From Hemileia vastatrix (taxonomy: Eukaryota; Basidiomycota; Pucciniomycetes; Pucciniales; Zaghouaniaceae): DNA of 64,000 nt. The notes under the pieces are model-generated. The model made no database searches. It was not told where the DNA came from and saw only the letters and a list, made by a program, of their open reading frames with translations. The DNA lies in assembly GCA_030280995.1 (NCBI GenBank), contig JASXTE010000007.1, forward strand, positions 5,006,001 through 5,070,000. The letters run 5' to 3'. Made by a program: the position numbers and the translations under genes. Within the stretch, counting starts at the first letter, position 1. Every line of letters begins with the position of its first letter. Below are positions 1-64,000 of this stretch, piece by piece.

Positions 1-3000
1 GAGAAGCAGGATAAGGCTTCTTCTTTAAACTAGGTGGTATATCAGTTAATGGACAAGACAATGAAAGTTTCATTTCCTCTTTAACTAATCCCAGTTCATG
101 TGACCCATGAGCAAAGGCCATAGGAAAAGACTTTATCAAGTTAATGATGGAATCTTTATCCTCACCAGAAAGTTGTTCTTCAAAAAAATCATTGTCAATT
201 TCAGACATAAGGGCATGCATTTCTTTTGTAGATCTTCCTTTATATTGAACTACAGAATTACATGTGTTCAATTCTGGTTTTAATAATTTTTTGGAGGAAG
301 AAATCTTAAATTTCCTCTTCCCATTCTTCCCCATTGTAAAACATTGGTTTGAGGGATCCAATCTTATGCCATATTTGGTTAAAATATCATTCCCTACAAT
401 AAAACATTTGCTTAAGTTATCATTTTTCATGACAACAAAATCACAAATAGCTCTTACAAACCCATAGTTATATTTAAAAAACACAGAGGCTTTGTATTTA
501 CCAATGGGGGACAAAACAGAGCCATAACCTCTCCAATTTTCAGAAATGATAGGCATCAGTTTTGATTTATAGTCTTGATCCACTGAAGCAAGTCCTTTTT
601 CAGATACTACACTTCCTCCAGCTCCAGAATCCAGAACAACTTCCATGCTGGTTCCATTGATCAAGACTGGTGCTTTGAGAGGGGAAATTAAAATTGAGCT
701 ATCCTCAATGTTCCTTATGATCTCAGCATCCTCAACTGTAGATAAATCATTATTATCAATATCAATAGTATTTAAATAATGAATATCTTCTTGCAGAATC
801 AAGATTTCTTGTTGAGATTCATATGAAATATTGCTGGCAAAATCACTTGAAGTATCATCCAGTTCTATTGTGTCATCAGCCTTCTCCTCAGTTTTTTCAA
901 CAAGATCTATCCTCTTGTCACAAACATGGCCTTTCTTCCAAGGCTTGTTGCACTTGAAGCAAGTGTTTGTTGCATACTTTTTTGGTGCAACAGGGGCAGA
1001 AGGTTTACCAACCTTTTCCAGAGGTTTCTGTTGGTAAGTGGAGGGTTTTTCCAAAGGGGTCCTAGGAATGAATCTTCTGGAATAATACTTGTTGTTTAGA
1101 AGGTGCTCATTGCAATTATTAATGAAAGAAGAGGGTTTTCTGGAGAACTCAGTCCTAGCCACTATCAAGTCTCTCAGAGACATTGGTAATTTATAAAGGA
1201 TCCTGTCCTTTCATAACTCAAACTCCATATTTGGGTCCATTTCCCTTAAGATTTTTACAAGTTTCATTAAAAACTCAATAGCTTTATCAGTAGATGAGCT
1301 ATATCTAGTTTCCTCATACTGCCTTTTTTGAGCCATTCTGAACTTGGAGCCACCAAATTGTGCTTTAATTAATTTCTTCCAATCATCCCATGAGTTGTCA
1401 TTCCCATCCAGGAGAACAGATTCATACCACATTAGGGCAAAATTAGTAACCAAAGAAATTAACTTCGACACAATCTCCTCATCTGGGAATTTGTAAGAAT
1501 TTTTTAAGTTATCAATTCTGCAAATAAATTGTTGCCAATAAGAGGAAGAATCACCATCAAATGTTGGGTACTGGTCAAGTTTTGTCCAATTCTTTTGATT
1601 TGAACGAGTCTCCTTAGTACAAGCTTGTTTCTGAGTAAGGAGCAGCTGTAACTTCTCTAGTTGTGCAGTGATCTCATTGTTTAATCCCTCTGTCAAAGGT
1701 CCTGGTGCATCATTAATTTTTGATGGAAACTCAGGGGTATCAACATGTATTTCTGGAACCAATTTACTTTTAGATGAACTAGCCACAGGTAACTCTGGAG
1801 AATCCTGTACTATTTGTTCCTTCAAAGAAATCTCAGAATACTTTTGATCAATAAACAATGAGTTCAATTTTTCCTCAATGGTTGTTAGTCTAGTTTTCAA
1901 TCTTGGAAGACTAGATAAGCTCTCATTGATTGTTGCAAAAGATAACTGATTCTTATTTTGAAAAGATGAAAAATGGTCATTCAATCTTTTCAGATTCATC
2001 TTATCTATCTCCACCTCTTGGCAACAGGCAGATACAGTATCTTTCAGTTTAGACAAATAATTTTTTATATTTTTCCATAAAGCAACTTTTTTTTATGGGT
2101 TGCTTTTTAATGAGACAATTCGTCAGAAACTCTCTGTGATTCACTTCTTAATGCTTGATAGCCCTGATAAGTTAACAAACTATTATATTTCTGAGTCAAT
2201 TGCATGTTGTTCATTATATGGTTTTGTTTGGAAATAATATTTCTCAAATATTCATCATTGATTTTAGCTACATCTGGAGTATTTCTCAGTAAGGAAACAG
2301 AGTAACTTTCCAGCATCTCATAAAACTCAGGTTCAAGTGTCTCATCAATAATAGCCATATCAGGATTTATCATTGAAGTAGCAATCAGAACTAAAGGATT
2401 AGATACATTTGAAAATTGAGTAATTTGTCTACTGTTCTCTATAGGTCTCACAGTCTCATCTCCTCTTCCATAATCACCTGAGGGAACCAAATTAGTTACA
2501 AGAAATGGTACTTGAGAATCAATTGAGGGGCTTAGCAAGGTTTGCTGGGCAAGATCATATTGTTTTTTCTTCTTCTTCTTCCTCCTTGATAGGGGTTAGG
2601 AGGTGTTGGGTTGACTTGGTTGTGTCTGGATGGACCTGCTTGGGGCGTCTGTTGGTTTTGAGCCAGGTACTCTCACTGAGTGTTCAGCCAATCCCACTGC
2701 CACTTGGATACTTCCACCTTCTCTGGCTGCTGGGGAGCCAATTGCTGAAGATCCCTGTGGGGAGGAGGTTTCCTCTTCTCTTGAAGAAAAGCATCTATTT
2801 TTCTTACCTTTTCTTCTAGAGCATCTACCTTTGACCTCAATTTCAAGTTTTCTGTCCTTAGTTCCTTTATATTTGTTGACAGGTTCTTTACTTGTTGAGG
2901 AAATGGCATCTTTTTTATCTTGATGCCTTTCGGAAGTCCTTCTGGGGGGTTTATTACAGGTTTCTGTTCCTGAGTATTCACCAGAACTTTCACTTCCTCC

Positions 3001-3141
3001 ATTTCTACATCCTGATTGGGGCAGTGATTGATCAATTTGAGCTAATTTTCTAGTTAAATGGGAACTTACAGAAGTAGCCTCATCATAATCAATCAAATCC
3101 AATTATTCTTCACGTGCAGCAGAGAGACCTTGATCAGTCAT
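1..3141 (-). pseudogene. Ty3/gypsy Gag-Pol polyprotein, 5' half (copy 1), decayed
   Basis: This is the 5' half of a Ty3/gypsy polyprotein gene; the rest of Pol lies beyond the left edge. The ATG at 3141 starts a 72-nt exon, followed by a 58-bp intron (3012-3069, GTAAGT...CAG). Next come a Pro/Lys-rich segment with a short coiled coil, an A AAA AAC heptamer at 2562-2568 where the frame moves by -1, a long coiled-coil Gag segment, the retrotransposon gag core around 1211-1650, a CCHC zinc knuckle near 900-960, and an aspartic protease motif (DSGAG) near 600-640. Stops break it: TAA at codon 13, TGA where copy 2 has Trp (near 2672 and near 1209), and TAA near 2106 where copy 2 has Tyr. Copy 2 at 53-59 kb is a close relative and guided the reading. 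It is a defective element. Confidence 0.85.
2562..2568 (-). promoter_or_regulatory. Candidate -1 ribosomal frameshift heptamer A AAA AAC in gag (copy 1)
   Basis: On the minus strand the zero frame reads AGA AAA AAC, which puts the heptamer in the classical X XXY YYZ register. The zero frame stops about 11 codons later, and the next long Gag segment is open in the -1 frame. Copy 2 has the same arrangement. Translation was not tested. Confidence 0.45.
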
Positions 3142-3959
3142 TTCTAGTTTTTATTGCAATGAGAGAGGAGAAAATAAGATGAATTAATTTATATTTTTAC
3201 TTTATATTAAAAAGAAAAATAATAAAATGAATTTTTCAGGGTAAAATCAACTAAAATAATAATCAATTTATTAATTCAAAACAATTTAAAGCCAGGATTA
3301 TAATATAATCAACTGAAGAAATAAATTTTAAATTTTTTATTAACAAATTTATGAGAATTATTATCAGGATTTTTAAATCAACTGAATACTTAACTACCAG
3401 GACTTAATGTCAACTGAAATAATTAAATATGAATTTTATAAAATTTTATTGTCAGGACAATTTGTCAATTGAAACAAATAAAATTAAATTTATCAGGACA
3501 AAAGTAAACTGAATATTATAATAATTAATTTTTAAAATATAATTTTTATTACTTCTAGGACTAACAACACAATTGCTCCATTATTGTCAACTAGGAAAAA
3601 TAAAAAAAATAAAAAAATAATTCCAATTTACTTGACACCTCCCCCTGTAAAATGAACAAATTAATGCCACTTACAGAGTGCTGAGTAAAAGGAAATACGT
3701 AGAGTATGAAGAGTGCAAAGTAACCCATGAATAGTAATCAATAATTACCACAAGATATATAACTATCAGATAGTATATAAGCTTAAGTTTTGAAGCGCGG
3801 TTCGATTCCCGTTCGCAGCGAAAAATAAGTCACATGATGTATGACGTTTGTCGTTTTTGTCGTCCAATTGTCCTTATAGGTACCTCTATGGTGATGGTCC
3901 CACGGCCTCCGGTCCTCAAGATATCAATGCGCCGTCGACGATTCGGAAAGGCACCAAAT
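3142..3959 (-). other. 5' leader of Ty3 copy 1 with primer-binding site and tRNA-like T-arm
   Basis: This is the untranslated leader between the 5' LTR and gag; no gene was seen. The primer-binding site (TGGTGCCTTTCCGAATCG on the minus strand, 3939-3956) starts 3 nt after the LTR. At 3799-3809 the plus strand reads GGTTCGATTCC, a perfect RNA polymerase III B-box/tRNA T-loop, followed by a tRNA-like 3' end. The stretch 3180-3640 is AT-rich and carries repeated short motifs of the type CAGGA...TCAACTGAA about every 60 bp. Copy 2 has the same leader. Confidence 0.6.
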
Positions 3960-6724
3960 TGTCAAGGGGTCCTTTTGGTCTAGAAGATTTATTTGAGGTT
4001 ATACAAGGATTTTTTGGGTTTAATGGACACTCAAAAAGTAAGGTACGTATTTTTTAATCAAACTGATTGTATTACTCAAGTAAAAAGTGGTAGTGTTAAA
4101 TATTAATATATTTTATAGATTAGATATACGTTGATGTAAGTACTTTTCAGTCAGGCTATCTCAGGAGTCCAGTAATTTATATAGTAAATTAATGTAAAGG
4201 AATAACTATATGTAAATACAAAATATTATTTAAAATAAAAATATAAATGTTTTGTGAATAAAATATAATATTATACTTAATTTTATTATTAAATAAAATG
4301 TATTACATAAATAAATATAATATTCTATAATACCATGGTGTGATTTATATGTATAAATAAATTATTGAAAATTATATTATCAGTGTAAATTTAACCTACA
4401 CAGTAATTACAATTTTTTAAATAATAACATTTATATAAAACTAAAATACAACCTATCATATAATAATCTCCATCAATATTTGGCGCTTCTGTGACCACTA
4501 ATTTTGTTATCAATATTACTACATTAATTTAATATGTTTAAATTCAAATTCTAATGTTAAAAGGTTCCTGTATTGACTTAATTAGTTGTTCAATTGATTT
4601 AATAGTTCATTTACTTCAAATATTTAAATTAGTATTATTTATACTTAGTTAAGCTTATTTAAAACTGTAAAAATACTTCCTTTTATTTTAATTATACTTT
4701 TCTAGTTATTGGTATTCCTTCTTTAGATTTTTTCTCATAGTTCTCATACTTTTTATACTCACGTAGTTATTTGTTATATTAATTCTATTCTTTTTAGGGA
4801 TTACTAATGGGAAAGGATATCTCTTTTATTCATGGATTTATTTTTTATGTTTTTCAATTAGATTCTCTTAGATTAATTGTTTCACATAATCTTACCTTTT
4901 GTATATACTTTTGGAACGCTCCAGAATGTCCTCTATTATCAGCCGGGAGGTCTAGAAGATTGGAGTAATGAATTAGAATAGTAAAGGATAGATATGGGAA
5001 TAATAAGGTAATAATATAAATTGAAATAAAATAAGTATAAATTGAGATATTAGGACAACAATTTGATTGAGAGATGACAAAAAATTGTAAGTATTAAGTT
5101 AAATTGCAAATATTATTATTAATAGTAAGTATTCAAAAGCGTGTCAGCTCAATGTTAGTATTATAAGTCTTAAAGCAACTAATAATATTTAATATAGTAT
5201 TTAAATTAGATGTAGTGTACTAATAAAAATAGTAAATAAAGTAATATAATTAAAATATGTTGAATGATTGTATTGTAAGTAAGTGATGAGCTACCAGATG
5301 GACTTCTAAAGCCCTTTTATAGGCAGGAGGACATTCTGGAGCGTTCCAAAAGTATATACAAAAGGTAAAATCATGTGAAATAATTAATCTAAAAGAATCT
5401 AATTTAAAAACATAAAAAATAAATCCGTGAATAAAAGAGATATCCTTTCCCATTAGTAATCCCTAAAAAGAATAGAATTAATATAACAACTAACTACGTG
5501 AGTATAAAAAGTATGAGAACTATGAGAAAAAATCTAAAGAAGGAATACCAATAACTAGAAAAGTATAATTAAAATAAAAGGAAGTATTTTTACAGTTTTA
5601 AATAAGCTTAACTAAGTATAAATAATACTAATTTAACTATTTGAAGTAAATGAACTATTAAATCAATTGAACAACTAATTAAGTCAATACAGGAACCTTT
5701 TAACATGAGAATTTGAATTTAAACATATTAAATTAATGTAGTAATATTGATAACAAAATTAGGGGTCACAGAAGCGGCAAATATTGATGGAGATTATTAT
5801 ATGATAGGTTGTATTTTAGTTTTATATAAATGTTATTATTTAAAAAATTGTAATTACTGTGTAGGTTAAATTTACACTGATAATAAAATTTTCAATAATT
5901 TATTTATACATATAAATCACACCATGGTATTATAGAATATTATATTTATTTATGTAATACAACTTATTTAATAATATTTTATTTCATTCACAAAACATTT
6001 ATAATTTTATTTTAAATAATTTTTTGTATTTACATAAAGTTATTACTTTACACTAATTTACTATATAAATTACTGGACTCCTGAGATAGCCTGGCTGACA
6101 GTACTAATGTTATAAAAGTATAGAAATAGTAATTGTGATGTGTAATTTTAATAAGTAAGTAAGTCAGGAATGAATTCAAAAAGGTCAAAATGAAAGGCCT
6201 TTTATAGGCAATATGTGAGAGAAAAGAACACGGAATTTACATCTCCTAATACAAGAGTGAGAGGAAAAAAAATTTAATTAAAGAGAGTATGTGAAATAAT
6301 AAGAGTAAGACTAAATAGTGCATCAATAAAAGTATTTATTTTATTTGAAATAAAACTCTGAACCCTTTGGTCCATCACATTTTAGTGTAAGAAGATTTGA
6401 TTTGAAATATTGAATCAATAAAATCTAAATAAAGGAATTTGAAAAAGTATTTTTTTTCATTTTATAATTTTATATATTTTTAATACCAATTTTTTTTTCC
6501 TTCTCATCTGTATTATTGAGCACTGTGTTTTTGGAGTAAAAATATATGTGGGACAATTACTTATTTTTATTAATTAATTAATTAGTGTACTTAGTTAGTT
6601 GATTGTAATTAATTCATAAGTATTTAATAAATAATTAATTATTAATAAGGATCTAAAAGGCATGGCTTCACCTCAGTAAGATAATTAATTATTTTACTGG
6701 GTAAGTCTAGTAGCCTGGCTGACA
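3960..6724 (-). mobile_element. 5' LTR of Ty3 copy 1 (LTR family 1), interrupted
   Basis: This long terminal repeat is in minus orientation. Its right end reads GGCTGACA (TGTCAGCC on the minus strand) and its left end is TGTCAAGG at 3960. It is split by the nested element 4145-6100, flanked by the duplication GTACT; without it the LTR is about 804 bp. A TATA box (TATAAAA, minus strand) lies at 6200-6206. Related LTRs occur at 31,617-40,945 (split solo LTR, about 781 bp) and 51,653-53,350, sharing the end motif near TAGTAGCCTGGCTGACA. Confidence 0.75.
4145..6100. mobile_element. Nested element made of two LTR-like arms in inverted orientation
   Basis: The left arm (4145-4933) and right arm (5327-6100) are inverted copies of one another over about 780 bp. 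The 5-bp direct repeat GTACT (4140-4144 and 6101-6105) marks insertion into the LTR. The outer ends read TTTCAGTCAGGC and GCCTGGCTGACA, so each arm begins like a family-1 LTR. The right copy continues inward past a TATA box (near 5314-5320, minus strand) to a 3' end near 4940; the left copy stops upstream of its TATA box. No coding region was found. Confidence 0.65.
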
Positions 6725-6852
6725 CCTTCTGTAAGGTTTTTGATCTTTTTTTTAAAAAAAATTCTTAACATTTGATATTGAAGTCTTTTAAAATTTGAGA
6801 TCATCCAAATCTACAAAGAATGTTTTGCAAAATATCTTCATCCTAATCAATT

Positions 6853-7330
6853 TTATATTTTGATAAAAAATTGTCTTTTAATTGCTTGATTCTTTAGCTG
6901 GTTCCATGAATTTCTGCTTTTTATTTTCTTGTAAGTAAATCTCAGATTGATTGGGAGAAGGAATTGAATTGAAGGACATTGAAGAGATAGAAGAAAGTGC
7001 AGAAAAAGAAGAAGAATTTGAATATATTGAAGGAATAGAATGGAAGGACATTGAAGAGATAAAAGAAAGTGAAGATAAAGAAGAAGATTTTGAATATATT
7101 TGATTATTATTCTTGGAGCTTTCATGATTTGAGAAAAAGAAGAAATTGATGATAATGAAGATGAGCAAGATAAATTTTCCATAGTAACTTCCTGGAAAAA
7201 AAATTTGTAAAACAAAAATAAATAAGATAAAAATTAATATATTAAAAAAACCCCCCCAACAGTAAAAAATTACCAGTAAAATTATTGAAAAAAAAAATTG
7301 GTAAAAAAAAAACAAAAAAATTTGTTTCAA
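6853..7330 (-). pseudogene. Ser-rich N-terminus of the Harbinger accessory (oxygenase-type) gene, remnant
   Basis: The minus strand encodes a hydrophobic start followed by a Ser/Leu-rich tract with two copies of a roughly 20-residue repeat. Harbinger B has a similar Ser-Leu-Ser tract at the N-terminus of its Tet-like gene (46,821-47,009), in the same position relative to the C/G-rich arms and the transposase. The catalytic part of the gene would lie to the left and is missing, cut off by the Ty3 insertion. Two overlapping frames are open because of the repeats, so the true frame is uncertain. Confidence 0.4.
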
Positions 7331-7739
7331 AAAAATCAGTAAAAAATTTTGAAAAAAATAAAAATTTAAAATAAAAACTTGACTTATGATTGAAATACAA
7401 GGTAAAAAAAATTCATCGAAAAAAAAAGAGTAAATAAAAAAAATTAAAACAAATTCAGTAAATTTATTTGCAAAAGAAATAAATAAATAAATAGATAAGT
7501 AAAAATTACTTACCAGCTATTGTAAATACTTCTTGATGTCATTCAATCCAATTTATTAAAATATAATTTAAAAAAAATTGATTTCAGTAAACTCAGAATA
7601 AGTAAGTATTTGCAAAAACAAACACAAATAAAAAAAAATTAAATTACCTGATTTATTTTTGAAAAAGTGGGAAATGTCCAGAAACTAAGGGAAAGAAATA
7701 AAATTCTGTAAAAAAAATTAAAAATCAGAGATTAGTCTT
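7331..7739. other. A/T-rich intergenic part of Harbinger A
   Basis: Poly-A-rich, low-complexity sequence between the Ser-rich remnant and the C-rich arm. No gene, RNA or repeat boundary was recognised. Confidence 0.5.
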
Positions 7740-8360
7740 TTTTTTTTCTTCAAAATGTCCTCCAGAAAGTTCCCTCCTTTACTGCCTCAATCCCCCCTTT
7801 AACCTCCTTGCCCACCTCAAAAACCCGCCTTTACCCACTCTTCACCCCCTTTACCCCCCCTTTAACCCCTCCTTACCTGCCTCAAACCCCCCCCTTTAGT
7901 CCCACTTCACCCTTTCTTCACCCCCCTTTACCCCTTCTTTACCCCCCCTTTAACCCCTCCTTACCCACCTCAAACACCCCCTTTAGTCCCTCTTTACCCT
8001 CCCTTTACCTCCCCTTTACCCCTTCTTTACCCCCCTTTACCCCCTCCTTGCCTGCCTTAAACACATCCCTTCACCGCCCCTTTACCCCTTCCTTGACCCC
8101 CAAATTGTTACCAATTCGATAAGTTGGAGGTGGGGTGGGTGCAAAGGGGTTTGAGGGGGGATTTGAGGGGTGGTAAAGGGGGGTTTGAGGTGGGCAAGGA
8201 GTGATTAAAGGGGGGAGTTGAGGTGGCCAAGAAGGGGATAAAGAGGGGTATGGAGGAAGACAAGGAGGGTGGAAAGGGGGGACTTTAGGTGGCCAAGAAG
8301 AGGAGGAAGGAGGGTATGGAGGCAGACAAGAAGGGGGGAAAGTGGGATGATGGAGGGTGA
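7740..8360. repeat. C-rich arm followed by G-rich arm around a short spacer
   Basis: From about 7760 to 8100 the plus strand is made of CCCTTTAC-type units, and from about 8130 to 8350 of the complementary GGTAAAGGGG/GGGG-type units, with a short AT-containing spacer (near 8105-8125). The strand could fold back over hundreds of bases, and the G-rich arm could form G-quadruplexes. Harbinger B has the same structure at 47,490-47,830. Proline-rich open frames here are by-products of the composition. Confidence 0.7.
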
Positions 8361-8548
8361 AAAAAAAGAAATAAAAATGATAAAAATGATAAAACAAAAA
8401 ATACCAAATTAGTCTAACCTTGAAAACCAAAAAAAGAACTTACAGGACAAAAAAAAGAAAAAATAAAGAAAAAATAAAGAAAAAATAAATTATTAGCAAG
8501 GAAAAAAAATCAAAAATAAGAAAAAAAATGACTCACCTGGAGAGATGA

Positions 8549-8809
8549 CACTACGCAATATAGGGGGTGGACTTGCTAGCAAGTCCCCAATCTGAACTCA
8601 GACAGAACTCAGATGGAACTCAGACTGAACTCATAATATACTCATACTGAACTCTACTTGAAGACCCACCTAAAACTGTTCTGCTGAGTGGTGTTCATCC
8701 CTGATTGTATGGTTCCTTTATCAATAGCTCAATTTGTGTTCAATCTGTGGTGAATTTGAGTCCAAGGTTGCGGACTTGCTAACAAGTCCACCCCCCGTAT
8801 TGTGCGGTG
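8549..8809. mobile_element. CACYA-ended MITE (family 1, 261 bp)
   Basis: The termini are CACTACGCAATATAGGGGG and its inverted counterpart ...GTATTGTGCGGTG, with a 3-bp direct repeat TGA on both sides. Removing the element plus one TGA gives a sequence that lines up with the uninterrupted site in Harbinger B near 48,070, which supports the boundaries. A subterminal palindrome (ACTTGCTAGCAAGT type) sits near both ends. The 3-bp duplication and CAC...GTG ends suggest the CACTA superfamily; no transposase is present. Confidence 0.75.
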
Positions 8810-8984
8810 TGAGATGAGAAATAGAGGAATGAAATGGAGGAATTGAATATATTTGAGGGATGTTTGAGGAGAGGTTAAAAAGGATATGAGTGATGAATGA
8901 AGAAAAACACTGACAAAATATCTGATTTCAGAAAATATGGGATTTCATGTTGAGCTGGTGAAAGAAAACCAATGAGCCATCCAA

Positions 8985-9639
8985 AAAAAAGAGAAGCGCT
9001 TCCCCGTTTTCTAGAACCAAGGCACGGGGTCTGTGTGATGTTGGGAGGCCTGCCTAGAGGCGGCCAGACCACCCTGAAGCCAGAAAACCACCAAAAACCT
9101 CCAATAAAGCCCAAGGTACTTGGAAAAATCTACCATGACCACTAAAACCCTTAAATCAAAAAATTAAGCTATGACAACATTGTGACATAAAATATAGAGC
9201 CAAATTAGCTCTACTTTATGGTAATAAGCACTTAACCCTAAGACTTAAGGTTAGCCCTTAAAACACAAAAAACAAAATAAAACAGCTATCTTTTAGAAAT
9301 GAAAAATGAGTAAATGACCCCTTAAAACTTGGAATATGAAAAATATCAACAGAGATCAAATGTAGAAAAAAACCAGTGCTATTCAATGGTAGTTTTCACA
9401 TACTTGTAGTCTCAATATTCACTGAATGAACCCAGAAAAACACTTAATTATTCAACCAATGCCAATTAAGACATACCAAAACAATTCCTAACAGAGCAAA
9501 AAAGTTGTCTTCCAATGTTGGAAGACCACACCGTAAATTCAAAAAAAAAATGAATCACATCAAACAAAAATACCAAGCCAAGTGAATAAAGTATAAAAAG
9601 TGGACATTTGGAGAATATTAAAACAAAAAATTAAATAGA
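8985..9639. other. Unassigned insertion-like stretch in Harbinger A
   Basis: Harbinger B has no counterpart for this stretch. It holds a small GC-rich patch with GGCGGCC-type words (9030-9075), similar in composition to patches in element 4 at 60,570-60,640 and 62,835-62,885. The rest is AT-rich. No coding region was found. Confidence 0.35.
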
Positions 9640-10892
9640 TTGTGTGCCAAAATGGTGGAGGGTGATTGGCATCAAGACAGAGGGTATGCCGGTTGAATGA
9701 ATGTTTTGTCATTCAAGGGATGGGAGAGCTGGTCCTGGTTCAGGATCCTCTTCTTTATAAAGATCATTCCACTCATCTTTTAAATCAGCTAGGATATTGT
9801 GGAGTATAATGCAAGTCATAATCCAATGATTTGCAGTTTTGATCTCCAATTATTTTTGAAATTGGATTCTAAGCTCTGAAAGACTAGAAAATCATCCCTT
9901 TAAAATACCTATAGCATGTTCAATATTTACTCTTGATTGGGCAAGGTGATAATTAAATTTAGTTTTAGGGTCATTTTCTAAGGTTGCACCATGGAAAGCA
10001 GGTATAATTTACTTCCTACTTGCATATGCTGAGTCTTCAAGGAGGTACTGAGATTTGTCAAAGTATGAGTCTGAGGTTTGAGAAATCCTCATTCTTTGGA
10101 AGACAGAAGAGTCATGACATGATCCAGGGAAGCCACTGTGAAAAGCGATAAATTTTTATTGACATTGCATATAAGTTGAACGGCAATAGAGTATTTAGAA
10201 GGAAGATAAAAAGTTAGTTCATGAATGATGATATATTGGAGAAGATTTTGAATAAACCTTTTTTTGTGATCAAAATAATGGTTCCCATCATGAGCAGGCT
10301 TTTGACTCAAAGGTATAGTTGTGCAATCAACAAAACCTACACAGCCAGTGAAACCTTTGGCTTGCATTACTTGAGAGGATTCAAGTCCCTGTTCTGGAGT
10401 TGGCCAAGCAAGTGTTTGAGACTTGAAGGAAAGGATAGCAATCATACAGCGCTTATTATATAATATCACCATACCATATCCTATGTTAAATAGATTATCT
10501 AAACATCTTACAGCAGCACCATTTCCATTTGAGACAAAGCGACATAGTGTAACAGCAAGTTGAATGGCAGTATTACGCTGTTTGTTATGGGAACTGTTAT
10601 GGTAGATGGGATGTTCAGAGATGATTTGATAAAGTTTGAAGAAAGAATCTGGAGAAGTTCTAAACAGTTGAGTGAAGTTTAGTTGAGGAATGTTAAGAAT
10701 AGAGCGGAGATCATATTGGGGATCATGATAAAGATTTGGCCCCTTGGCAATGAGGTAACACTTTTTGGAAAGAAAACACAAATAGGCTATAGAATCTTCC
10801 AAATAAGAGTCAGATTTATAGTAGAGAACTAAAAGTAAAGTGATAGAATTCATAGTGGAGTGAAGTAGCTGTCTAGTAGAGAGGTTCTTCAT
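9640..10892 (-). pseudogene. PIF/Harbinger DDE transposase (element A), decayed
   Basis: The minus strand encodes an HARBI1-like DDE transposase. The ATG at 10,892 opens a frame with the family's helix-turn-helix region (SNGNGAAVRCLDNLF) and the first catalytic Asp in GFVDCT. The expected intron near 10,210-10,258 is read through because the acceptor reads AA where the relatives have AG. The second exon then holds the second Asp (LEDSAY) and the Glu region (RVNIEHAIGILKG), but with several in-frame stops. The C-terminus ends near 9640 in a motif shared with elements B and C. It cannot encode an active enzyme. Element C has the best copy. Confidence 0.8.
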
Positions 10893-11069
10893 TGTTTTTT
10901 GTAGTATAGGTTGTTGGTAGAAGGTTTAGGTGATGAGTGGGAAGTGGGAATTCACAGCCAAATGTGCAGTTGGAGTGTGTAGATAGAAAAAAACTTAAGT
11001 GTTAATCACCAAAATTAAGTAGAATACACCACAGGAAATCTAGGGTTGAATTGCTAGCAATCCCCTCTC

Positions 11070-11499
11070 TTGAAATTTAGAGTGTCCCTTAATTATGCCA
11101 GGTTTATGAATACTTTATAAACATAAGTAAATTAGAGTTAGATTTACATTTATTCTCAGATTGATTATTGACAGAATATCAACTGATTCCAAATTATGCA
11201 CAAGTTGATCCTCCAGAACTTGATTTTGGTCCTCTGTTGAGCACAAATTGAGCACAAATTGATCTAACCTAAGCTTATGCATATATAATAATTCAGGATA
11301 CTTGCTCTATTAAATTTGATAATAAAATAAAATATTGATGAATTCATATATAAAAAAATTATTATTTAAGATATTAAATTATAAATTTAGGCATCATAGG
11401 AGGGCACTTAATAGAACTTAATTATACTATGTGACACCTTAATACTGCATCACGCAGTTTGAAACATTTAAAACAAAATGTGTCATGATGGGAAATGAA
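11070..11499. other. Left subterminal part of the 12.7-kb element
   Basis: AT-rich non-coding sequence between the left terminus and the start of the tandem array. It contains a short direct repeat of GAGCACAAATTGA near 11,240. Nothing else was recognised. Confidence 0.4.
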
Positions 11500-14400
11500 A
11501 TTGCTTGGAAAGACACTTTCAAAATTAATACTGACCATAATACACAAGTATGAAACCTTGGCATCTATCCAATAAAAGATTTTCCTTCTGATAAATGAAT
11601 TTTTCTCAGTTACTCCCTGCTAAAAAGTGTCCTTGTGAGGTTTGTATGACCTTCAGGGGGGTAATTTGGCCACATCAAACTACTTCTATTTCCATGATTG
11701 ACCAAAACATAATCCTCATTTCCATCTAAAGAGATGATCTCATCTGACTGTGGCTGATCAAAGGGGTCCACCACAAGTTTAGCCAAAATTTTGGTGAACA
11801 CTTTTTTGATGGATAGTGACTTACTGGTGCTTTCCGAAATTGTCCACGTGAAGTTAGGCTAAACTTCAGGAGGATAAATTTATTATGAATACCACATTAA
11901 CTGAGGAATACTTTTGCCCTAGCTACTCTGAATCATAAAAGTGTCCAACTGAGGTTTAGCCATAATTCAGGTAGACACTTTTGGAAAGGAACAGTCTGAT
12001 GGGTTTAATTTCTATATATGGCAATAAGTATCAGTTTTTTATCAACATGGAACTAGAATTAATTTAATATGGCCAAGTGTCCACCTGAAGTTTGGCCAAA
12101 ATACAGGTGGAAATTTTTATGAGGATTACTTGATGAAATGAAGAAGACTTGCAATTACTTTCCATCATAAAATTTTCAAACTTAAGTTTATCAAAAATTG
12201 TGATGACACTTTTTCCAGATCCGGTCATATGGGATCAACTCTCTATATGGCAATGAGAATCAATTTTTAGTCAATAATGGCATTAGAAGTAATTTGATAT
12301 GGACAAACTTTCCACCTGATTTTTGGCCAAAAATAAGTTGGAAATGTTTATGAGGAATACTAGATTAACTAATGAAGACTTTCACCCTACCACTGTCCAT
12401 CATAAAAGTGTCCAACAGAAGAATTCTCAAACTTGTGGTTGACACCTTTGGCCTGGTCCAGCCATATGGGATCAATTCTGCATATGGAAATGAGGTTTTA
12501 ATTTGGTCAATCATGGTACTAGAAGTAATTTGATATAGACAATGTGTCCAACTAAATATTGGAAAAAAATCAGTTGAAAACTTCATTTAGTTTTTCAAAA
12601 AATCAAATTAAGTACAATTTTATTCCTGATGATGCCCATTTTATCCAACACCTCTTCTGAGCCTTGAAAGTAGGCATTTAGCTTGAATTTTTAATTTCAT
12701 ATCAAATCCCTTTTATTCAACCTATTTCTTTTTATCCCTTTTTTTTCTTTTAGATATCAATTAATTTTATTTAAAACAAATCATTTTCATAATTTTTTAC
12801 CTGTATTTAATAAAATTATTAAAGGTTTAACATCACCCTGTAAGCATTTGGAACATGTTTTTTTGCTATACTAAAAAAAATAATAATATACTGGTGACAA
12901 AAAATTGATCAAATGATAAAATATTAATAAAACAGAAAGATCAAATACCAGTGGATATGTTTTAAAAAAATACCAGTTGCACTGAAGAGGAGCTGGACCC
13001 TAGATACTCACCATCAAAAAAGTGTCCACACAAGTTTGGCCAAACTTGTGCTGGACACTTTTGGTCAGGTGCAGTCATATGAGATCAATTCTCACCATGG
13101 AAATGAAAAAAATTATTTGATAAAAAACTTCTCTAGAAGTAGTTTTACATAGCCAAATTTTCTACCTAGAGTTCATCCAAACCACAGGTGCACAATTTTT
13201 TATCTTTAAAAAAAAGTCAATTTAGTACAATTTATCCCTGATGTCTCTCCTTTGCTTCAACACCTCTACTGGCCTTTGATAGTAAGAATATTACTTGGAT
13301 TTCTTTTTTCATATTTGATCCCTTTAACTTAATTTTTTATTCCTAATATTTCTTTTGGATATCAATTAATAATTTTTAAAATAAACTATTTTCATATTTT
13401 TATACATTTATTTAATAATATTATAAATGGTGTAACATCACCTGGTATGCATTTGCCACATGAGTTTTTTCTATACTTATAAAATTAATAATATAATGGC
13501 AACCAAAAATTGATCAAATGATATTTATGATTGAGGAAAAAAGATAAAATACCAGTAGACATGTTTGTAAGAAATACTAGATGAACTGAAGAAAAATTCT
13601 ACCCTAGCTACTCTCCATCATAAAAGTTTCCAGCACAAGTTCGGCCGAACTTGTGCTGGACACTTATGGTCAGGTGCAGTCAGATGGGAGCAATTCTCTC
13701 TATCGAAATGAAGATAAATTTTTGATAAAAAGTTACACTAGAAGTAGTTTGATATGGCAAAATTTTCATGCTGAAGTTTTGGTAAAGCTCAAGTGGATTT
13801 TTTTTTTATTTTTACAAAAAAGAAAATTTTGTACAAGTTTAGCCCTGATTGTGCTAATTTGATTCAACATCTCTTTTTTCTGTTTATGGCAGGAATTTAA
13901 CTTGGATTTTAATTTTCATCTTTGATTTCTTTTATTTTACTTTATTCCTCTCATATTGCTTTTGGGTAGAAGTTTATTTTTTGTAAAATAAATCATTTTC
14001 ATATTTTTTTACCTTTCTTTAATAATATTATAAAAGGTGTAACATCACCCAGTATTCATTTGGCACACAAGTTTTTGCTATACTGATAATATTAATAATA
14101 GAATGGTGACAAAAAATTAATCAATTGATAAATATGAGTGAGGCACAAAGATTTAATAACAGTGGACATGTTTATAAGAAATTCCAGATGATTTAAAATG
14201 ACTTTCACCCTGGCTACTCTCCATGATAAAAGTGTCCAGCACAAGTTTGGCCAAACTTGTGCTGGACACTTTTGGTTGCATGCCGTCAGATGCAATCAAT
14301 TCTTTTTATGGAAATGAGACTGAATGATCAGTCCATCATTGCACTGAAAGTAGTTTTATATGGAAAAATTGTCCCCCGGAAGTTTTTCAAAACCTAAGGT

Positions 14401-17400
14401 AGACAATTTTTTACTTTGGTAAAAATTAAATTTGATCCACGTTAATCTAGGATGGTGCCCATTTTTTCTGAAGCCTCTACTGGCTCATGATAGCAGAAAT
14501 TATACTTAATATTTTTATTTCATGTTTGATCTCTTTAATTTTAATTTTACCCTTTTATTTATCCTTTAGCTTTCAAATATAAATTTTTTTTGGTAAAACT
14601 GATAACTTTAACATTTTTTTATATTTATTATATAATATTATTAAAGTTGTAAAATCACACAGTGTACATTCAGTACACATGTTTTTTCTATACTAAAAAC
14701 ATTAATAATATAATGGTGACTAAAAAATAATCAAATAATAAATATGGATGACACAGAAAGATCAAATACCCATAGACATTTTTAAAATGAATATAAGATT
14801 AACTGAAGAAGACTTGCACCCTAGCTACTCTCCATCATAAAAGTGTCCAGCACAAGTTCAGCTGAGCTTTTGCTGGACACTTTTGGTTGCATGCAGTCAG
14901 ATGGGATAAATTTACTCAATGGAAGTTAAAATGAATTTTTTCTCAATCATTGCACAAGAAGTAGTCTTATACTGCTATACTATCCTTCTGATTTTTTTGA
15001 AAACCTCAGGTGGACACTTTTATTAATTTAAAAAAAATGAAAATATATTCCAAATCTAGAACTGGTGGTGAAATTTTGGTCTGAAAACTCAAATTTTCTT
15101 TGATGGCAGAAATTTTATTTGAATGTTTAATTTCATATTTAATCACTTTTATTTTACTTTTTTATTCCTCTTTTTGCTTTCAAATATCAATTTATTTATT
15201 GTAAAACTAATACTTTTCATATTTTTTTTACTTTTATTTAATAAGATTATTAAAGATGTAGCATCTCCCAATATGCATTTGGCTTATAATTTTTTTCAAT
15301 ACTAATAACAGTAATAGTATAATGGTGAAAAACAATGAATCAAATGATAAATATGAATGACACAGAAAGATAATATACAAGTGGATTTGTTTATAAGGAA
15401 TACCTGATGAACTGAAGAAGACCTGCACCCTAGATACTCACCATCATAAAAGTGTCCAGCATAAGTTCGGCCAAACTTGTGCTGGACACTTTTGGTTGCA
15501 TGCAGTCAGATGGGATAAATTTACTCTATGGAAATGAAAATGACATTTTGCTCAATCATTGCAAAATAAGTAGTTTGATATTGCCAAATTGTCCTCCTGA
15601 TGATTTTTTAAAACTTATCAGGACACTTTCTTTGGTTTAACAAAAAAGAAAATATAGTCCAATTTTAGCCCTGGTGGTGCACATTTGATCTAAAACCTCT
15701 ACTTGTTATTAATAGTGGGAATTTTCCTTAGATTTATTTTTCTTATTTTATCCCTTTTATTTTACTTTTTTATTTCTCATATTGCTTTGGATATCAATTT
15801 TTAATTTTTAAAATAATTAATTTTCATACTCTTATACCTTTGATTAATAATATATGATTAAAGGTGGAACACCACCTGGTATGCATTTTTCACACAAGTT
15901 ATTACTATAGTAATAAAATTAATAATATAATGATGACAAAAAATTAATCAAATGGTAAATTTAAATGACACAGAAAGATCAAATACCAGTGTATATGTTT
16001 ATAAGTAATCCCTTTTGAGTTTAAGAAGATTTGCTGTATGCCTACTCTCAATTATAAAAGTGTCCAGCACAAGTTCGGCCAATCTTGTGCTGGACACTTT
16101 TGGTTGCATGAAGTCATATGATATAAATTCTCTCTATGGCAATGAAAATGATATTTCACTGAATTATTGAAGTAAAGAATGTTTAATATTTTAAAATTGT
16201 CCCCTGGAAGTCTCTCCAAACCTCAGCTCAAAATTTGTTAGCTATACATAAAAGTAAGTTTAGACCAAGTCTATACCTAGGGGTCCCCAACTGTCCCAAC
16301 ACCACTTCTGGCTCTTGATAGTAAAATTTTACTTGTATTTTTCATTTTGTATTTGATCCCATTTATTTTCATTTTACTTTTCTATTACTCTTTTAAATTT
16401 TAAATATCAATTTATTTTTTTAAAAACTAAACATATTCATATTTTAACTTTATATAATAATATTATTAAAGGTGTAACATCACCAATTTTGCATTTGGCA
16501 TGCAGGTTTTTGCTATACTAGAAACATTAATAATATATATGGTGACAAAAAATTAATTATAAGATAAATATGAATGATAAAAAAAGTTAAAAAAACAATA
16601 GAAATGTGAAAAAAAAAACTGATGTACTGAGAAACACTTCCACCCTAGCTACTCTCCATCATAAAAGTGTCCAGCACAAGTTCAGCCGAACTTGTGCTGG
16701 ACACTTTTGTTCAGGTGCAGTCAGATGGGATCAATTCTCTCTGTGGTAATTAAATTAAAAAAAATGCTAAATAATTACATTAGAATTAGTTTGGTATGGC
16801 TGAATTATACACCTTGAGTTTTCCTAAACCTCAGGTGAAAAATTTTTTATCTTTAAAAAAAATTAAATTTTATCAAATTTAGCCCTGATGGCACCCATTT
16901 GTTTCAACACCTCTACTGGCTCTTGAAGGCAGGAATTTTCCTTGAATTTTTCTTTTTCATATTTGATCTCTTTTACTTTACTTTTTTATCACTCATGTTA
17001 CATTTGGATATTAATTTATAATTTTGGAAAAAAAATCATTTTCATATTTTTTTTAACATTTTTTAATAATATTATAAAAGGTGTAATATAACATGGCATG
17101 AATTTGGGGCACAAGTTTTTTCTATACTAATAAAATTAATAATATTCTAATGACAAAAAATTAATCAGATAATAAAATATGAATAACAAAGAAAGATCAA
17201 ATACCAGTTGACATGTTTTAAAAAAATAACAGTTGCACTGAAGAAGGCCTGCACCCTAGCTACTCTCCATCATAAAAGTGTCCAGCACAAGTTTGGCCGA
17301 ACTTGTGCTGGACACTTTCGGTCAGGTGCAGTCAGATGGGATCAATTCTCTCTATGGCAATGAAAAAAAATTATTTGATAATAAAATTCACTAGATGTAG

Positions 17401-19620
17401 TTTGATATAGCTGAATTATCCACCTAGAGTTCATCCAAACCACAGGTACACAATTTTTTATCTTTAAAAAACAGTCAATTTAGTACAATTTATCCCTGAT
17501 GGGTCTCATTTGCTTCAACATCTCTACTGGCCTTTGATATTAGGAATAATACTTGGATTTCTTTTTTCATATTTGATACCTTTAACTTAATTTTTTATTC
17601 CTCATATTGCTTTTGGATATCAATTAATAATTTTTAAAATAAATTATTTTAATATTTTTATACATTTATTTAATAATATTATAAAAGGTGTAACATCACT
17701 CAGTATACATTTGGCACACAATTTTTTGCTATACTTATATAATTAATAATATAATTAAGACAAAAAATTAATCAAACAATATGTATGAGTGAGGCACAAA
17801 GATAAAATACCAGTAGACATGTTTGTAAGAAATACCAGATGAACTGAAGAAAAATTCTAACCCAGCCACTCTCCATCATGGAAGTGTCCAGCACATGTTC
17901 GGCAGAACTTGTGCGGGACACTTTTTGTCATGTGCAGTCAGATGGGATCAATTCTCTGTATGGAAACAAAAAATTTTTTTTATCAAACTTCACCAGAAGT
18001 ACTTTGGTTTAGCTGAATCATTCACCTGCTGTTCTGCCCAATATCAGGTGTATAATTTTTTATCTTTAAAGAAAAGGTCACTTATTACAATAAAGCCCTG
18101 ATGGCTCTTATTTGCTTTAACACCTCTACTGGCTCTTGATAGCAGGAATTTTACTAGTATTTTTTTCATATTTTAACTGTTTGACTTTTATTTTACTCTT
18201 TTATTCCTCTTTTTACGTTTAAATTCTATTTAATTTTTGTAAAACTATTCCTTTCCATATTAATTTACGTCTATTTTAAAAAATTATTGAAGGTATAACT
18301 TCACATGGTATGCATTTGGAACACAAGTTTTTGCTATACTAATGAAATTAATAATATAATGGTGATAAAATATTAATCGGATGATAAATATGAAAGATAC
18401 AGACTGATCAAATCCAGTAGACATGTTTATGAGAAATACAAGATGAAGGAACTGAAGAAAATTTCCACCCAAGCTACTCTCCATCATAAAAGTGTCCAGC
18501 ACAAGTTCGGCCGAACTTGTGCTGGACACTTTTGGTCATGTGCAGTCAGATGTGATCAATTCTCTCTATGGCAACAAAAAAACATTTTTTATTAAACTTC
18601 ACTACAAGTAGTTTTGATTAGCTGAATCATCCACCTGTTGTTCTTCCCAACCTCAGGTGTATAATTTTTTATTTTTATAAAAAAAGGTCACTTATTAAAA
18701 TTTAGCCCTGATGGCTCCCATTTGTTTCAACACTTCTACTGGCTCTTGAGAGCAAGAATTTTACTAGTATTGTGTTTTTCATAATTGATCTCTTTGAGAT
18801 TAATTTTACTTTTTTATTTCTCTATTTTTTTAATATCTATTTAAATTATTGTAAAGCTAATCATTTTCATATTTTTTTACTTTTATTTCATAATATTATA
18901 AAAGGTGTAACATCAACTGGTATGCATTTGGCACATGAGTTTTTTCTATACTTATAATATTAATAATATAATGGTGACAATAAATTAATCAAATGATATA
19001 TATGAGTGAGGCACAAAGATCAAGTACCAATGGACATGTTTATAAGAAAGACCAGATTAACTGAAGAAAAATTCTTCCCTAGCTACTCTCCGTCATAAAT
19101 GTGTCCAGCACAAGTTTGGCCAAACTTGTGCTGGACACTTTTGGTCACATGCAGTCTGGTGTGATCGATTCTCTCTCAATCATTGCACTAGAAGTTGTTT
19201 GATATGGCTAAATGGTTCTGCTGAAGTTTTGTTAAACCTCAGATTGGCACTTTTTTGTTTTTCAAAAAAGCAATTATAGTTCAAGTTTAGTGCCACTGGT
19301 GAGTGTTCACGCCAACATTTCTACTTGCTCTTGATGGCAGTAAATTTATTTTAATTTTTTATTTCATATTTGCTTCCTTTAATTTTACCTTTTTATCCCT
19401 CATATTGCTTTTGTATATCAATTTATTTTTTGTAAAACAAATCATTTTCATATTTTTTTACCTTTATTTAATAATATTATAAAAGGTGTAACATCACCCG
19501 GTATGCGTTGGGCACACAAGTTTTTGCTATACTTATAATATTAATAACATAATGGTGACAAAAAATCAATCAAATGATAAATATGAGTGAGGCACAAAGG
19601 TCAAATACCAATTAATCAAT
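11500..19620 (+). repeat. Satellite-like tandem array, unit about 608 bp, each unit with a 38-bp palindrome
   Basis: Eleven units can be placed by their central palindrome (GTGTCCAGCACAAGTTCGG and its complement). The palindromes start at 13,022, 13,626, 14,232, 14,843, 15,452, 16,060, 16,667, 17,278, 17,884, 18,492 and 19,101, giving steps of 604-611 bp. A degenerate unit starts at 12,408, and shorter, more diverged ones lie near 11,600, 11,940 and 12,170, spaced roughly 230-340 bp apart. Each unit follows the same order: CTACTCTCCATCATAAAA, palindrome, a CAGTCAGATGGGATCAATTCT block, then an AT-rich half. Small open frames are chance products. No gene was found. Confidence 0.9.
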
Positions 19621-20457
19621 AGTTCTTTTTAATATTATAAAATTTTTGATTAAATAAAATGGTAATAATGAATTATATTTTTCATCCACGATTCCACTCT
19701 AATGATTCCCACTGCACAAAAAGGGTTCACTCAGTCCTTTCTTTACTGCTTGTGCATATATTTTATTACCCACAGTACCACAATTTTTTGTAGTGATTAT
19801 CCCACATCCGATTCAGGAATATTTTTGAACAATATAAGTTTTTTTTACAAAAGACCTTATCATATCCAATATCCCACAAAAAATACAACCTGTTTTTGTA
19901 TTAAAACCCATTAATTATTAAGAAATTGTTAAAATAATTAGATTAGACCCTGGAACAGCTAGATCCATACCAACCAACCTAAAGTCTTTTCAATATTGAA
20001 AACAATTAAATAAAATTATGATATCATACTAAATTAGGGGCACCAACCATAATTCAGCACTTCTCATTTGCTCTGCTACAAAATAGGGGGTGTCAGTTCT
20101 GGCAAATCCGCACTTAAATTAAGTGCGGATTTCAAACCAAATCAGCACTTACAAATCAGCACTTAAATTTTGCAAAAAAGTCACTTATTTCAAAAAAGGG
20201 TGTCAGTTATGACCTCAAATCAGCACTTTTTTCCCGTTTTTTTTCACAACCACATTTTGGCCACAAAACATCCCTTCCTTTCTTACCCCATCCCTGTCAC
20301 ATGTGACACACTGACCTTCCTCGCTACCTACCCATCAATCCTCGGCACACACCCCTTCCTGACATTTTCAATATTTTGACCAGGCATGTTTACATTCTTT
20401 TTTACTTATTTCTTCTACTTTTTAATCTTTTTTCTTGTTATGTGCCAGTTTCATAAT

Positions 20458-20548
20458 GCCTCCCAGACATTCCAAATCTCAAAAGGTAACTCAAAAATCT
20501 GCTTCGTCACAAAAGTCTCCTCGTAAAGCAAGGATTACATAGAAAAAA
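20458..20548 (+). pseudogene. First-exon remnant of the Harbinger SANT/Myb-like gene (element C)
   Basis: The ATG at 20,458 begins MPPRHSKSQKVTQ and continues basic and Ser-rich for about 28 codons to a stop at TAG. Harbinger B begins its SANT/Myb-like gene with a similar MPRTTTASQKVTQ at 43,716. The DNA-binding domain is missing. Parts of this exon are copied twice more downstream (near 20,791 and 21,130), so internal duplication and deletion have destroyed the gene. Confidence 0.45.
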
Positions 20549-21522
20549 AATCAGTGACTTTTTCTATTACTTACAACTGTTTTTACAGAATTGAAAACTA
20601 TGTTTCAGCTAATATTTTATGGAAGTGAACTCTGTTCTTCGCCCGAAGAACAGAGTTCATCCTCCTATTTTCACATTCTGTTTGCACCAATCTCCAACAT
20701 TTTCAATATTTTGACCAGACATGTTTACATTCTTTTTTACTTATTTCTTCTACTTTTTAATCTTTTTTCTTGTTATGTGCCAGTTTCATAATGCCTCCCA
20801 GACATTCCAAATCTCAAAGGGTAACTCAAAAATCTGCTTCGTCACAAAAGTCTCCTTGTAAAGCAAGGATTACATATAAAAAAAATCAGTGACTTTCTCT
20901 ATTACTTACAACTGTTTTTACAGAATTGAAAACTATGTTTCAGCTAATATTTTATGGAAGTGAACTCTGTTCTTCGCCCGAAGAACAGAGTTCATCCTCC
21001 TATTTTCACATTCTGTTTGCACCAATCTCCATCCCTTTCAATTCTATCAACACATGCTTGTCTTCCCTCCCCATGCCTTTCGCTATCCTCCCAGCCCCAT
21101 TGTATGCCATCCTCTTTTAAAGGTAATTCAAAAATCTGCTTCGTCACAAAAGTCTCCTCGTAAAGCAAGGATTACATATAAAAAAAATCAGTGACTTTTT
21201 CTATTACTTACAACTGTTTTTACAGAATTGAAAACTATGTTTCAGCTAATATTTTATGGAAGTGAACTCTGTTCTTCGCCCGAAGAACAGAGTTCATCCT
21301 CCTATTTTCACACTCTGTTTGCACCAATCTCCATCCCTTTCAATTCTATCAACACATGCTTGTCTTCCCTCCCCATGCCTTTCGCTATCCTCCCAGCCCC
21401 ATTGTATGCCATCCTCTTTTGATCCCCATTTCACCCCTCTCAACCTCTCCCAGACCCTTTTCTTCATTCAAAATGCCTCGGAACCCTTAATCTTCCCTTC
21501 CAACTCTTTCCCAACCTTTGAG
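20493..21522 (+). repeat. Triplicated ~300-335-bp segment in Harbinger C
   Basis: The same segment recurs three times, beginning near 20,493, 20,828 and 21,130. It runs through a T-rich tract, then a perfect hairpin with 15-bp arms (GAACTCTGTTCTTCG), then a C/T-rich stretch. The third copy is longest. A nearly identical stretch occurs at 52,653-53,000 inside a CACYA-ended element, which shows exchange between two transposon types. Confidence 0.85.
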
Positions 21523-21709
21523 TGACTGAAAAAATATGCGTTTGCTGAAAATATGCGATTTCATGTTGAGTTGATGAAAGAAAACACAGAGAGAAAAAAA
21601 AATAAGACTTTAACAGCAAATTCAAAAACCAAAAAAATATGCAAAAAAATTTACCATTCTCAGTGAATAATACATGCAAATTGATAATTTGAAGAGAAAG
21701 AGAAAAAAA

Positions 21710-22708
21710 TTAAAATTGCGTTGAAAAATGTTGGAGTGTTATTGGAAGGATTTTCGCCCTTATACTAGTTGATTGAGAAATAGAAGTGTTGGATATAGTC
21801 GGAGGTGAATCAACTTGTTCATCTTCATACAGCTCTAACCATTGATCTTTGAGGTCAGCAAGTAGGTTATGAAGTATAGTGCAACACAGAATCCAGTTGA
21901 TCACCGCCTCCATTTCAGATTTATTTCTAAGAGGACTTCTTAATTCCCTTAAACTAGAAAAACGGCCTTTCAAGATTCCAATAGAATGTTCAATACGGAC
22001 TCTTGACTTTGCCAAATGATTGTTGAATTTGGCATTTTGACTGTCTTCTGAAGCTGCTCCCCGAAAAGCAGGAAGTACATACTTTCCATTCACATAAGCA
22101 GAATCTGCAAGAAGATACTGATTTTCATCAAAGAATTTTTCAGGTTCATTTGAAATATGCATTCTTTGGAAGACGTAGGAGTCATGACATGAGCCAGGAT
22201 AGCCAGCAAAGAATGATATAAATTTTTTGTTTACGTCACATATAAGCTGAACGTTAATTGAATATCTATAAAGAAGATATATTTGTTTGTGTTAGTTTCA
22301 AGGAGGATGAAAGGAGTTAAAAATAATCTACCTCTTTTTACGGTCAAAGTAATTGTTTCCACCTTGAGCAGGTTTCTGGCTCAAAGGAATAGTAGTACCA
22401 TCAACAAAACCAATACATCCTGGAAAGCCCTCTGCTTGCATAACCTGAGATGATTCAAGTCGCTCTTCTTTTGTTGGCCAGGTGAGAAGTTGAGATTCCA
22501 AGGAGTTGATGGCAGTGATACATTGTTTGGTATAAGTGTTAACTGAACCATACCCTAAATCAAAGACATTTTCTAAACGTTTCAAAGCGGCTCCATTACC
22601 ATTTGAACCCAAACGACATAGTGTGATGGCCAATTGAATTGTACGATGTTTTGAGTTATGAAGTGTTATTCTGCGGAGTGCTGCGTATGAATGGGATGAT
22701 GCTGACAA
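21710..22708 (-). CDS. PIF/Harbinger DDE transposase (element C), catalytic core intact, N-terminus short
   Basis: This HARBI1-like nuclease/transposase would cut and move element C and related MITEs in the nucleus. Exon 1 (22,332-22,708) carries the helix-turn-helix region (GSNGNGAALKRLENVF) and the first catalytic Asp in GFVDGTTIPLSQKP. A 66-bp intron (22,266-22,331, GTAGAT...TATAG) follows. Exon 2 (21,710-22,265) holds the second Asp (LLADSAY) and the Glu (RVRIEHSIGILKGRF), with no stop seen. The DDE triad is therefore complete. The N-terminus starts about 100 residues later than in element B and begins with an unrelated stretch, so the protein is probably truncated. The neighbouring Myb-like partner is destroyed. 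Whether the gene is expressed cannot be told. Confidence 0.8.
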
Positions 22709-22915
22709 ATCAGTGAAATGGGACTTGATGGTGAAATCAGCACTTTTGGTTGAGAAAGTGCGGATTTGAGTGAAATAAGTGACTTATTTCATTTTGAAAT
22801 CCACCAGTATTGGGGCTAGTGTGTTTTGGAAATCCGCACTTATTTAAGTGCGGATTTGGTCAAATTTAAGTGCGGATTTGTAAGTGCGGATTTGCCAGAA
22901 CTGACACCCCCTAAT

Positions 22916-23040
22916 GAGTGCATGTAGCATTTTTCTAACATCAGACTGTTTTTCTTCCTTCCCTCACACCTTTAGTCCAGAATGAAAATTTAGTATGAGT
23001 TTTGGTCAAAATGGTTTGCCAGTGTTATCTGTATGCAATA
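22916..23040. other. Interval right of Harbinger C
   Basis: Short AT-rich interior part of the 12.7-kb element; no gene seen. Confidence 0.4.
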
Positions 23041-23420
23041 TGAATTCATATTGCATATTTCTATTTATGCATAAAATATACTCATTAAGCATCATTTTTT
23101 TGCATTTTTCAATCATTATGCATATTTATGCATATTCATTATACATATTTATATGCATATTAATATATTTTATTCATATACATATATGCACCTTTTTTTT
23201 GCATATTCAATATGCATATTTTTAATGCATATTCAATATGCATATTTTTATGCAGATTCAATATGCATATTTTTGATGCATAATCACTATGCATATTTTT
23301 ATGCATATTTTTCATGCATATTTATTCTTCATAGTCATTATGCATACACTTTAGATAGGCATTTCACATTAATTTTTAACATGCAATAAGTATCCACCAT
23401 GCAAATTCAAATACATATGC
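23040..23420. repeat. Low-complexity tract rich in ATGCAT/TGCATATT
   Basis: ATGCATATTTTT and ATTCAATATGCAT words recur roughly every 20-30 bases. The word ATGCAT is itself palindromic. The tract is non-coding; open frames here only reflect the repeats. Confidence 0.7.
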
Positions 23421-23690
23421 ATCTATATCATACACGCAACATATATTCAAGTTTAATATTTGAATATTAAGGTATGCTAAGTGATGTTGTTCAACCTTTT
23501 GCCAAACCTGAGATTAACTGATGTTCAATGTGGTTCCTAAGCTCTGCTCAAGGAGGGATTGTTCTGGATTCAATCTGTGACAGTTTATTTTTTCAATGTT
23601 TTTTCATCAGATTTAAAAACATATTTCTGACAGTTTCAGGATGGTTTCCCAACAGTTTCCTGACAAATTCCTGATAGTTTCAAATAGAGG
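23421..23690. other. Right subterminal part of the 12.7-kb element
   Basis: Non-coding. It has short repeated words (CAGTTTC, CCTGA) just inside the right palindrome. Nothing else was recognised. Confidence 0.35.
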
Positions 23691-23996
23691 GAACTGCTAG
23701 CAGTTCACCCCCAGATTTCCTGTGGTGATAGAGTGAGGAGAGACTTAAGGATGACATCCACAATTATATGTCATGTGACTTTCTTAAAAATCTATCATGG
23801 ATGTGATGAGTTTGGGATCAGGAAGTAGGAACAGAAATTGGGGTATAAGAGGTAGGATAATGCATTATGATGGATTTCTTATCCTCTAGCCCTGGGGAAG
23901 GTGGATAAGAGTCTTCCGCAATTAATAATGTCTGATCCCAGGAAAAAAAATTACTGATTCCTAATTGCGTATCCCTGAACATTGATACCCCCTATT

Positions 23997-24406
23997 GTTT
24001 TATTAATAAAATTACAGTTTTTTAATTCTGGAAAAACAGCTGTAGGTAATAGAAAAAGTCACTGATTTTTTTTGTATGTAATCTGAAAGTTTCTAATAAC
24101 ATTATTGTATTTAAGAATTTTGATATTATTGATATATTTTTATTTATCAACTTAAATTAATAAAGTAATATTTAAATAAGTTGCATCAAAAAATACTGTG
24201 CATTGAGTAGACTCATGGAATGATTTTTTCTGGCTTCCATTCAGTTATCCTCATACTTTTACTCTGTTTTTAATATAGATCCATTATTGTTTATGTGATA
24301 CTTCAAGTGAAAGTTCAGTATTACTTCAGTCTGAGTTCCATCTTATTTCCATCTGACTTCAAGTTGAGGACTTGCTAGCAAGTCCCCCCCCAAATATTGC
24401 ATGGTG
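23997..24406 (-). mobile_element. CACYA-ended element, family 1, right-hand part
   Basis: Read on the minus strand from 24,406 it starts CACCATGCAATATTTGGGGG and then follows the 887-bp copy at 52,331 for about 400 bp, through the ACTTGCTAGCAAGT palindrome to the T-rich tract before the hairpin segment. It ends abruptly at the Harbinger A terminus (23,993), as expected if Harbinger A inserted into it. The other half would be beyond Harbinger A, outside the window. The 3-bp ATT follows at 24,407. Confidence 0.7.
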
Positions 24407-24409
24407 ATT

Positions 24410-25454
24410 GACCTTACTATATGCGCTAACTTTGTTAATAACCTCAAGCTTGGCGCCTTTATATCACTACCATGCTTAAATTTTCCTAAATTAGTTAAGT
24501 ATTTACCCATGCAAGTTCCTGCCATGGACTGCATGTAGTTACCCCAGTTCTCACATCCTTTTTGGATTTCTCAGTGGGTTTTCAGTCAATATTGGTTGTT
24601 TTTGCATGAGGATTTCATGTAGTATATTATCATAATTATCCCCATCATTTCTACTGTTTACCCACCTTAATATTGAGTGACATTTAGAGTTATTTTTTCT
24701 TTTTTAGTCTTTTATTTTAAGTATTATATGCATATACTCTCTTTTTTTGCTTATTCTTGTATTTTAATTGATTATCCGTATTATTTCAGGATTTTGGCGG
24801 GTGATATCATTAAAATTGTATTATTGTTTATTTCTTATGTTGATGGAAAGTTGTATTGGCTAGAATTAGGTTTCATTTGCTGTCGATTATAATAGTAAAT
24901 CAAGGGGGTAAATTGGAGAATTATTAGGGGGTATCAAAGTTAAAAATCTTCCATGTCAAAATACCTCTTTTCCCACCAAATCAACCATAATTATTTTTTA
25001 AAATATTCCATATTGTGCTCCCACAACACCTTCTTACTGAGAATGAATTTCAATTCTGTGCCTTTCTATTTTTGGTGTGAAATACCTTTTAATTAATTAC
25101 AAATTTTTAACTTTGATACCCCCTATCAGGTATAAAAGGACGGGGTTTTTGGTCTTATTTTTGGCATTCTTTATCAGTAAAATTAAAAACTATAACCCTT
25201 ACAATTACAATACACTTAATTAGTGAATTTATAGTCTTGGAATAGTGTTTGAATTATATTCTCTATTTTCTTACCAATTATAGGATTGTCACCCATATAT
25301 AATTAGTGAGATTTAAATTACTGAGACCCTTATATTAATTTATATTTTAATATTTTTGGATTTGTACTACAGTATTCATATAGGAATATTAAAATCTTCT
25401 AGAAAAATAACTTATCAAGCTGTTCATTTCTCTTTAGTTGAGCTCAGCCTGACA
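24410..25454 (+). mobile_element. LTR family 2, 3' part (plus orientation)
   Basis: This sequence matches the complete solo LTR at 41,680-43,171 over most of its length: a CACTACCATGCTTAAA-type block, CAGGATTTTGGCGGGTGATAT near 24,788, a TATA box (TATAAAAGGA, 25,131-25,140), GGGGTTTTTGGTC, and the end ...AGCCTGACA at 25,454. It differs by holding a 199-bp MITE just upstream of the TATA box. Its 5' part is cut off by the CACYA-ended element. Confidence 0.75.
24926..25124. mobile_element. Harbinger-type MITE, 199 bp
   Basis: Terminal inverted repeats AGGGGGTATCAAAGTTAAAA resemble the ends of Harbingers A-C. The flanks are ATT on the left and ATC on the right, a duplication with one change. A second copy of equal length sits at the same place in another LTR of this family (41,139-41,337), and the solo LTR at 42.8 kb shows the empty site. 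Confidence 0.85.
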
Positions 25455-25566
25455 ATTTTTCTCCAAATTTATTCCTTCATCTCTTCAACCTCCTTTAAAT
25501 CTCCTTTCTACCATTCTCAAATGCAACTTCCTCCCCAACTGGAGCCACTTTTCTGATATCCAGTAA

Positions 25567-26390
25567 TTATTCCACTACATAAAAGGAAGCCGCATCAAAT
25601 ATCCTGTCAATATTCCCACCCCATTGTTTGACAAAGGTGGTTTGAAAATCCTGCCCCGGCTTGTTTGACCACACCTGATCTAATTCTACCTCCCCATTTG
25701 AAGCATTAGTCATTGGTTTGGTGGGGGTAATCCTTGAGGGACCCACTTCAACTGGTTTTTCAGTTTGACTCAAGGTTTGACCACTACTACCTCTGGTTTG
25801 ATAGGAAATTCTTTATTTTAATCTGTCTCCTAAAAATTAGGATCAGTTAGCTATTAAATCAAAAATAAAATTTTAAATTTTAAACTAATTACTTTGAACA
25901 CAGGATTAGCTTCAATAAATAATTTAGGTCTGGTGTGTTCAACTACATACACCACCTCATCATCTTCATCTTTGACCACTAGTTGATGATGTTTCACAGT
26001 AGGTGAAACCTCCACTACCAGGTCCAATAAATCCTTGACCAATTCATCAACCTCCTCATTGGGAGCCACTTGCCTCTTCCCTTGCTTTAGACCAGCTACC
26101 CAGCTGGAGATCTCTTTCCTCTCCTCCTGATACAATACATCCCCAGCTCCATCTACCAAAAAATGGTTTTCAATGGGTACCTCCTAAATATCCTCAATGA
26201 TTGCCTGATCTTTGGTAATCAACCAAAATTTAATTTTTGAATATTGACCTTTAATAGCTGGATTCTTTTCCAGAGAGTTACATGTTACTTGACACCATTG
26301 AAAAAACTAATGCTTCTTGCTAGGGCCTTGGAACATGGTGCTCTTCACAAAAAAGATGTCCATAGTGATGCAGGATGTGCATGCTATTTT
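25567..26390 (-). pseudogene. Antisense Zn2Cys6-like accessory gene of the diverged chromovirus, decayed
   Basis: The minus strand is a degenerate homologue of the gene at 33,065-34,051. Conserved pieces run in order: CTSC...FVKST...GP (26,381 downward), KIKFWLITK, a stop where the relative has the Trp of DIWDV, SWVAGLKQG, the acidic middle part, RPKLFIEANPVF, an intron with TTTTTAG acceptor, and LDQVWSNKPGQ...IFDAASF. The third zinc-cluster Cys is Phe and the second CxxC half is lost to a stop. Similarity over the whole length, including the exon junction, makes homology firm. The function is unknown; the family pattern suggests a DNA-binding zinc cluster. Confidence 0.75.
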
Positions 26391-26597
26391 GAATTAACAT
26401 GTGGGAATTCTGCCTTCATCTTGGGGGTGAGGAGGAGTAGGGGTAGGATTGTTGTTATTGGTTGTATTAAAATATTAAATTACAAAAATATTTACAAAAA
26501 TCTCTTAAAAATTTCAAGAAGGGATAAAGGAAGAGAGATCTAAGGTTTATGAAGAGTTCTCATGCTTAACAGAGATAGGGTTTTATACCCAGGCATC

Positions 26598-27553
26598 TGT
26601 CACATGCCATGTGACACTCAAGGTAAATTCAAACTTTTAATCCATATATTAATACTCAAATCCATGCTCAAAGCACAGAAAGCAACATCTACCTAGCAAC
26701 TGCTTCTCTCCTTTGTTGTCTTGATTCAAATACACTAGCAACTACACTATCTAAATCTTAAATCTAAATTAGTCAATCATCCTCTTATACTTTTCAACTT
26801 TAAGCAAATGTGTGGTGTATTAGTGCTTGGATCAATAGTATAGTTTTAATGTTGGGTTTGGTGTGATTAAAGGTAATTAAAGGTCTGTGAGTGGGTATAG
26901 GAGTAAGGTTATTGTGGAGGTTCAGTGGTAAATTAATGGCAGATAATTAAAGGGGTCAATGCAAGGTGGTGTTTTCTATATAATTGGGGAGATTTGGTTT
27001 GACATTCCTTAGAACTAAATTATAATATGGTTGTGATAGTAGTTAAATTATATAAAAGCTATTATTGTTTCCTACCTTTCTTAATAATCAATTTCTGTTC
27101 AAACTACTCAAAACTCCTAAATCCTTTTGATTATTAAGCCTTAAAAATTCATGAGATTCCTTGGATTTTAGTGTTACTCTACCATACCACTACAATAAAT
27201 GTTTGTTTTGTCTTGAGGCACAACATTAGTGCAGCAATTATGCAACAGTTAAGTAACAATTATTTTTGGCACTTAAAGGTCTTAGGTGTGTCTTAACTGC
27301 AAAAAACAATTGTTTTGTAACTGTTGAACAACTTTTGTGTAATTGGTGCGTCCTATGGCAAAACATACATGTGCTGTAGTGTACATTACTATTCACCTTG
27401 AAATTGCTTCAAAGCAGATAATTTTTCTATGACATATCTTCAAATCACTTCCTCAAAGTAATCCTCTGTACTTCAAAGTAGTCCTTAATTACTTTTACCA
27501 TTCTCACTTCCTCAGGAACACCCTTGACCTTGGGTGTAGGCCATCCAGTGACA
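26598..27553 (+). mobile_element. 3' LTR of the diverged chromovirus (956 bp with nested MITE)
   Basis: It starts TGTCACATGCCATGTGACAC and ends CCATCCAGTGACA, matching by eye the reverse complement of the 770-bp LTRs at 32,186 and 39,959. A 194-bp MITE with its 3-bp duplication is inserted in it; without that it is about 759 bp. The pre-LTR 15-mer TTATACCCRGGCATC is shared. Confidence 0.75.
27188..27381. mobile_element. CACTA-ended MITE (family 3, 194 bp)
   Basis: The ends are CACTACAATAAATGT and ...ACATGTGCTGTAGTG, flanked on both sides by TAC. The interior is AT-rich and non-coding. The 3-bp duplication and CACTA end fit the CACTA superfamily. Confidence 0.75.
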
Positions 27554-28252
27554 GTACTGCATCAGTACCACTTGCACAAAATATTCAAAACTTATGTTTT
27601 GCACAAATTCAGTAATTTTGAATTTCTTTTTTCATATGTCTATGCATTAACTCAGTTTATTCATTGTTTTTGCCCCATTTTTTTTTCTTTGGTCATTTAA
27701 CTTTCTCTAAGAATTACTAGACTTAGATGAGGAAGACCTTATCTTAACTTACTTTTTAATTACCCTCCATGTGGATGTTAATTAGGTGGCCAAATTTTCT
27801 TACTTTATGTGGTGACATGACTTTTAAGAGGTGTGTTCATTACACAGAACCTGTGGCTTAATAGTATAGAGCTGATTTTGGGTGTTATGTGATGATGAGA
27901 AGTGCATAATTTAGTCTTCAGGAAGAGTGAAGTTTTAATGAATCAGATGTATTGAGGCATCACAAGGTTGAGCAAGTGTGATGAATTATTAAAGAATTGG
28001 AAGGGTAGAAAAAGAGTTACACAAAAGGTTCAATAAATCATGGAAAGGTCCACAATTTACTGAAAAAATTACTGATTTGACCCTTTAGCAAAAGACCAAA
28101 AAATGGTGCATGTTATTTTCCGTAAAATAAGCATACCCTTATCAGTTTTATTCTATATGTATACACTCACTCATTGTCTTCTTGTAGGAAAGACATCAGG
28201 TTCAAACCATAGTGGGATAAAGCACAGACAGATTGAAAGCAAGTGAGTCAAA
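27554..28252. other. Unassigned non-coding stretch
   Basis: AT-rich sequence between the chromovirus LTR and the SINE-like retroposon. No gene, RNA or repeat was recognised on either strand. Confidence 0.5.
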
Positions 28253-28262
28253 TGTTTGCAGT

Positions 28263-28813
28263 AGGGGCAAGATGTTCTATGTGGTTAGATCATCACCTGG
28301 ATGGCCACTAGTCACTTGCCTTGACTTTTGTGTTGCAGGTTTGAATCCTTGCTGTTTTAACCACACTCTCTTTGTCCATGGTTGGCACTCACATTTTCAT
28401 GCTGGTGTTGATGTCTTGTTCTCCCAACAATATCTCTATTCTCCCTCACCAACCTACAGTGGATGGACACATGCATGAAGGCTGGAGAACCCACCCCACT
28501 TTGCCATCCCCCGATTATCTGGATGATCATGCATGGTCATTCATCTTGGGCCAGCTGCAGAATTCCACTCCTCTTACATTCTTAAAAACCTTGCCCATCA
28601 AACCACAACCCCTCGAGGATTAACCTCCACCCTTCACCCTATGGCAACCTCATTTGTGTCCTCAAGGGCACCTAGCCCCCCCTGTTATCCTGTTAATTGC
28701 CTAGATAACTTACCCACTACATTCATTACTCCTCTCATGTACCTAGCCTATTAAGTTTACAATGCCTTTATGCCACTAGCTGGGTGAGATTGTAAGAAAT
28801 TAAAAAAAAAAAG
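28263..28813 (+). mobile_element. SINE-like retroposon with tRNA-type promoter and poly(A) tail
   Basis: The unit is flanked by the 10-bp direct repeat TGTTTGCAGT (28,253-28,262 and 28,814-28,823). Its head contains an A-box-like TGTGGTTAGATCATCACC near 28,278 and a B-box-like GGTTTGAATCC near 28,339, spaced as in a tRNA-derived RNA polymerase III promoter. It ends in a run of A at 28,802-28,812. The C/T-rich body has open frames but none resembles a known protein. The direct repeat and A tail indicate insertion by target-primed reverse transcription. Confidence 0.65.
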
Positions 28814-28945
28814 TGTTTGCAGTTTATGACAAGCGTTCATTGATGTGAAAAATGGTAAAATTTCATTAAATGGTATCAAGATATTTTCCATCACATTTAC
28901 TTGAAAGGGTAATCAGAAGCGGAGGGAAAAACATTTTCATGACAT

Positions 28946-29429
28946 CTACAATAGGGCAGAAAGAATACCACGAGGAGGATATCCAGGAGGTACCCCACCA
29001 TAACCCTGCCCAAAACCACCCCCAGGATAACCACCATAACCGCCACCAGGATAACCGCCACCAGGATAACCGCCACCAGGATAACCGCCACCAGGATAAC
29101 CACCACCAACATAACCACCTCCTCCGTTATTTGGAAAACCTCCACCCCCTCCACCCCCCGAATTCCCACATGTGTCACATGACGGTTGGATTTGTGAGCA
29201 AGTAGAGCAAGCAGGAGGAGGTGTGCAGGTAGGGCAAGGGCTGCAGTTGAAATACTTGAGCTGCCGACAAAAATGAAAAGAAGGGAGCATCCTTAGTACT
29301 TACACGGCAATGATTGTTCGGATCAAAGCTGAAATGATGCAATGAGTTCAGCAATGGTGTGCAAGAAAGAAATGAATGACTGCGATACTAACCAAATAAT
29401 GCGAATGCAATGAATCTATAACATAACAT
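28946..29429 (-). CDS. Candidate small secreted Cys/Gly-rich protein (about 124 aa, three exons)
   Basis: This is the only candidate host gene in the window. The ATG at 29,429 opens a hydrophobic, signal-peptide-like start (MLCYRFIAFALF). Proposed exons are 29,393-29,429, 29,306-29,328 and 28,946-29,260, with introns of 63 and 45 bp; the second contains a TACTAAG branch-like word. Exon 3 has a Cys-rich segment (CSPCPTC, CSTC, CDTC) and then a Gly-rich tail with five GGGYPG-type repeats. A TATA box (TATAAATA, minus strand) lies at 29,543-29,550, 114 bp upstream. The second donor must be GTGTAAG rather than the adjacent GTAAGT to keep the frame, so the model needs transcript support. Such proteins in pathogenic fungi may be wall proteins or effectors, but no function can be claimed. 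Confidence 0.5.
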
Positions 29430-29542
29430 TTTTAAATATTGACTGTGGTTATATGTGTGTGAGCGAAAAAGAGTGTAAACGTTGAAATCTTTGAATTATC
29501 TGGTGAAAGTTTGGTGGATTTCAAGGTACTTGTTTACCCCGT

Positions 29543-29550
29543 TATTTATA
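29543..29550 (-). promoter_or_regulatory. TATA box of the candidate secreted-protein gene
   Basis: TATAAATA on the minus strand, 114 bp before the proposed ATG at 29,429. Confidence 0.4.
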
Positions 29551-30000
29551 GAGTTGGATCAAAGATGTACCTCTACGCGCAACTTGTACAACATGGCATG
29601 GCACAGTGGTTCACAGGAGGTTCTAAGATGTTGGAAAGTCGAAAGCAGCCTGCTTCATACTCTATTCACTCCCCACCTGTCCAATAATAACTTTTTATGT
29701 AGTAGAAAGTCCTTCAAGCCAGGAAGGAGGGCCTTGCGATTTCAGTATTCTGTATGGATGCCCCGTCCTCATCTGTTAACTTTTTCCGCTATGATTCTGA
29801 TGGCACAGCCTGGCGTAACGTCGTCAATACTCTATCATGTAATGATTTGAGTTTCTCAGGCTAAATATAAATGATATTTGATTATTTTCAATTAAGATCT
29901 ATGTTATTTAATGGTGGCAGGAATACTGCTATATTGAAGAAATATTCAGCTTTTCATATTAGCTTTTCAAGATTTGAAATTTCATGAACACACTCTCATA

Positions 30001-30642
30001 CAGCGAAGTCACAAAAGATTGCGAAATTTTGAACGAAAAAATTGTACATCCGGCGACAACCTCGATTTTATTCGAGGACAACCTATTTTCTATATTTCTA
30101 AATATAGTAGTTACGTTCATATTATACAACCTTATGCCGTGCACAATCGATTACACATATATTAGAAACATATGTTATTCAGCGACAACCTGGATTACAT
30201 AATATTAGTGGTATATAATGCTGAGTATGTATGTACTTAGTTAACCAACACTAACATTTACAACAAAAATAATGGGATTCCAACCTTAACTTTGAAAAAT
30301 AATGCGAATGAGTGAGACTGCAAACTTGATTGAGGGCGTGATACCGCTAACTTTTTTGAGTGAAAGATACTTCTAACTAAGTAAGTTGTATATATTATGC
30401 AAGATCAAATTCATAATACAGAGGATTGTATAATATTTATGGAATTACTATATTTAGTAATGTAGGTTGTCATCGGATAACTGCCCAAAAATTAAAGCTT
30501 CACTTACAAATAAATGATTTTCCTATTCAAAAGAGGGGACCCCTGACCTATCCACGGCCTTTATTAATGGGATAATCATTTTTTGGTGAGAAAAACTTTG
30601 ATTTTTTCGTTAAAAATCCAGCAAGCTTTTGTGACTCGGCTG
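30001..30642. mobile_element. TA-flanked inverted-repeat element, long form (642 bp)
   Basis: It begins CAGCGAAGTCACAAAAGATTG and ends ...CAAGCTTTTGTGACTCGGCTG, with TA on each side. The last 130 bp resemble the right half of the 192-bp MITE at 31,145. TA flanks and CAG...CTG ends suggest Tc1/mariner-type mobilisation. No transposase is present. Confidence 0.55.
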
Positions 30643-30646
30643 TATA

Positions 30647-30767
30647 CAGCTAATCCTGGAAAGCTTGCGGGTTTCTTGCCACTTATTCCCTGCTAAAAGC
30701 GACCTAGACTCATGTTTTTGGCGGGGGATCGGAGACGAGAAACCAGCAAGCTTTTAAGGTTTTCCTG
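30647..30767. mobile_element. TA-flanked MITE, 121 bp
   Basis: The left end CAGCTAATCCTGGAAAGCTT is inverted at the right as ...AAGCTTTTAAGGTTTTCCTG, with TA on both sides. It sits directly next to the preceding element, so the two insertions share a hotspot of TA sites. Confidence 0.6.
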
Positions 30768-30891
30768 TACTATATGGAAAACGCTGGGATCATGCTACAG
30801 CCATGTATTCGGATATTGAATAGGCATAAAGTCATAATTGAAATTGTTAATATCTTTTGTAGAAAAAAAATCAAAATATTTCAACAGAATA

Positions 30892-31022
30892 CAGCTAATC
30901 CTGGAAAGCTTGCGGTTGTCTTGCCTCACATCTCCGCCAAAAGCATAGGCCTGCTGACCTAAAGTCATGATTTTGGCTGGGGAGGGGATGCAAAACAACC
31001 GCAAGCTTTCCAGGATTAACTG
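30892..31022. mobile_element. TA-flanked MITE, 131 bp
   Basis: It starts CAGCTAATCCTGGAAAGCTT and ends ...AAGCTTTCCAGGATTAACTG, with TA duplication. It is the same family as 30,647-30,767 with better preserved ends. Confidence 0.75.
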
Positions 31023-31144
31023 TAATTGACACTTGAAAGAAAAATCGTCCAATTTTCGGCAAATACAGGCCAATTTTTGCTGTAAGATGTCGTTTAATCT
31101 GTTGATACGTTTTTAATTTTTTTTTTGTAAAACTACACCAACTA

Positions 31145-31336
31145 CAGCCAAGTCACAAAAGCTTGCGGAATTTTCGACGAAAAAATCAAAGTGGTTCTCA
31201 CCAAAAAATGATTTGCCTTTTCAAAAGTGTCGGAGGTCGGGCAGGGACACTTCTTTTTGAATAGGCAAATCATTTTTTTATTGGCGAAACTTTTATTTTT
31301 TCGTCGAAAATTCCGCAAGCTTTTGTGACTTGGCTG
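31145..31336. mobile_element. TA-flanked MITE, 192 bp, ends about 48 bp long
   Basis: The inverted repeats start CAGCCAAGTCACAAAAGCTT and run about 48 bp with very few mismatches, flanked by TA. An inner inverted repeat (AAATGATTTGCC) continues the symmetry, so nearly the whole element can fold into one hairpin. Confidence 0.8.
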
Positions 31337-31338
31337 TA

Positions 31339-31616
31339 ACCGTTTTCAATATGTCTACATTAATCTTGTCACAGGAAATCTTTCCTCGATGATCTTAAAT
31401 AACTGTAGACACGGCATTAGACTCTGTCCCGGATTAACCATTTTATTAATACAAAAAAGTCTAGTGTCGTAGCAACAGGTTTATATACATGGTAACTAAG
31501 TACATATCATTAGGTACCTAACCTCCCCCCACTTTGTTACCAGTTTATCAATCCCCCCATGATTGTATATCCCGTCCATCATTGAAAATAACAAATATAA
31601 GTATGAAGAGGAAGAT
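31339..31616. other. Short unassigned interval
   Basis: No gene or repeat seen. It ends at the AAGAT duplication (31,612-31,616) of the solo LTR. Confidence 0.4.
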
Positions 31617-32185
31617 TGTCAAGGTACGCTTTTGGTCTAGAAGATTTGATATGAAGTTTTACGAGGATTTTAAGGGTTGAAATGGATTCTCAACAATTTG
31701 GTACGTATTTCTTAATCTAAGTGATTTAATTACTCAAATAAAAGAGGTAGGTTTAAAATATTGATATAATTTATAGATCAGAATTACGTTATTGTAAATA
31801 CTAATGATATAGAATATAAGAATAAGTTTGATGTTTGTAATTGTAAAAAAATAATGTAGTAAAGGAATGAATAAAAACAACCAAAAGAGAGGCCTTATAT
31901 AGGCAAAGGAGGGACAAAGCACGGCAATCAAATTCTGAAAACAGTAGTATGAGAGAGAGAGAAAAAGAATATTCCAGAAGGAGTATTTTCAAATAATAAA
32001 GTTGTTCTAAAAAGAAGGCGTCAAAAAGATGTATTTACAGAGTATGTCAGAAATACATCAATTTATTTAATATTTACTGTAGAAGTCAATTCTAAATAAG
32101 AAATTTGAATTTTTGTATATATTTAATATTATTTGAATATTAAAATCTTATTTTAATTTAAAATCTTTATTTCTTCCAACCTGTC

Positions 32186-32955
32186 TGTCACCGGACGACC
32201 TACGCACAAGGTCGAGGATGTTCCTGAAAGTGAGATAAGGGATTTAGAAACTTCTTCGAAGCACAGAGGAATGATTCGAGGAAGTGATTCAAAGGTCACT
32301 GGAAGTAAGAGCTACAGGTTCAAGGTATATTCGAGAAGAATTATAATATAGTTTCAAAGGTAATAGGAATTCTTAAGATCTCACAAAGGGTTGGAAACTC
32401 AATAATCAAAGATTTAGGATTTAGAAATGATTATTGAGAAAATAAAAGAAAGATACAATAATAATGATTTAACTTAAAGACTTTACCACTATTAAATGTA
32501 AATACGTTTTATAATTTAATTCTAAGGAATATCGAACCAAATACCCAACCCTTTTATATCCTTTATTCCTCCTCCCATTGACCTCCCTCTCATTGCACCA
32601 TTCCCATACCACAGACCATTACTAACATACACTTAGACCCTCTTCGCTAATATCTGTCCATGCTCAATTTACCCCTTTTAATTAATTAACAAACTTTTAA
32701 TGAAAACTACTAATGTACTATTATGTTGATCATAGCGCTGTGCGTTGCTTATTGAAATTGAGACTAAGGCACACTATTGAGAGGTTGACTAATTTAGATT
32801 TAGAGTTTAGGCTAGCACAGTTGAATAGTAAGTACACAAAGGGGAATCACAGTTGCTATGGAGAATTGCTTTCTGCGCTTCGAGTATAGATTTAGAACTC
32901 AATATTATTGATTTAATGAGCTGCTTTTGCCTCGAGTGTCACGTGGCGCATGACA
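32186..32955 (-). repeat. 3' LTR of the chromovirus
   Basis: It runs from TGTCACCGGACG to GTGGCGCATGACA. The conserved 15-mer GATGCCCGGGTATAA follows it at 32,956-32,970 and has a counterpart next to the LTR at 26,598. Confidence 0.93.
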
Positions 32956-33064
32956 GATGCCCGGGTATAAGAATCGCAAGCTCCGTTGAGCTTGAGCCAT
33001 CCTCTCACACTAGTTTCCCTTTCCTCTATATATTTTTTTCTTGTTTATTAATTTCCTCATTATA

Positions 33065-33634
33065 ATGAACTGTCCTACCCCAACACCTATGCCTCCACAC
33101 CCTAAAGCGGATGGGGGAATGGTTACGTGACAGTTTTCCCAGGCTTGCACGGCTTGTGAAGCTATGGAATACTTCTGTGTCAAAAGTACGGCGACTCGAG
33201 GCCCTCGCCAGAAATGCGAGTTTTGCCGTTGGCGACAAGTGGCGTGCGATGCGTTGACGAAGAACGCAGAGATTAAACAACAATTCACCAAGACCAAGTT
33301 TTGGGTGATTCCTAAAACAAAAGAGGTGGTCAAAGACATTTGGGATGTCTTGGTTGGAGACGATCAATCGGTGGGGGAGAACGATAAGGAGCTTAACAAC
33401 GAGATCACAACCTGGGTAACCCAGGCAACGAGTTTGAAACGGGGTGTCGAAGAAGAGATCGAGGAATTGGTGGAGGAAGATGAGGATGAAGTCCCTGCTC
33501 CAGGGCAGACACCCAAGAAACGACGGGTGGTCATTGAAGATGACAAGGAGGAGAGAGAAGCAGAGGTAGAGGTGGCTTCAAGGTTGTTCTTAGAACCTGA
33601 CCCCATCTTCGAAGTAAGTTTTAGTTTTAGTTTT

Positions 33635-33667
<33 letters not shown>

Positions 33668-34051
33668 GATTTAGGTTACTGATGAGTTCTTGTTTAGACA
33701 TCGAATACCATTGAAGACCCAATTGGGGAACCTGCTTCGCTTTTGCCAACTGAGGCAAACCCTCCGGTCACGGGTGGAATCAAAGAACCTGAGGAAACGC
33801 TGGACCAGGTGTGTTCGAAGAAACCTCGTCAGGGTCAACGAGTTAGGTTCGCAGAAGAGTTGTGTGGGGAGGTCGATACAATTATTGACGCTGCTTCCTT
33901 CAACGTGGCAGAGGAACTCTTGGAGATTGGAGAGGTGGTTCCGGTAGGAGAGGAGGAAGTATTTGAGAAATGCAGGAAGGAGATAAGGGTAATTTTGGAG
34001 AAGATGAAAAGATTGGTTTGCGAAAAATTAAAAGAGAAAAATTTGAAATGA
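33065..34051 (+). pseudogene. Antisense Zn2Cys6-like protein gene carried by the chromovirus (about 300 codons, one stop)
   Basis: This gene runs opposite to gag-pol and lies between pol and the 3' LTR. Exon 1 (33,065-33,613) and exon 2 (33,698-34,051) are joined in phase 0 across an 84-bp intron (GTAAGT...TTTAG). Residues 31-67 or so contain C-x2-C-x6-C-x12-C-x2-C-x6-C, the spacing of the fungal Zn(II)2Cys6 cluster. An acidic segment, a basic KKRR patch and the conserved pieces FWVIPK, LFLEPDPIF and DAASF follow. The single defect is a TGA at 33,128-33,130, possibly a decayed CGA; the start could also be downstream. The diverged chromovirus at 25.5-27.5 kb carries a homologue in the same place and orientation. 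The cluster suggests DNA binding; what the protein does for the element is unknown. Confidence 0.7.
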
Positions 34052-35047
34052 AAAGGAGAGATGTAAAGAAGAAGAAAAGTAGAATTGTATTTAGTTTTAT
34101 TTTATTTAATTTTGATTTTATTTTTTTTTTTGTATTATTGTATTGTATTTAAGGTGAATATTATTTTTTATAGGATTTGGGAGAGAGAGAAAAAAAAGTT
34201 TTAAATAAAATTTTGCTTTAGAATTTGAAAGAAGAAACTTAAATAAGTAAGAAAGAAGTTATTTAATTGAAGGAAGTTTTAAGTTTTAAAAGAAAAATTT
34301 ATGTAAGAGAAGAGAGAAAGAAAAAATGGTTGGTGATTGAGATGAGTTTGTTGAAATGAGAATTTAATGAAAGAAGAATTTGTTATTTGCGAAAAGTTGT
34401 TTTTTTTTTTTAGGAATTTTAGATAATTGAAAAGAGAGAAAAACAGAATTAGAAATTAAAGAGAATTTGAAAAAGAAGAATCATTTGTTCAAAGAATTCT
34501 ATAAGGAGATTTAGAGGTTGAAGTTAAGTTCGAGGAAATGGTCGTGTCGTACAAGATTTTGATGGTTTGAAGGAAAGAAAGTTTAAGGAGAGAATAAATT
34601 TTAGAAAAGAAAATTTTAAAGAGAATTTTAAATTTTAAGAAAAGAATGTATTTAGAGAATTGAAAAAAAGAGAAGAGAAAAAAACATTTAGAGAGATTTA
34701 TAAGTTTTTATTTTATTTTATTATTTATGTTTATTCTATTTGTCTTATTTTTATTTTTATTTATTTATTTATTTATTTATTTTTTTTATATTAAAATTTT
34801 ATTTTATTCTTTAATTTTAAATTTTAAATTTTAAATTTTTAAATTTTAATTTAATTTTTTTTTTAATTTTTTAATTTTGATTTTGATTTAAGTTGGTTTT
34901 GGAGAAAATTTTATAGAAGGAGAAGAAGAGAAAAAAAAGAAAACAAGGCTAAGAAATTTAAGAGGCGTTTTAGATTTTTAAGAGAAAGAGAAAAAAGAAA
35001 GAAAAGAAAAAAAAAAAAGAAAAAGAAAATTTAAAATAAAAGAAATT
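34052..35047. other. Purine/AT-rich spacer between accessory gene and pol
   Basis: Nearly 1 kb of GA-, A- and T-rich low-complexity sequence, where the accessory gene and pol converge tail to tail. No open frame of note. It may hold both 3' UTRs. Confidence 0.6.
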
Positions 35048-38000
35048 TTAAGGTTTTGATTTTAAAGGATATTTCAAATGAAAAGATTTTAGAAGTTCAG
35101 GGGCGTTAGAAACATTGATGGCTGGTTCCCAGGATGTTTTGTCTGAGTCATTGAGGAAGCCTTCCCATTCCACAAGGTATTGAAGTTTCCCCTTGCGTAT
35201 TCTTGAATCAAGGATACGACTTACTTCCCATTCTAGATGATCTTCTACTTCGACCGGTTCCGGAGGGGGTTGGTTCTTGCCCGGGTATATTTCTCGAGCC
35301 AGTTCCAGGAGAGATACATGGAAAACAGGGTGAATCGCCTGCCATTTAGGAGGTAACTTGAGTCGAAATGCAGTTTTAGAGACTTCAGAGTCAATTTCAA
35401 ATGATCCCAAGTGCTTTTCAGCCAGTTTCTTTGATGGTCGTGTTGTTCGAATGTTTCGTGCGTTGAGCCATACTTTGTCGCCTGGTTTAAAGGAAGGAGC
35501 AGATTGTCAATGTTTGTCGGCCTGTTCCTTGTATCTTCGAATCGCTGATTCCAAATTTGTTTTAAGTTCTTCTTGGAGTCGTGATATAGTTCAAAGATAA
35601 TGTTCCGCAGGATGATTAGTTCCTACATGGATTGAGTTGAATTGAGGATGTCGTCCATAAATGGTTTCGAAATGAGATTGTCGTGTCGAAGAATGAGTCG
35701 TGTTATTATAAGCAAATTCGGCCAGTGGTAACCATGTGGTCCAATTGTCTTGTTGGTAACTGACATAAATTCGTAGATATTGTTCGAGGATTTGGTTAAC
35801 TCTTTCTGTTTGACTGTCGGTTTCAGGGTGATAGGCCATGGAGAGGTTCCTTGTGATATTGAGTTGTCGACACAGTTGGGTCCAGAATGTGAATACAAAC
35901 AATGAGCCTCTATTTGAAATAATATCATTTGTTAAGCCGTGATTGAAAAATACATATTCTAGAAAAAATTTTGACAAATCTTCTGCTGTAGCAGTAGTAG
36001 TGGTTTTAATGAAAATAGACATCTTTGAAAATCTATCTACTATTACTAATATAGCATCAAAATCATTAGAAAAAGGAAGTTGAGAAATGAAATCCATCGA
36101 TAAGGATTCCCAAGGTTTAGAGGGAATAGGAAGTGGTTGAAGCAACCCATGCTTCCAGTGACGGGGAGCCTTATTCCTATTACATTCGTAACAAGCTTTT
36201 ATATAGGCCTTGATTTCCCTGGTCATACCTGGCCAGAAGAAATCCCTTGCTATTAACTGGTAGGTTTTATCAACACCAAAATGACCAGCTAATGGATAAT
36301 CATGTCGACTGTTGAAAATCCATAATTTTATCTCATTGTTGTTGGGTATGACTACTCTACCTTTGAAGACTAATAGACCTGATTCAATACTAAATCTTTT
36401 GGCCCCTTGCTTCGAGAGTATTTTGTCTTTTAACCCTAAACAATAATCGTCCTTCGACTGAGCTTCGAGGATCTTGGATAGTGGATTTTGAAAAGATTGA
36501 ATTGTCATCGAATTAAGTTGATGAGTCGTTAACATTGATTCGTTGAAAATTGATTGCACATTTGATGAGTTCTTGTCAGCAAATGTGTCCCCCCGCTGTG
36601 GGTAAACGTTGTCCCGATGTGACAAGATATCTGGGACAATGCAGTTTTTACCTGGGAGATAGGAAATAGAGAAGGGAAATTCAGACAAAAATTCAGCCCA
36701 CCTGGCTTGACGCCTGGTTAACACTTTGCAAGACATGAAGTATTTTAAAGCATTATGATCTGTTAAAATTTGAAAAGGACTATCTAGGCTGAGAAGAAAA
36801 GAACGCCATTTTTTAAGACAATGGATAATAGCTAAAAGCTCTTTGTCATGAATTTCATAATTTAATTCTGCGGCTATGAGTTTGCGTGATTCAAAAGCAA
36901 CAGGATGAAACAAATTTGTTTCAGGATTTAATTGGGAGATGACCCCTGAAATAGCATAATCGCTCGCATCTGTCTCAACTATTGTCGAGGCAGAAGGATC
37001 AAAATGTCGAAGAATTGGGGCTGTGGTGAACACCGTTTTTAGTGCTTCAAATTCCTTTCGTGCTGTAGGAGTAAAAACAAAAGGAATGTCTTTTCTAAGA
37101 AGAGAAGTAAGTTTGGAAATAGTTTTAGAGTAATCTTTAATAAATCTTCTATAGAAGTTTGCAAAACCCAAAAATCCTTGGAGCGATTTAATGGTTTTGG
37201 GCTCAGGCCATTCCAGGATTTTCTGGACTTTTTTGTCATCCATGACTAAACCGTCAGTGGACAACGTAAAACCCAAAAAATCAATTGATTTAAGATGGAA
37301 TTCACACTTATTGTGCTTGGCATAAAAACCATGATCCAAAAGGATATTTAGAACCTGTCAAACATGATAAATATGTTCATCGAGGGTCTTCGAGAAAATT
37401 AAAATATTGTCTAAATAGATGACTACAAATTGTTCAATAACATCTTGAAAGATGTCATTAACAAAAGTTTGAAAAATTTGAAGGTGCGTTACACAATCCA
37501 AAAGGCATAACTAAATATTCAAAACTACCAAATCTAGTGCCCATTGCAGTCAGTGGTTCATAACATTCTGCAATGCAAATCAGATTGTAAGCGCCTCTAA
37601 GATCAATTTTAGAAAAGAAATTAGCACCATTGAAAAGGGTAAGAAGTAATGACATAGGAGGAACAGGATATTCATTCTTCTTAGTGCCTGTGTTGAGCTT
37701 TCTATAGTCAACACACAACCTAAGACTACTGTCCTTCTTTTTTACAAAGAGGACAGGGGAGCCGGTTGGAGATTTACTGGCTCTGATGAAACCTTTGGCT
37801 ATATTCTCTGCAATGTACTCTCGAAGCACTTGAGATTCGTCCTTCGACAAAGAATAGACAGGACCTGCCAGAGGTTCTGGGCCTATTAACTCTATTTGAT
37901 GGTCGTAGGGTCGATGAGGTGGTAACTTACCGGCCTTGCATATTGAGAAAACATTGAGGAAATTGTGGTAGATTTCTGGTAGAGTTGATTTAATGGCTTC

Positions 38001-38681
38001 AACGTTGATTTGGTCGTCCTCTTCATCTTTGAGAGAATCTGTCAAGGGGATACCTGAACTGAGAGAGCAGAAGTCAATTACTTCGAGGCAATTTAAATCC
38101 TCTTCGAGTGAAGTCATTGAGCTAGAAGGGTTAGCCAATTGCTCATTTAGAGAAAGATCAGATGTTTGCAAGTCATCTGGCAGAGATTTGTCCTCTAGCA
38201 GGACGTTTTCAGGCGGGTTGTTTAACTCCCTATTGACCTGCATTGAAGAATCAGAAATATACTTAGAGAGTGGGGTGATCAATCCCTTAGTCCAATCAAT
38301 TTCGGGATTCCAATGCATTAAAAAGTCATGGCCAAGAATGGTATCGTCCATCCTTGGGGCGTCCAAGACTGTTAATTCCCACTTGAAGGGGGGAAAGTTC
38401 GGAAAGTTGAAAACCCATAAAACTTTCTTACTTACCCAATATTTGGGTTCCTCTGATTCGACCAAATAGAATGGAGTTCGATCGACATCTGTAAATGTTA
38501 GTTGAAGCTTCTCGGCAAAAGATAAACTAACAAAAGAAATTGAAGCTCCAGAGTCTATAAGATAACTGAAGGGGATATCCTCCTTAAAAAGAATGAATCT
38601 CAAGCGGTTTAAGGCAACTCCAGTCCTTAAGACATGAAGGTTCTGTGCACTGGGAGAGATAAGATAGTTTGATTTGCACAC
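35048..38681 (-). pseudogene. Chromovirus Pol: protease, RT, RNase H, integrase, chromodomain; decayed
   Basis: Read on the minus strand, 37,458-38,681 encodes the aspartic protease (LIDSGAS) and the first part of reverse transcriptase (DYRKLN, MPFGLCNAPS). One extra T shifts the frame near 37,465. The RT active site follows as YLDN instead of YLDD, then a stop near 37,357. The frame 35,591-37,339 continues with the RT thumb, RNase H (VETDASDYA) and the integrase HHCC finger (HFGVDKTY...CYEC). In the integrase core the second catalytic Asp is Asn (SNRGSLF) while the Glu (DSQTERVNQ) is kept. The last piece (35,048-35,410) has a GPY/F-type module and a chromodomain (WEVSRILDSR...WEGF). It belongs to the Tf1-like chromoviruses. 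At least four defects make it inactive. Confidence 0.9.
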
Positions 38682-38695
38682 AAGTAAACTATCTA

Positions 38696-39883
38696 CTAGT
38701 TTTTTGACTTCGAACTAGTACCTTCTCTTTCCTTCAACTTTACACAGTCTTCCAACTTGTGCTTACCCCCGCAATACATACATAACCCATTATCTGCTCG
38801 TCTCTTCCTCTCAGCTTCTTTAAGTTCCCCTTTAGGATCCAGTACTTTGCTGATATAGCCTGGAGTCGAGCCTTTTGGTCGAGGTTTATACTTTCCCTTA
38901 TTGGGTTTGGATTGAGTCGAGGAGGATTGATTTGGTCGTGGGTGTGAAGAAGATCCCGATTTAAAGTTTAGGCCTTGAGATTTGTTGGCGTATCGACGAT
39001 GTTGAAGTCGTCCTTGATAAATGCCGTCAAGTTTGAGGGTTCAATCCATTAAATTGGTTAAAGTAGTCATCTTCTGACCGTGAAGATTTAATTGATCCAG
39101 AATCCTCGAAGGAAGTCCTTTCTTGAAATGATACTTAAGGGCAGCATCATTCCAACCCACTCGAGTTTGAAGTGCTCTGAAGTTTGAGATATATTCAGAG
39201 GCTTTACCATTATCACTCATGCAAAGAAAATCAAGTTCAATTTCTGTGTTGTCAGTTTCATTAGGGTCCCCAAACAACGTAAAAAGTTGGTCTTCGAACT
39301 TTTCCCAATTATTGATAAGTAAGTGGGTTTCTGTCGAAGAAAGCATGAGCAGATAAGGTTTGAACCACCTTGCTGCTTTCCCGGCTAGGAATGAAGAAGC
39401 ATAAACAAACTTTGATTGGTCGCTATTAAAGGTTCGAGGGTCATTATTGAACAGTACCTTGCAGCTTTGCAAGAAGGGTTGCAATCTGTCGGGGTGATCT
39501 CCGTCGAATTTGTCAGGAGATTTCATAGAAGGAGTTTTGAACTTAGATCCCTCTGAAGAAGTTGGATTTGAAAGGGTTTTCATGAAAAGTCTCATAAAAT
39601 CTTCCAGAGAGTTAGATGGTCCAGGTTCTGAGGATTGACCAGAAGGGTGATTGGCAGGGGCGGATGGTGCCTCGTGCATTGTATCCTCTCCTTCTTCTTC
39701 ATCACTAGAATCCTCAAAATCTTGTGGGATGTCTTCTACAGATTGAACTGAATGTTTCCGTTCCCTAAGGTCGAGTGGTTCCAAAGAGTGAGTGCGGGAA
39801 ACAGGCCTTGTGGCTGTTGGCCTGCCTCTAGCGCAAGCTCTAGTAGTAGCGCCTGTAGGAGGAGTGCGTTGAACAGGTGCCAT
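38696..39883 (-). pseudogene. Chromovirus Gag with CCHC zinc knuckle, one stop
   Basis: The ATG at 39,883 lies 75 nt inside the 5' LTR. The protein has a basic, Pro-rich N-terminus, an acidic linker, the retrotransposon gag core (residues about 110-260, with WFKPYLL and LFGDP), a basic linker and a CCHC knuckle (CMYCGGKHKLEDC) just before the stop near 38,696. A TGA at 39,038-39,040 interrupts it, most simply a Trp TGG changed to TGA. The end of gag overlaps the start of the Pol frame, so Pol was probably made by frameshifting. Confidence 0.88.
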
Positions 39884-39958
39884 TTTAAGAATTTAGAAAA
39901 CAACTGAAAAAGGACGTAGTAGTGCAAAGAATGAGAACTACGGAGAATTAAATTATAC

Positions 39959-40728
39959 TGTTACCGGACGACCTACGCACAAGGTCGAGGATGTTCCTGA
40001 AAATGAGATAAGGGATTTAGAAACTTCTTCGAAGCACAGAGGAATGATTCGAGGAAGTGATTCGAAGGTCACTCGAAGTAAGAGCTACAGGTTCAAGGTT
40101 TATTCGAGAAGAATTATAATATAGTTTCAAAGGTAATAGGAATTCTTAAGATCTCACAAAGGGTTGGAAACTCAATAATCAAAGATTTAGGATTTAGAAA
40201 TGATTATTGAGAAAATAAAAGAAAGATACAATAATAATGATTTAACTTAAAGACTTTACCACTATTAAATGTAAATACGTGTTATAATTTAATTCTAAGG
40301 AATATCGAACCAAATACCCAACCCTTTTATATCCTTTATTCCTCCTTGCATTGACCTCCCTCTCATCGCACCATTCCCATACCACAGACCATTACTAACA
40401 TACACTTAGACCCTCTTCGCTAATATCTGTCCATGCTCAATTTACCCCTTTTAATTAATTAACAAACTTTTAATGAAAACTACTAATGTACTATTACGTT
40501 GATCATAGCGCTGTGCGTCGCTTATTGAAATTGAGACTAAGGCACACTATTGAGAGATTGACTAATTTAGATTTAGAGTTTAGGCTAGCGCAGTTGAATA
40601 GTAAGTACACAAAGGGGAATCACAGTTGCTATGGAGAATTGCTTTCTGCACTTCGAGTATAGATTTAGAACTCGATATTATTGATTTAATGAGCTGTTTT
40701 TGCCTTGAGTGTCACGTGGCCCGTGACA
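39959..40728 (-). repeat. 5' LTR of the chromovirus
   Basis: It runs from TGTTACCGGACG to GTGGCCCGTGACA. It is the same length (770 bp) as the partner at 32,186 and differs at about 20 positions by eye. Confidence 0.93.
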
Positions 40729-41074
40729 CTGTCAAATGAGCACGGTGTTAGAGAAAAAATATAAGGGACAATTTTATATATAATTTTAATTATTCATTTA
40801 ATTTTATCATTCTGTAATTAGTTAATTTATTGTAAGTAATTTTAATGTAACTAATTTATAATTAAATAATTAAAATGATAAGGTGCGGCTTCATCCAGTA
40901 AATGATTAATTATTTCACTGGGTAAGTCTAGTAGCCTGGCTGACAAAGATAGAGAAAAGAAAAAGATAAAGAGAGAAAGGATGAAATCTGTTAGTAAAAA
41001 TAATTAGTAAGAGATATTTGGAAAAGAGAAAGGAAAAAAATTATAAATAATAAAATAAAAATAAAAATGAGTTC

Positions 41075-41077
<3 letters not shown>

Positions 41078-41133
<56 letters not shown>

Positions 41134-41135
41134 GT
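41078..41135. repeat. (ATT)n microsatellite
   Basis: About 18 ATT triplets in a row directly next to the left end of the 199-bp MITE. Confidence 0.95.
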
Positions 41136-41138
41136 ATT

Positions 41139-41337
41139 AGGGGGTATCAATGTTAGAAATTTGGAATTATTTAAAAGGTATTTCACAACACAAAAGGAAA
41201 GCCATAAACTTGGCACTAATTATCAGTAAAAAGGTGTTATGGGTTCACAATATGGCATATTTTAAAAAATAATCATGGTTGATTGGTGTAAAAAAGAAGT
41301 GTTTTAGAATGTAAGATTTCTAACTTTGATAGCCCCT
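41139..41337. mobile_element. Harbinger-type MITE, 199 bp (second copy)
   Basis: The ends AGGGGGTATCAATGTTAGAA and ...TTTCTAACTTTGATAGCCCCT are flanked by ATT on both sides. It has the same length and the same target as the copy at 24,926-25,124, in inverted orientation, so both descend from one insertion into an ancestral LTR. Confidence 0.85.
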
Positions 41338-41530
41338 ATTAATTCTCCAATTTACCCCCTTAATTTACTATTATAATCGACGGCAAATGACACTTAATTC
41401 TAGCCAATACAACTTTCCATCAACATATTTAATAACCAATAACACAATTTGAATGATATCACCCGCCAAAATCCTGAAATAATAGGGATGATCAATTAAA
41501 AAAAAAGAATAAGCAAAAAAAGAGAGTACA
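41338..41530 (-). mobile_element. Fragment of an inverted family-2 LTR
   Basis: The reverse complement matches 24,720-24,925 (TATTTCAGGATTTTGGCGGGTGATAT block and the sequence up to the MITE). It is interrupted at 41,530 by the next LTR element, and its promoter half is not seen on the left. Confidence 0.7.
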
Positions 41531-41679
41531 TTTCAGCTAGGCTATACCAGGAGCCCATTAAATGATATGTTGATTTATTGGACCTGAAAGAGGGCGTAAG
41601 AATTGCATTTGATGTATATAAATTAATATTTTATTGCATAATAAAATTATATAAGTATCTTATGAAATATAAGTGTTAT

Positions 41680-43171
41680 TGTCAGCCTGAATATTCTCAG
41701 GACTGAGTAAAACTACTAACAAATTATGTTAAACATATGTAGCATACATGGGAACAATAAATAATTGTATAAAAAATTGATTTAATACAAATATATGCCA
41801 TTATAAAGCATTATATACACGCATATATCCACCTTATTTAAGTCTTATGCACTTAATATTAAGTTAGAATATTTTAGGGTAACATTAAGAACCTTAGCCA
41901 TAAGCCTACATAATTTTTAAGTACACATAAAGCTAATTTTTCTATTATTTTATTGAAATAATTGATAAATGCGCTTATTATCACTAAAAGCTGGATATAT
42001 GCGCTATAAATGTTAAGATAATAAAAATGCGCCTTGACAGATCAATTTGCCTTATTTGGAACAATTGATCTGGCTATTTAAAAGTGTAAAAATAACACTT
42101 TTAATATTTGGTGTTTTTTATGCCAGAAATGGCCTCTGTGCAGTGGCTACATACTGCCTGCATTTTTCCCGTGTGAATAGCTTCATTTTTAGCAAAGTTA
42201 GTATTTTTCACGCTAAAATTACCACACATACATGCACTATATGTGGAAACACACTAAAATAGGCGAGGGATGCTTATTTAGTGTCTTAATTTAGTTTCAA
42301 TGTGAATTAACATTATTAAATGCACTAATTACATTAGTTACATCAGTCTTGGAGCCCAATTATGCTACCATGCTTAAAAATCGCCTATTTAGTCAAGGAT
42401 TTACCCGTGGTTACGCCTGTCAAGAGTCTGCATACAGGGATCAGCCCTTACACGCATTAAATTGGGTTTTTCAGTGGTTTCTCAGTCAATAATGCTTATT
42501 TTTGGACAGGGATTTCATGTATAAATTTGTAATAATTAACTCTAAAATTTCTACTGTTAATCCCCCTTAAAACTGTGTTATATCCAGTACCTTTTCTTTA
42601 TTTTTAGTCTATTAAAAATAGATATTACACGCATATACACTCTTTTTTGGGTTATTCTTTATTTGTGATGGATTATCCCTATTATTTCAGGATTTTGGTG
42701 TGTGATATTATTCTTTGGTTGTCATTGGTCATTCCTTATTTTGTTGGACAGGTCTATTAGTTAGTTTGGGGCGCATTTGGTTGTGTATAGGATTGGAATC
42801 ATCAAAGGGCATCATTGGGGAATTATTGGGTATAAAAGGAGGGGGTTTTTGGTCATATTTTCTAGATTCAATTTATCATTTTTACAATTACAATTACAAT
42901 ATATAACCAATACTATTTATCTTACATTTCATTAGTACTTTAGAGAGTCTTTGAATAGTATTTTAAATATATTACATCTATTTTTCTGCACAACAATAAG
43001 CCTTGTAATACCAATTATAATAAGTGAGAGTAAATTACTGAGCCTTATAATTGATTTTATTCTACTACTTGCTTGTTTTATACCATTGTATTCATTTGGG
43101 ACCTTTTGTAAATCTTCTAGACACTAGACCAGCAAGCTATTCACGTCTCTGGACTTGGACTAAGCCTGACA
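41680..43171 (+). mobile_element. Solo LTR, family 2 (1492 bp)
   Basis: It starts TGTCAGCCTGAATATTCTCA and ends ...TAAGCCTGACA, with the 5-bp duplication GTTAT on both sides (41,675-41,679 and 43,172-43,176). A TATA box (TATAAAAGGA) lies at 42,831-42,840. Unlike its relative at 24.4-25.45 kb it lacks the 199-bp MITE and shows the empty site GAATTATTGGG. Confidence 0.88.
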
Positions 43172-43715
43172 GTTATATTAAATTTATTGTTATATAAATT
43201 ATTTATACATTTAAATTAAGCATAATATATTCTATATTCTACAAATAATGGCGCATTTTTATGTATTTAATAATTATAAATTAATAATTAATTAATTACA
43301 AACATATATTAGGGGGTCTCAAACTTGACCAAATCCGCCACCCAGACACGCCATCAAACATGGCTGATTTGGTACCTGACGTCTCAAACTTGGGGTCAAA
43401 TACGTCCTACTTTAGATCAATTTTTCCAACAACAATTCAGCCCAACTATACATAGATCCCCACAATTCACCGCACAACCCATCTTTCCCCTCCTACTTTT
43501 CCAATAAAAATTTTTATCCATCTTACCCCAGTAAGTTTTACACTTTTCATCCCCTTCTTTCACAACACTTCCTGCTCAGATTTCTATCCTAACATCTTCT
43601 TATTTCTGCTTCAGGATATCTTTTCAAATCCATAAACGTAGTTAGGTTTTTTTATTTATTCAAAAAACTTTTCTTTATTCACAGACTAATATATTTTTCA
43701 TAGTTCTCATTTATC

Positions 43716-44964
43716 ATGCCTCGTACCACAACTGCTTCTCAAAAAGTTACTCAATTGAAAACAGCTGATCTTCAGATCACAATCAACTGGCTAAAAAATA
43801 AATCCAATTTTGAAGCCTGATTTGGTTGTGAAAAGGCTACCCAAGTTTGTCATCCACCTGCATCAAAACTGAGTGGTTATAATCAAATGGCACTGAAATT
43901 AAAATCAAAAACTAAAGGTAAGATGGATTTGACAATGAAGCAAATGAGAGAACAATTTAAAAATTATCAAGGTAAATATAAGAAGGCAAAGATGGCTCCT
44001 TCTTCAACTGGCTTTGGAGTTACTGAAGATGACGAGAAACAAGGTATCACTTCTATTTCTGAAAAACTTGAAACTATGTGTCCTCTTTATCGTCAAATGG
44101 ATGAGCTCTTTGGACAAAGACCCGATGTCAATCCCTTGTACACATCTCAAGCACCTAAACCAGTTCAACCAAATACAAACAATCAAGATTTACCTTTAGA
44201 TCCTTTACTCAGCTCTCCTGAAGATGACAAACCCACCTTACATTCTAATCCTGAGGAGGATGAACCCATCATCGTAAGCTTCAATTACTTTGGATATTTT
44301 TTTGGCATTCATAATCTACTCTATTTATCATTCAGACTCAACACCCATCAAATCCTTCAAATTTTAAGGAACTATCCGATGATTAAAGGTTAGAAGATGA
44401 GGAACCAGTTCCATAAGGTAGTAATAGAAGAAAGAGAAGGGCTTCTAGCAGTTTTTTCACACCTCAGTCTACATCAAAGGTTCTTTTTTCCGCCTATGGG
44501 GAGCTTGTTAACAAACGTGAACAAGGTATTTTTTTTTTGGATTTACTAATGTAGTTTTTATAGCTAACCCCTTTTTATATAAAGATAAACTTATAGCAGA
44601 CAAGGAAAAAGCTAATGTAGAGATTATGAAGATAGAGTCTCTTGAAAAATCTGCAGAAAGACAATTATTATTTAAGGAAAAAAAGTGGTTTCATTTACAG
44701 GAAAAGGAAGAACGTAGTATGCAAATTGAGAGGGATTGTTTAGACTCGGAGAGGGAGAAGATAAGATTTCAAAGGGAGGATGATGAAAAGTTCAGAGATA
44801 ATCAGTTTCAATTAGAAAATTATCAATTTCAGTTACAAGCAGAAGAATTCAAAATGAAGCAAGTGGATATGGAAAAATCCAGAAACTATAGTTTTTTGAC
44901 TGCATGTGTTAATACCAAGAAATCAAATGACAAAATTAAAGAGTTACTTAGTTTTATGAAATAA
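43716..44964 (+). pseudogene. SANT/Myb-like DNA-binding partner protein of Harbinger B, decayed
   Basis: Harbinger elements typically encode a Myb/SANT-like protein that brings the transposase to the DNA ends. The ATG at 43,716 leads a frame with the domain's typical pieces: WLKNKSNFEA, SGYNQMALKLKSKT, MRNQF-like MREQFKNYQGKYKKAK, TGFG. A TGA at 43,818-43,820 replaces a residue, probably the Trp of the domain. Exon 1 ends at 44,273 (GTAAGC), the acceptor is near 44,335, and exon 2 has further stops. The last exon (about 44,600-44,964) encodes a charged coiled coil (EKSAERQLLFKEKK...), as in other Harbinger partners. It is inactive as it stands. Confidence 0.75.
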
Positions 44965-45099
44965 AATATAAATTTTAAATTTCTATTAGCCTATTTCTTT
45001 CTTAATTTCTTCTTTTATATCTACATGAAAGTCTTCTAGCAATTCTTCTATCAATTATTTTTATTTCTTTTTCTTAAGATGAAATGTAATTGATATGAA

Positions 45100-45660
45100 A
45101 TATTAAATTTTAGCAAATGTGTTGATACCTTCATACTTTATAGAATCTGAGTATGCGTGGGATGCATGGAAATTTAACTCATTTGTTCAACTAGGGATTT
45201 TCAATGGCTTCATTAACCCCTATCCACAAGATTCTTAAATTCACAAATATTTTTTGACTAATTATAAAAATTTGGCAATACCCTCCCTTGCATTTTACTG
45301 GGGTATGGATCACCATTTTTTGATTGAAAAAAAAATTGGCAATACCCCCCCCTGTGTTTTATTAAAGTAGGGGGGATGGATCACCATTTTTTGATTGCAA
45401 AAAAAACAAAATGGCAATACCCTCCCCTGTGTTTTATTAAAGTAGGGTTCTAGATTGCCAAATTTTATTCTCATTTCACAAATTAACATATAAACCAATA
45501 ATATGAGTTAAAGAACAAAGTTAAACAATGGCCATTCATATACCTAAATGTAGCATATATGAACCCCATGAAAAAATTAATTTTCATGATAACCTTTTAC
45601 ACAACAGCATGGTCAACAGGCCCATTAATTTAAGTAAGTTTTTTATCTCATATGATTGGT
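45100..45660. other. Interval between the two convergent Harbinger B genes
   Basis: AT-rich; contains three diverged direct repeats of GGCAATACCCYCCCTTG...TTTTATTAAAGTAGGG...ATCACCATTTTTTGATTG type between 45,270 and 45,460. No gene seen. Confidence 0.6.
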
Positions 45661-45703
45661 TATACATTAATTCATGAAATAAGAATAAAACTTAACAATC
45701 TTT

Positions 45704-47009
45704 TTAGATCCCATACTTTCTTTTTCTATCTAATATTTTATTTTTTACATTACCTTCTTCTCTTACCTTTTTAACCCAATCTACCAAAGTTCTATTGATT
45801 TGAAAGGAACAACCAAAGTGGGTGAACTGATCACAAGATTCCAAACCAGGAGGTGCTTTAGTCGTTTGATGATTATGGGAGTATGAATTCCAAATCATTT
45901 CGATAATTCCATTTCCAGTCCCAAAATTGATTATTGTTTGATGATTGGGAAAGTATAAGCCATGACCTCTGATGGAAGGAAAAGATGAAGGGATTGGTTT
46001 TCCAGTTTTGGGATCGATATAGGAGAATAATCCAAAGGTAAGAGAGTTGATATCTTTATCATCCAAATGAATTTTATTATGAAATCCACCAAAAGTTATT
46101 ACAACATTAGAAGCAAAAACATCTTCATCGTTAAGTTGATTCCATTCTTCTTCTGTCCAATTGGGGATTCCAAATTTCTTGGCCAGCTTATTATTAATTT
46201 AAAAGCACGTATACAAAGTTTCTTTACTTGTCCAATTAAAAAAGTATTGAAGGATTTTAATGAGTCCCATCTTTGAAGATCTTCTTCCATTTCTTTAGGA
46301 CTAAGATTTCTAAGTAATGAGTAAATTCCTATATAAAATAAAAATAAAATAATATTTTAAAAAATAAGAAGATTAATAAAAAATTTGGAAAAATTGGAAA
46401 AAAACTTACCCATTAAAAATCCTCCATCAAATCCAGGTTTCCAACCAATTCCATACATATGACCACCAGAAAGATTTTTATTTCTTAAAGGTTGGCAAGC
46501 TAATGCCATTTGATATAAAGTAGATATGAGAATTGATAATTTTTCAAATGTTTCATTTGGAATTTCATGAAAAGAATGAACACAAAAAATAAATTGGGCT
46601 TCAAAAATATTTGAAATAACAGTGACAAGTTGATCAGATCCTGATTTTGGTAGAAATTTTGTACTTTCTGGTAGATCTTCTGGATATTTTTTTTTCTTTT
46701 TTAAGATAGTTGTTTTGAAGAGAGTAATATTGCTTAAACTTCCAAAAAAACTTTCAAGTAATCGTTTTCTTCTAAAAATATTTTTGAATTAAAGGATAAT
46801 GAAGATTTGTTATTATTTGATTAATTCAAATTGATTTTTGAAGATGAATCATTTTTTGATGTTTGAGATGATAATGAAGAAAGTGATGATGATGATAAAG
46901 AAGAAAGTGAAGAAAGTGATGAGGAAGACAAGGAAGAAAGAGAAGAAAGTGATGATGATGATAGTGAAGAAATATTTTCTTTTTCTGGTAACTCCAAATT
47001 TTCTTTCAT
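45704..47009 (-). pseudogene. Tet-like 2OG-Fe(II) oxygenase-type gene inside Harbinger B, one main frameshift
   Basis: The minus strand starts at 47,009 with a Ser-rich, acidic N-terminus (SSLSSSSLSSLSS). It continues with a basic patch, a helical domain ending MYGIGWKPGFDGGFLMG, an intron (about 46,331-46,410, GTAAGT...TATAG) and a C-terminal domain. The latter has FHNKIHLDDKD, TFGLFSYIDPKTG, GHGLYFPN, IIEMIWNS, HNHQTTKAP and THFGCSFQINRTLV. An HxD, a later His before QTT and a distal Arg match the iron and 2-oxoglutarate ligands of double-stranded beta-helix dioxygenases. The pattern resembles the fungal Tet-like family expanded in rusts. A frameshift near 46,193 and disorder near 46,800 break the frame. 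Assignment is by motif recognition only; that it oxidises 5-methylcytosine is inference. Confidence 0.6.
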
Positions 47010-47039
47010 TTTTATCTAAAGAAAAGAAATAAAATAAAT

Positions 47040-47489
47040 AAAAAGAAATATATTATAAAATAGAAGAGACATACCAAAAGTTATTCCAAAAACACCAAAA
47101 AGAAGAACCAAAAAAAAAAAAAAATTCAAATTCTAATAGCCAAAAGTTGAACTGAAAACGCCAAAAAAAAGATCCAAAAAAAAGTTTTTTTTTTCAAGTT
47201 TCAATAGCCAAAAGTTGAGCTGAAAACGCCAAAAAAAAGATCCAATTTTTTTTTTTTTTTTTCAAGTTCCAAAAACCAAAAGTTGAACTGAAAACGCCAA
47301 AAAAAAAATCCCCCCCCAAAAAAAAAATTTTTTTTTAAGTCCCAATAGGAAAAAGTAGATCCTAAAACCCCCAAAAAAATGATCCCAAAAAAAATAATTT
47401 TTTTATTTAGTCCCAATAGCCAATTTATTTTTCTTAATTTCTCTTTAAAAAAAATTAAAAAAAAATTAGTATTTTATTGCATAATAAAT
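47040..47489. repeat. Direct repeats of a ~70-bp AT/A-rich unit
   Basis: At least five diverged copies of a unit reading CAAAAGTTGAACTGAAAACGCC followed by A- and T-runs lie between 47,085 and 47,430. Non-coding; it lies upstream of the oxygenase-type gene. Confidence 0.7.
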
Positions 47490-47830
47490 CATCCCACCCC
47501 CCTCATATCCCCCCATACCCGCCTTCTCCCCCCTTTTCCCCCCTTTTCCCCCCTTCCCCTGCCCTTACCACGCCTTTCCCCCCCTTACTTACCGATAACA
47601 AATCGGTAACGATTCGTTATCGAGGATAGCAGGGGGGGCTAGAGGGGTGGTAAGGGGGGAAGAAAGGGGGGGAAAGGGGGGAAAAGGGGGGAAAAGGGGG
47701 AAGAAGGTGGGGAAAGGGGGAAAAGGTGGGGGTAAAAAGGGGGGGAAGAGGGGGGAAAAAGGGGTGGTGAGGGGGTGGAAAGGGTGCTTGAGGGGGGAAA
47801 AGGAGTGGTGAGGGGGGGAAAAAAGAGGGA
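47490..47830. repeat. C-rich arm and G-rich arm around a palindromic centre (Harbinger B)
   Basis: CCCCCCTTTT-type sequence (47,490-47,590) is followed by an inverted-repeat centre (GATAACAAATCGGTAACGAT) and GGGGAAAAGGGG-type sequence to about 47,830, then a (GA)n tract (47,836-47,915). Harbinger A has the same layout at 7740-8360. Proline-rich open frames on the minus strand are compositional. Confidence 0.8.
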
Positions 47831-47878
47831 AACTTGAAACAGAGAGAGAGAGAAAAAAGGGGGAAAGGGGGAAAGCTG

Positions 47879-47916
<38 letters not shown>

Positions 47917-48282
47917 AAGAGAAAAGAGTGAGAAAAAAAACAAACAAAAATCAGTATAACCTTGAAAACCAAAAAATGAAGCACTTACAAAAAAAAAAAC
48001 AAAAAAAAGGAAAAGGAAAAAAAACATCATTAGCAAAGTAGAAATCATAAAAATTGAAAAAATGACTTACCTGGTGAGATGAGTTGAGAAAATAAAAGCA
48101 ACCTAAGAAACAGAGGGATGTTTGAGGAGAGGAGGAAAAGGATATGAGTGATGAATGAAAAAAAAAAACACTGACAAAATATGTGATTTCATGTTGAGCT
48201 GGTGAAGTGAAACAAATGACACACCACAAAATGAGACATTGATAGCAAATTCAAAAAAAAATTCAATATGCAAAAAAAAAAG

Positions 48283-49548
48283 TCAATCTAGTTCTTGAAA
48301 ATGGGAAAGGGTGATAGGTAGTATTTTAGAATGCATGGTATTGGATTGGGAGGATGAAGAAGTATTATGAGATTCAATAGGAGGAGGTGGTTCAGGAATT
48401 TCATCTTCATAGAGTTCGCTCCATTCATCTTTCAAATTTGCAAGGAGATTGTGCAATATGAGACAAGCTTTAATCCACTGTATGACAACCTTCATTTCAT
48501 TTTCATTCCCTAATTGAGATCTCATTTCTCTTAGAGAAGAAAAACATACTTTCAGTATACCAATTGAATGCTCAATTCTGAAACGGGATTTGGCAAGATG
48601 ATTATTGAATCTTGATCTTTCACTTTATTCATCACCAGTACCACGAAAAGCTGGGATGACATAAATTACACTTTGATAAGCAGAGTCCGCAAGAAGATGA
48701 TGGTTCTCATCAAAAAAAATTGAGGTTGTTGAGAAATAGACATTTGTTGAAATACTGAGGAATCATGACAAGCCCCAGGGAAGCCAGCATGGAAAGCAAT
48801 AAATTTCTTGTTGATATCACAAACCAGTTGAAGAGCAATAGAATATCTAAAGGTTCCAAAAAGGAAAAGATTAGAGTGAGGTTAAATTGAGAAAGTGTAA
48901 ATGAGATAATCCAAACCTTTTTTTACGATCAAAATAGTTATTTCCATCTGTAGCAGGTTTTTGACTTAATGGGATGGTGGTACCATCAACAAAGCCAATT
49001 CAACCAGGAAAGCCTTCTTTTTGCATCACCTGAGAGTTCTCCAAGCGTTCATTCTTATTGGTCCATGTCAAAAGTTGATCTTCAAGGGAAAGAATCGCAG
49101 TAATTACACGCTTTGTATAAAGGTGAACGGTTCCTTCACTAATCTGAAAGAGGTTTTCAAGATGGGTTAAAGCAGTACCATTACCATTTGAACCAAAACG
49201 ACACAGTGCAACAGAGAGTTGAATAGCAGGATCTCTTTGTGGACAACAAGAATTGTTCTGGAAAACTGAGTGATCTCTTATCAATTCATGTAAGGTGAGA
49301 AATCCAGGCAAAGTTGTACGGAACATTTGTTTAAAGCTAATTTCAGGAATTTTGGAAAGAACATCAAGGTAATATTGTGGTTGGTGTTGTATGGAAGGAG
49401 TTCTGGATACTAGGTAGAAATTATCCAGCATTTCACACATGTAAGCGAAGTCCAGTTCAGCATCAGAATCAGTATCAGAATTAACCAATAGATCAAGGGC
49501 TACAGCGGTAGCAAGGATGTGAAGCTGTTGACGGATTGAAAGTGGCAT
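48283..49548 (-). pseudogene. PIF/Harbinger DDE transposase (element B), full length but broken
   Basis: The ATG at 49,548 gives the longest N-terminus of the three copies. It includes an acidic DTDSDAELDF segment and the helix-turn-helix (GSNGNGTALTHLENLF...SEGTVHLYTKR). A TGA near 48,999 replaces the Cys of FPGCIGFVDGT. The first catalytic Asp follows (GFVDGTTIPLSQKP). A 70-bp intron lies at 48,847-48,916. Exon 2 keeps LLADSAY and FRIEHSIGIL, but a 1-nt loss in a T run near 48,715 and a stop near 48,625 break the frame. Motifs in order and the DDE residues identify the family. Confidence 0.88.
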
Positions 49549-50877
49549 TTTGATGAGCGGTGATGAATATTAAGGGCGAGTGTATGATGAAGGGGCTGCT
49601 TAAGTGGTGGGAAGTCAATTTTTTCACATGTTGAATAATAAGCCCTTAAGAATTAGGTAAAAAAAAAATCTAAGGTGATGGCGTGTCTGTACCTAGTGCT
49701 GACTAATCAAGAAGAAGGAGTGGAGTGTTTTGATGGCTTGTTTTGACCAAAAGATGGTGTCTTTGGGACCAAAGACGCCATCGAAATACACCTGTCCAGG
49801 GCAGGTGTATTTCATTTTTTGATGGTGTGTTTGGTACTTTTTTTGTGGCGTGTTTATGTGGCATATTTGGTCAAGTTTGAGACCCCCTATTATAATTATA
49901 TGAGTAAAATTGACTTATAATGTAATTTAATTAATTAATTAAATTTATATATTAAATAAAACTTTTCATATATTATTAAACAATAATATTGGGCGCTTTT
50001 TTGACCCTTAATTGTGTCAGAAAAATTATTAAATAAATTATAACACTTATTTAATAACATAGTATTAAAATCCCCACTTTAAATTACAAATATCATTAAA
50101 TTAATTATATGTTTCATTTAAACTAACTATTGAATTAATTACATAGTTAAAACAATTAATTAAAATTTCTTTAAACTGGATTGAATTGATTAAATGAATT
50201 TTTGGCATGAAAATAATTCTATTAGTTTTACTTAAACCCTTTACATTTCACTATAATTTCTGTCTTGGATTATTTTACTCATTGTTCTCATGTTTCAAAC
50301 TTACTTGGTTACTAATTATTTTAATTAAGTGCTTTTGGGAAATTATGGTGGGAAAATTAGTTACTTACTCATGGGTTTAGTTGAATGTCTCATGTTTTTC
50401 TCTCAGTCTCCATGTTTTAGTTCTATTCTTTTTAATGTCTAGTTTCATGTTATTCCTTTTTATAATTACTACATTGTGATGCTTCAGAGAGTTCTTTGCC
50501 TATAAAAGGCTTTGGATTATCCCCTGTAGCTGCATCATTTAATTACATGCAACTTTTAACATATTTTTTATATATAACACATTTACTTTATTTTTATTAG
50601 TATTATAATTCTTATTTAAAAGTAAATAATTACTCTAAGGTTGCAGTAAGTCTATTAATAAATATAAATGTGAACCGCGCATTAAAACTTATTAATATAA
50701 TTATTATTCTATTTGAATTGAACCTCCCGTTGTGTCTCTATTCAAGTCATTTTCATTGTATTCCTTTATTTTTCTCTATTAATTTTTTTTAAAGCTACCA
50801 AATCATTATAAAAATCCAATTTATCATTTCCCTATTCTTTTACTTCTTTTTCTCCTTCTTCTAGACAACTGGCCAAT

Positions 50878-51652
50878 AATTGGAGGCCTTTCCTAATGTT
50901 GATGACTAAACGCCACCTTGTGACAAACAACATTGCGCACGGACCACCCAAGCCAAAAAGGAAATTTTTTGCTGCGACCGTGTTTTGAACTTGGGTAAGA
51001 CCTTTCAGGTTTATATTAGATTAAATAATATATTATTTTGAAGTGATTTTACAATCACTATAGTAAGTTCACCTTTGCACCTCTCACTTATATTATTAAA
51101 TTTTTATTGAAACAACAGTGATTGTGGCTTTATTGCTGATTCACTGAGTGTAAGTGTTAAATTTTTTTAATTTTTTTTTATTATTCCTAGTTGACAATAA
51201 TAGAGTAATACTCTTAGTCCTAGAGGATCATTTATTTTTAATAAATTATTAAATTAATTTTATTAAAATATTTTTGATTTATTGGTTGACCATAAAAGTA
51301 GTCAGTACTTAGTCCCAATTTGCCAATTTATAATTTTTGGTATTGTTATTTTGGTTGACTTATAAAATCTTTGTTGGTTGGTCCCATTATAATTATTGTT
51401 ATTTCTTAATAAACAATTGTAGTTACATATATTTGTATTACATTTTTTGTTAATTAATCAATTTTAAATAAAAATTTAAAATTTTTGTTTTGTTAAAAAT
51501 TCAATTATTTATCTTTTATTTTTAAAAATAACAATTTGAATCATTAAAATAATTTTGATTCTTTGTTCACAGTTTCAATGTCCAGTAGTTTGGCTAACAG
51601 CATGGATAACTTACATATGGATGAGATTGAAGTGGATGGTGACACTGAATTT
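50878..51652 (+). other. Primer-binding site, leader and first gag codons of element X
   Basis: A primer-binding site (TGGAGGCCTTTCCTAATG, near 50,880) follows the 5' LTR. The leader shows the same order as Ty3 copies 1 and 2: a GCTGCGACC...TTTTGAAC tRNA-like word (50,971-50,990), then GTTGAC...TAGTCCTAG repeats. The ATG near 51,579 starts MSSSLANSMDNLHMDEIEVD and is cut after about 25 codons by the LTR of copy 2. The rest of element X would lie to the right of copy 2, outside the window. Confidence 0.6.
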
Positions 51653-53350
51653 TGGGTGGTCCTTCAAGTCTAGAAGATTTTTCAAGGAGTTTCAAGGATG
51701 GCAACCGTGGATTTCAAAGGATTCAAAATGCATACGTATTTCTCTTATCTTTTAAAGATTTTTACTCAAATAATTTAAAGAGGTAAAGGGATAATTACTA
51801 TTTTATTTAAAAGTTTAGAATTATGGCTTAATATAAAAACTAAAATAATAATAAATAGTTTTTTATGTAGTTGTAATAAACTAAGTAAGTAAGTAAATAA
51901 GTAATGAATTTTCTGAAAAGCACAAAAGTGAGGGCCTTTTATAGGCAAAACATGAGGGAAATAAAGAAACGGAATTTACACCATCTACTGTAAGAATGTG
52001 AGAAAGAAGATGACTAAAAATAGTATATATATGACATAAGAAAATAATTTAATTGGTATGTCAACAAGGGCATCAATTTTATTAGTAATAAAGTATGAGT
52101 TCCTTGAATGTCACAATTATTTACATCACAATTAAATTTATTATATTAATTTCACGGAATTCCAGATTTCTCAATGAAGTAATATAATAATCTTAAGGTT
52201 TTTTTATTATAATTTTATTATTAATTTTTATTCCCAATAAACTATACTATTGAGCACAGTGTTAGGGAGCAAAAATGTATAGGACACTTACTTAAATTAA
52301 TTATTTACACTACTTAATATAATTAGCTTACACCACGCAATATAGGGGGAGGACTTGCTAGCAAGTTTGCAACTTGAAGTCAGATGGAAATCAGATGGAA
52401 CTCAGACTGAAGTAATACTGAACTTTCACTTGAAGTATCACACAAATAACAATGGATCTATATTGAAAACATAGTGAAAGTGTGAGGATAACTGAATGGA
52501 AGCCAGAAAAAATCATTCCATGAGTCTACTCAATGCAAAGTATTTTTTGAAACAGCTTATTAAAATAATACTTTATTAAATTAATTTGATCAATAAAAAT
52601 TGATTGACAATATTGCAATTCTTAAATACAATAATTTTATTAAAAAATTTCAGATTACATATAAAAAAAATCAGTGACTTTTTCTATTACTTACAACTGT
52701 TTTTACAGAATTGAAAACTATGTTTCAGCTAATATTTTATGGAAGTGAACTCTGTTCTTCGCCCGAAGAACAGAGTTCATCCTCCTATTTTCACACTCTG
52801 TTTGCACCAATCTCCATCCCTTTCAATTCTATCAACACATGCTTGTCTTCCCTTCCCATGCCTTTCGCTATCCTCCCAGCCCCATTGTATGCCATCCTCT
52901 TTTGATCCCCATTTCACCCCTCTCAACCTCTCCCAGACCCTTTTCTTCATTTAAAATGCCTCGGAACCCTTAATCTTCCCTTCCAACTCTTTCCCAACCT
53001 TTTCGCTACCCCATACACCCTTCCTCACCCCTCTCTCCAGCCTTTCCAGCCCTTGTAGCCCCATTTGTGTTCACATGAGCTTCAAGGTGTGTTCAAAGTA
53101 AATTCAATACTTCTTCATGATGGTTTCATCACTTCCTCAATGTGTGCTCAAAAAGATATGAATTAGGGTTCAAGGTTGCGGACTTGCTAGCAAGTCTGCG
53201 CCCCATATTGCATGGTGTTAGTTGCTTGTGAGTAATTTTTAAGTAAATGTTAAAAAATTAAATATTAATAAGTATTTTTAAAAAGGCGTGGCTTCACCTT
53301 AGTAAAATAATTAATTATTTTACCAGGTAAGTCTAGTAGTCCGGCTGACA
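51653..53350 (-). mobile_element. 3' LTR of Ty3 copy 2 (family 1), with nested element
   Basis: The right end GGCTGACA at 53,350 adjoins the polypurine tract of copy 2 (AGAAAGAGGGAG on the minus strand, 53,351-53,362). The left end is near 51,653, judged from the shared CTAGAAGATTT...GCATACGTATTT block. A TATA box (minus strand) is near 51,938-51,944. Without the 887-bp insert it is about 810 bp, as in copy 1. Confidence 0.75.
52331..53217. mobile_element. CACYA-ended element (family 1, 887 bp) with Harbinger-derived cargo
   Basis: The ends CACCACGCAATATAGGGGG and ...CCCATATTGCATGGTG are flanked by TTA. The palindrome ACTTGCTAGCAAGT lies at both ends. The middle (52,653-53,000) is nearly identical to the triplicated segment of Harbinger C (21,167-21,520), including the 15-bp-arm hairpin. 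No transposase. Confidence 0.85.
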
Positions 53351-53383
53351 CTCCCTCTTTCTAAAAAAAAAAATAAAAAAATG

Positions 53384-56300
53384 CTATGATTTTTTCTTTT
53401 TATACTTTTTTAGGAGAGTAGGAAGATTAGATATCTCCTTTCCAGGTATCCAAGAATCATATTCAGATGATTTATTCTTGAATCTCCATAAGTACTCTGT
53501 ACCTTTTTCAGCAGTGACTATTCTGTCATTCAGAATTTTTTCAATTTCTGCTGTTTCAGTGATTTCATTTGGGGTTTTCTTTGGTCTTCCCCTCCTTTTT
53601 GGAAATAAATCACTATTGGATGTGTAAGGTTTCAGAAGAGATATTGGAAAAACAGGATGTTTTCTGTCATATGGAGAATACAAAATAACCTCAACTGCAT
53701 TGTCTCCAATCATTCTTCTGACAACAAATTGACCAACAAATGGGTCTTTTAATTTTTTATTTCCTTGTAAATTGAAGTGGACTGTAGAAATCAACACTTC
53801 AACACCCTTCTTAAAAGTGTATTCTTTATGGGATTTGTCCCATCTCCTCTTCTCATATTCAAATGATTTTTCAATACATTTTTGAGCATGATTTCTGCAA
53901 AGTTGTTGCATTTGAAGAAACAACTTTAAACCAGGATGTATATCCAATTTAGGTATTTTGTTATTGAGAATTTGGGAAGGAGTATTTGGAACATATCCAA
54001 GCCAGAGCTCAAAAGGCTTTCTTTGAGTAACAGAATGAATAGTGCTATTATAGGCAAATTCTAACCCATGAAGTAAGGTGTCCCAATCATGAGTGAATCT
54101 GTCATTATCTTTATACTCAAGGCCAAAGGCACAGTACCTTCTTATCATGTCCTCTAGAGTCTGAACCATTTTTTCAGCTAATCCATCAGTCTGAGGGTGA
54201 TGGGCAGTAGATAGTTTCAGATTACAACAACAAACATCCATCAGAGACATCCAAAATTCAGAAGTAAATTTAGGGTCTCTGTCAGAGATTATGGCTTTAG
54301 GAAAACCAGCAGTATTAAACATATGAGACCACCATAAGAAAGCTAATTCTTTAGTGGAAACATCAGTGTGAATAGGGATAAATTTACACATTTTAGTGAA
54401 TCTGTTCACAATAACCCAACAAGGGTTATAACTGTATTTTCCAGAAATAGGTAATCCTGTTACAAAATCCATGTTTATTATCTGCCATGGTGCATCAGGA
54501 GGTTCAATATGTTGCATTAATCCAGCTCTTTTACCAGTCAATCATTTTGATTTTTGGAAAGAATCACATGATTCAACATATAATTTGGTGTCTTCAGACA
54601 TATTAACCCACCAAGCAGTGTTTTTAATTATGATCATTGTTTTTTCAAGATCAAAATGTCCAGCTAATAAGTCATCATGACCAATTTTCAAGATGATCTC
54701 TTTCATAGAAGGAGGAATAACAACGACATTACTCAACTTTTTTCTATAATATAAATATCCTTCATCAATTAAAAATTTACCTTTTTCCAAAGCTTTTTGG
54801 TACTTTGGTGGAAGGGTTTTAATTAAGGCTTGTATTGAAGCATTCTTTTGATCATTTAATATGGTGCATAACTTTTTTAAGTCAGTGTCCTTATCATATG
54901 AATCCAGAATAAGCTGCAATAGCTCTTCCTCCATATCAACCACATATATCCCATGAATATGAATAATTTCATCCTCAGGATCATAAGCAGGATTAGAGTC
55001 ATCATTTTGTAAAGGTAACCTTGATAACATATCCACATTTGAGTGAACAATACCAGCCCTATGAATAATTGTCATTCTACCTCTAAATTCTTGAACAGCT
55101 AACTGCCATCTGAACATATTTCTGTTAGATGTTTTCAAGTTTAAAAGGGATTTAACTGCACTGAATTCAGTGAAAAGTTAAAATTTCTGGTCATCTAGGT
55201 AATAATGTAGCTTTTCTAGAGCCCACACTACGGCTAAACATTCAAGCTGAGTGGCACCATATTTCAATTCACTATTTCTCAAGGTTCTTGAAATATAAAA
55301 AATTACTACTTCTGATACTTTATCATTCATCACTTGTTTTTGATGGAGGGAAGCACCCAGACCAATAAAACTGGCATCAGTATATAAAAAAATTTTTTGA
55401 TTAATGTCAGGTAAAGCAAGAATAGGTGCTGACATCAAACAGTGTTTCATAGTGCCGAAGGCTCTTTGTCTTTTACTATTCCATACAAAAGCAACATCTT
55501 TTTTAGTTAATTGGGTGAGGGGTAAAGCTATAAGTCGGTAATTTTTAATATACTGTCTATAGTATCCACAAATTCCAAAAAAACTCTGTAGCTCTCTAAC
55601 TGTAGTAGGAGCCTTCACCTGTTGTATGGCTGCCACTTTGTTTTGGTCAACACATATCTGTAAGCCTGAAACAACATGACCAAGAACTTTTAAAGAATGG
55701 AAACCAAATTTAAATTTCTTCAAAGCAAGTGTCATATTTATCTCATCCATTTTTTGGAACACTTTACACAGGTGGTTGAGATGGTCCTCAAATGTTTTTG
55801 AGAATATAATGATATCATCAATATAAACCATCAGCCATACTTCAATTATCTCCTGATGGAATGTGTTATCCATGAATTATTGAAAAACTGAAGGGGCATT
55901 TTTAGGGCCAAATGGCATCCTAACATACTTATAAATACCCATCTGAGTAGCAATAATCAGAGAATTCTGAGAATTTTTCTCAACAGGTACCTGGTGATAT
56001 CCTTTATTACCATCCAAACAGCTGATATATTTAGCACCCTGTAAGGTAGCATGTATAGAGCTAATTCTAGGCAAAGGATAGATATCATCAACAGTATAAG
56101 TATTTAGTGCTCTATAATCACCACATAACCTGGCTTTACCTTTCTCATAAGAAATTAGGACAGGTGATATAACACAATATTTAGGTGTTTCAACTACTTT
56201 TTCAATAATATTCATTTTTAAAAGGGTAGAGATATTGTCTTCAATATCTTTTCTATTTGTGGGAGAAGCAGGATAAGGCTTCTTCTTTAAACTAGGTGGT

Positions 56301-57169
56301 ATGTCAGTTAATGGACAAGACAATGAGAGTTTCATTTCTTCTTCAACTAATCCCAGTTCATGTAACCCATGGGCAAAGGCCATAGGAAAAGACTTTATCA
56401 AGTTAATGATGGAATCTTTATCCTCACCAGAAAGTTGTTCTCCAAAAGAGGCATTGTCAATTTCAGACATAAGGGCATGCATTTCTTTTGTAGATCTTCC
56501 TTTATATTGAACCACAGAATTACATGTGTTCAAATCAGGTTTTAATAATTTTTTGGGGGAGGAAAACTTAAATTTTCTCTTCCCATTTATCCCCATTGTG
56601 AAGCATTGGTTTGAAGGATCTAATTTTAAGCCATATTTGGTTAAAATGTGACTTCCTATGATAAAACAACTACTTAAATTATCATTTTTCATGACAAAAA
56701 AATCACAAATAGCTCTTACAAAACCATGGTTATATTTAAAAAATACTATGGCCTTGTATTTACCAATGGGGGACAAAACGGAGCCATAACCTCTCCAATT
56801 TTCAGAAGTGATAGGAATCAGTTTTGATTTATAGTCTTGATTGACTGATGCAAGTCCTTTTTCAGATACTACACTTCCTCCAACTCCAGAATCCAGAACA
56901 ACTTCCATGCTGGTTCCATTGATCAAGACTGGTGCTTTGAGAGGGGCAATTAAAATTGAGCTATCCTCAATGTTACTTATGATCTCAGCATCCTCAACTG
57001 TAGATAAATCATCATTATCAATATCAATAGTATTTAAATAATGAATATCTTCTTGCAGCATCAATATTTCTTGTTGAGATTCATATGAAATATTGCTGGC
57101 AAAATCACTTGAAGTATCATCCAGTTCTATTGTGTCATCAGCCTTCTCCTCAGTTTGTTCAACAAGATC
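53384..57169 (-). pseudogene. Ty3/gypsy Pol of copy 2 (protease to chromodomain), a few stops
   Basis: Pol starts after the zinc knuckle with a protease motif (VLDSGVGG near 56,890) and reverse transcriptase (ARLCGDYRALN, MPFGPKNAPSVF, then YIDD near 55,818). RNase H (LYTDAS...YGATQLECLAVVWALEKL), the integrase HHCC finger (second Cys pair damaged: ESCDSFQ) and the integrase core with complete D, D, E (MDFVTGLP, SDRDPKF, TDGLAEKMVQ) follow. The tail has an AT-hook-like RRGRPKK and a chromodomain-like end (IEKILNDRI...YDSWIPG). Stops at 55,874-55,876, near 55,175 and near 54,540 interrupt it. The domain order and sequence style match the Ty3 elements abundant in rust genomes. Confidence 0.88.
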
Positions 57170-59418
57170 TATCCTCTTGTCAAAAACATGGCCTTTCTGC
57201 CAAGGCTTGTTGCACTTGAAGCAAGTGTTTGTTGCATACTTTTTTGGTGCAACAGGGGCAGAAGGTTTACCAACCTTTTCCAGAGGTTTCTGTTGGTAAG
57301 TGGAGGATTTCTCCAAAGGGGTCCTAGGAATGAATCTTGTGAAATAATATTTGTTGTTTAGAAGGATCTCCTTGCAAGTATTAATGAAAGAAGAAGTTTC
57401 TATGGAGAACTCAGTCCTAGCCATTATCAAGTCTCTCAAAGACATTGGCAATTTATAAAGGATCCTGTCCTTCCATAACTCAAACTCCATATTTGGGTCC
57501 ATTGCCCTCAAGATTTTTACAAGTTTCATTAAGAACTCAATAGGTTTATCAGTGGAAGAGCTATATCTAGTTTCCTCATACTGCCTTTGTTGAGCCATTC
57601 TGAACTTGGAGCCACCAAATTGTGATTTAATCAATTTTTTCCAATCTTCCCATGAGTAGTTTTTCTGTCCAGGAGAACAGATTCATACCACATTAGGGCA
57701 ACATTGGTAAACAAAGAAATTAACTTAGACACAATTTCCTCATCTGGGAGTTTTTAAGAATTTTTTAAGTTATCAATTCTGCAAATAAATTGCTGCCAAT
57801 CAGAAGAAGAATCACCATCAAATTTTGTGTACTGGTCAAGTTTTGGCTGATTCTTTTGATTTGAAGGAGTATACTTAGTACCAGCTTATTTCTGAGTAAG
57901 GAGCAGCTGTAACTTCTCTAGTTGTGCAGTAATCTCATTGTTTAATCCCTCTGTTGAAGATCCTGGTGCATCATCAATTTTTGATGGAAACTCAGGGGTA
58001 TCAACATGTATTTCTGGAACTAATTTTCCTTTAGATGAGCTAGCCACAGGTAACCTTGGAGCATCCTGTACTATATTTTCCTTTAAAGAAATGTCAGAAT
58101 ATTTTTGATCATTAAACAGTGAGTTCAATTTCTCCTCAATGGTTGTTAGTCTGGTTTTCATTCTTGGAAGACTAGATAAACTCTCATTGATTTTTACAAA
58201 AGATAACTGATTTTTATTTTGAAAAGATGAAAAATGGTCATTCAATCTTTTCAGATTCATCTTATATATCTCCACCTCCTGGAAACAGGCAGATACAGTA
58301 TCTTTCAGTTTAGACAAATCATTTTTGATATTTTGCCATAAAGCAACTTTCTTTTCATGGGTTGCCTTGTAATGAAACAATTCATCAGAAACTCTCTGTG
58401 ATTCACTCCTTAATGTTTGATAACCCTGTTCAGTTAACACACTATTATATTTTTGAGTCAGTTTCATGTTGTTCATTTTATTATTTTGTTTAGCAATAAT
58501 ATCCCTCAAATATTCATCATTAATGTTAGCTACATCTAGAGTGTTTCTCAAAAATGAAACAGAGTAACTTTCCAGCATCTCCTAAAACTCAGGTTCAAGT
58601 GTTTCATCAATAATAGCCATATCAGGATTTATCATTGAAGTAGCAATTAGAACTAAAGGATCAGATACATTTGAAATTTGAGAAATTTGTCTACTGTTCT
58701 CAGCCTCTACAGGTCTCACAGTTTCATCTCGTCTTCCAGAATTACCTGAAGGAACTGAATTAGTTACAAGAAATGGTACTTGAGAATCAATAGAGGGGTT
58801 TACTAAGGTTTTCTGGGCAATATAATATTGTTTTTTCTTCTTCTTCTTCCTCCTTGATAGGAGTGAGGAGGTGTGGGGTTGACTTGGCTGGGTCTTGATG
58901 GACCTGCTTGGGGAAATTGAGTCTGTTGATTTTGAGACAGGTAATCCCACTGAGTGTTCAGCCAATCCCACTGCCACTTTGATACTTCCACTTTCTCTGG
59001 CTTCTGGGGAGCCAATTGATGAAGATCCCTGGGGGGAGGAGGTCTCCTCTTCTCTTGAAGAAAAGCATCTATCTTTCTTACCTTTTCCTCTAGAGCATCT
59101 ACTCTTGAACTCAATCTCAAGTTTTCTGTCCTTAACTATTTTATGTGTGTTGACAGGTTCTTTACTTGTTGAGTTAGTGGAATCTTTTTTATTTTGAAGC
59201 CTTTTGGAAGTTCTTCTGGGGGGTTTATTACAGGTTTCTGTTCCTGATTTGTTTCTACCAGAATTTCCACTTCCTCCATTTCTACATCCTGATTGGTGAA
59301 ATGATTGATTAATTTAAAATAATTTTCTAGTTAAATGAGAACTCACAGAAGTAGCCTTATCATAATCAATTAAATCCAATTCCTCTTCACGTGCAGCAGA
59401 GACACCTTGATCAGTCAT
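57170..59418 (-). pseudogene. Ty3/gypsy Gag of copy 2, with intron and -1 frame change
   Basis: The ATG at 59,418 opens a 72-nt exon; a 58-bp intron (59,289-59,346, GTGAGT...CAG) leads to the second exon. The zero frame runs through a coiled coil and a WQWDWLNTQ piece to RRRRKNN, where the A AAA AAC heptamer (58,830-58,836) lies. The -1 frame then continues as QYYIAQKTLVNPSID and on through a long coiled-coil region, the gag core (FDGDSSS...WYESVLL...FGGSKFRMAQ) and a knuckle (CFKCNKPWQKGH, last Cys changed). A TAG near 58,580 and several defects between 57,635 and 57,885 break it. Copy 1 has the same architecture. Confidence 0.82.
58830..58836 (-). promoter_or_regulatory. Candidate -1 frameshift heptamer A AAA AAC in gag (copy 2)
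   Basis: It has the same register as in copy 1: zero-frame AGA AAA AAC, with the downstream Gag open only in the -1 frame. The zero frame ends at a TAG about 11 codons later. Confidence 0.45.
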
Positions 59419-60129
59419 TTCTAAATTTTACTGAAATGAGGGAGGGAGACAATAAGATGAATTAGTTTGTATTTTTACTTTTGTTTAAAAGAAAAAAATA
59501 AAATAAAATTTTTCAGGATACAATCAACTAAAATAATAATCAATTTATTAATTCAAAGAATTTAAAACCAGGATTATATAATAATCAACTGAAGAATAAA
59601 ATTTAAATTTCTTATTAACAATTTTATGATAATTATTATCAGGATTTTAAATCAACTGAGAATTTAATAATTAACAGGACTTAATGTCTACTGAAATATT
59701 AAATATGAATTTTAAAAAAATTTTATTGTCAGGACAATTTGCCAACTGAAACAAATAAAATTTAAATATATCAGGACAAGAGTCAACTGAAAATTATAAT
59801 GAATAATAATTTTTTTTGTAATATAATTTATTACCTCTAGGACTAAGAACACAATTGCTCTATTTTTGTCAACTAGGAAAAATAAAATAATTAATCAAAA
59901 AAAAAATTAATTCCAATTTACTAGACACCTCCCCCTGTTAAAGGAGCAAATTAATGCAACTTACAGAGTGCTGAGCAAAAGGAAATATGTAGAGAGTGAA
60001 GAGTGCAAAGTGACCAACAAATAGTAATTTCAATAATTACCACAAAATATAAGACGTTTAGTCAATATATGAACCTAAGTTTTGGAGCATGGTTCGATTC
60101 CTGTTTTCAGCAAAAAAATTTTGTCACGT
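59419..60129 (-). other. 5' leader of Ty3 copy 2, cut by element 4
   Basis: It matches the copy 1 leader through the AT-rich motif repeats, the GACACCTCCCCCTG word and the T-arm-like GGTTCGATTCC (60,091-60,101). The similarity ends at TTTTGTCACG, where the LTR of element 4 begins, so element 4 interrupts copy 2 before its primer-binding site. No gene. Confidence 0.7.
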
Positions 60130-61075
60130 TGTGGTGATCCAAACCTGGTTAGGCCTTTGGAGTGCATATTTGGAGGTATTTGGTATGTAGGGTGTTATTG
60201 GGGTTATGGTGTCATTAGTGGTTTTTTTCATCTTTAGGTGATATATAGTAGTGTTTATGGAGGCTTAAGCTAGGGTCACTTATTATGTCTCAGCTTAATG
60301 TCCTTTCTTTTCTCTTCATTTTGGTATCCCTTATGGGTGGTTACCTTGCTTTATAGGGTAGTTATGGTGTTGTTATTGGTATTTATCGGATGTTTATTGC
60401 TTAGTGGTGCTTATGTAGGCTTAAGCTAGGGTCACTTATTATGTCTCAGCTTATTGTCCTTCATTTTCTTTTCATTTTGGTATGTCTTATGTGTGTTTAT
60501 CTTGTTTATTAGTGAAGTTAAGGGTTTTTAGGGTTTTTTAGGGTTTTTATGGGTTGTATGGGTGTTTTAGGGCCTAGAAGCGGCCAGCCCGCCCCCAAGC
60601 GGCCTTCCCACTCCTAAGAGGAGCCGCCTCCAAGCGGCCTGGCTGCCTGAGCACTGGGGAGGGGCTAAAATGCACTTTTATGCATGAAAAAGGCTGGGAA
60701 AGCTAGATTTTGGCTGGGGAATTGGTCAGGGTGGTCTGTGCACTGGCTGTATGATGCGTGTGTGGGAAAAGTTTTGGGGAATCATCTTATCTCTTTACTC
60801 ATCGCCTCTCTGCTCCTCACTTGTCTCATTGGCTTGTGTTTTTTTGGAATATATTACTGTTCATTTCAACTCTTTCTGGTAGTCTGTCTGGGACTATTAT
60901 CTTCACTTTTAAAGAGGTCAAGTGTGTTTAATTAGAGGGTCTAGCAAACAGATCTCCAATTTACTGCAACAGGTCAATCTCACTTATTTTTCTAAAGGGA
61001 CAGGGGTTATTTTTTTTGGTTTTTCTCCAACTCCCTTGGTCAAGGCCTATAGCTAGTACTATAGGATTGTCTACA
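60130..61075 (+). mobile_element. 5' LTR of LTR element 4 (946 bp)
   Basis: It starts TGTGGTGATCC and ends ...TGTCTACA, 4 nt before a typical primer-binding site. It contains a direct duplication of about 100 bp (AGGCTTAAGCTAGGGTCACT at 60,264 and 60,417), and a GC-rich patch (60,570-60,640) with CGGCC words that stands out from the AT-rich surroundings. The element continues beyond the window, so the second LTR is unseen. Confidence 0.65.
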
Positions 61076-61079
61076 TTTC

Positions 61080-61097
61080 TGGCGCCCAACGTGGGGT
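61080..61097 (+). promoter_or_regulatory. Primer-binding site of element 4
   Basis: TGGCGCCCAACGTGGGGT follows the LTR after 4 nt. It starts with TGG and has the form of a tRNA 3'-end complement common in Ty3-type elements and retroviruses. Confidence 0.75.
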
Positions 61098-61265
61098 ACA
61101 AATCTGTTGGCTTTTTGGAATCTCTGTTGATCTAGGCTTCTCTCTTTGGTGGATCTCCTCTGGTGGATTTTGGATTTGGTGCTATATCTCTTTGTGTTTG
61201 GTCTAGGGGTCTTCTTTTCTGTTGGTTTTGGTCCCTCCTAGGTCTGTAAGGCTACTGGGGGGACT

Positions 61266-62114
61266 TTGGCTATCTTTGGTGGAGATTGGAGGCTGCAACT
61301 GGGAGTTGCTAGGATGGTTAGGATTCAGTCTTGGGATGGTTCAAGGTTTTTGGGGGAGGATGCAAAGGGGTTTTTGGATAGGTTTGAGGTTGCTGCTGAG
61401 ATTGATGGGGCCTCACTGTTGGACATGGTTAGGCAAGTAATCTTTTTCATTGGTAATAGGGAGGTGGAGAAGGAATTTTCTGGTATGGCAGGATATAGGA
61501 GTCAGGACTGGGGAAAGTTGAAGATTGAAATGGTTAAAAGGTGGCCCACTACTTTCTCAATGGTGGATCTTCATGGGGTTGCTAGGAAGTGGGAATTGAA
61601 AGGTGGTGTAACCTCTTTTTCTCAGTATGGGGAATTTATGGAGGAGTTTGGGGAGGCTCTGGATTATCTGGTATATAATGATATATTACCACATGAAGAT
61701 GGGGCCAAGTATTTATTTTGGAGTGGCATGGGTAGGAATGTAAAGGTGGAGGTTATGGAGATTCTTTTCAAGGCTGACTTGATGAAGACTCTTCCAAATG
61801 GGGAAAATAGGATTGCTGGTATGGCTATTCTGAAGGAGGTTATTTTGAAATATTTGGATGGTATGATGGATACTGATGTGGAATCTGGAGAGGAAATCCT
61901 GTTGGATGTAGAGGTTCAGGAGACTGTGGTGGAAAATTCAGTTTCTGGAGAGGTGTTGGAGCCATCAATCTTGGAAGATGGGGACTCTGATGATGTTTGT
62001 GAAACTGATTTTTCTTTTCCAAAGGATGCCATGGAATCTCAGCAATTTGCTTCACTGGATTTTTTTGGAAATGTACACACTGGAGGAACAGTGTATTTCC
62101 TCAAGTTTGGGTGA
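61266..62114 (+). CDS. Gag-like protein of LTR element 4 (282 codons)
   Basis: The open frame lies 170 nt after the primer-binding site, where gag is expected. Its first half has the form of fungal Ty3 Gag cores: WDGSRFLGEDAKGFLDRFE, a helical stretch, then YRSQDWGKLKIEMVKRW. The second half is acidic. The true start may be the in-frame ATG at 61,314 (MVRIQSWDG), because the codons before it look like leader. There is no zinc knuckle. It would form particles for packaging element RNA. The frame is uninterrupted, unlike most genes here. Confidence 0.65.
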   Translation: MAIFGGDWRLQLGVARMVRIQSWDGSRFLGEDAKGFLDRFEVAAEIDGASLLDMVRQVIFFIGNREVEKEFSGMAGYRSQDWGKLKIEMVKRWPTTFSMVDLHGVARKWELKGGVTSFSQYGEFMEEFGEALDYLVYNDILPHEDGAKYLFWSGMGRNVKVEVMEILFKADLMKTLPNGENRIAGMAILKEVILKYLDGMMDTDVESGEEILLDVEVQETVVENSVSGEVLEPSILEDGDSDDVCETDFSFPKDAMESQQFASLDFFGNVHTGGTVYFLKFG

Positions 62115-62625
62115 ATTATGTGGAAAGGAGGACTTGTCTGGTCATGAAGAAGGATTTTTGGATATTGAGAAGGAATCTGTGGTGGATGAATGGTTGTTGA
62201 GGGATGATTATTTTTCTTTATCAAGTTCAGATAATGACTTATTGGAGGAGGATGTATCAGTTGAATTTTTGGATGGACAGAAAGATTCTGTCTTGGATCT
62301 TTTTCTCATAGAGGAAGATTATTTTCAGGTGGTTCCCTTAAGATCAGAAGGTCTCTTCTTGGAGGAGGATTTTTATTTTGATGTTATGGATGTTATTCTG
62401 GAGGATTTTGCAGATTCTAAGCAAGATTCCTGTAGGGAAGTGGAAAATTGTGATGTTTTGGATGTCACTGGTATGGAGGTTGATTTTAAAGATGTGGTGG
62501 AGGTTCCAGATGTTTCACATGGTGGAGAATTTATGGATTCTGGTAATGTGAACTATGGTAGACTCAATGTATGGAGGAGGATGGAAGTTTTGTTTGGAGG
62601 TGTGATTCTGGGATATCAGAATTAG
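61978..62625 (+). CDS. Acidic repeat ORF overlapping gag of element 4
   Basis: The frame overlaps the end of gag in the +1 frame and is open for 215 codons, so it may be made as a Gag extension by frameshifting. After about 45 residues it becomes strongly acidic and contains two tandem copies of a ~38-residue module: FLD-x3-K-x-SV-x-D-x2-L/F-x3-DYF...LLEED / LFLEED. No protease or reverse transcriptase motif is present. It does not resemble a family I know. The element may be non-autonomous or have pol further right. Confidence 0.45.
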   Translation: MGTLMMFVKLIFLFQRMPWNLSNLLHWIFLEMYTLEEQCISSSLGELCGKEDLSGHEEGFLDIEKESVVDEWLLRDDYFSLSSSDNDLLEEDVSVEFLDGQKDSVLDLFLIEEDYFQVVPLRSEGLFLEEDFYFDVMDVILEDFADSKQDSCREVENCDVLDVTGMEVDFKDVVEVPDVSHGGEFMDSGNVNYGRLNVWRRMEVLFGGVILGYQN

Positions 62626-63134
62626 AAGAGGAGCTTAGGGGGTTCAAGCCCTAGGGGCAAACTTATTGGTTTCAACCTTAGGATTTCAAGAATCTGATTC
62701 CTCCAAAATGAGGATAAACTACTTAATTTGTTTTGGTTTTGCTTAATCTGGCCTCTATGTATTTGGTCAGGATTTTTTTTTGTTTTGTCCAATTCTTTTC
62801 AGTCTCTCTGGTTCAAGTCCCTATATAAAAAAGGGAGGCCGGCCCGCTTCAGGCGGCACCCCCGAAGTCAGGCGGCCTGCCCGTAATAAAAAAAAAAAAA
62901 TCTTAGTATAATGAAGATGGAAGAAAAGAAAAATTCAAGTGAAGATGGGTATTTTATTTAAAAGAAAATGAAGATAAAAATGAAGATTATTGGTTTTATT
63001 TCACCTCCAGCATAAGGTTAAACTGCAAAATTTTATTTCTAAATTGGATTTTTTCGGCTTTAAAGAATTTTAATGGTTTTTCAATGGTTTTTGGTTTTTT
63101 ACGGGAGAAGATTTGTGTTGGAAAATTCTTTTTG
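62626..63134 (+). other. Non-coding interior of element 4
   Basis: It contains a GC-rich patch (62,835-62,885, GGCCGGCC/GGCGGC words) like the one in the LTR. No gene seen. Confidence 0.5.
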
Positions 63135-63600
63135 TTAGAAGGTACCCAGGGGTGGGGCTTCTAGATTTTATTTTGGCAAGTGTGGGGGTGACTGATGGGA
63201 TGGCTGCTCTATCAACAGTTACCCCAGATTGTCTGTTTCCAACCCCTTCTCTTAATTTTGTTGAATTCTAGTATTGGTTTTTTTTCTTTAACAGGTTTTT
63301 AGTCCACCATGACTTTAAACTGGAAAATCTTTTGGTCTTCAAGTGCTGGACCCCTCATTTTTATTGGTTTTGTTTAATTTTGTTGGATGTTGTGTTTTTG
63401 TTAGAAGGTACCCAGAGGGGGGCTTCTAGATTTTACTTTGGCAAGTGTGGGGGTAACTGATGAGCTGGCTGCTCTGTAGAACAGTTACCCCAGAATGTCT
63501 GTTTCAAGCCTTTGGTTTTTTTCTAGTTGAAATCTAGTGTTGTTTTTTTGTGATTCAGGTTTTTAGTCCTCTATGACTTTAAACTGGATTGCCTTGGATG
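63135..63600 (+). repeat. Tandem duplication, period about 266 bp, in element 4
   Basis: TTAGAAGGTACCCAGRGG...GCTTCTAGATTTTA at 63,135 recurs at 63,401, followed in both by AGTTACCCCAGA and later by CAGGTTTTTAGTCC..CATGACTTTAAACTGG. Non-coding. Confidence 0.85.
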
Positions 63601-64000
63601 TCTTTTGGTGCTTTTGGATTGATGGTGGATCACAGGTGGTCTCCCATCATTTTTACTTATTGGAGGGAGCACACACAGTGATCTCTTCTGTTGACCTGGA
63701 GCTGGCTTTGCTATGTGGTTCTAGGGTGTTGGCTGTGAAAGTGGTGGATTTAAATTTTTTTTCTTTTTTTCTCTTTTTTTTCTTTTAATTTTTTATGGAG
63801 GCTATGTTTGTTCAAAGGCTCAACATAGGGCTCTGACAATGTTTTTGGTAGAAGAGAAGGACTCAAAATAAAAATAAAAAAATTAAATTTTTTTTAGGTG
63901 TGACCACATCAAGGTGCACTTGGATGTGGGTAAGGTATCAGGGGATCAGCTCATCAATTGGCTGGGGGATACCATTTTATTTTTTTTATTTGTTAAAGGA
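63601..64000 (+). other. Right edge, interior of element 4
   Basis: T-rich and G-rich non-coding sequence. A 71-codon frame at 63,573-63,788 is probably chance. No LTR repeat was reached. Confidence 0.4.

What the first reader, a model, noticed from the sequence alone, without database searches (positions are those of the whole stretch)
45704..47009. A Harbinger transposon carries a Tet-like 2OG-Fe(II) oxygenase-type gene
Harbinger elements normally encode a DDE transposase and a Myb/SANT-like protein. Element B has a third gene between them, inside the same terminal repeats and target duplication. Its C-terminal domain shows HLD, a later HNHQTT and a distal Arg in the order of 2OG-Fe(II) dioxygenases, and resembles the Tet-like family of rusts. 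In basidiomycetes TET/JBP genes have been linked to KDZ-type transposons (established); a link to Harbinger is not something I know of. An element-borne 5mC oxidase could counter silencing of its host element, which is inference.
Basis: partly seen in the sequence, partly recalled or inferred. Interest (0 to 1): 0.9.

Follow-up and report, generated by a model that had tools for sequence, protein, structure and literature searches.

The report
Rust-type Harbinger transposon carrying TET gene
A jumping-gene family in a large rust-like fungal genome carries, besides its own transposase, a gene related to enzymes that oxidise methylated DNA; this kind of element was described in rusts in 2025, and here it is shown with a different target site and signs that selection kept the gene working.

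Summary
Window 43311-49888 is a Harbinger-type DNA transposon with a DDE transposase, a Tet-like 2OG-Fe(II) oxygenase gene (PF20515; window exon 6e-26, a sister copy 8e-33) and a third gene, inside one pair of terminal repeats. It is not a one-off: the 9 transposase copies found at 95-100% lie at the same 9 loci as the oxygenase copies, and 6 of 6 sampled copies of a 78-79% subfamily hold oxygenase sequence (fragmentary in some).

The link is not new: Kojima (December 2025, PMC12730594) described TET+ Harbinger elements ("PHISTA") in Puccinia and Austropuccinia. New here: (1) empty sites (4 of 4 aligned) show a 3-bp target duplication with A...T termini, not the TA said to define PHISTA; it fits the ANT site of the Pangu group. 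(2) The oxygenase is under purifying selection between families (dN/dS 0.09-0.33) and mostly decays within them. (3) Copies show about tenfold CpG-to-TpG excess, so the host probably methylates them, and the enzyme did not protect these old copies. (4) In a sister family 13 of 40 scored loci show no oxygenase.

Most likely role: oxidising 5mC on element DNA to escape silencing (inferred; no activity shown).

The parts
43308..43310 (.). left target-site duplication ATT
   Evidence: 3-bp reading shown at paralogous empty sites of a sister copy's insertion
43311..43334 (+). left terminal inverted repeat, 24 bp perfect (longer imperfect repeat inward)
43716..44964 (+). third gene: protein with sub-threshold Myb/SANT-like N-terminal part and a charged, coiled-coil-like C-terminal part (by eye); interrupted here
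   Evidence: homologues in Phakopsora and Puccinia
45704..47009 (-). Tet-like 2OG-Fe(II) oxygenase gene (TET), interrupted in this copy
   Evidence: PF20515 E=6.3e-26 on 45704-46198; 9 of 9 close copies found carry it
46061..46069 (-). HLD (HxD iron-ligand motif)
   Evidence: H and D invariant in 15 of 15 rows
45860..45877 (-). HNHQTT (distal histidine region)
   Evidence: distal His in 14 of 15 rows
46329..46409 (-). predicted GT-AG intron of the TET gene
   Evidence: sequence; inferred
47497..47733 (.). G-rich/C-rich imperfect inverted repeats between transposase and TET, around the palindrome AACGATTCGTT (47608-47618)
48283..49569 (-). DDE transposase gene (PIF/Harbinger type), interrupted in this copy
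   Evidence: DDE_Tnp_4 (6e-22 on a sister copy); 40 best copies listed
49865..49888 (-). right terminal inverted repeat, 24 bp
49889..49891 (.). right target-site duplication ATT

Best explanation
It is a decayed copy of a three-gene Harbinger-type DNA transposon (transposase, TET-type dioxygenase, DNA-binding-like third protein) that inserts at ANT trinucleotides. The dioxygenase is a true element gene. Most likely it oxidises 5-methylcytosine on element DNA, made by the host's CpG methylation of repeats, and so keeps active copies expressible or mobile before they are silenced and lose their CpGs by deamination. Shown: gene content, ends, target duplication, presence in the close copies, recurrence in related families, purifying selection, CpG hypermutation of copies. 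Inferred: catalysis, the substrate, host methylation of this element, and the anti-silencing benefit. Being part of the element and a TET-family protein is near certain (about 0.97); the confidence below is for the mechanism.
For: PF20515: 6.3e-26 for the window exon, 8e-33 for a sister copy's open exon 2 and 9e-34 for a full-length relative. The 9 oxygenase loci found at 95-100% are at the same places as the 9 transposase loci found at 95-100%. 7 of 9 copies have both ends with the same terminal repeats. Same layout in family F3 (L045); F2 (L047) has TET plus the third gene; F4 has TET exon 1 and a Harbinger transposase together at window 6.7-10.9 kb. dN/dS of TET between families 0.09-0.33 in 9 of 10 pairs (one saturated); 95% 0.21-0.53 for the nearest pair, like the element's own DDE domain at 0.28 (0.17-0.44); within families 0.25-0.97, 7 of 8 pairs at about 0.5 or more. 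CpG sites changed to TpG/CpA in 37% of cells against 4.0% for the GpC control over 7 full copies (80 and 129 sites); 45% against 4.6% over the TET region of 9 copies. CG methylation of young repeats is reported for another rust (PMC8444563, passages).
Against: No enzyme activity or methylation data. No credible sequence match to a solved TET structure, and the single-sequence fold of the window piece failed (pLDDT 36.7). No conserved distal Arg. The enzyme did not keep these old copies free of CpG decay. TET is not in every copy: in family F3, 13 of 40 scored loci show transposase but no TET in the match; at least three of these are among the loci whose transposase is 99% identical to the query, though three loci of that list are TET+. 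In the 84-85% subfamily one copy (L043) has TET, one of four others sampled has a remnant and three have none within 3.7 kb.
Confidence: 0.55

Rival explanations
1. The dioxygenase is active but its useful substrate or product is something else: another modified base (6mA, or 5mC glycerylation as in CMD1), or a mark that guides transposition rather than relieving silencing.
For: TET-family members with other activities exist (CcTET on 6mA, CMD1; read in PMC12730594). No conserved Arg and no close solved relative by sequence here.
Against: Strong CpG-specific decay of the element points to 5mC as the host mark it meets.
Confidence: 0.25
2. Captured passenger: a gene carried along by Harbinger elements without benefit to them.
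For: Copies without TET exist, some with a nearly identical transposase; the window copy is dead.
Against: dN/dS of 0.09-0.33 between families against about 0.5-0.97 in 7 of 8 pairs within families; TET sequence in 9 of 9 and 6 of 6 copies of two subfamilies; open frames of over 300 residues in many other loci.
Confidence: 0.08
3. The gene mainly serves the host (genome-wide demethylation) and is spread by transposons.
For: Very large number of PF20515 matches in this genome (150 of 150 scored above cut-off, 10849 first-look candidates).
Against: The four families looked at sit with Harbinger-type genes; a single-copy host gene was not sought.
Confidence: 0.07

Closest known systems
TET+ Harbinger / PHISTA families of Puccinia and Austropuccinia (Kojima 2025, PMC12730594)
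   Same: Harbinger-type transposase, PU-type TET/JBP dioxygenase gene and a third gene within one element of a rust fungus
   Different: Target duplication here is 3 bp (AWT) with A...T termini, shown by empty sites, not TA; third protein shows weak Myb/SANT resemblance; host genome (748 Mb) does not fit the species named there (sizes of those genomes recalled)
Pangu group of PHIS transposons (Han et al. 2015, PMC4482050)
   Same: ANT target duplication shown by empty sites; termini usually begin AG or GG; DDE transposase plus a second ORF
   Different: No TET gene mentioned for Pangu in the section and passages read; clade membership of this transposase not tested; Kojima places TET+ families near Nuwa instead
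NuwaII group (PMC4482050)
   Same: Transposase plus a second ORF; GG termini; occurs in basidiomycetes; Kojima's tree places TET+ families near or inside Nuwa (weak support)
   Different: Target C|TNA|G, not ANT; no TET gene mentioned in the passages read
TET+ Kyakuja (KDZ) transposons of mushrooms
   Same: DNA transposon carrying a TET/JBP gene
   Different: Different transposase superfamily and AG-type TET (from PMC12730594)

Membership tests
PIF/Harbinger (PHIS) superfamily | DDE_Tnp_4-type transposase | tested here: met
   L040:1711-2307 E=6e-22; window pieces 6.8e-7 and 2e-6
PIF/Harbinger (PHIS) superfamily | second protein with Myb/SANT domain | tested here: inconclusive
   4 of 8 relatives hit PF13837 or PF12776, best 0.0014, all below cut-off; AF2 of a homologue pLDDT 47.7, no fold match; no PDB match
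PHISTA (Kojima 2025) | TA target duplication | tested here: not met
   TA...TA is visible at the ends, but 8 of 8 copies with both ends (7 close, 1 of the 84-85% subfamily) repeat ATT or AAT (chance 0.042 per copy) and 4 of 4 aligned empty sites of one insertion show a 3-bp duplication
PHISTA (Kojima 2025) | TET gene plus third gene without Myb/SANT domain | tested here: inconclusive
   TET and third gene present; weak Myb/SANT hits in relatives
PHISTA (Kojima 2025) | transposase inside the PHISTA clade | not testable with these tools
   reference transposases (Repbase, supplement) not available
Pangu (Han 2015) | ANT target duplication confirmed by empty sites | tested here: met
   ATT or AAT in 8 of 8; 4 of 4 aligned empty sites for one insertion read ACT (3) or ATT (1) once; F3 copy in window flanked by AAT
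Pangu (Han 2015) | termini beginning AG or GG | tested here: met
   AGGGGGTCTC
Pangu (Han 2015) | transposase inside the Pangu clade | not testable with these tools
   no reference set at hand
NuwaII (Han 2015) | C|TNA|G target site | tested here: not met
   targets are AWT
TET/JBP dioxygenase, PU type | Tet-like 2OG-Fe(II) domain | tested here: met
   PF20515 above cut-off
TET/JBP dioxygenase, PU type | HxD...H iron-binding triad | tested here: met
   H and D 15 of 15, distal H 14 of 15 rows of A2
TET/JBP dioxygenase, PU type | 5mC oxidation | not testable with these tools
   needs an assay

The most novel reading that the evidence does not exclude
The TET+ Harbinger lineage of rusts is an ANT-targeting (Pangu/IS5-like) lineage whose TET gene has been kept as a standing third gene through the split of several families, as counter-defence against CpG methylation; the 'TA' duplication used to define PHISTA is what an ANT duplication next to A...T termini looks like when read two bases at a time; and TET-less derivatives live off TET supplied in trans by TET+ copies.
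Probability: 0.35. Interest if true: 0.62.

Novelty: new variant of a known kind. Interest (0 to 1): 0.45.

Why it matters
It adds to the published TET+ Harbinger class a measure of selection on the oxygenase gene (not among the analyses in the sections I read of that paper), a CpG-decay readout of the host pressure it would answer to, and a corrected target site that changes where such elements may belong. A genome with TET+ and TET-less copies of the same family side by side makes the anti-silencing idea directly testable from methylation maps.

Tried and rejected
One-off insertion: rejected. Chance protein match: rejected (PF20515 was found in 0 of 14 control genomes). TA target duplication: rejected by empty sites. 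Distal Arg as a ligand: not supported. Searches of the 5.8-billion protein set with a TET relative gave none scored, perhaps a limit of the word filter. PDB sequence search with the TET profile gave 2 hits of unrelated kinds (0.015 and 1.4), with the third-protein profile none. Structures: P0001 model pLDDT 47.7, no fold match; window TET piece pLDDT 36.7, not used. A CpG comparison with four copies of the repeat that holds the empty sites was not decisive: their CpG is nearly gone (observed/expected 0.04-0.10, against 0.28 for this element) and they are more diverged. No empty site was found for the C531 insertion. Host species not identified.

Full report
What is there. The window (64 kb, GC 33%) is G000:C42:5006001-5070000 of a 747.6-Mb assembly in 791 contigs. 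The element runs from 43311 to 49888. On the plus strand it holds the third gene; on the minus strand the TET gene and, further right, the transposase. Pfam: TET piece 45704-46198, PF20515, E=6.3e-26; transposase pieces, DDE_Tnp_4, 6.8e-7 and 2e-6; the same transposase part open in a sister copy gives 6e-22. In the window copy the TET exons, the transposase and the third gene are all interrupted; 2 of 9 copies have both TET exons open over the tested stretches (157 and 211 residues).

More than chance. The TET gene has 9 copies at 95-100%, and the transposase has 9 at 95-100% at the same 9 places; both lists score only the 40 best candidates but run down to much lower identity. Seven copies show both ends. 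Of the other two, one (C194:30.79 Mb) is broken off just left of TET, with no third gene in the stretch fetched; in the other (C194:3.15 Mb) the left end lies outside the stretch fetched, because of an insertion of about 0.9 kb. A second subfamily (TET 75%, transposase 84-85%, L043) has the same layout and ends. There TET is not always present: of the four other full transposase copies, one had a 49-residue remnant and three had none within the 3.7 kb fetched, one of which has a listed TET place about 14 kb away. Of the 76-79% subfamily I sampled six copies (78-79%); 6 of 6 hold TET sequence, fragmentary in at least two (L056, L060) and split by an insertion in L059. Printed coordinates put a listed TET within 6 kb for 12 of the 40 transposase places; the TET lists are cut at 40, so this is a floor.

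Other TET families in the genome. PF20515 gave 150 of 150 scored places above cut-off out of 10849 first-look candidates. I grouped the 30 loci returned, by similarity, into F1 (this one), F2, F3 and F4. L045 (F3) has transposase, TET, then the third gene in the opposite direction, as in F1. L047 (F2) has TET and the third gene; the transposase side holds a long frame that looks like a retroelement gag by eye. For F4, window 6.7-10.9 kb has a TET first exon and a Harbinger transposase on the same strand; L046 shares the stretch between them and has TET and third-gene pieces, but no transposase match of its own. So the four families examined ride with Harbinger-type genes; I looked at only one or two loci each for F2-F4 beyond the 1.5-kb flanks. 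For F3, 40 loci were scored with a transposase-to-TET query; by my reading, 24 hold the complete TET stretch (19 in one piece, 5 in two), 3 part of it and 13 none. Three of the 13, and three TET+ loci, are in the list of 40 loci whose transposase is 99-100% identical. The window's own F3 copy (20085-22912) also lacks TET.

Target site. Each complete copy reads TA before the first GGGGG (GTGGG in L043) and TA after the last CCCCC, as stated for PHISTA. But 8 of 8 copies with both ends (seven close ones and L043) also repeat ATT (6) or AAT (2) around an A...T terminus, where a random TA/TA pair in this window does so 4.2% of the time. The decisive test is the C19 insertion, which lies in a dispersed repeat (Copia-like by eye). 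Of 40 scored places for its joined flanks, two are the insertion itself and 38 others span the junction by their printed ranges. I aligned the four for which I held letters: 4 of 4 lack the extra 3 bases that the TA reading needs, and read ACT (3) or ATT (1) once at the site. The duplication is therefore 3 bp. Han et al. 2015 (PMC4482050; abstract, passages and the Pangu section read) characterise Pangu by ANT duplications and AG or GG termini. I could not place the transposase in a tree, so I do not file the element as Pangu.

Third protein. Pfam finds Myb/SANT-like domains only below cut-off, in 4 of 8 relatives (PF13837 0.0014, 0.0017, 0.42; PF12776 0.011). Homologues exist in Phakopsora pachyrhizi (52%) and Puccinia striiformis (45%), which with the TET type makes a rust host likely. 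Kojima reports no Myb/SANT domain in the third proteins of PHISTA; the evidence here leans to a diverged one but does not settle it.

Selection and decay. Nei-Gojobori dN/dS for TET: F1 against L043 0.33 (bootstrap 0.21-0.53), F3 against F2 0.09 (0.05-0.15), seven other between-family pairs 0.11-0.31, one not computable because dS is saturated; within families 0.25-0.97, with 7 of 8 pairs at about 0.5 or more. For the same pair of subfamilies the element's own transposase gives 0.28 and 0.53 and the third gene 0.42. Synonymous sites are near saturation in the wider pairs, so those values are rough. Within F1, 26 of 30 C/G positions in CpG context of the TET region show C-to-T changes in some copies (24 in two or more copies, 2 in one) against 26 of 306 other C/G positions. 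Cell by cell, at sites where at least two copies keep the dinucleotide, CpG changed in 45% against 4.6% for GpC, and over the full element in 37% against 4.0% (5982 of 6930 columns kept). F3 and F4 show the same (38% against 6%, 60% against 4%); F2 had only 6 sites (25% against 6%). This is the mark expected of methylated CpG; methylation itself was not measured. TCG was hit more than other CG in F1 (53 of 180 against 19 of 140) and less clearly elsewhere.

How it most likely works. Shown: an element gene, selected while its families were active, in an element whose CpGs decay fast. Inferred: the enzyme oxidises 5mC on the element and delays silencing. The CpG decay says that protection, if any, was temporary or confined to active copies; the TET-less F3 copies say that the gene is not needed in every copy, as a diffusible product in trans would allow. 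That last point is inference and equally fits a dispensable gene.

Compared with what is known. Kojima 2025 (PMC12730594; abstract, methods, sections 3.1 and 3.4, figure legends and part 1 of 2 of the discussion read) already reports TET in Harbinger elements of six rust species with TA duplications, and proposes escape from silencing. So the headline of the finding is known. What differs is the 3-bp ANT-type duplication shown by empty sites, the selection and CpG-decay evidence, and the presence of TET+ and TET-less copies of one family in one large genome. Literature searches behind this.

Noticed in passing
window 20085-22912: A shorter Harbinger-type copy (F3 family, transposase 97% like L045) without a TET gene, flanked by AAT on both sides.
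   Followed up: partly
window about 6723-10925: Another Harbinger-type transposase (49-56% like this one) together with a truncated first exon of an F4-type TET gene.
   Followed up: partly
window 47608-47618 and L045:3354, L045:3414: CpG-bearing palindrome AACGATTCGTT (up to one mismatch) between transposase and TET in 7 of 9 close copies and in the F3 copy L045, where G-rich/C-rich inverted repeats also surround it; not found in the F2, F4 and other loci scanned; 0.2 expected per 64 kb. Possibly a binding or control site.
   Followed up: partly
window 24923-25123 and 41136: Further AWT-A-GGGGGTATCA termini; the first has a loose opposite end about 200 bp on, so perhaps a short non-coding derivative; content not examined.
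   Followed up: no
window 4284-5976: 650-nt inverted repeat, 98% complementary, 393 nt apart.
   Followed up: no
window 13600-19142: Series of 45-nt palindromic repeats (AAAAGTGTCCAGCACAAGTT...) spaced about 610 nt or twice that.
   Followed up: no
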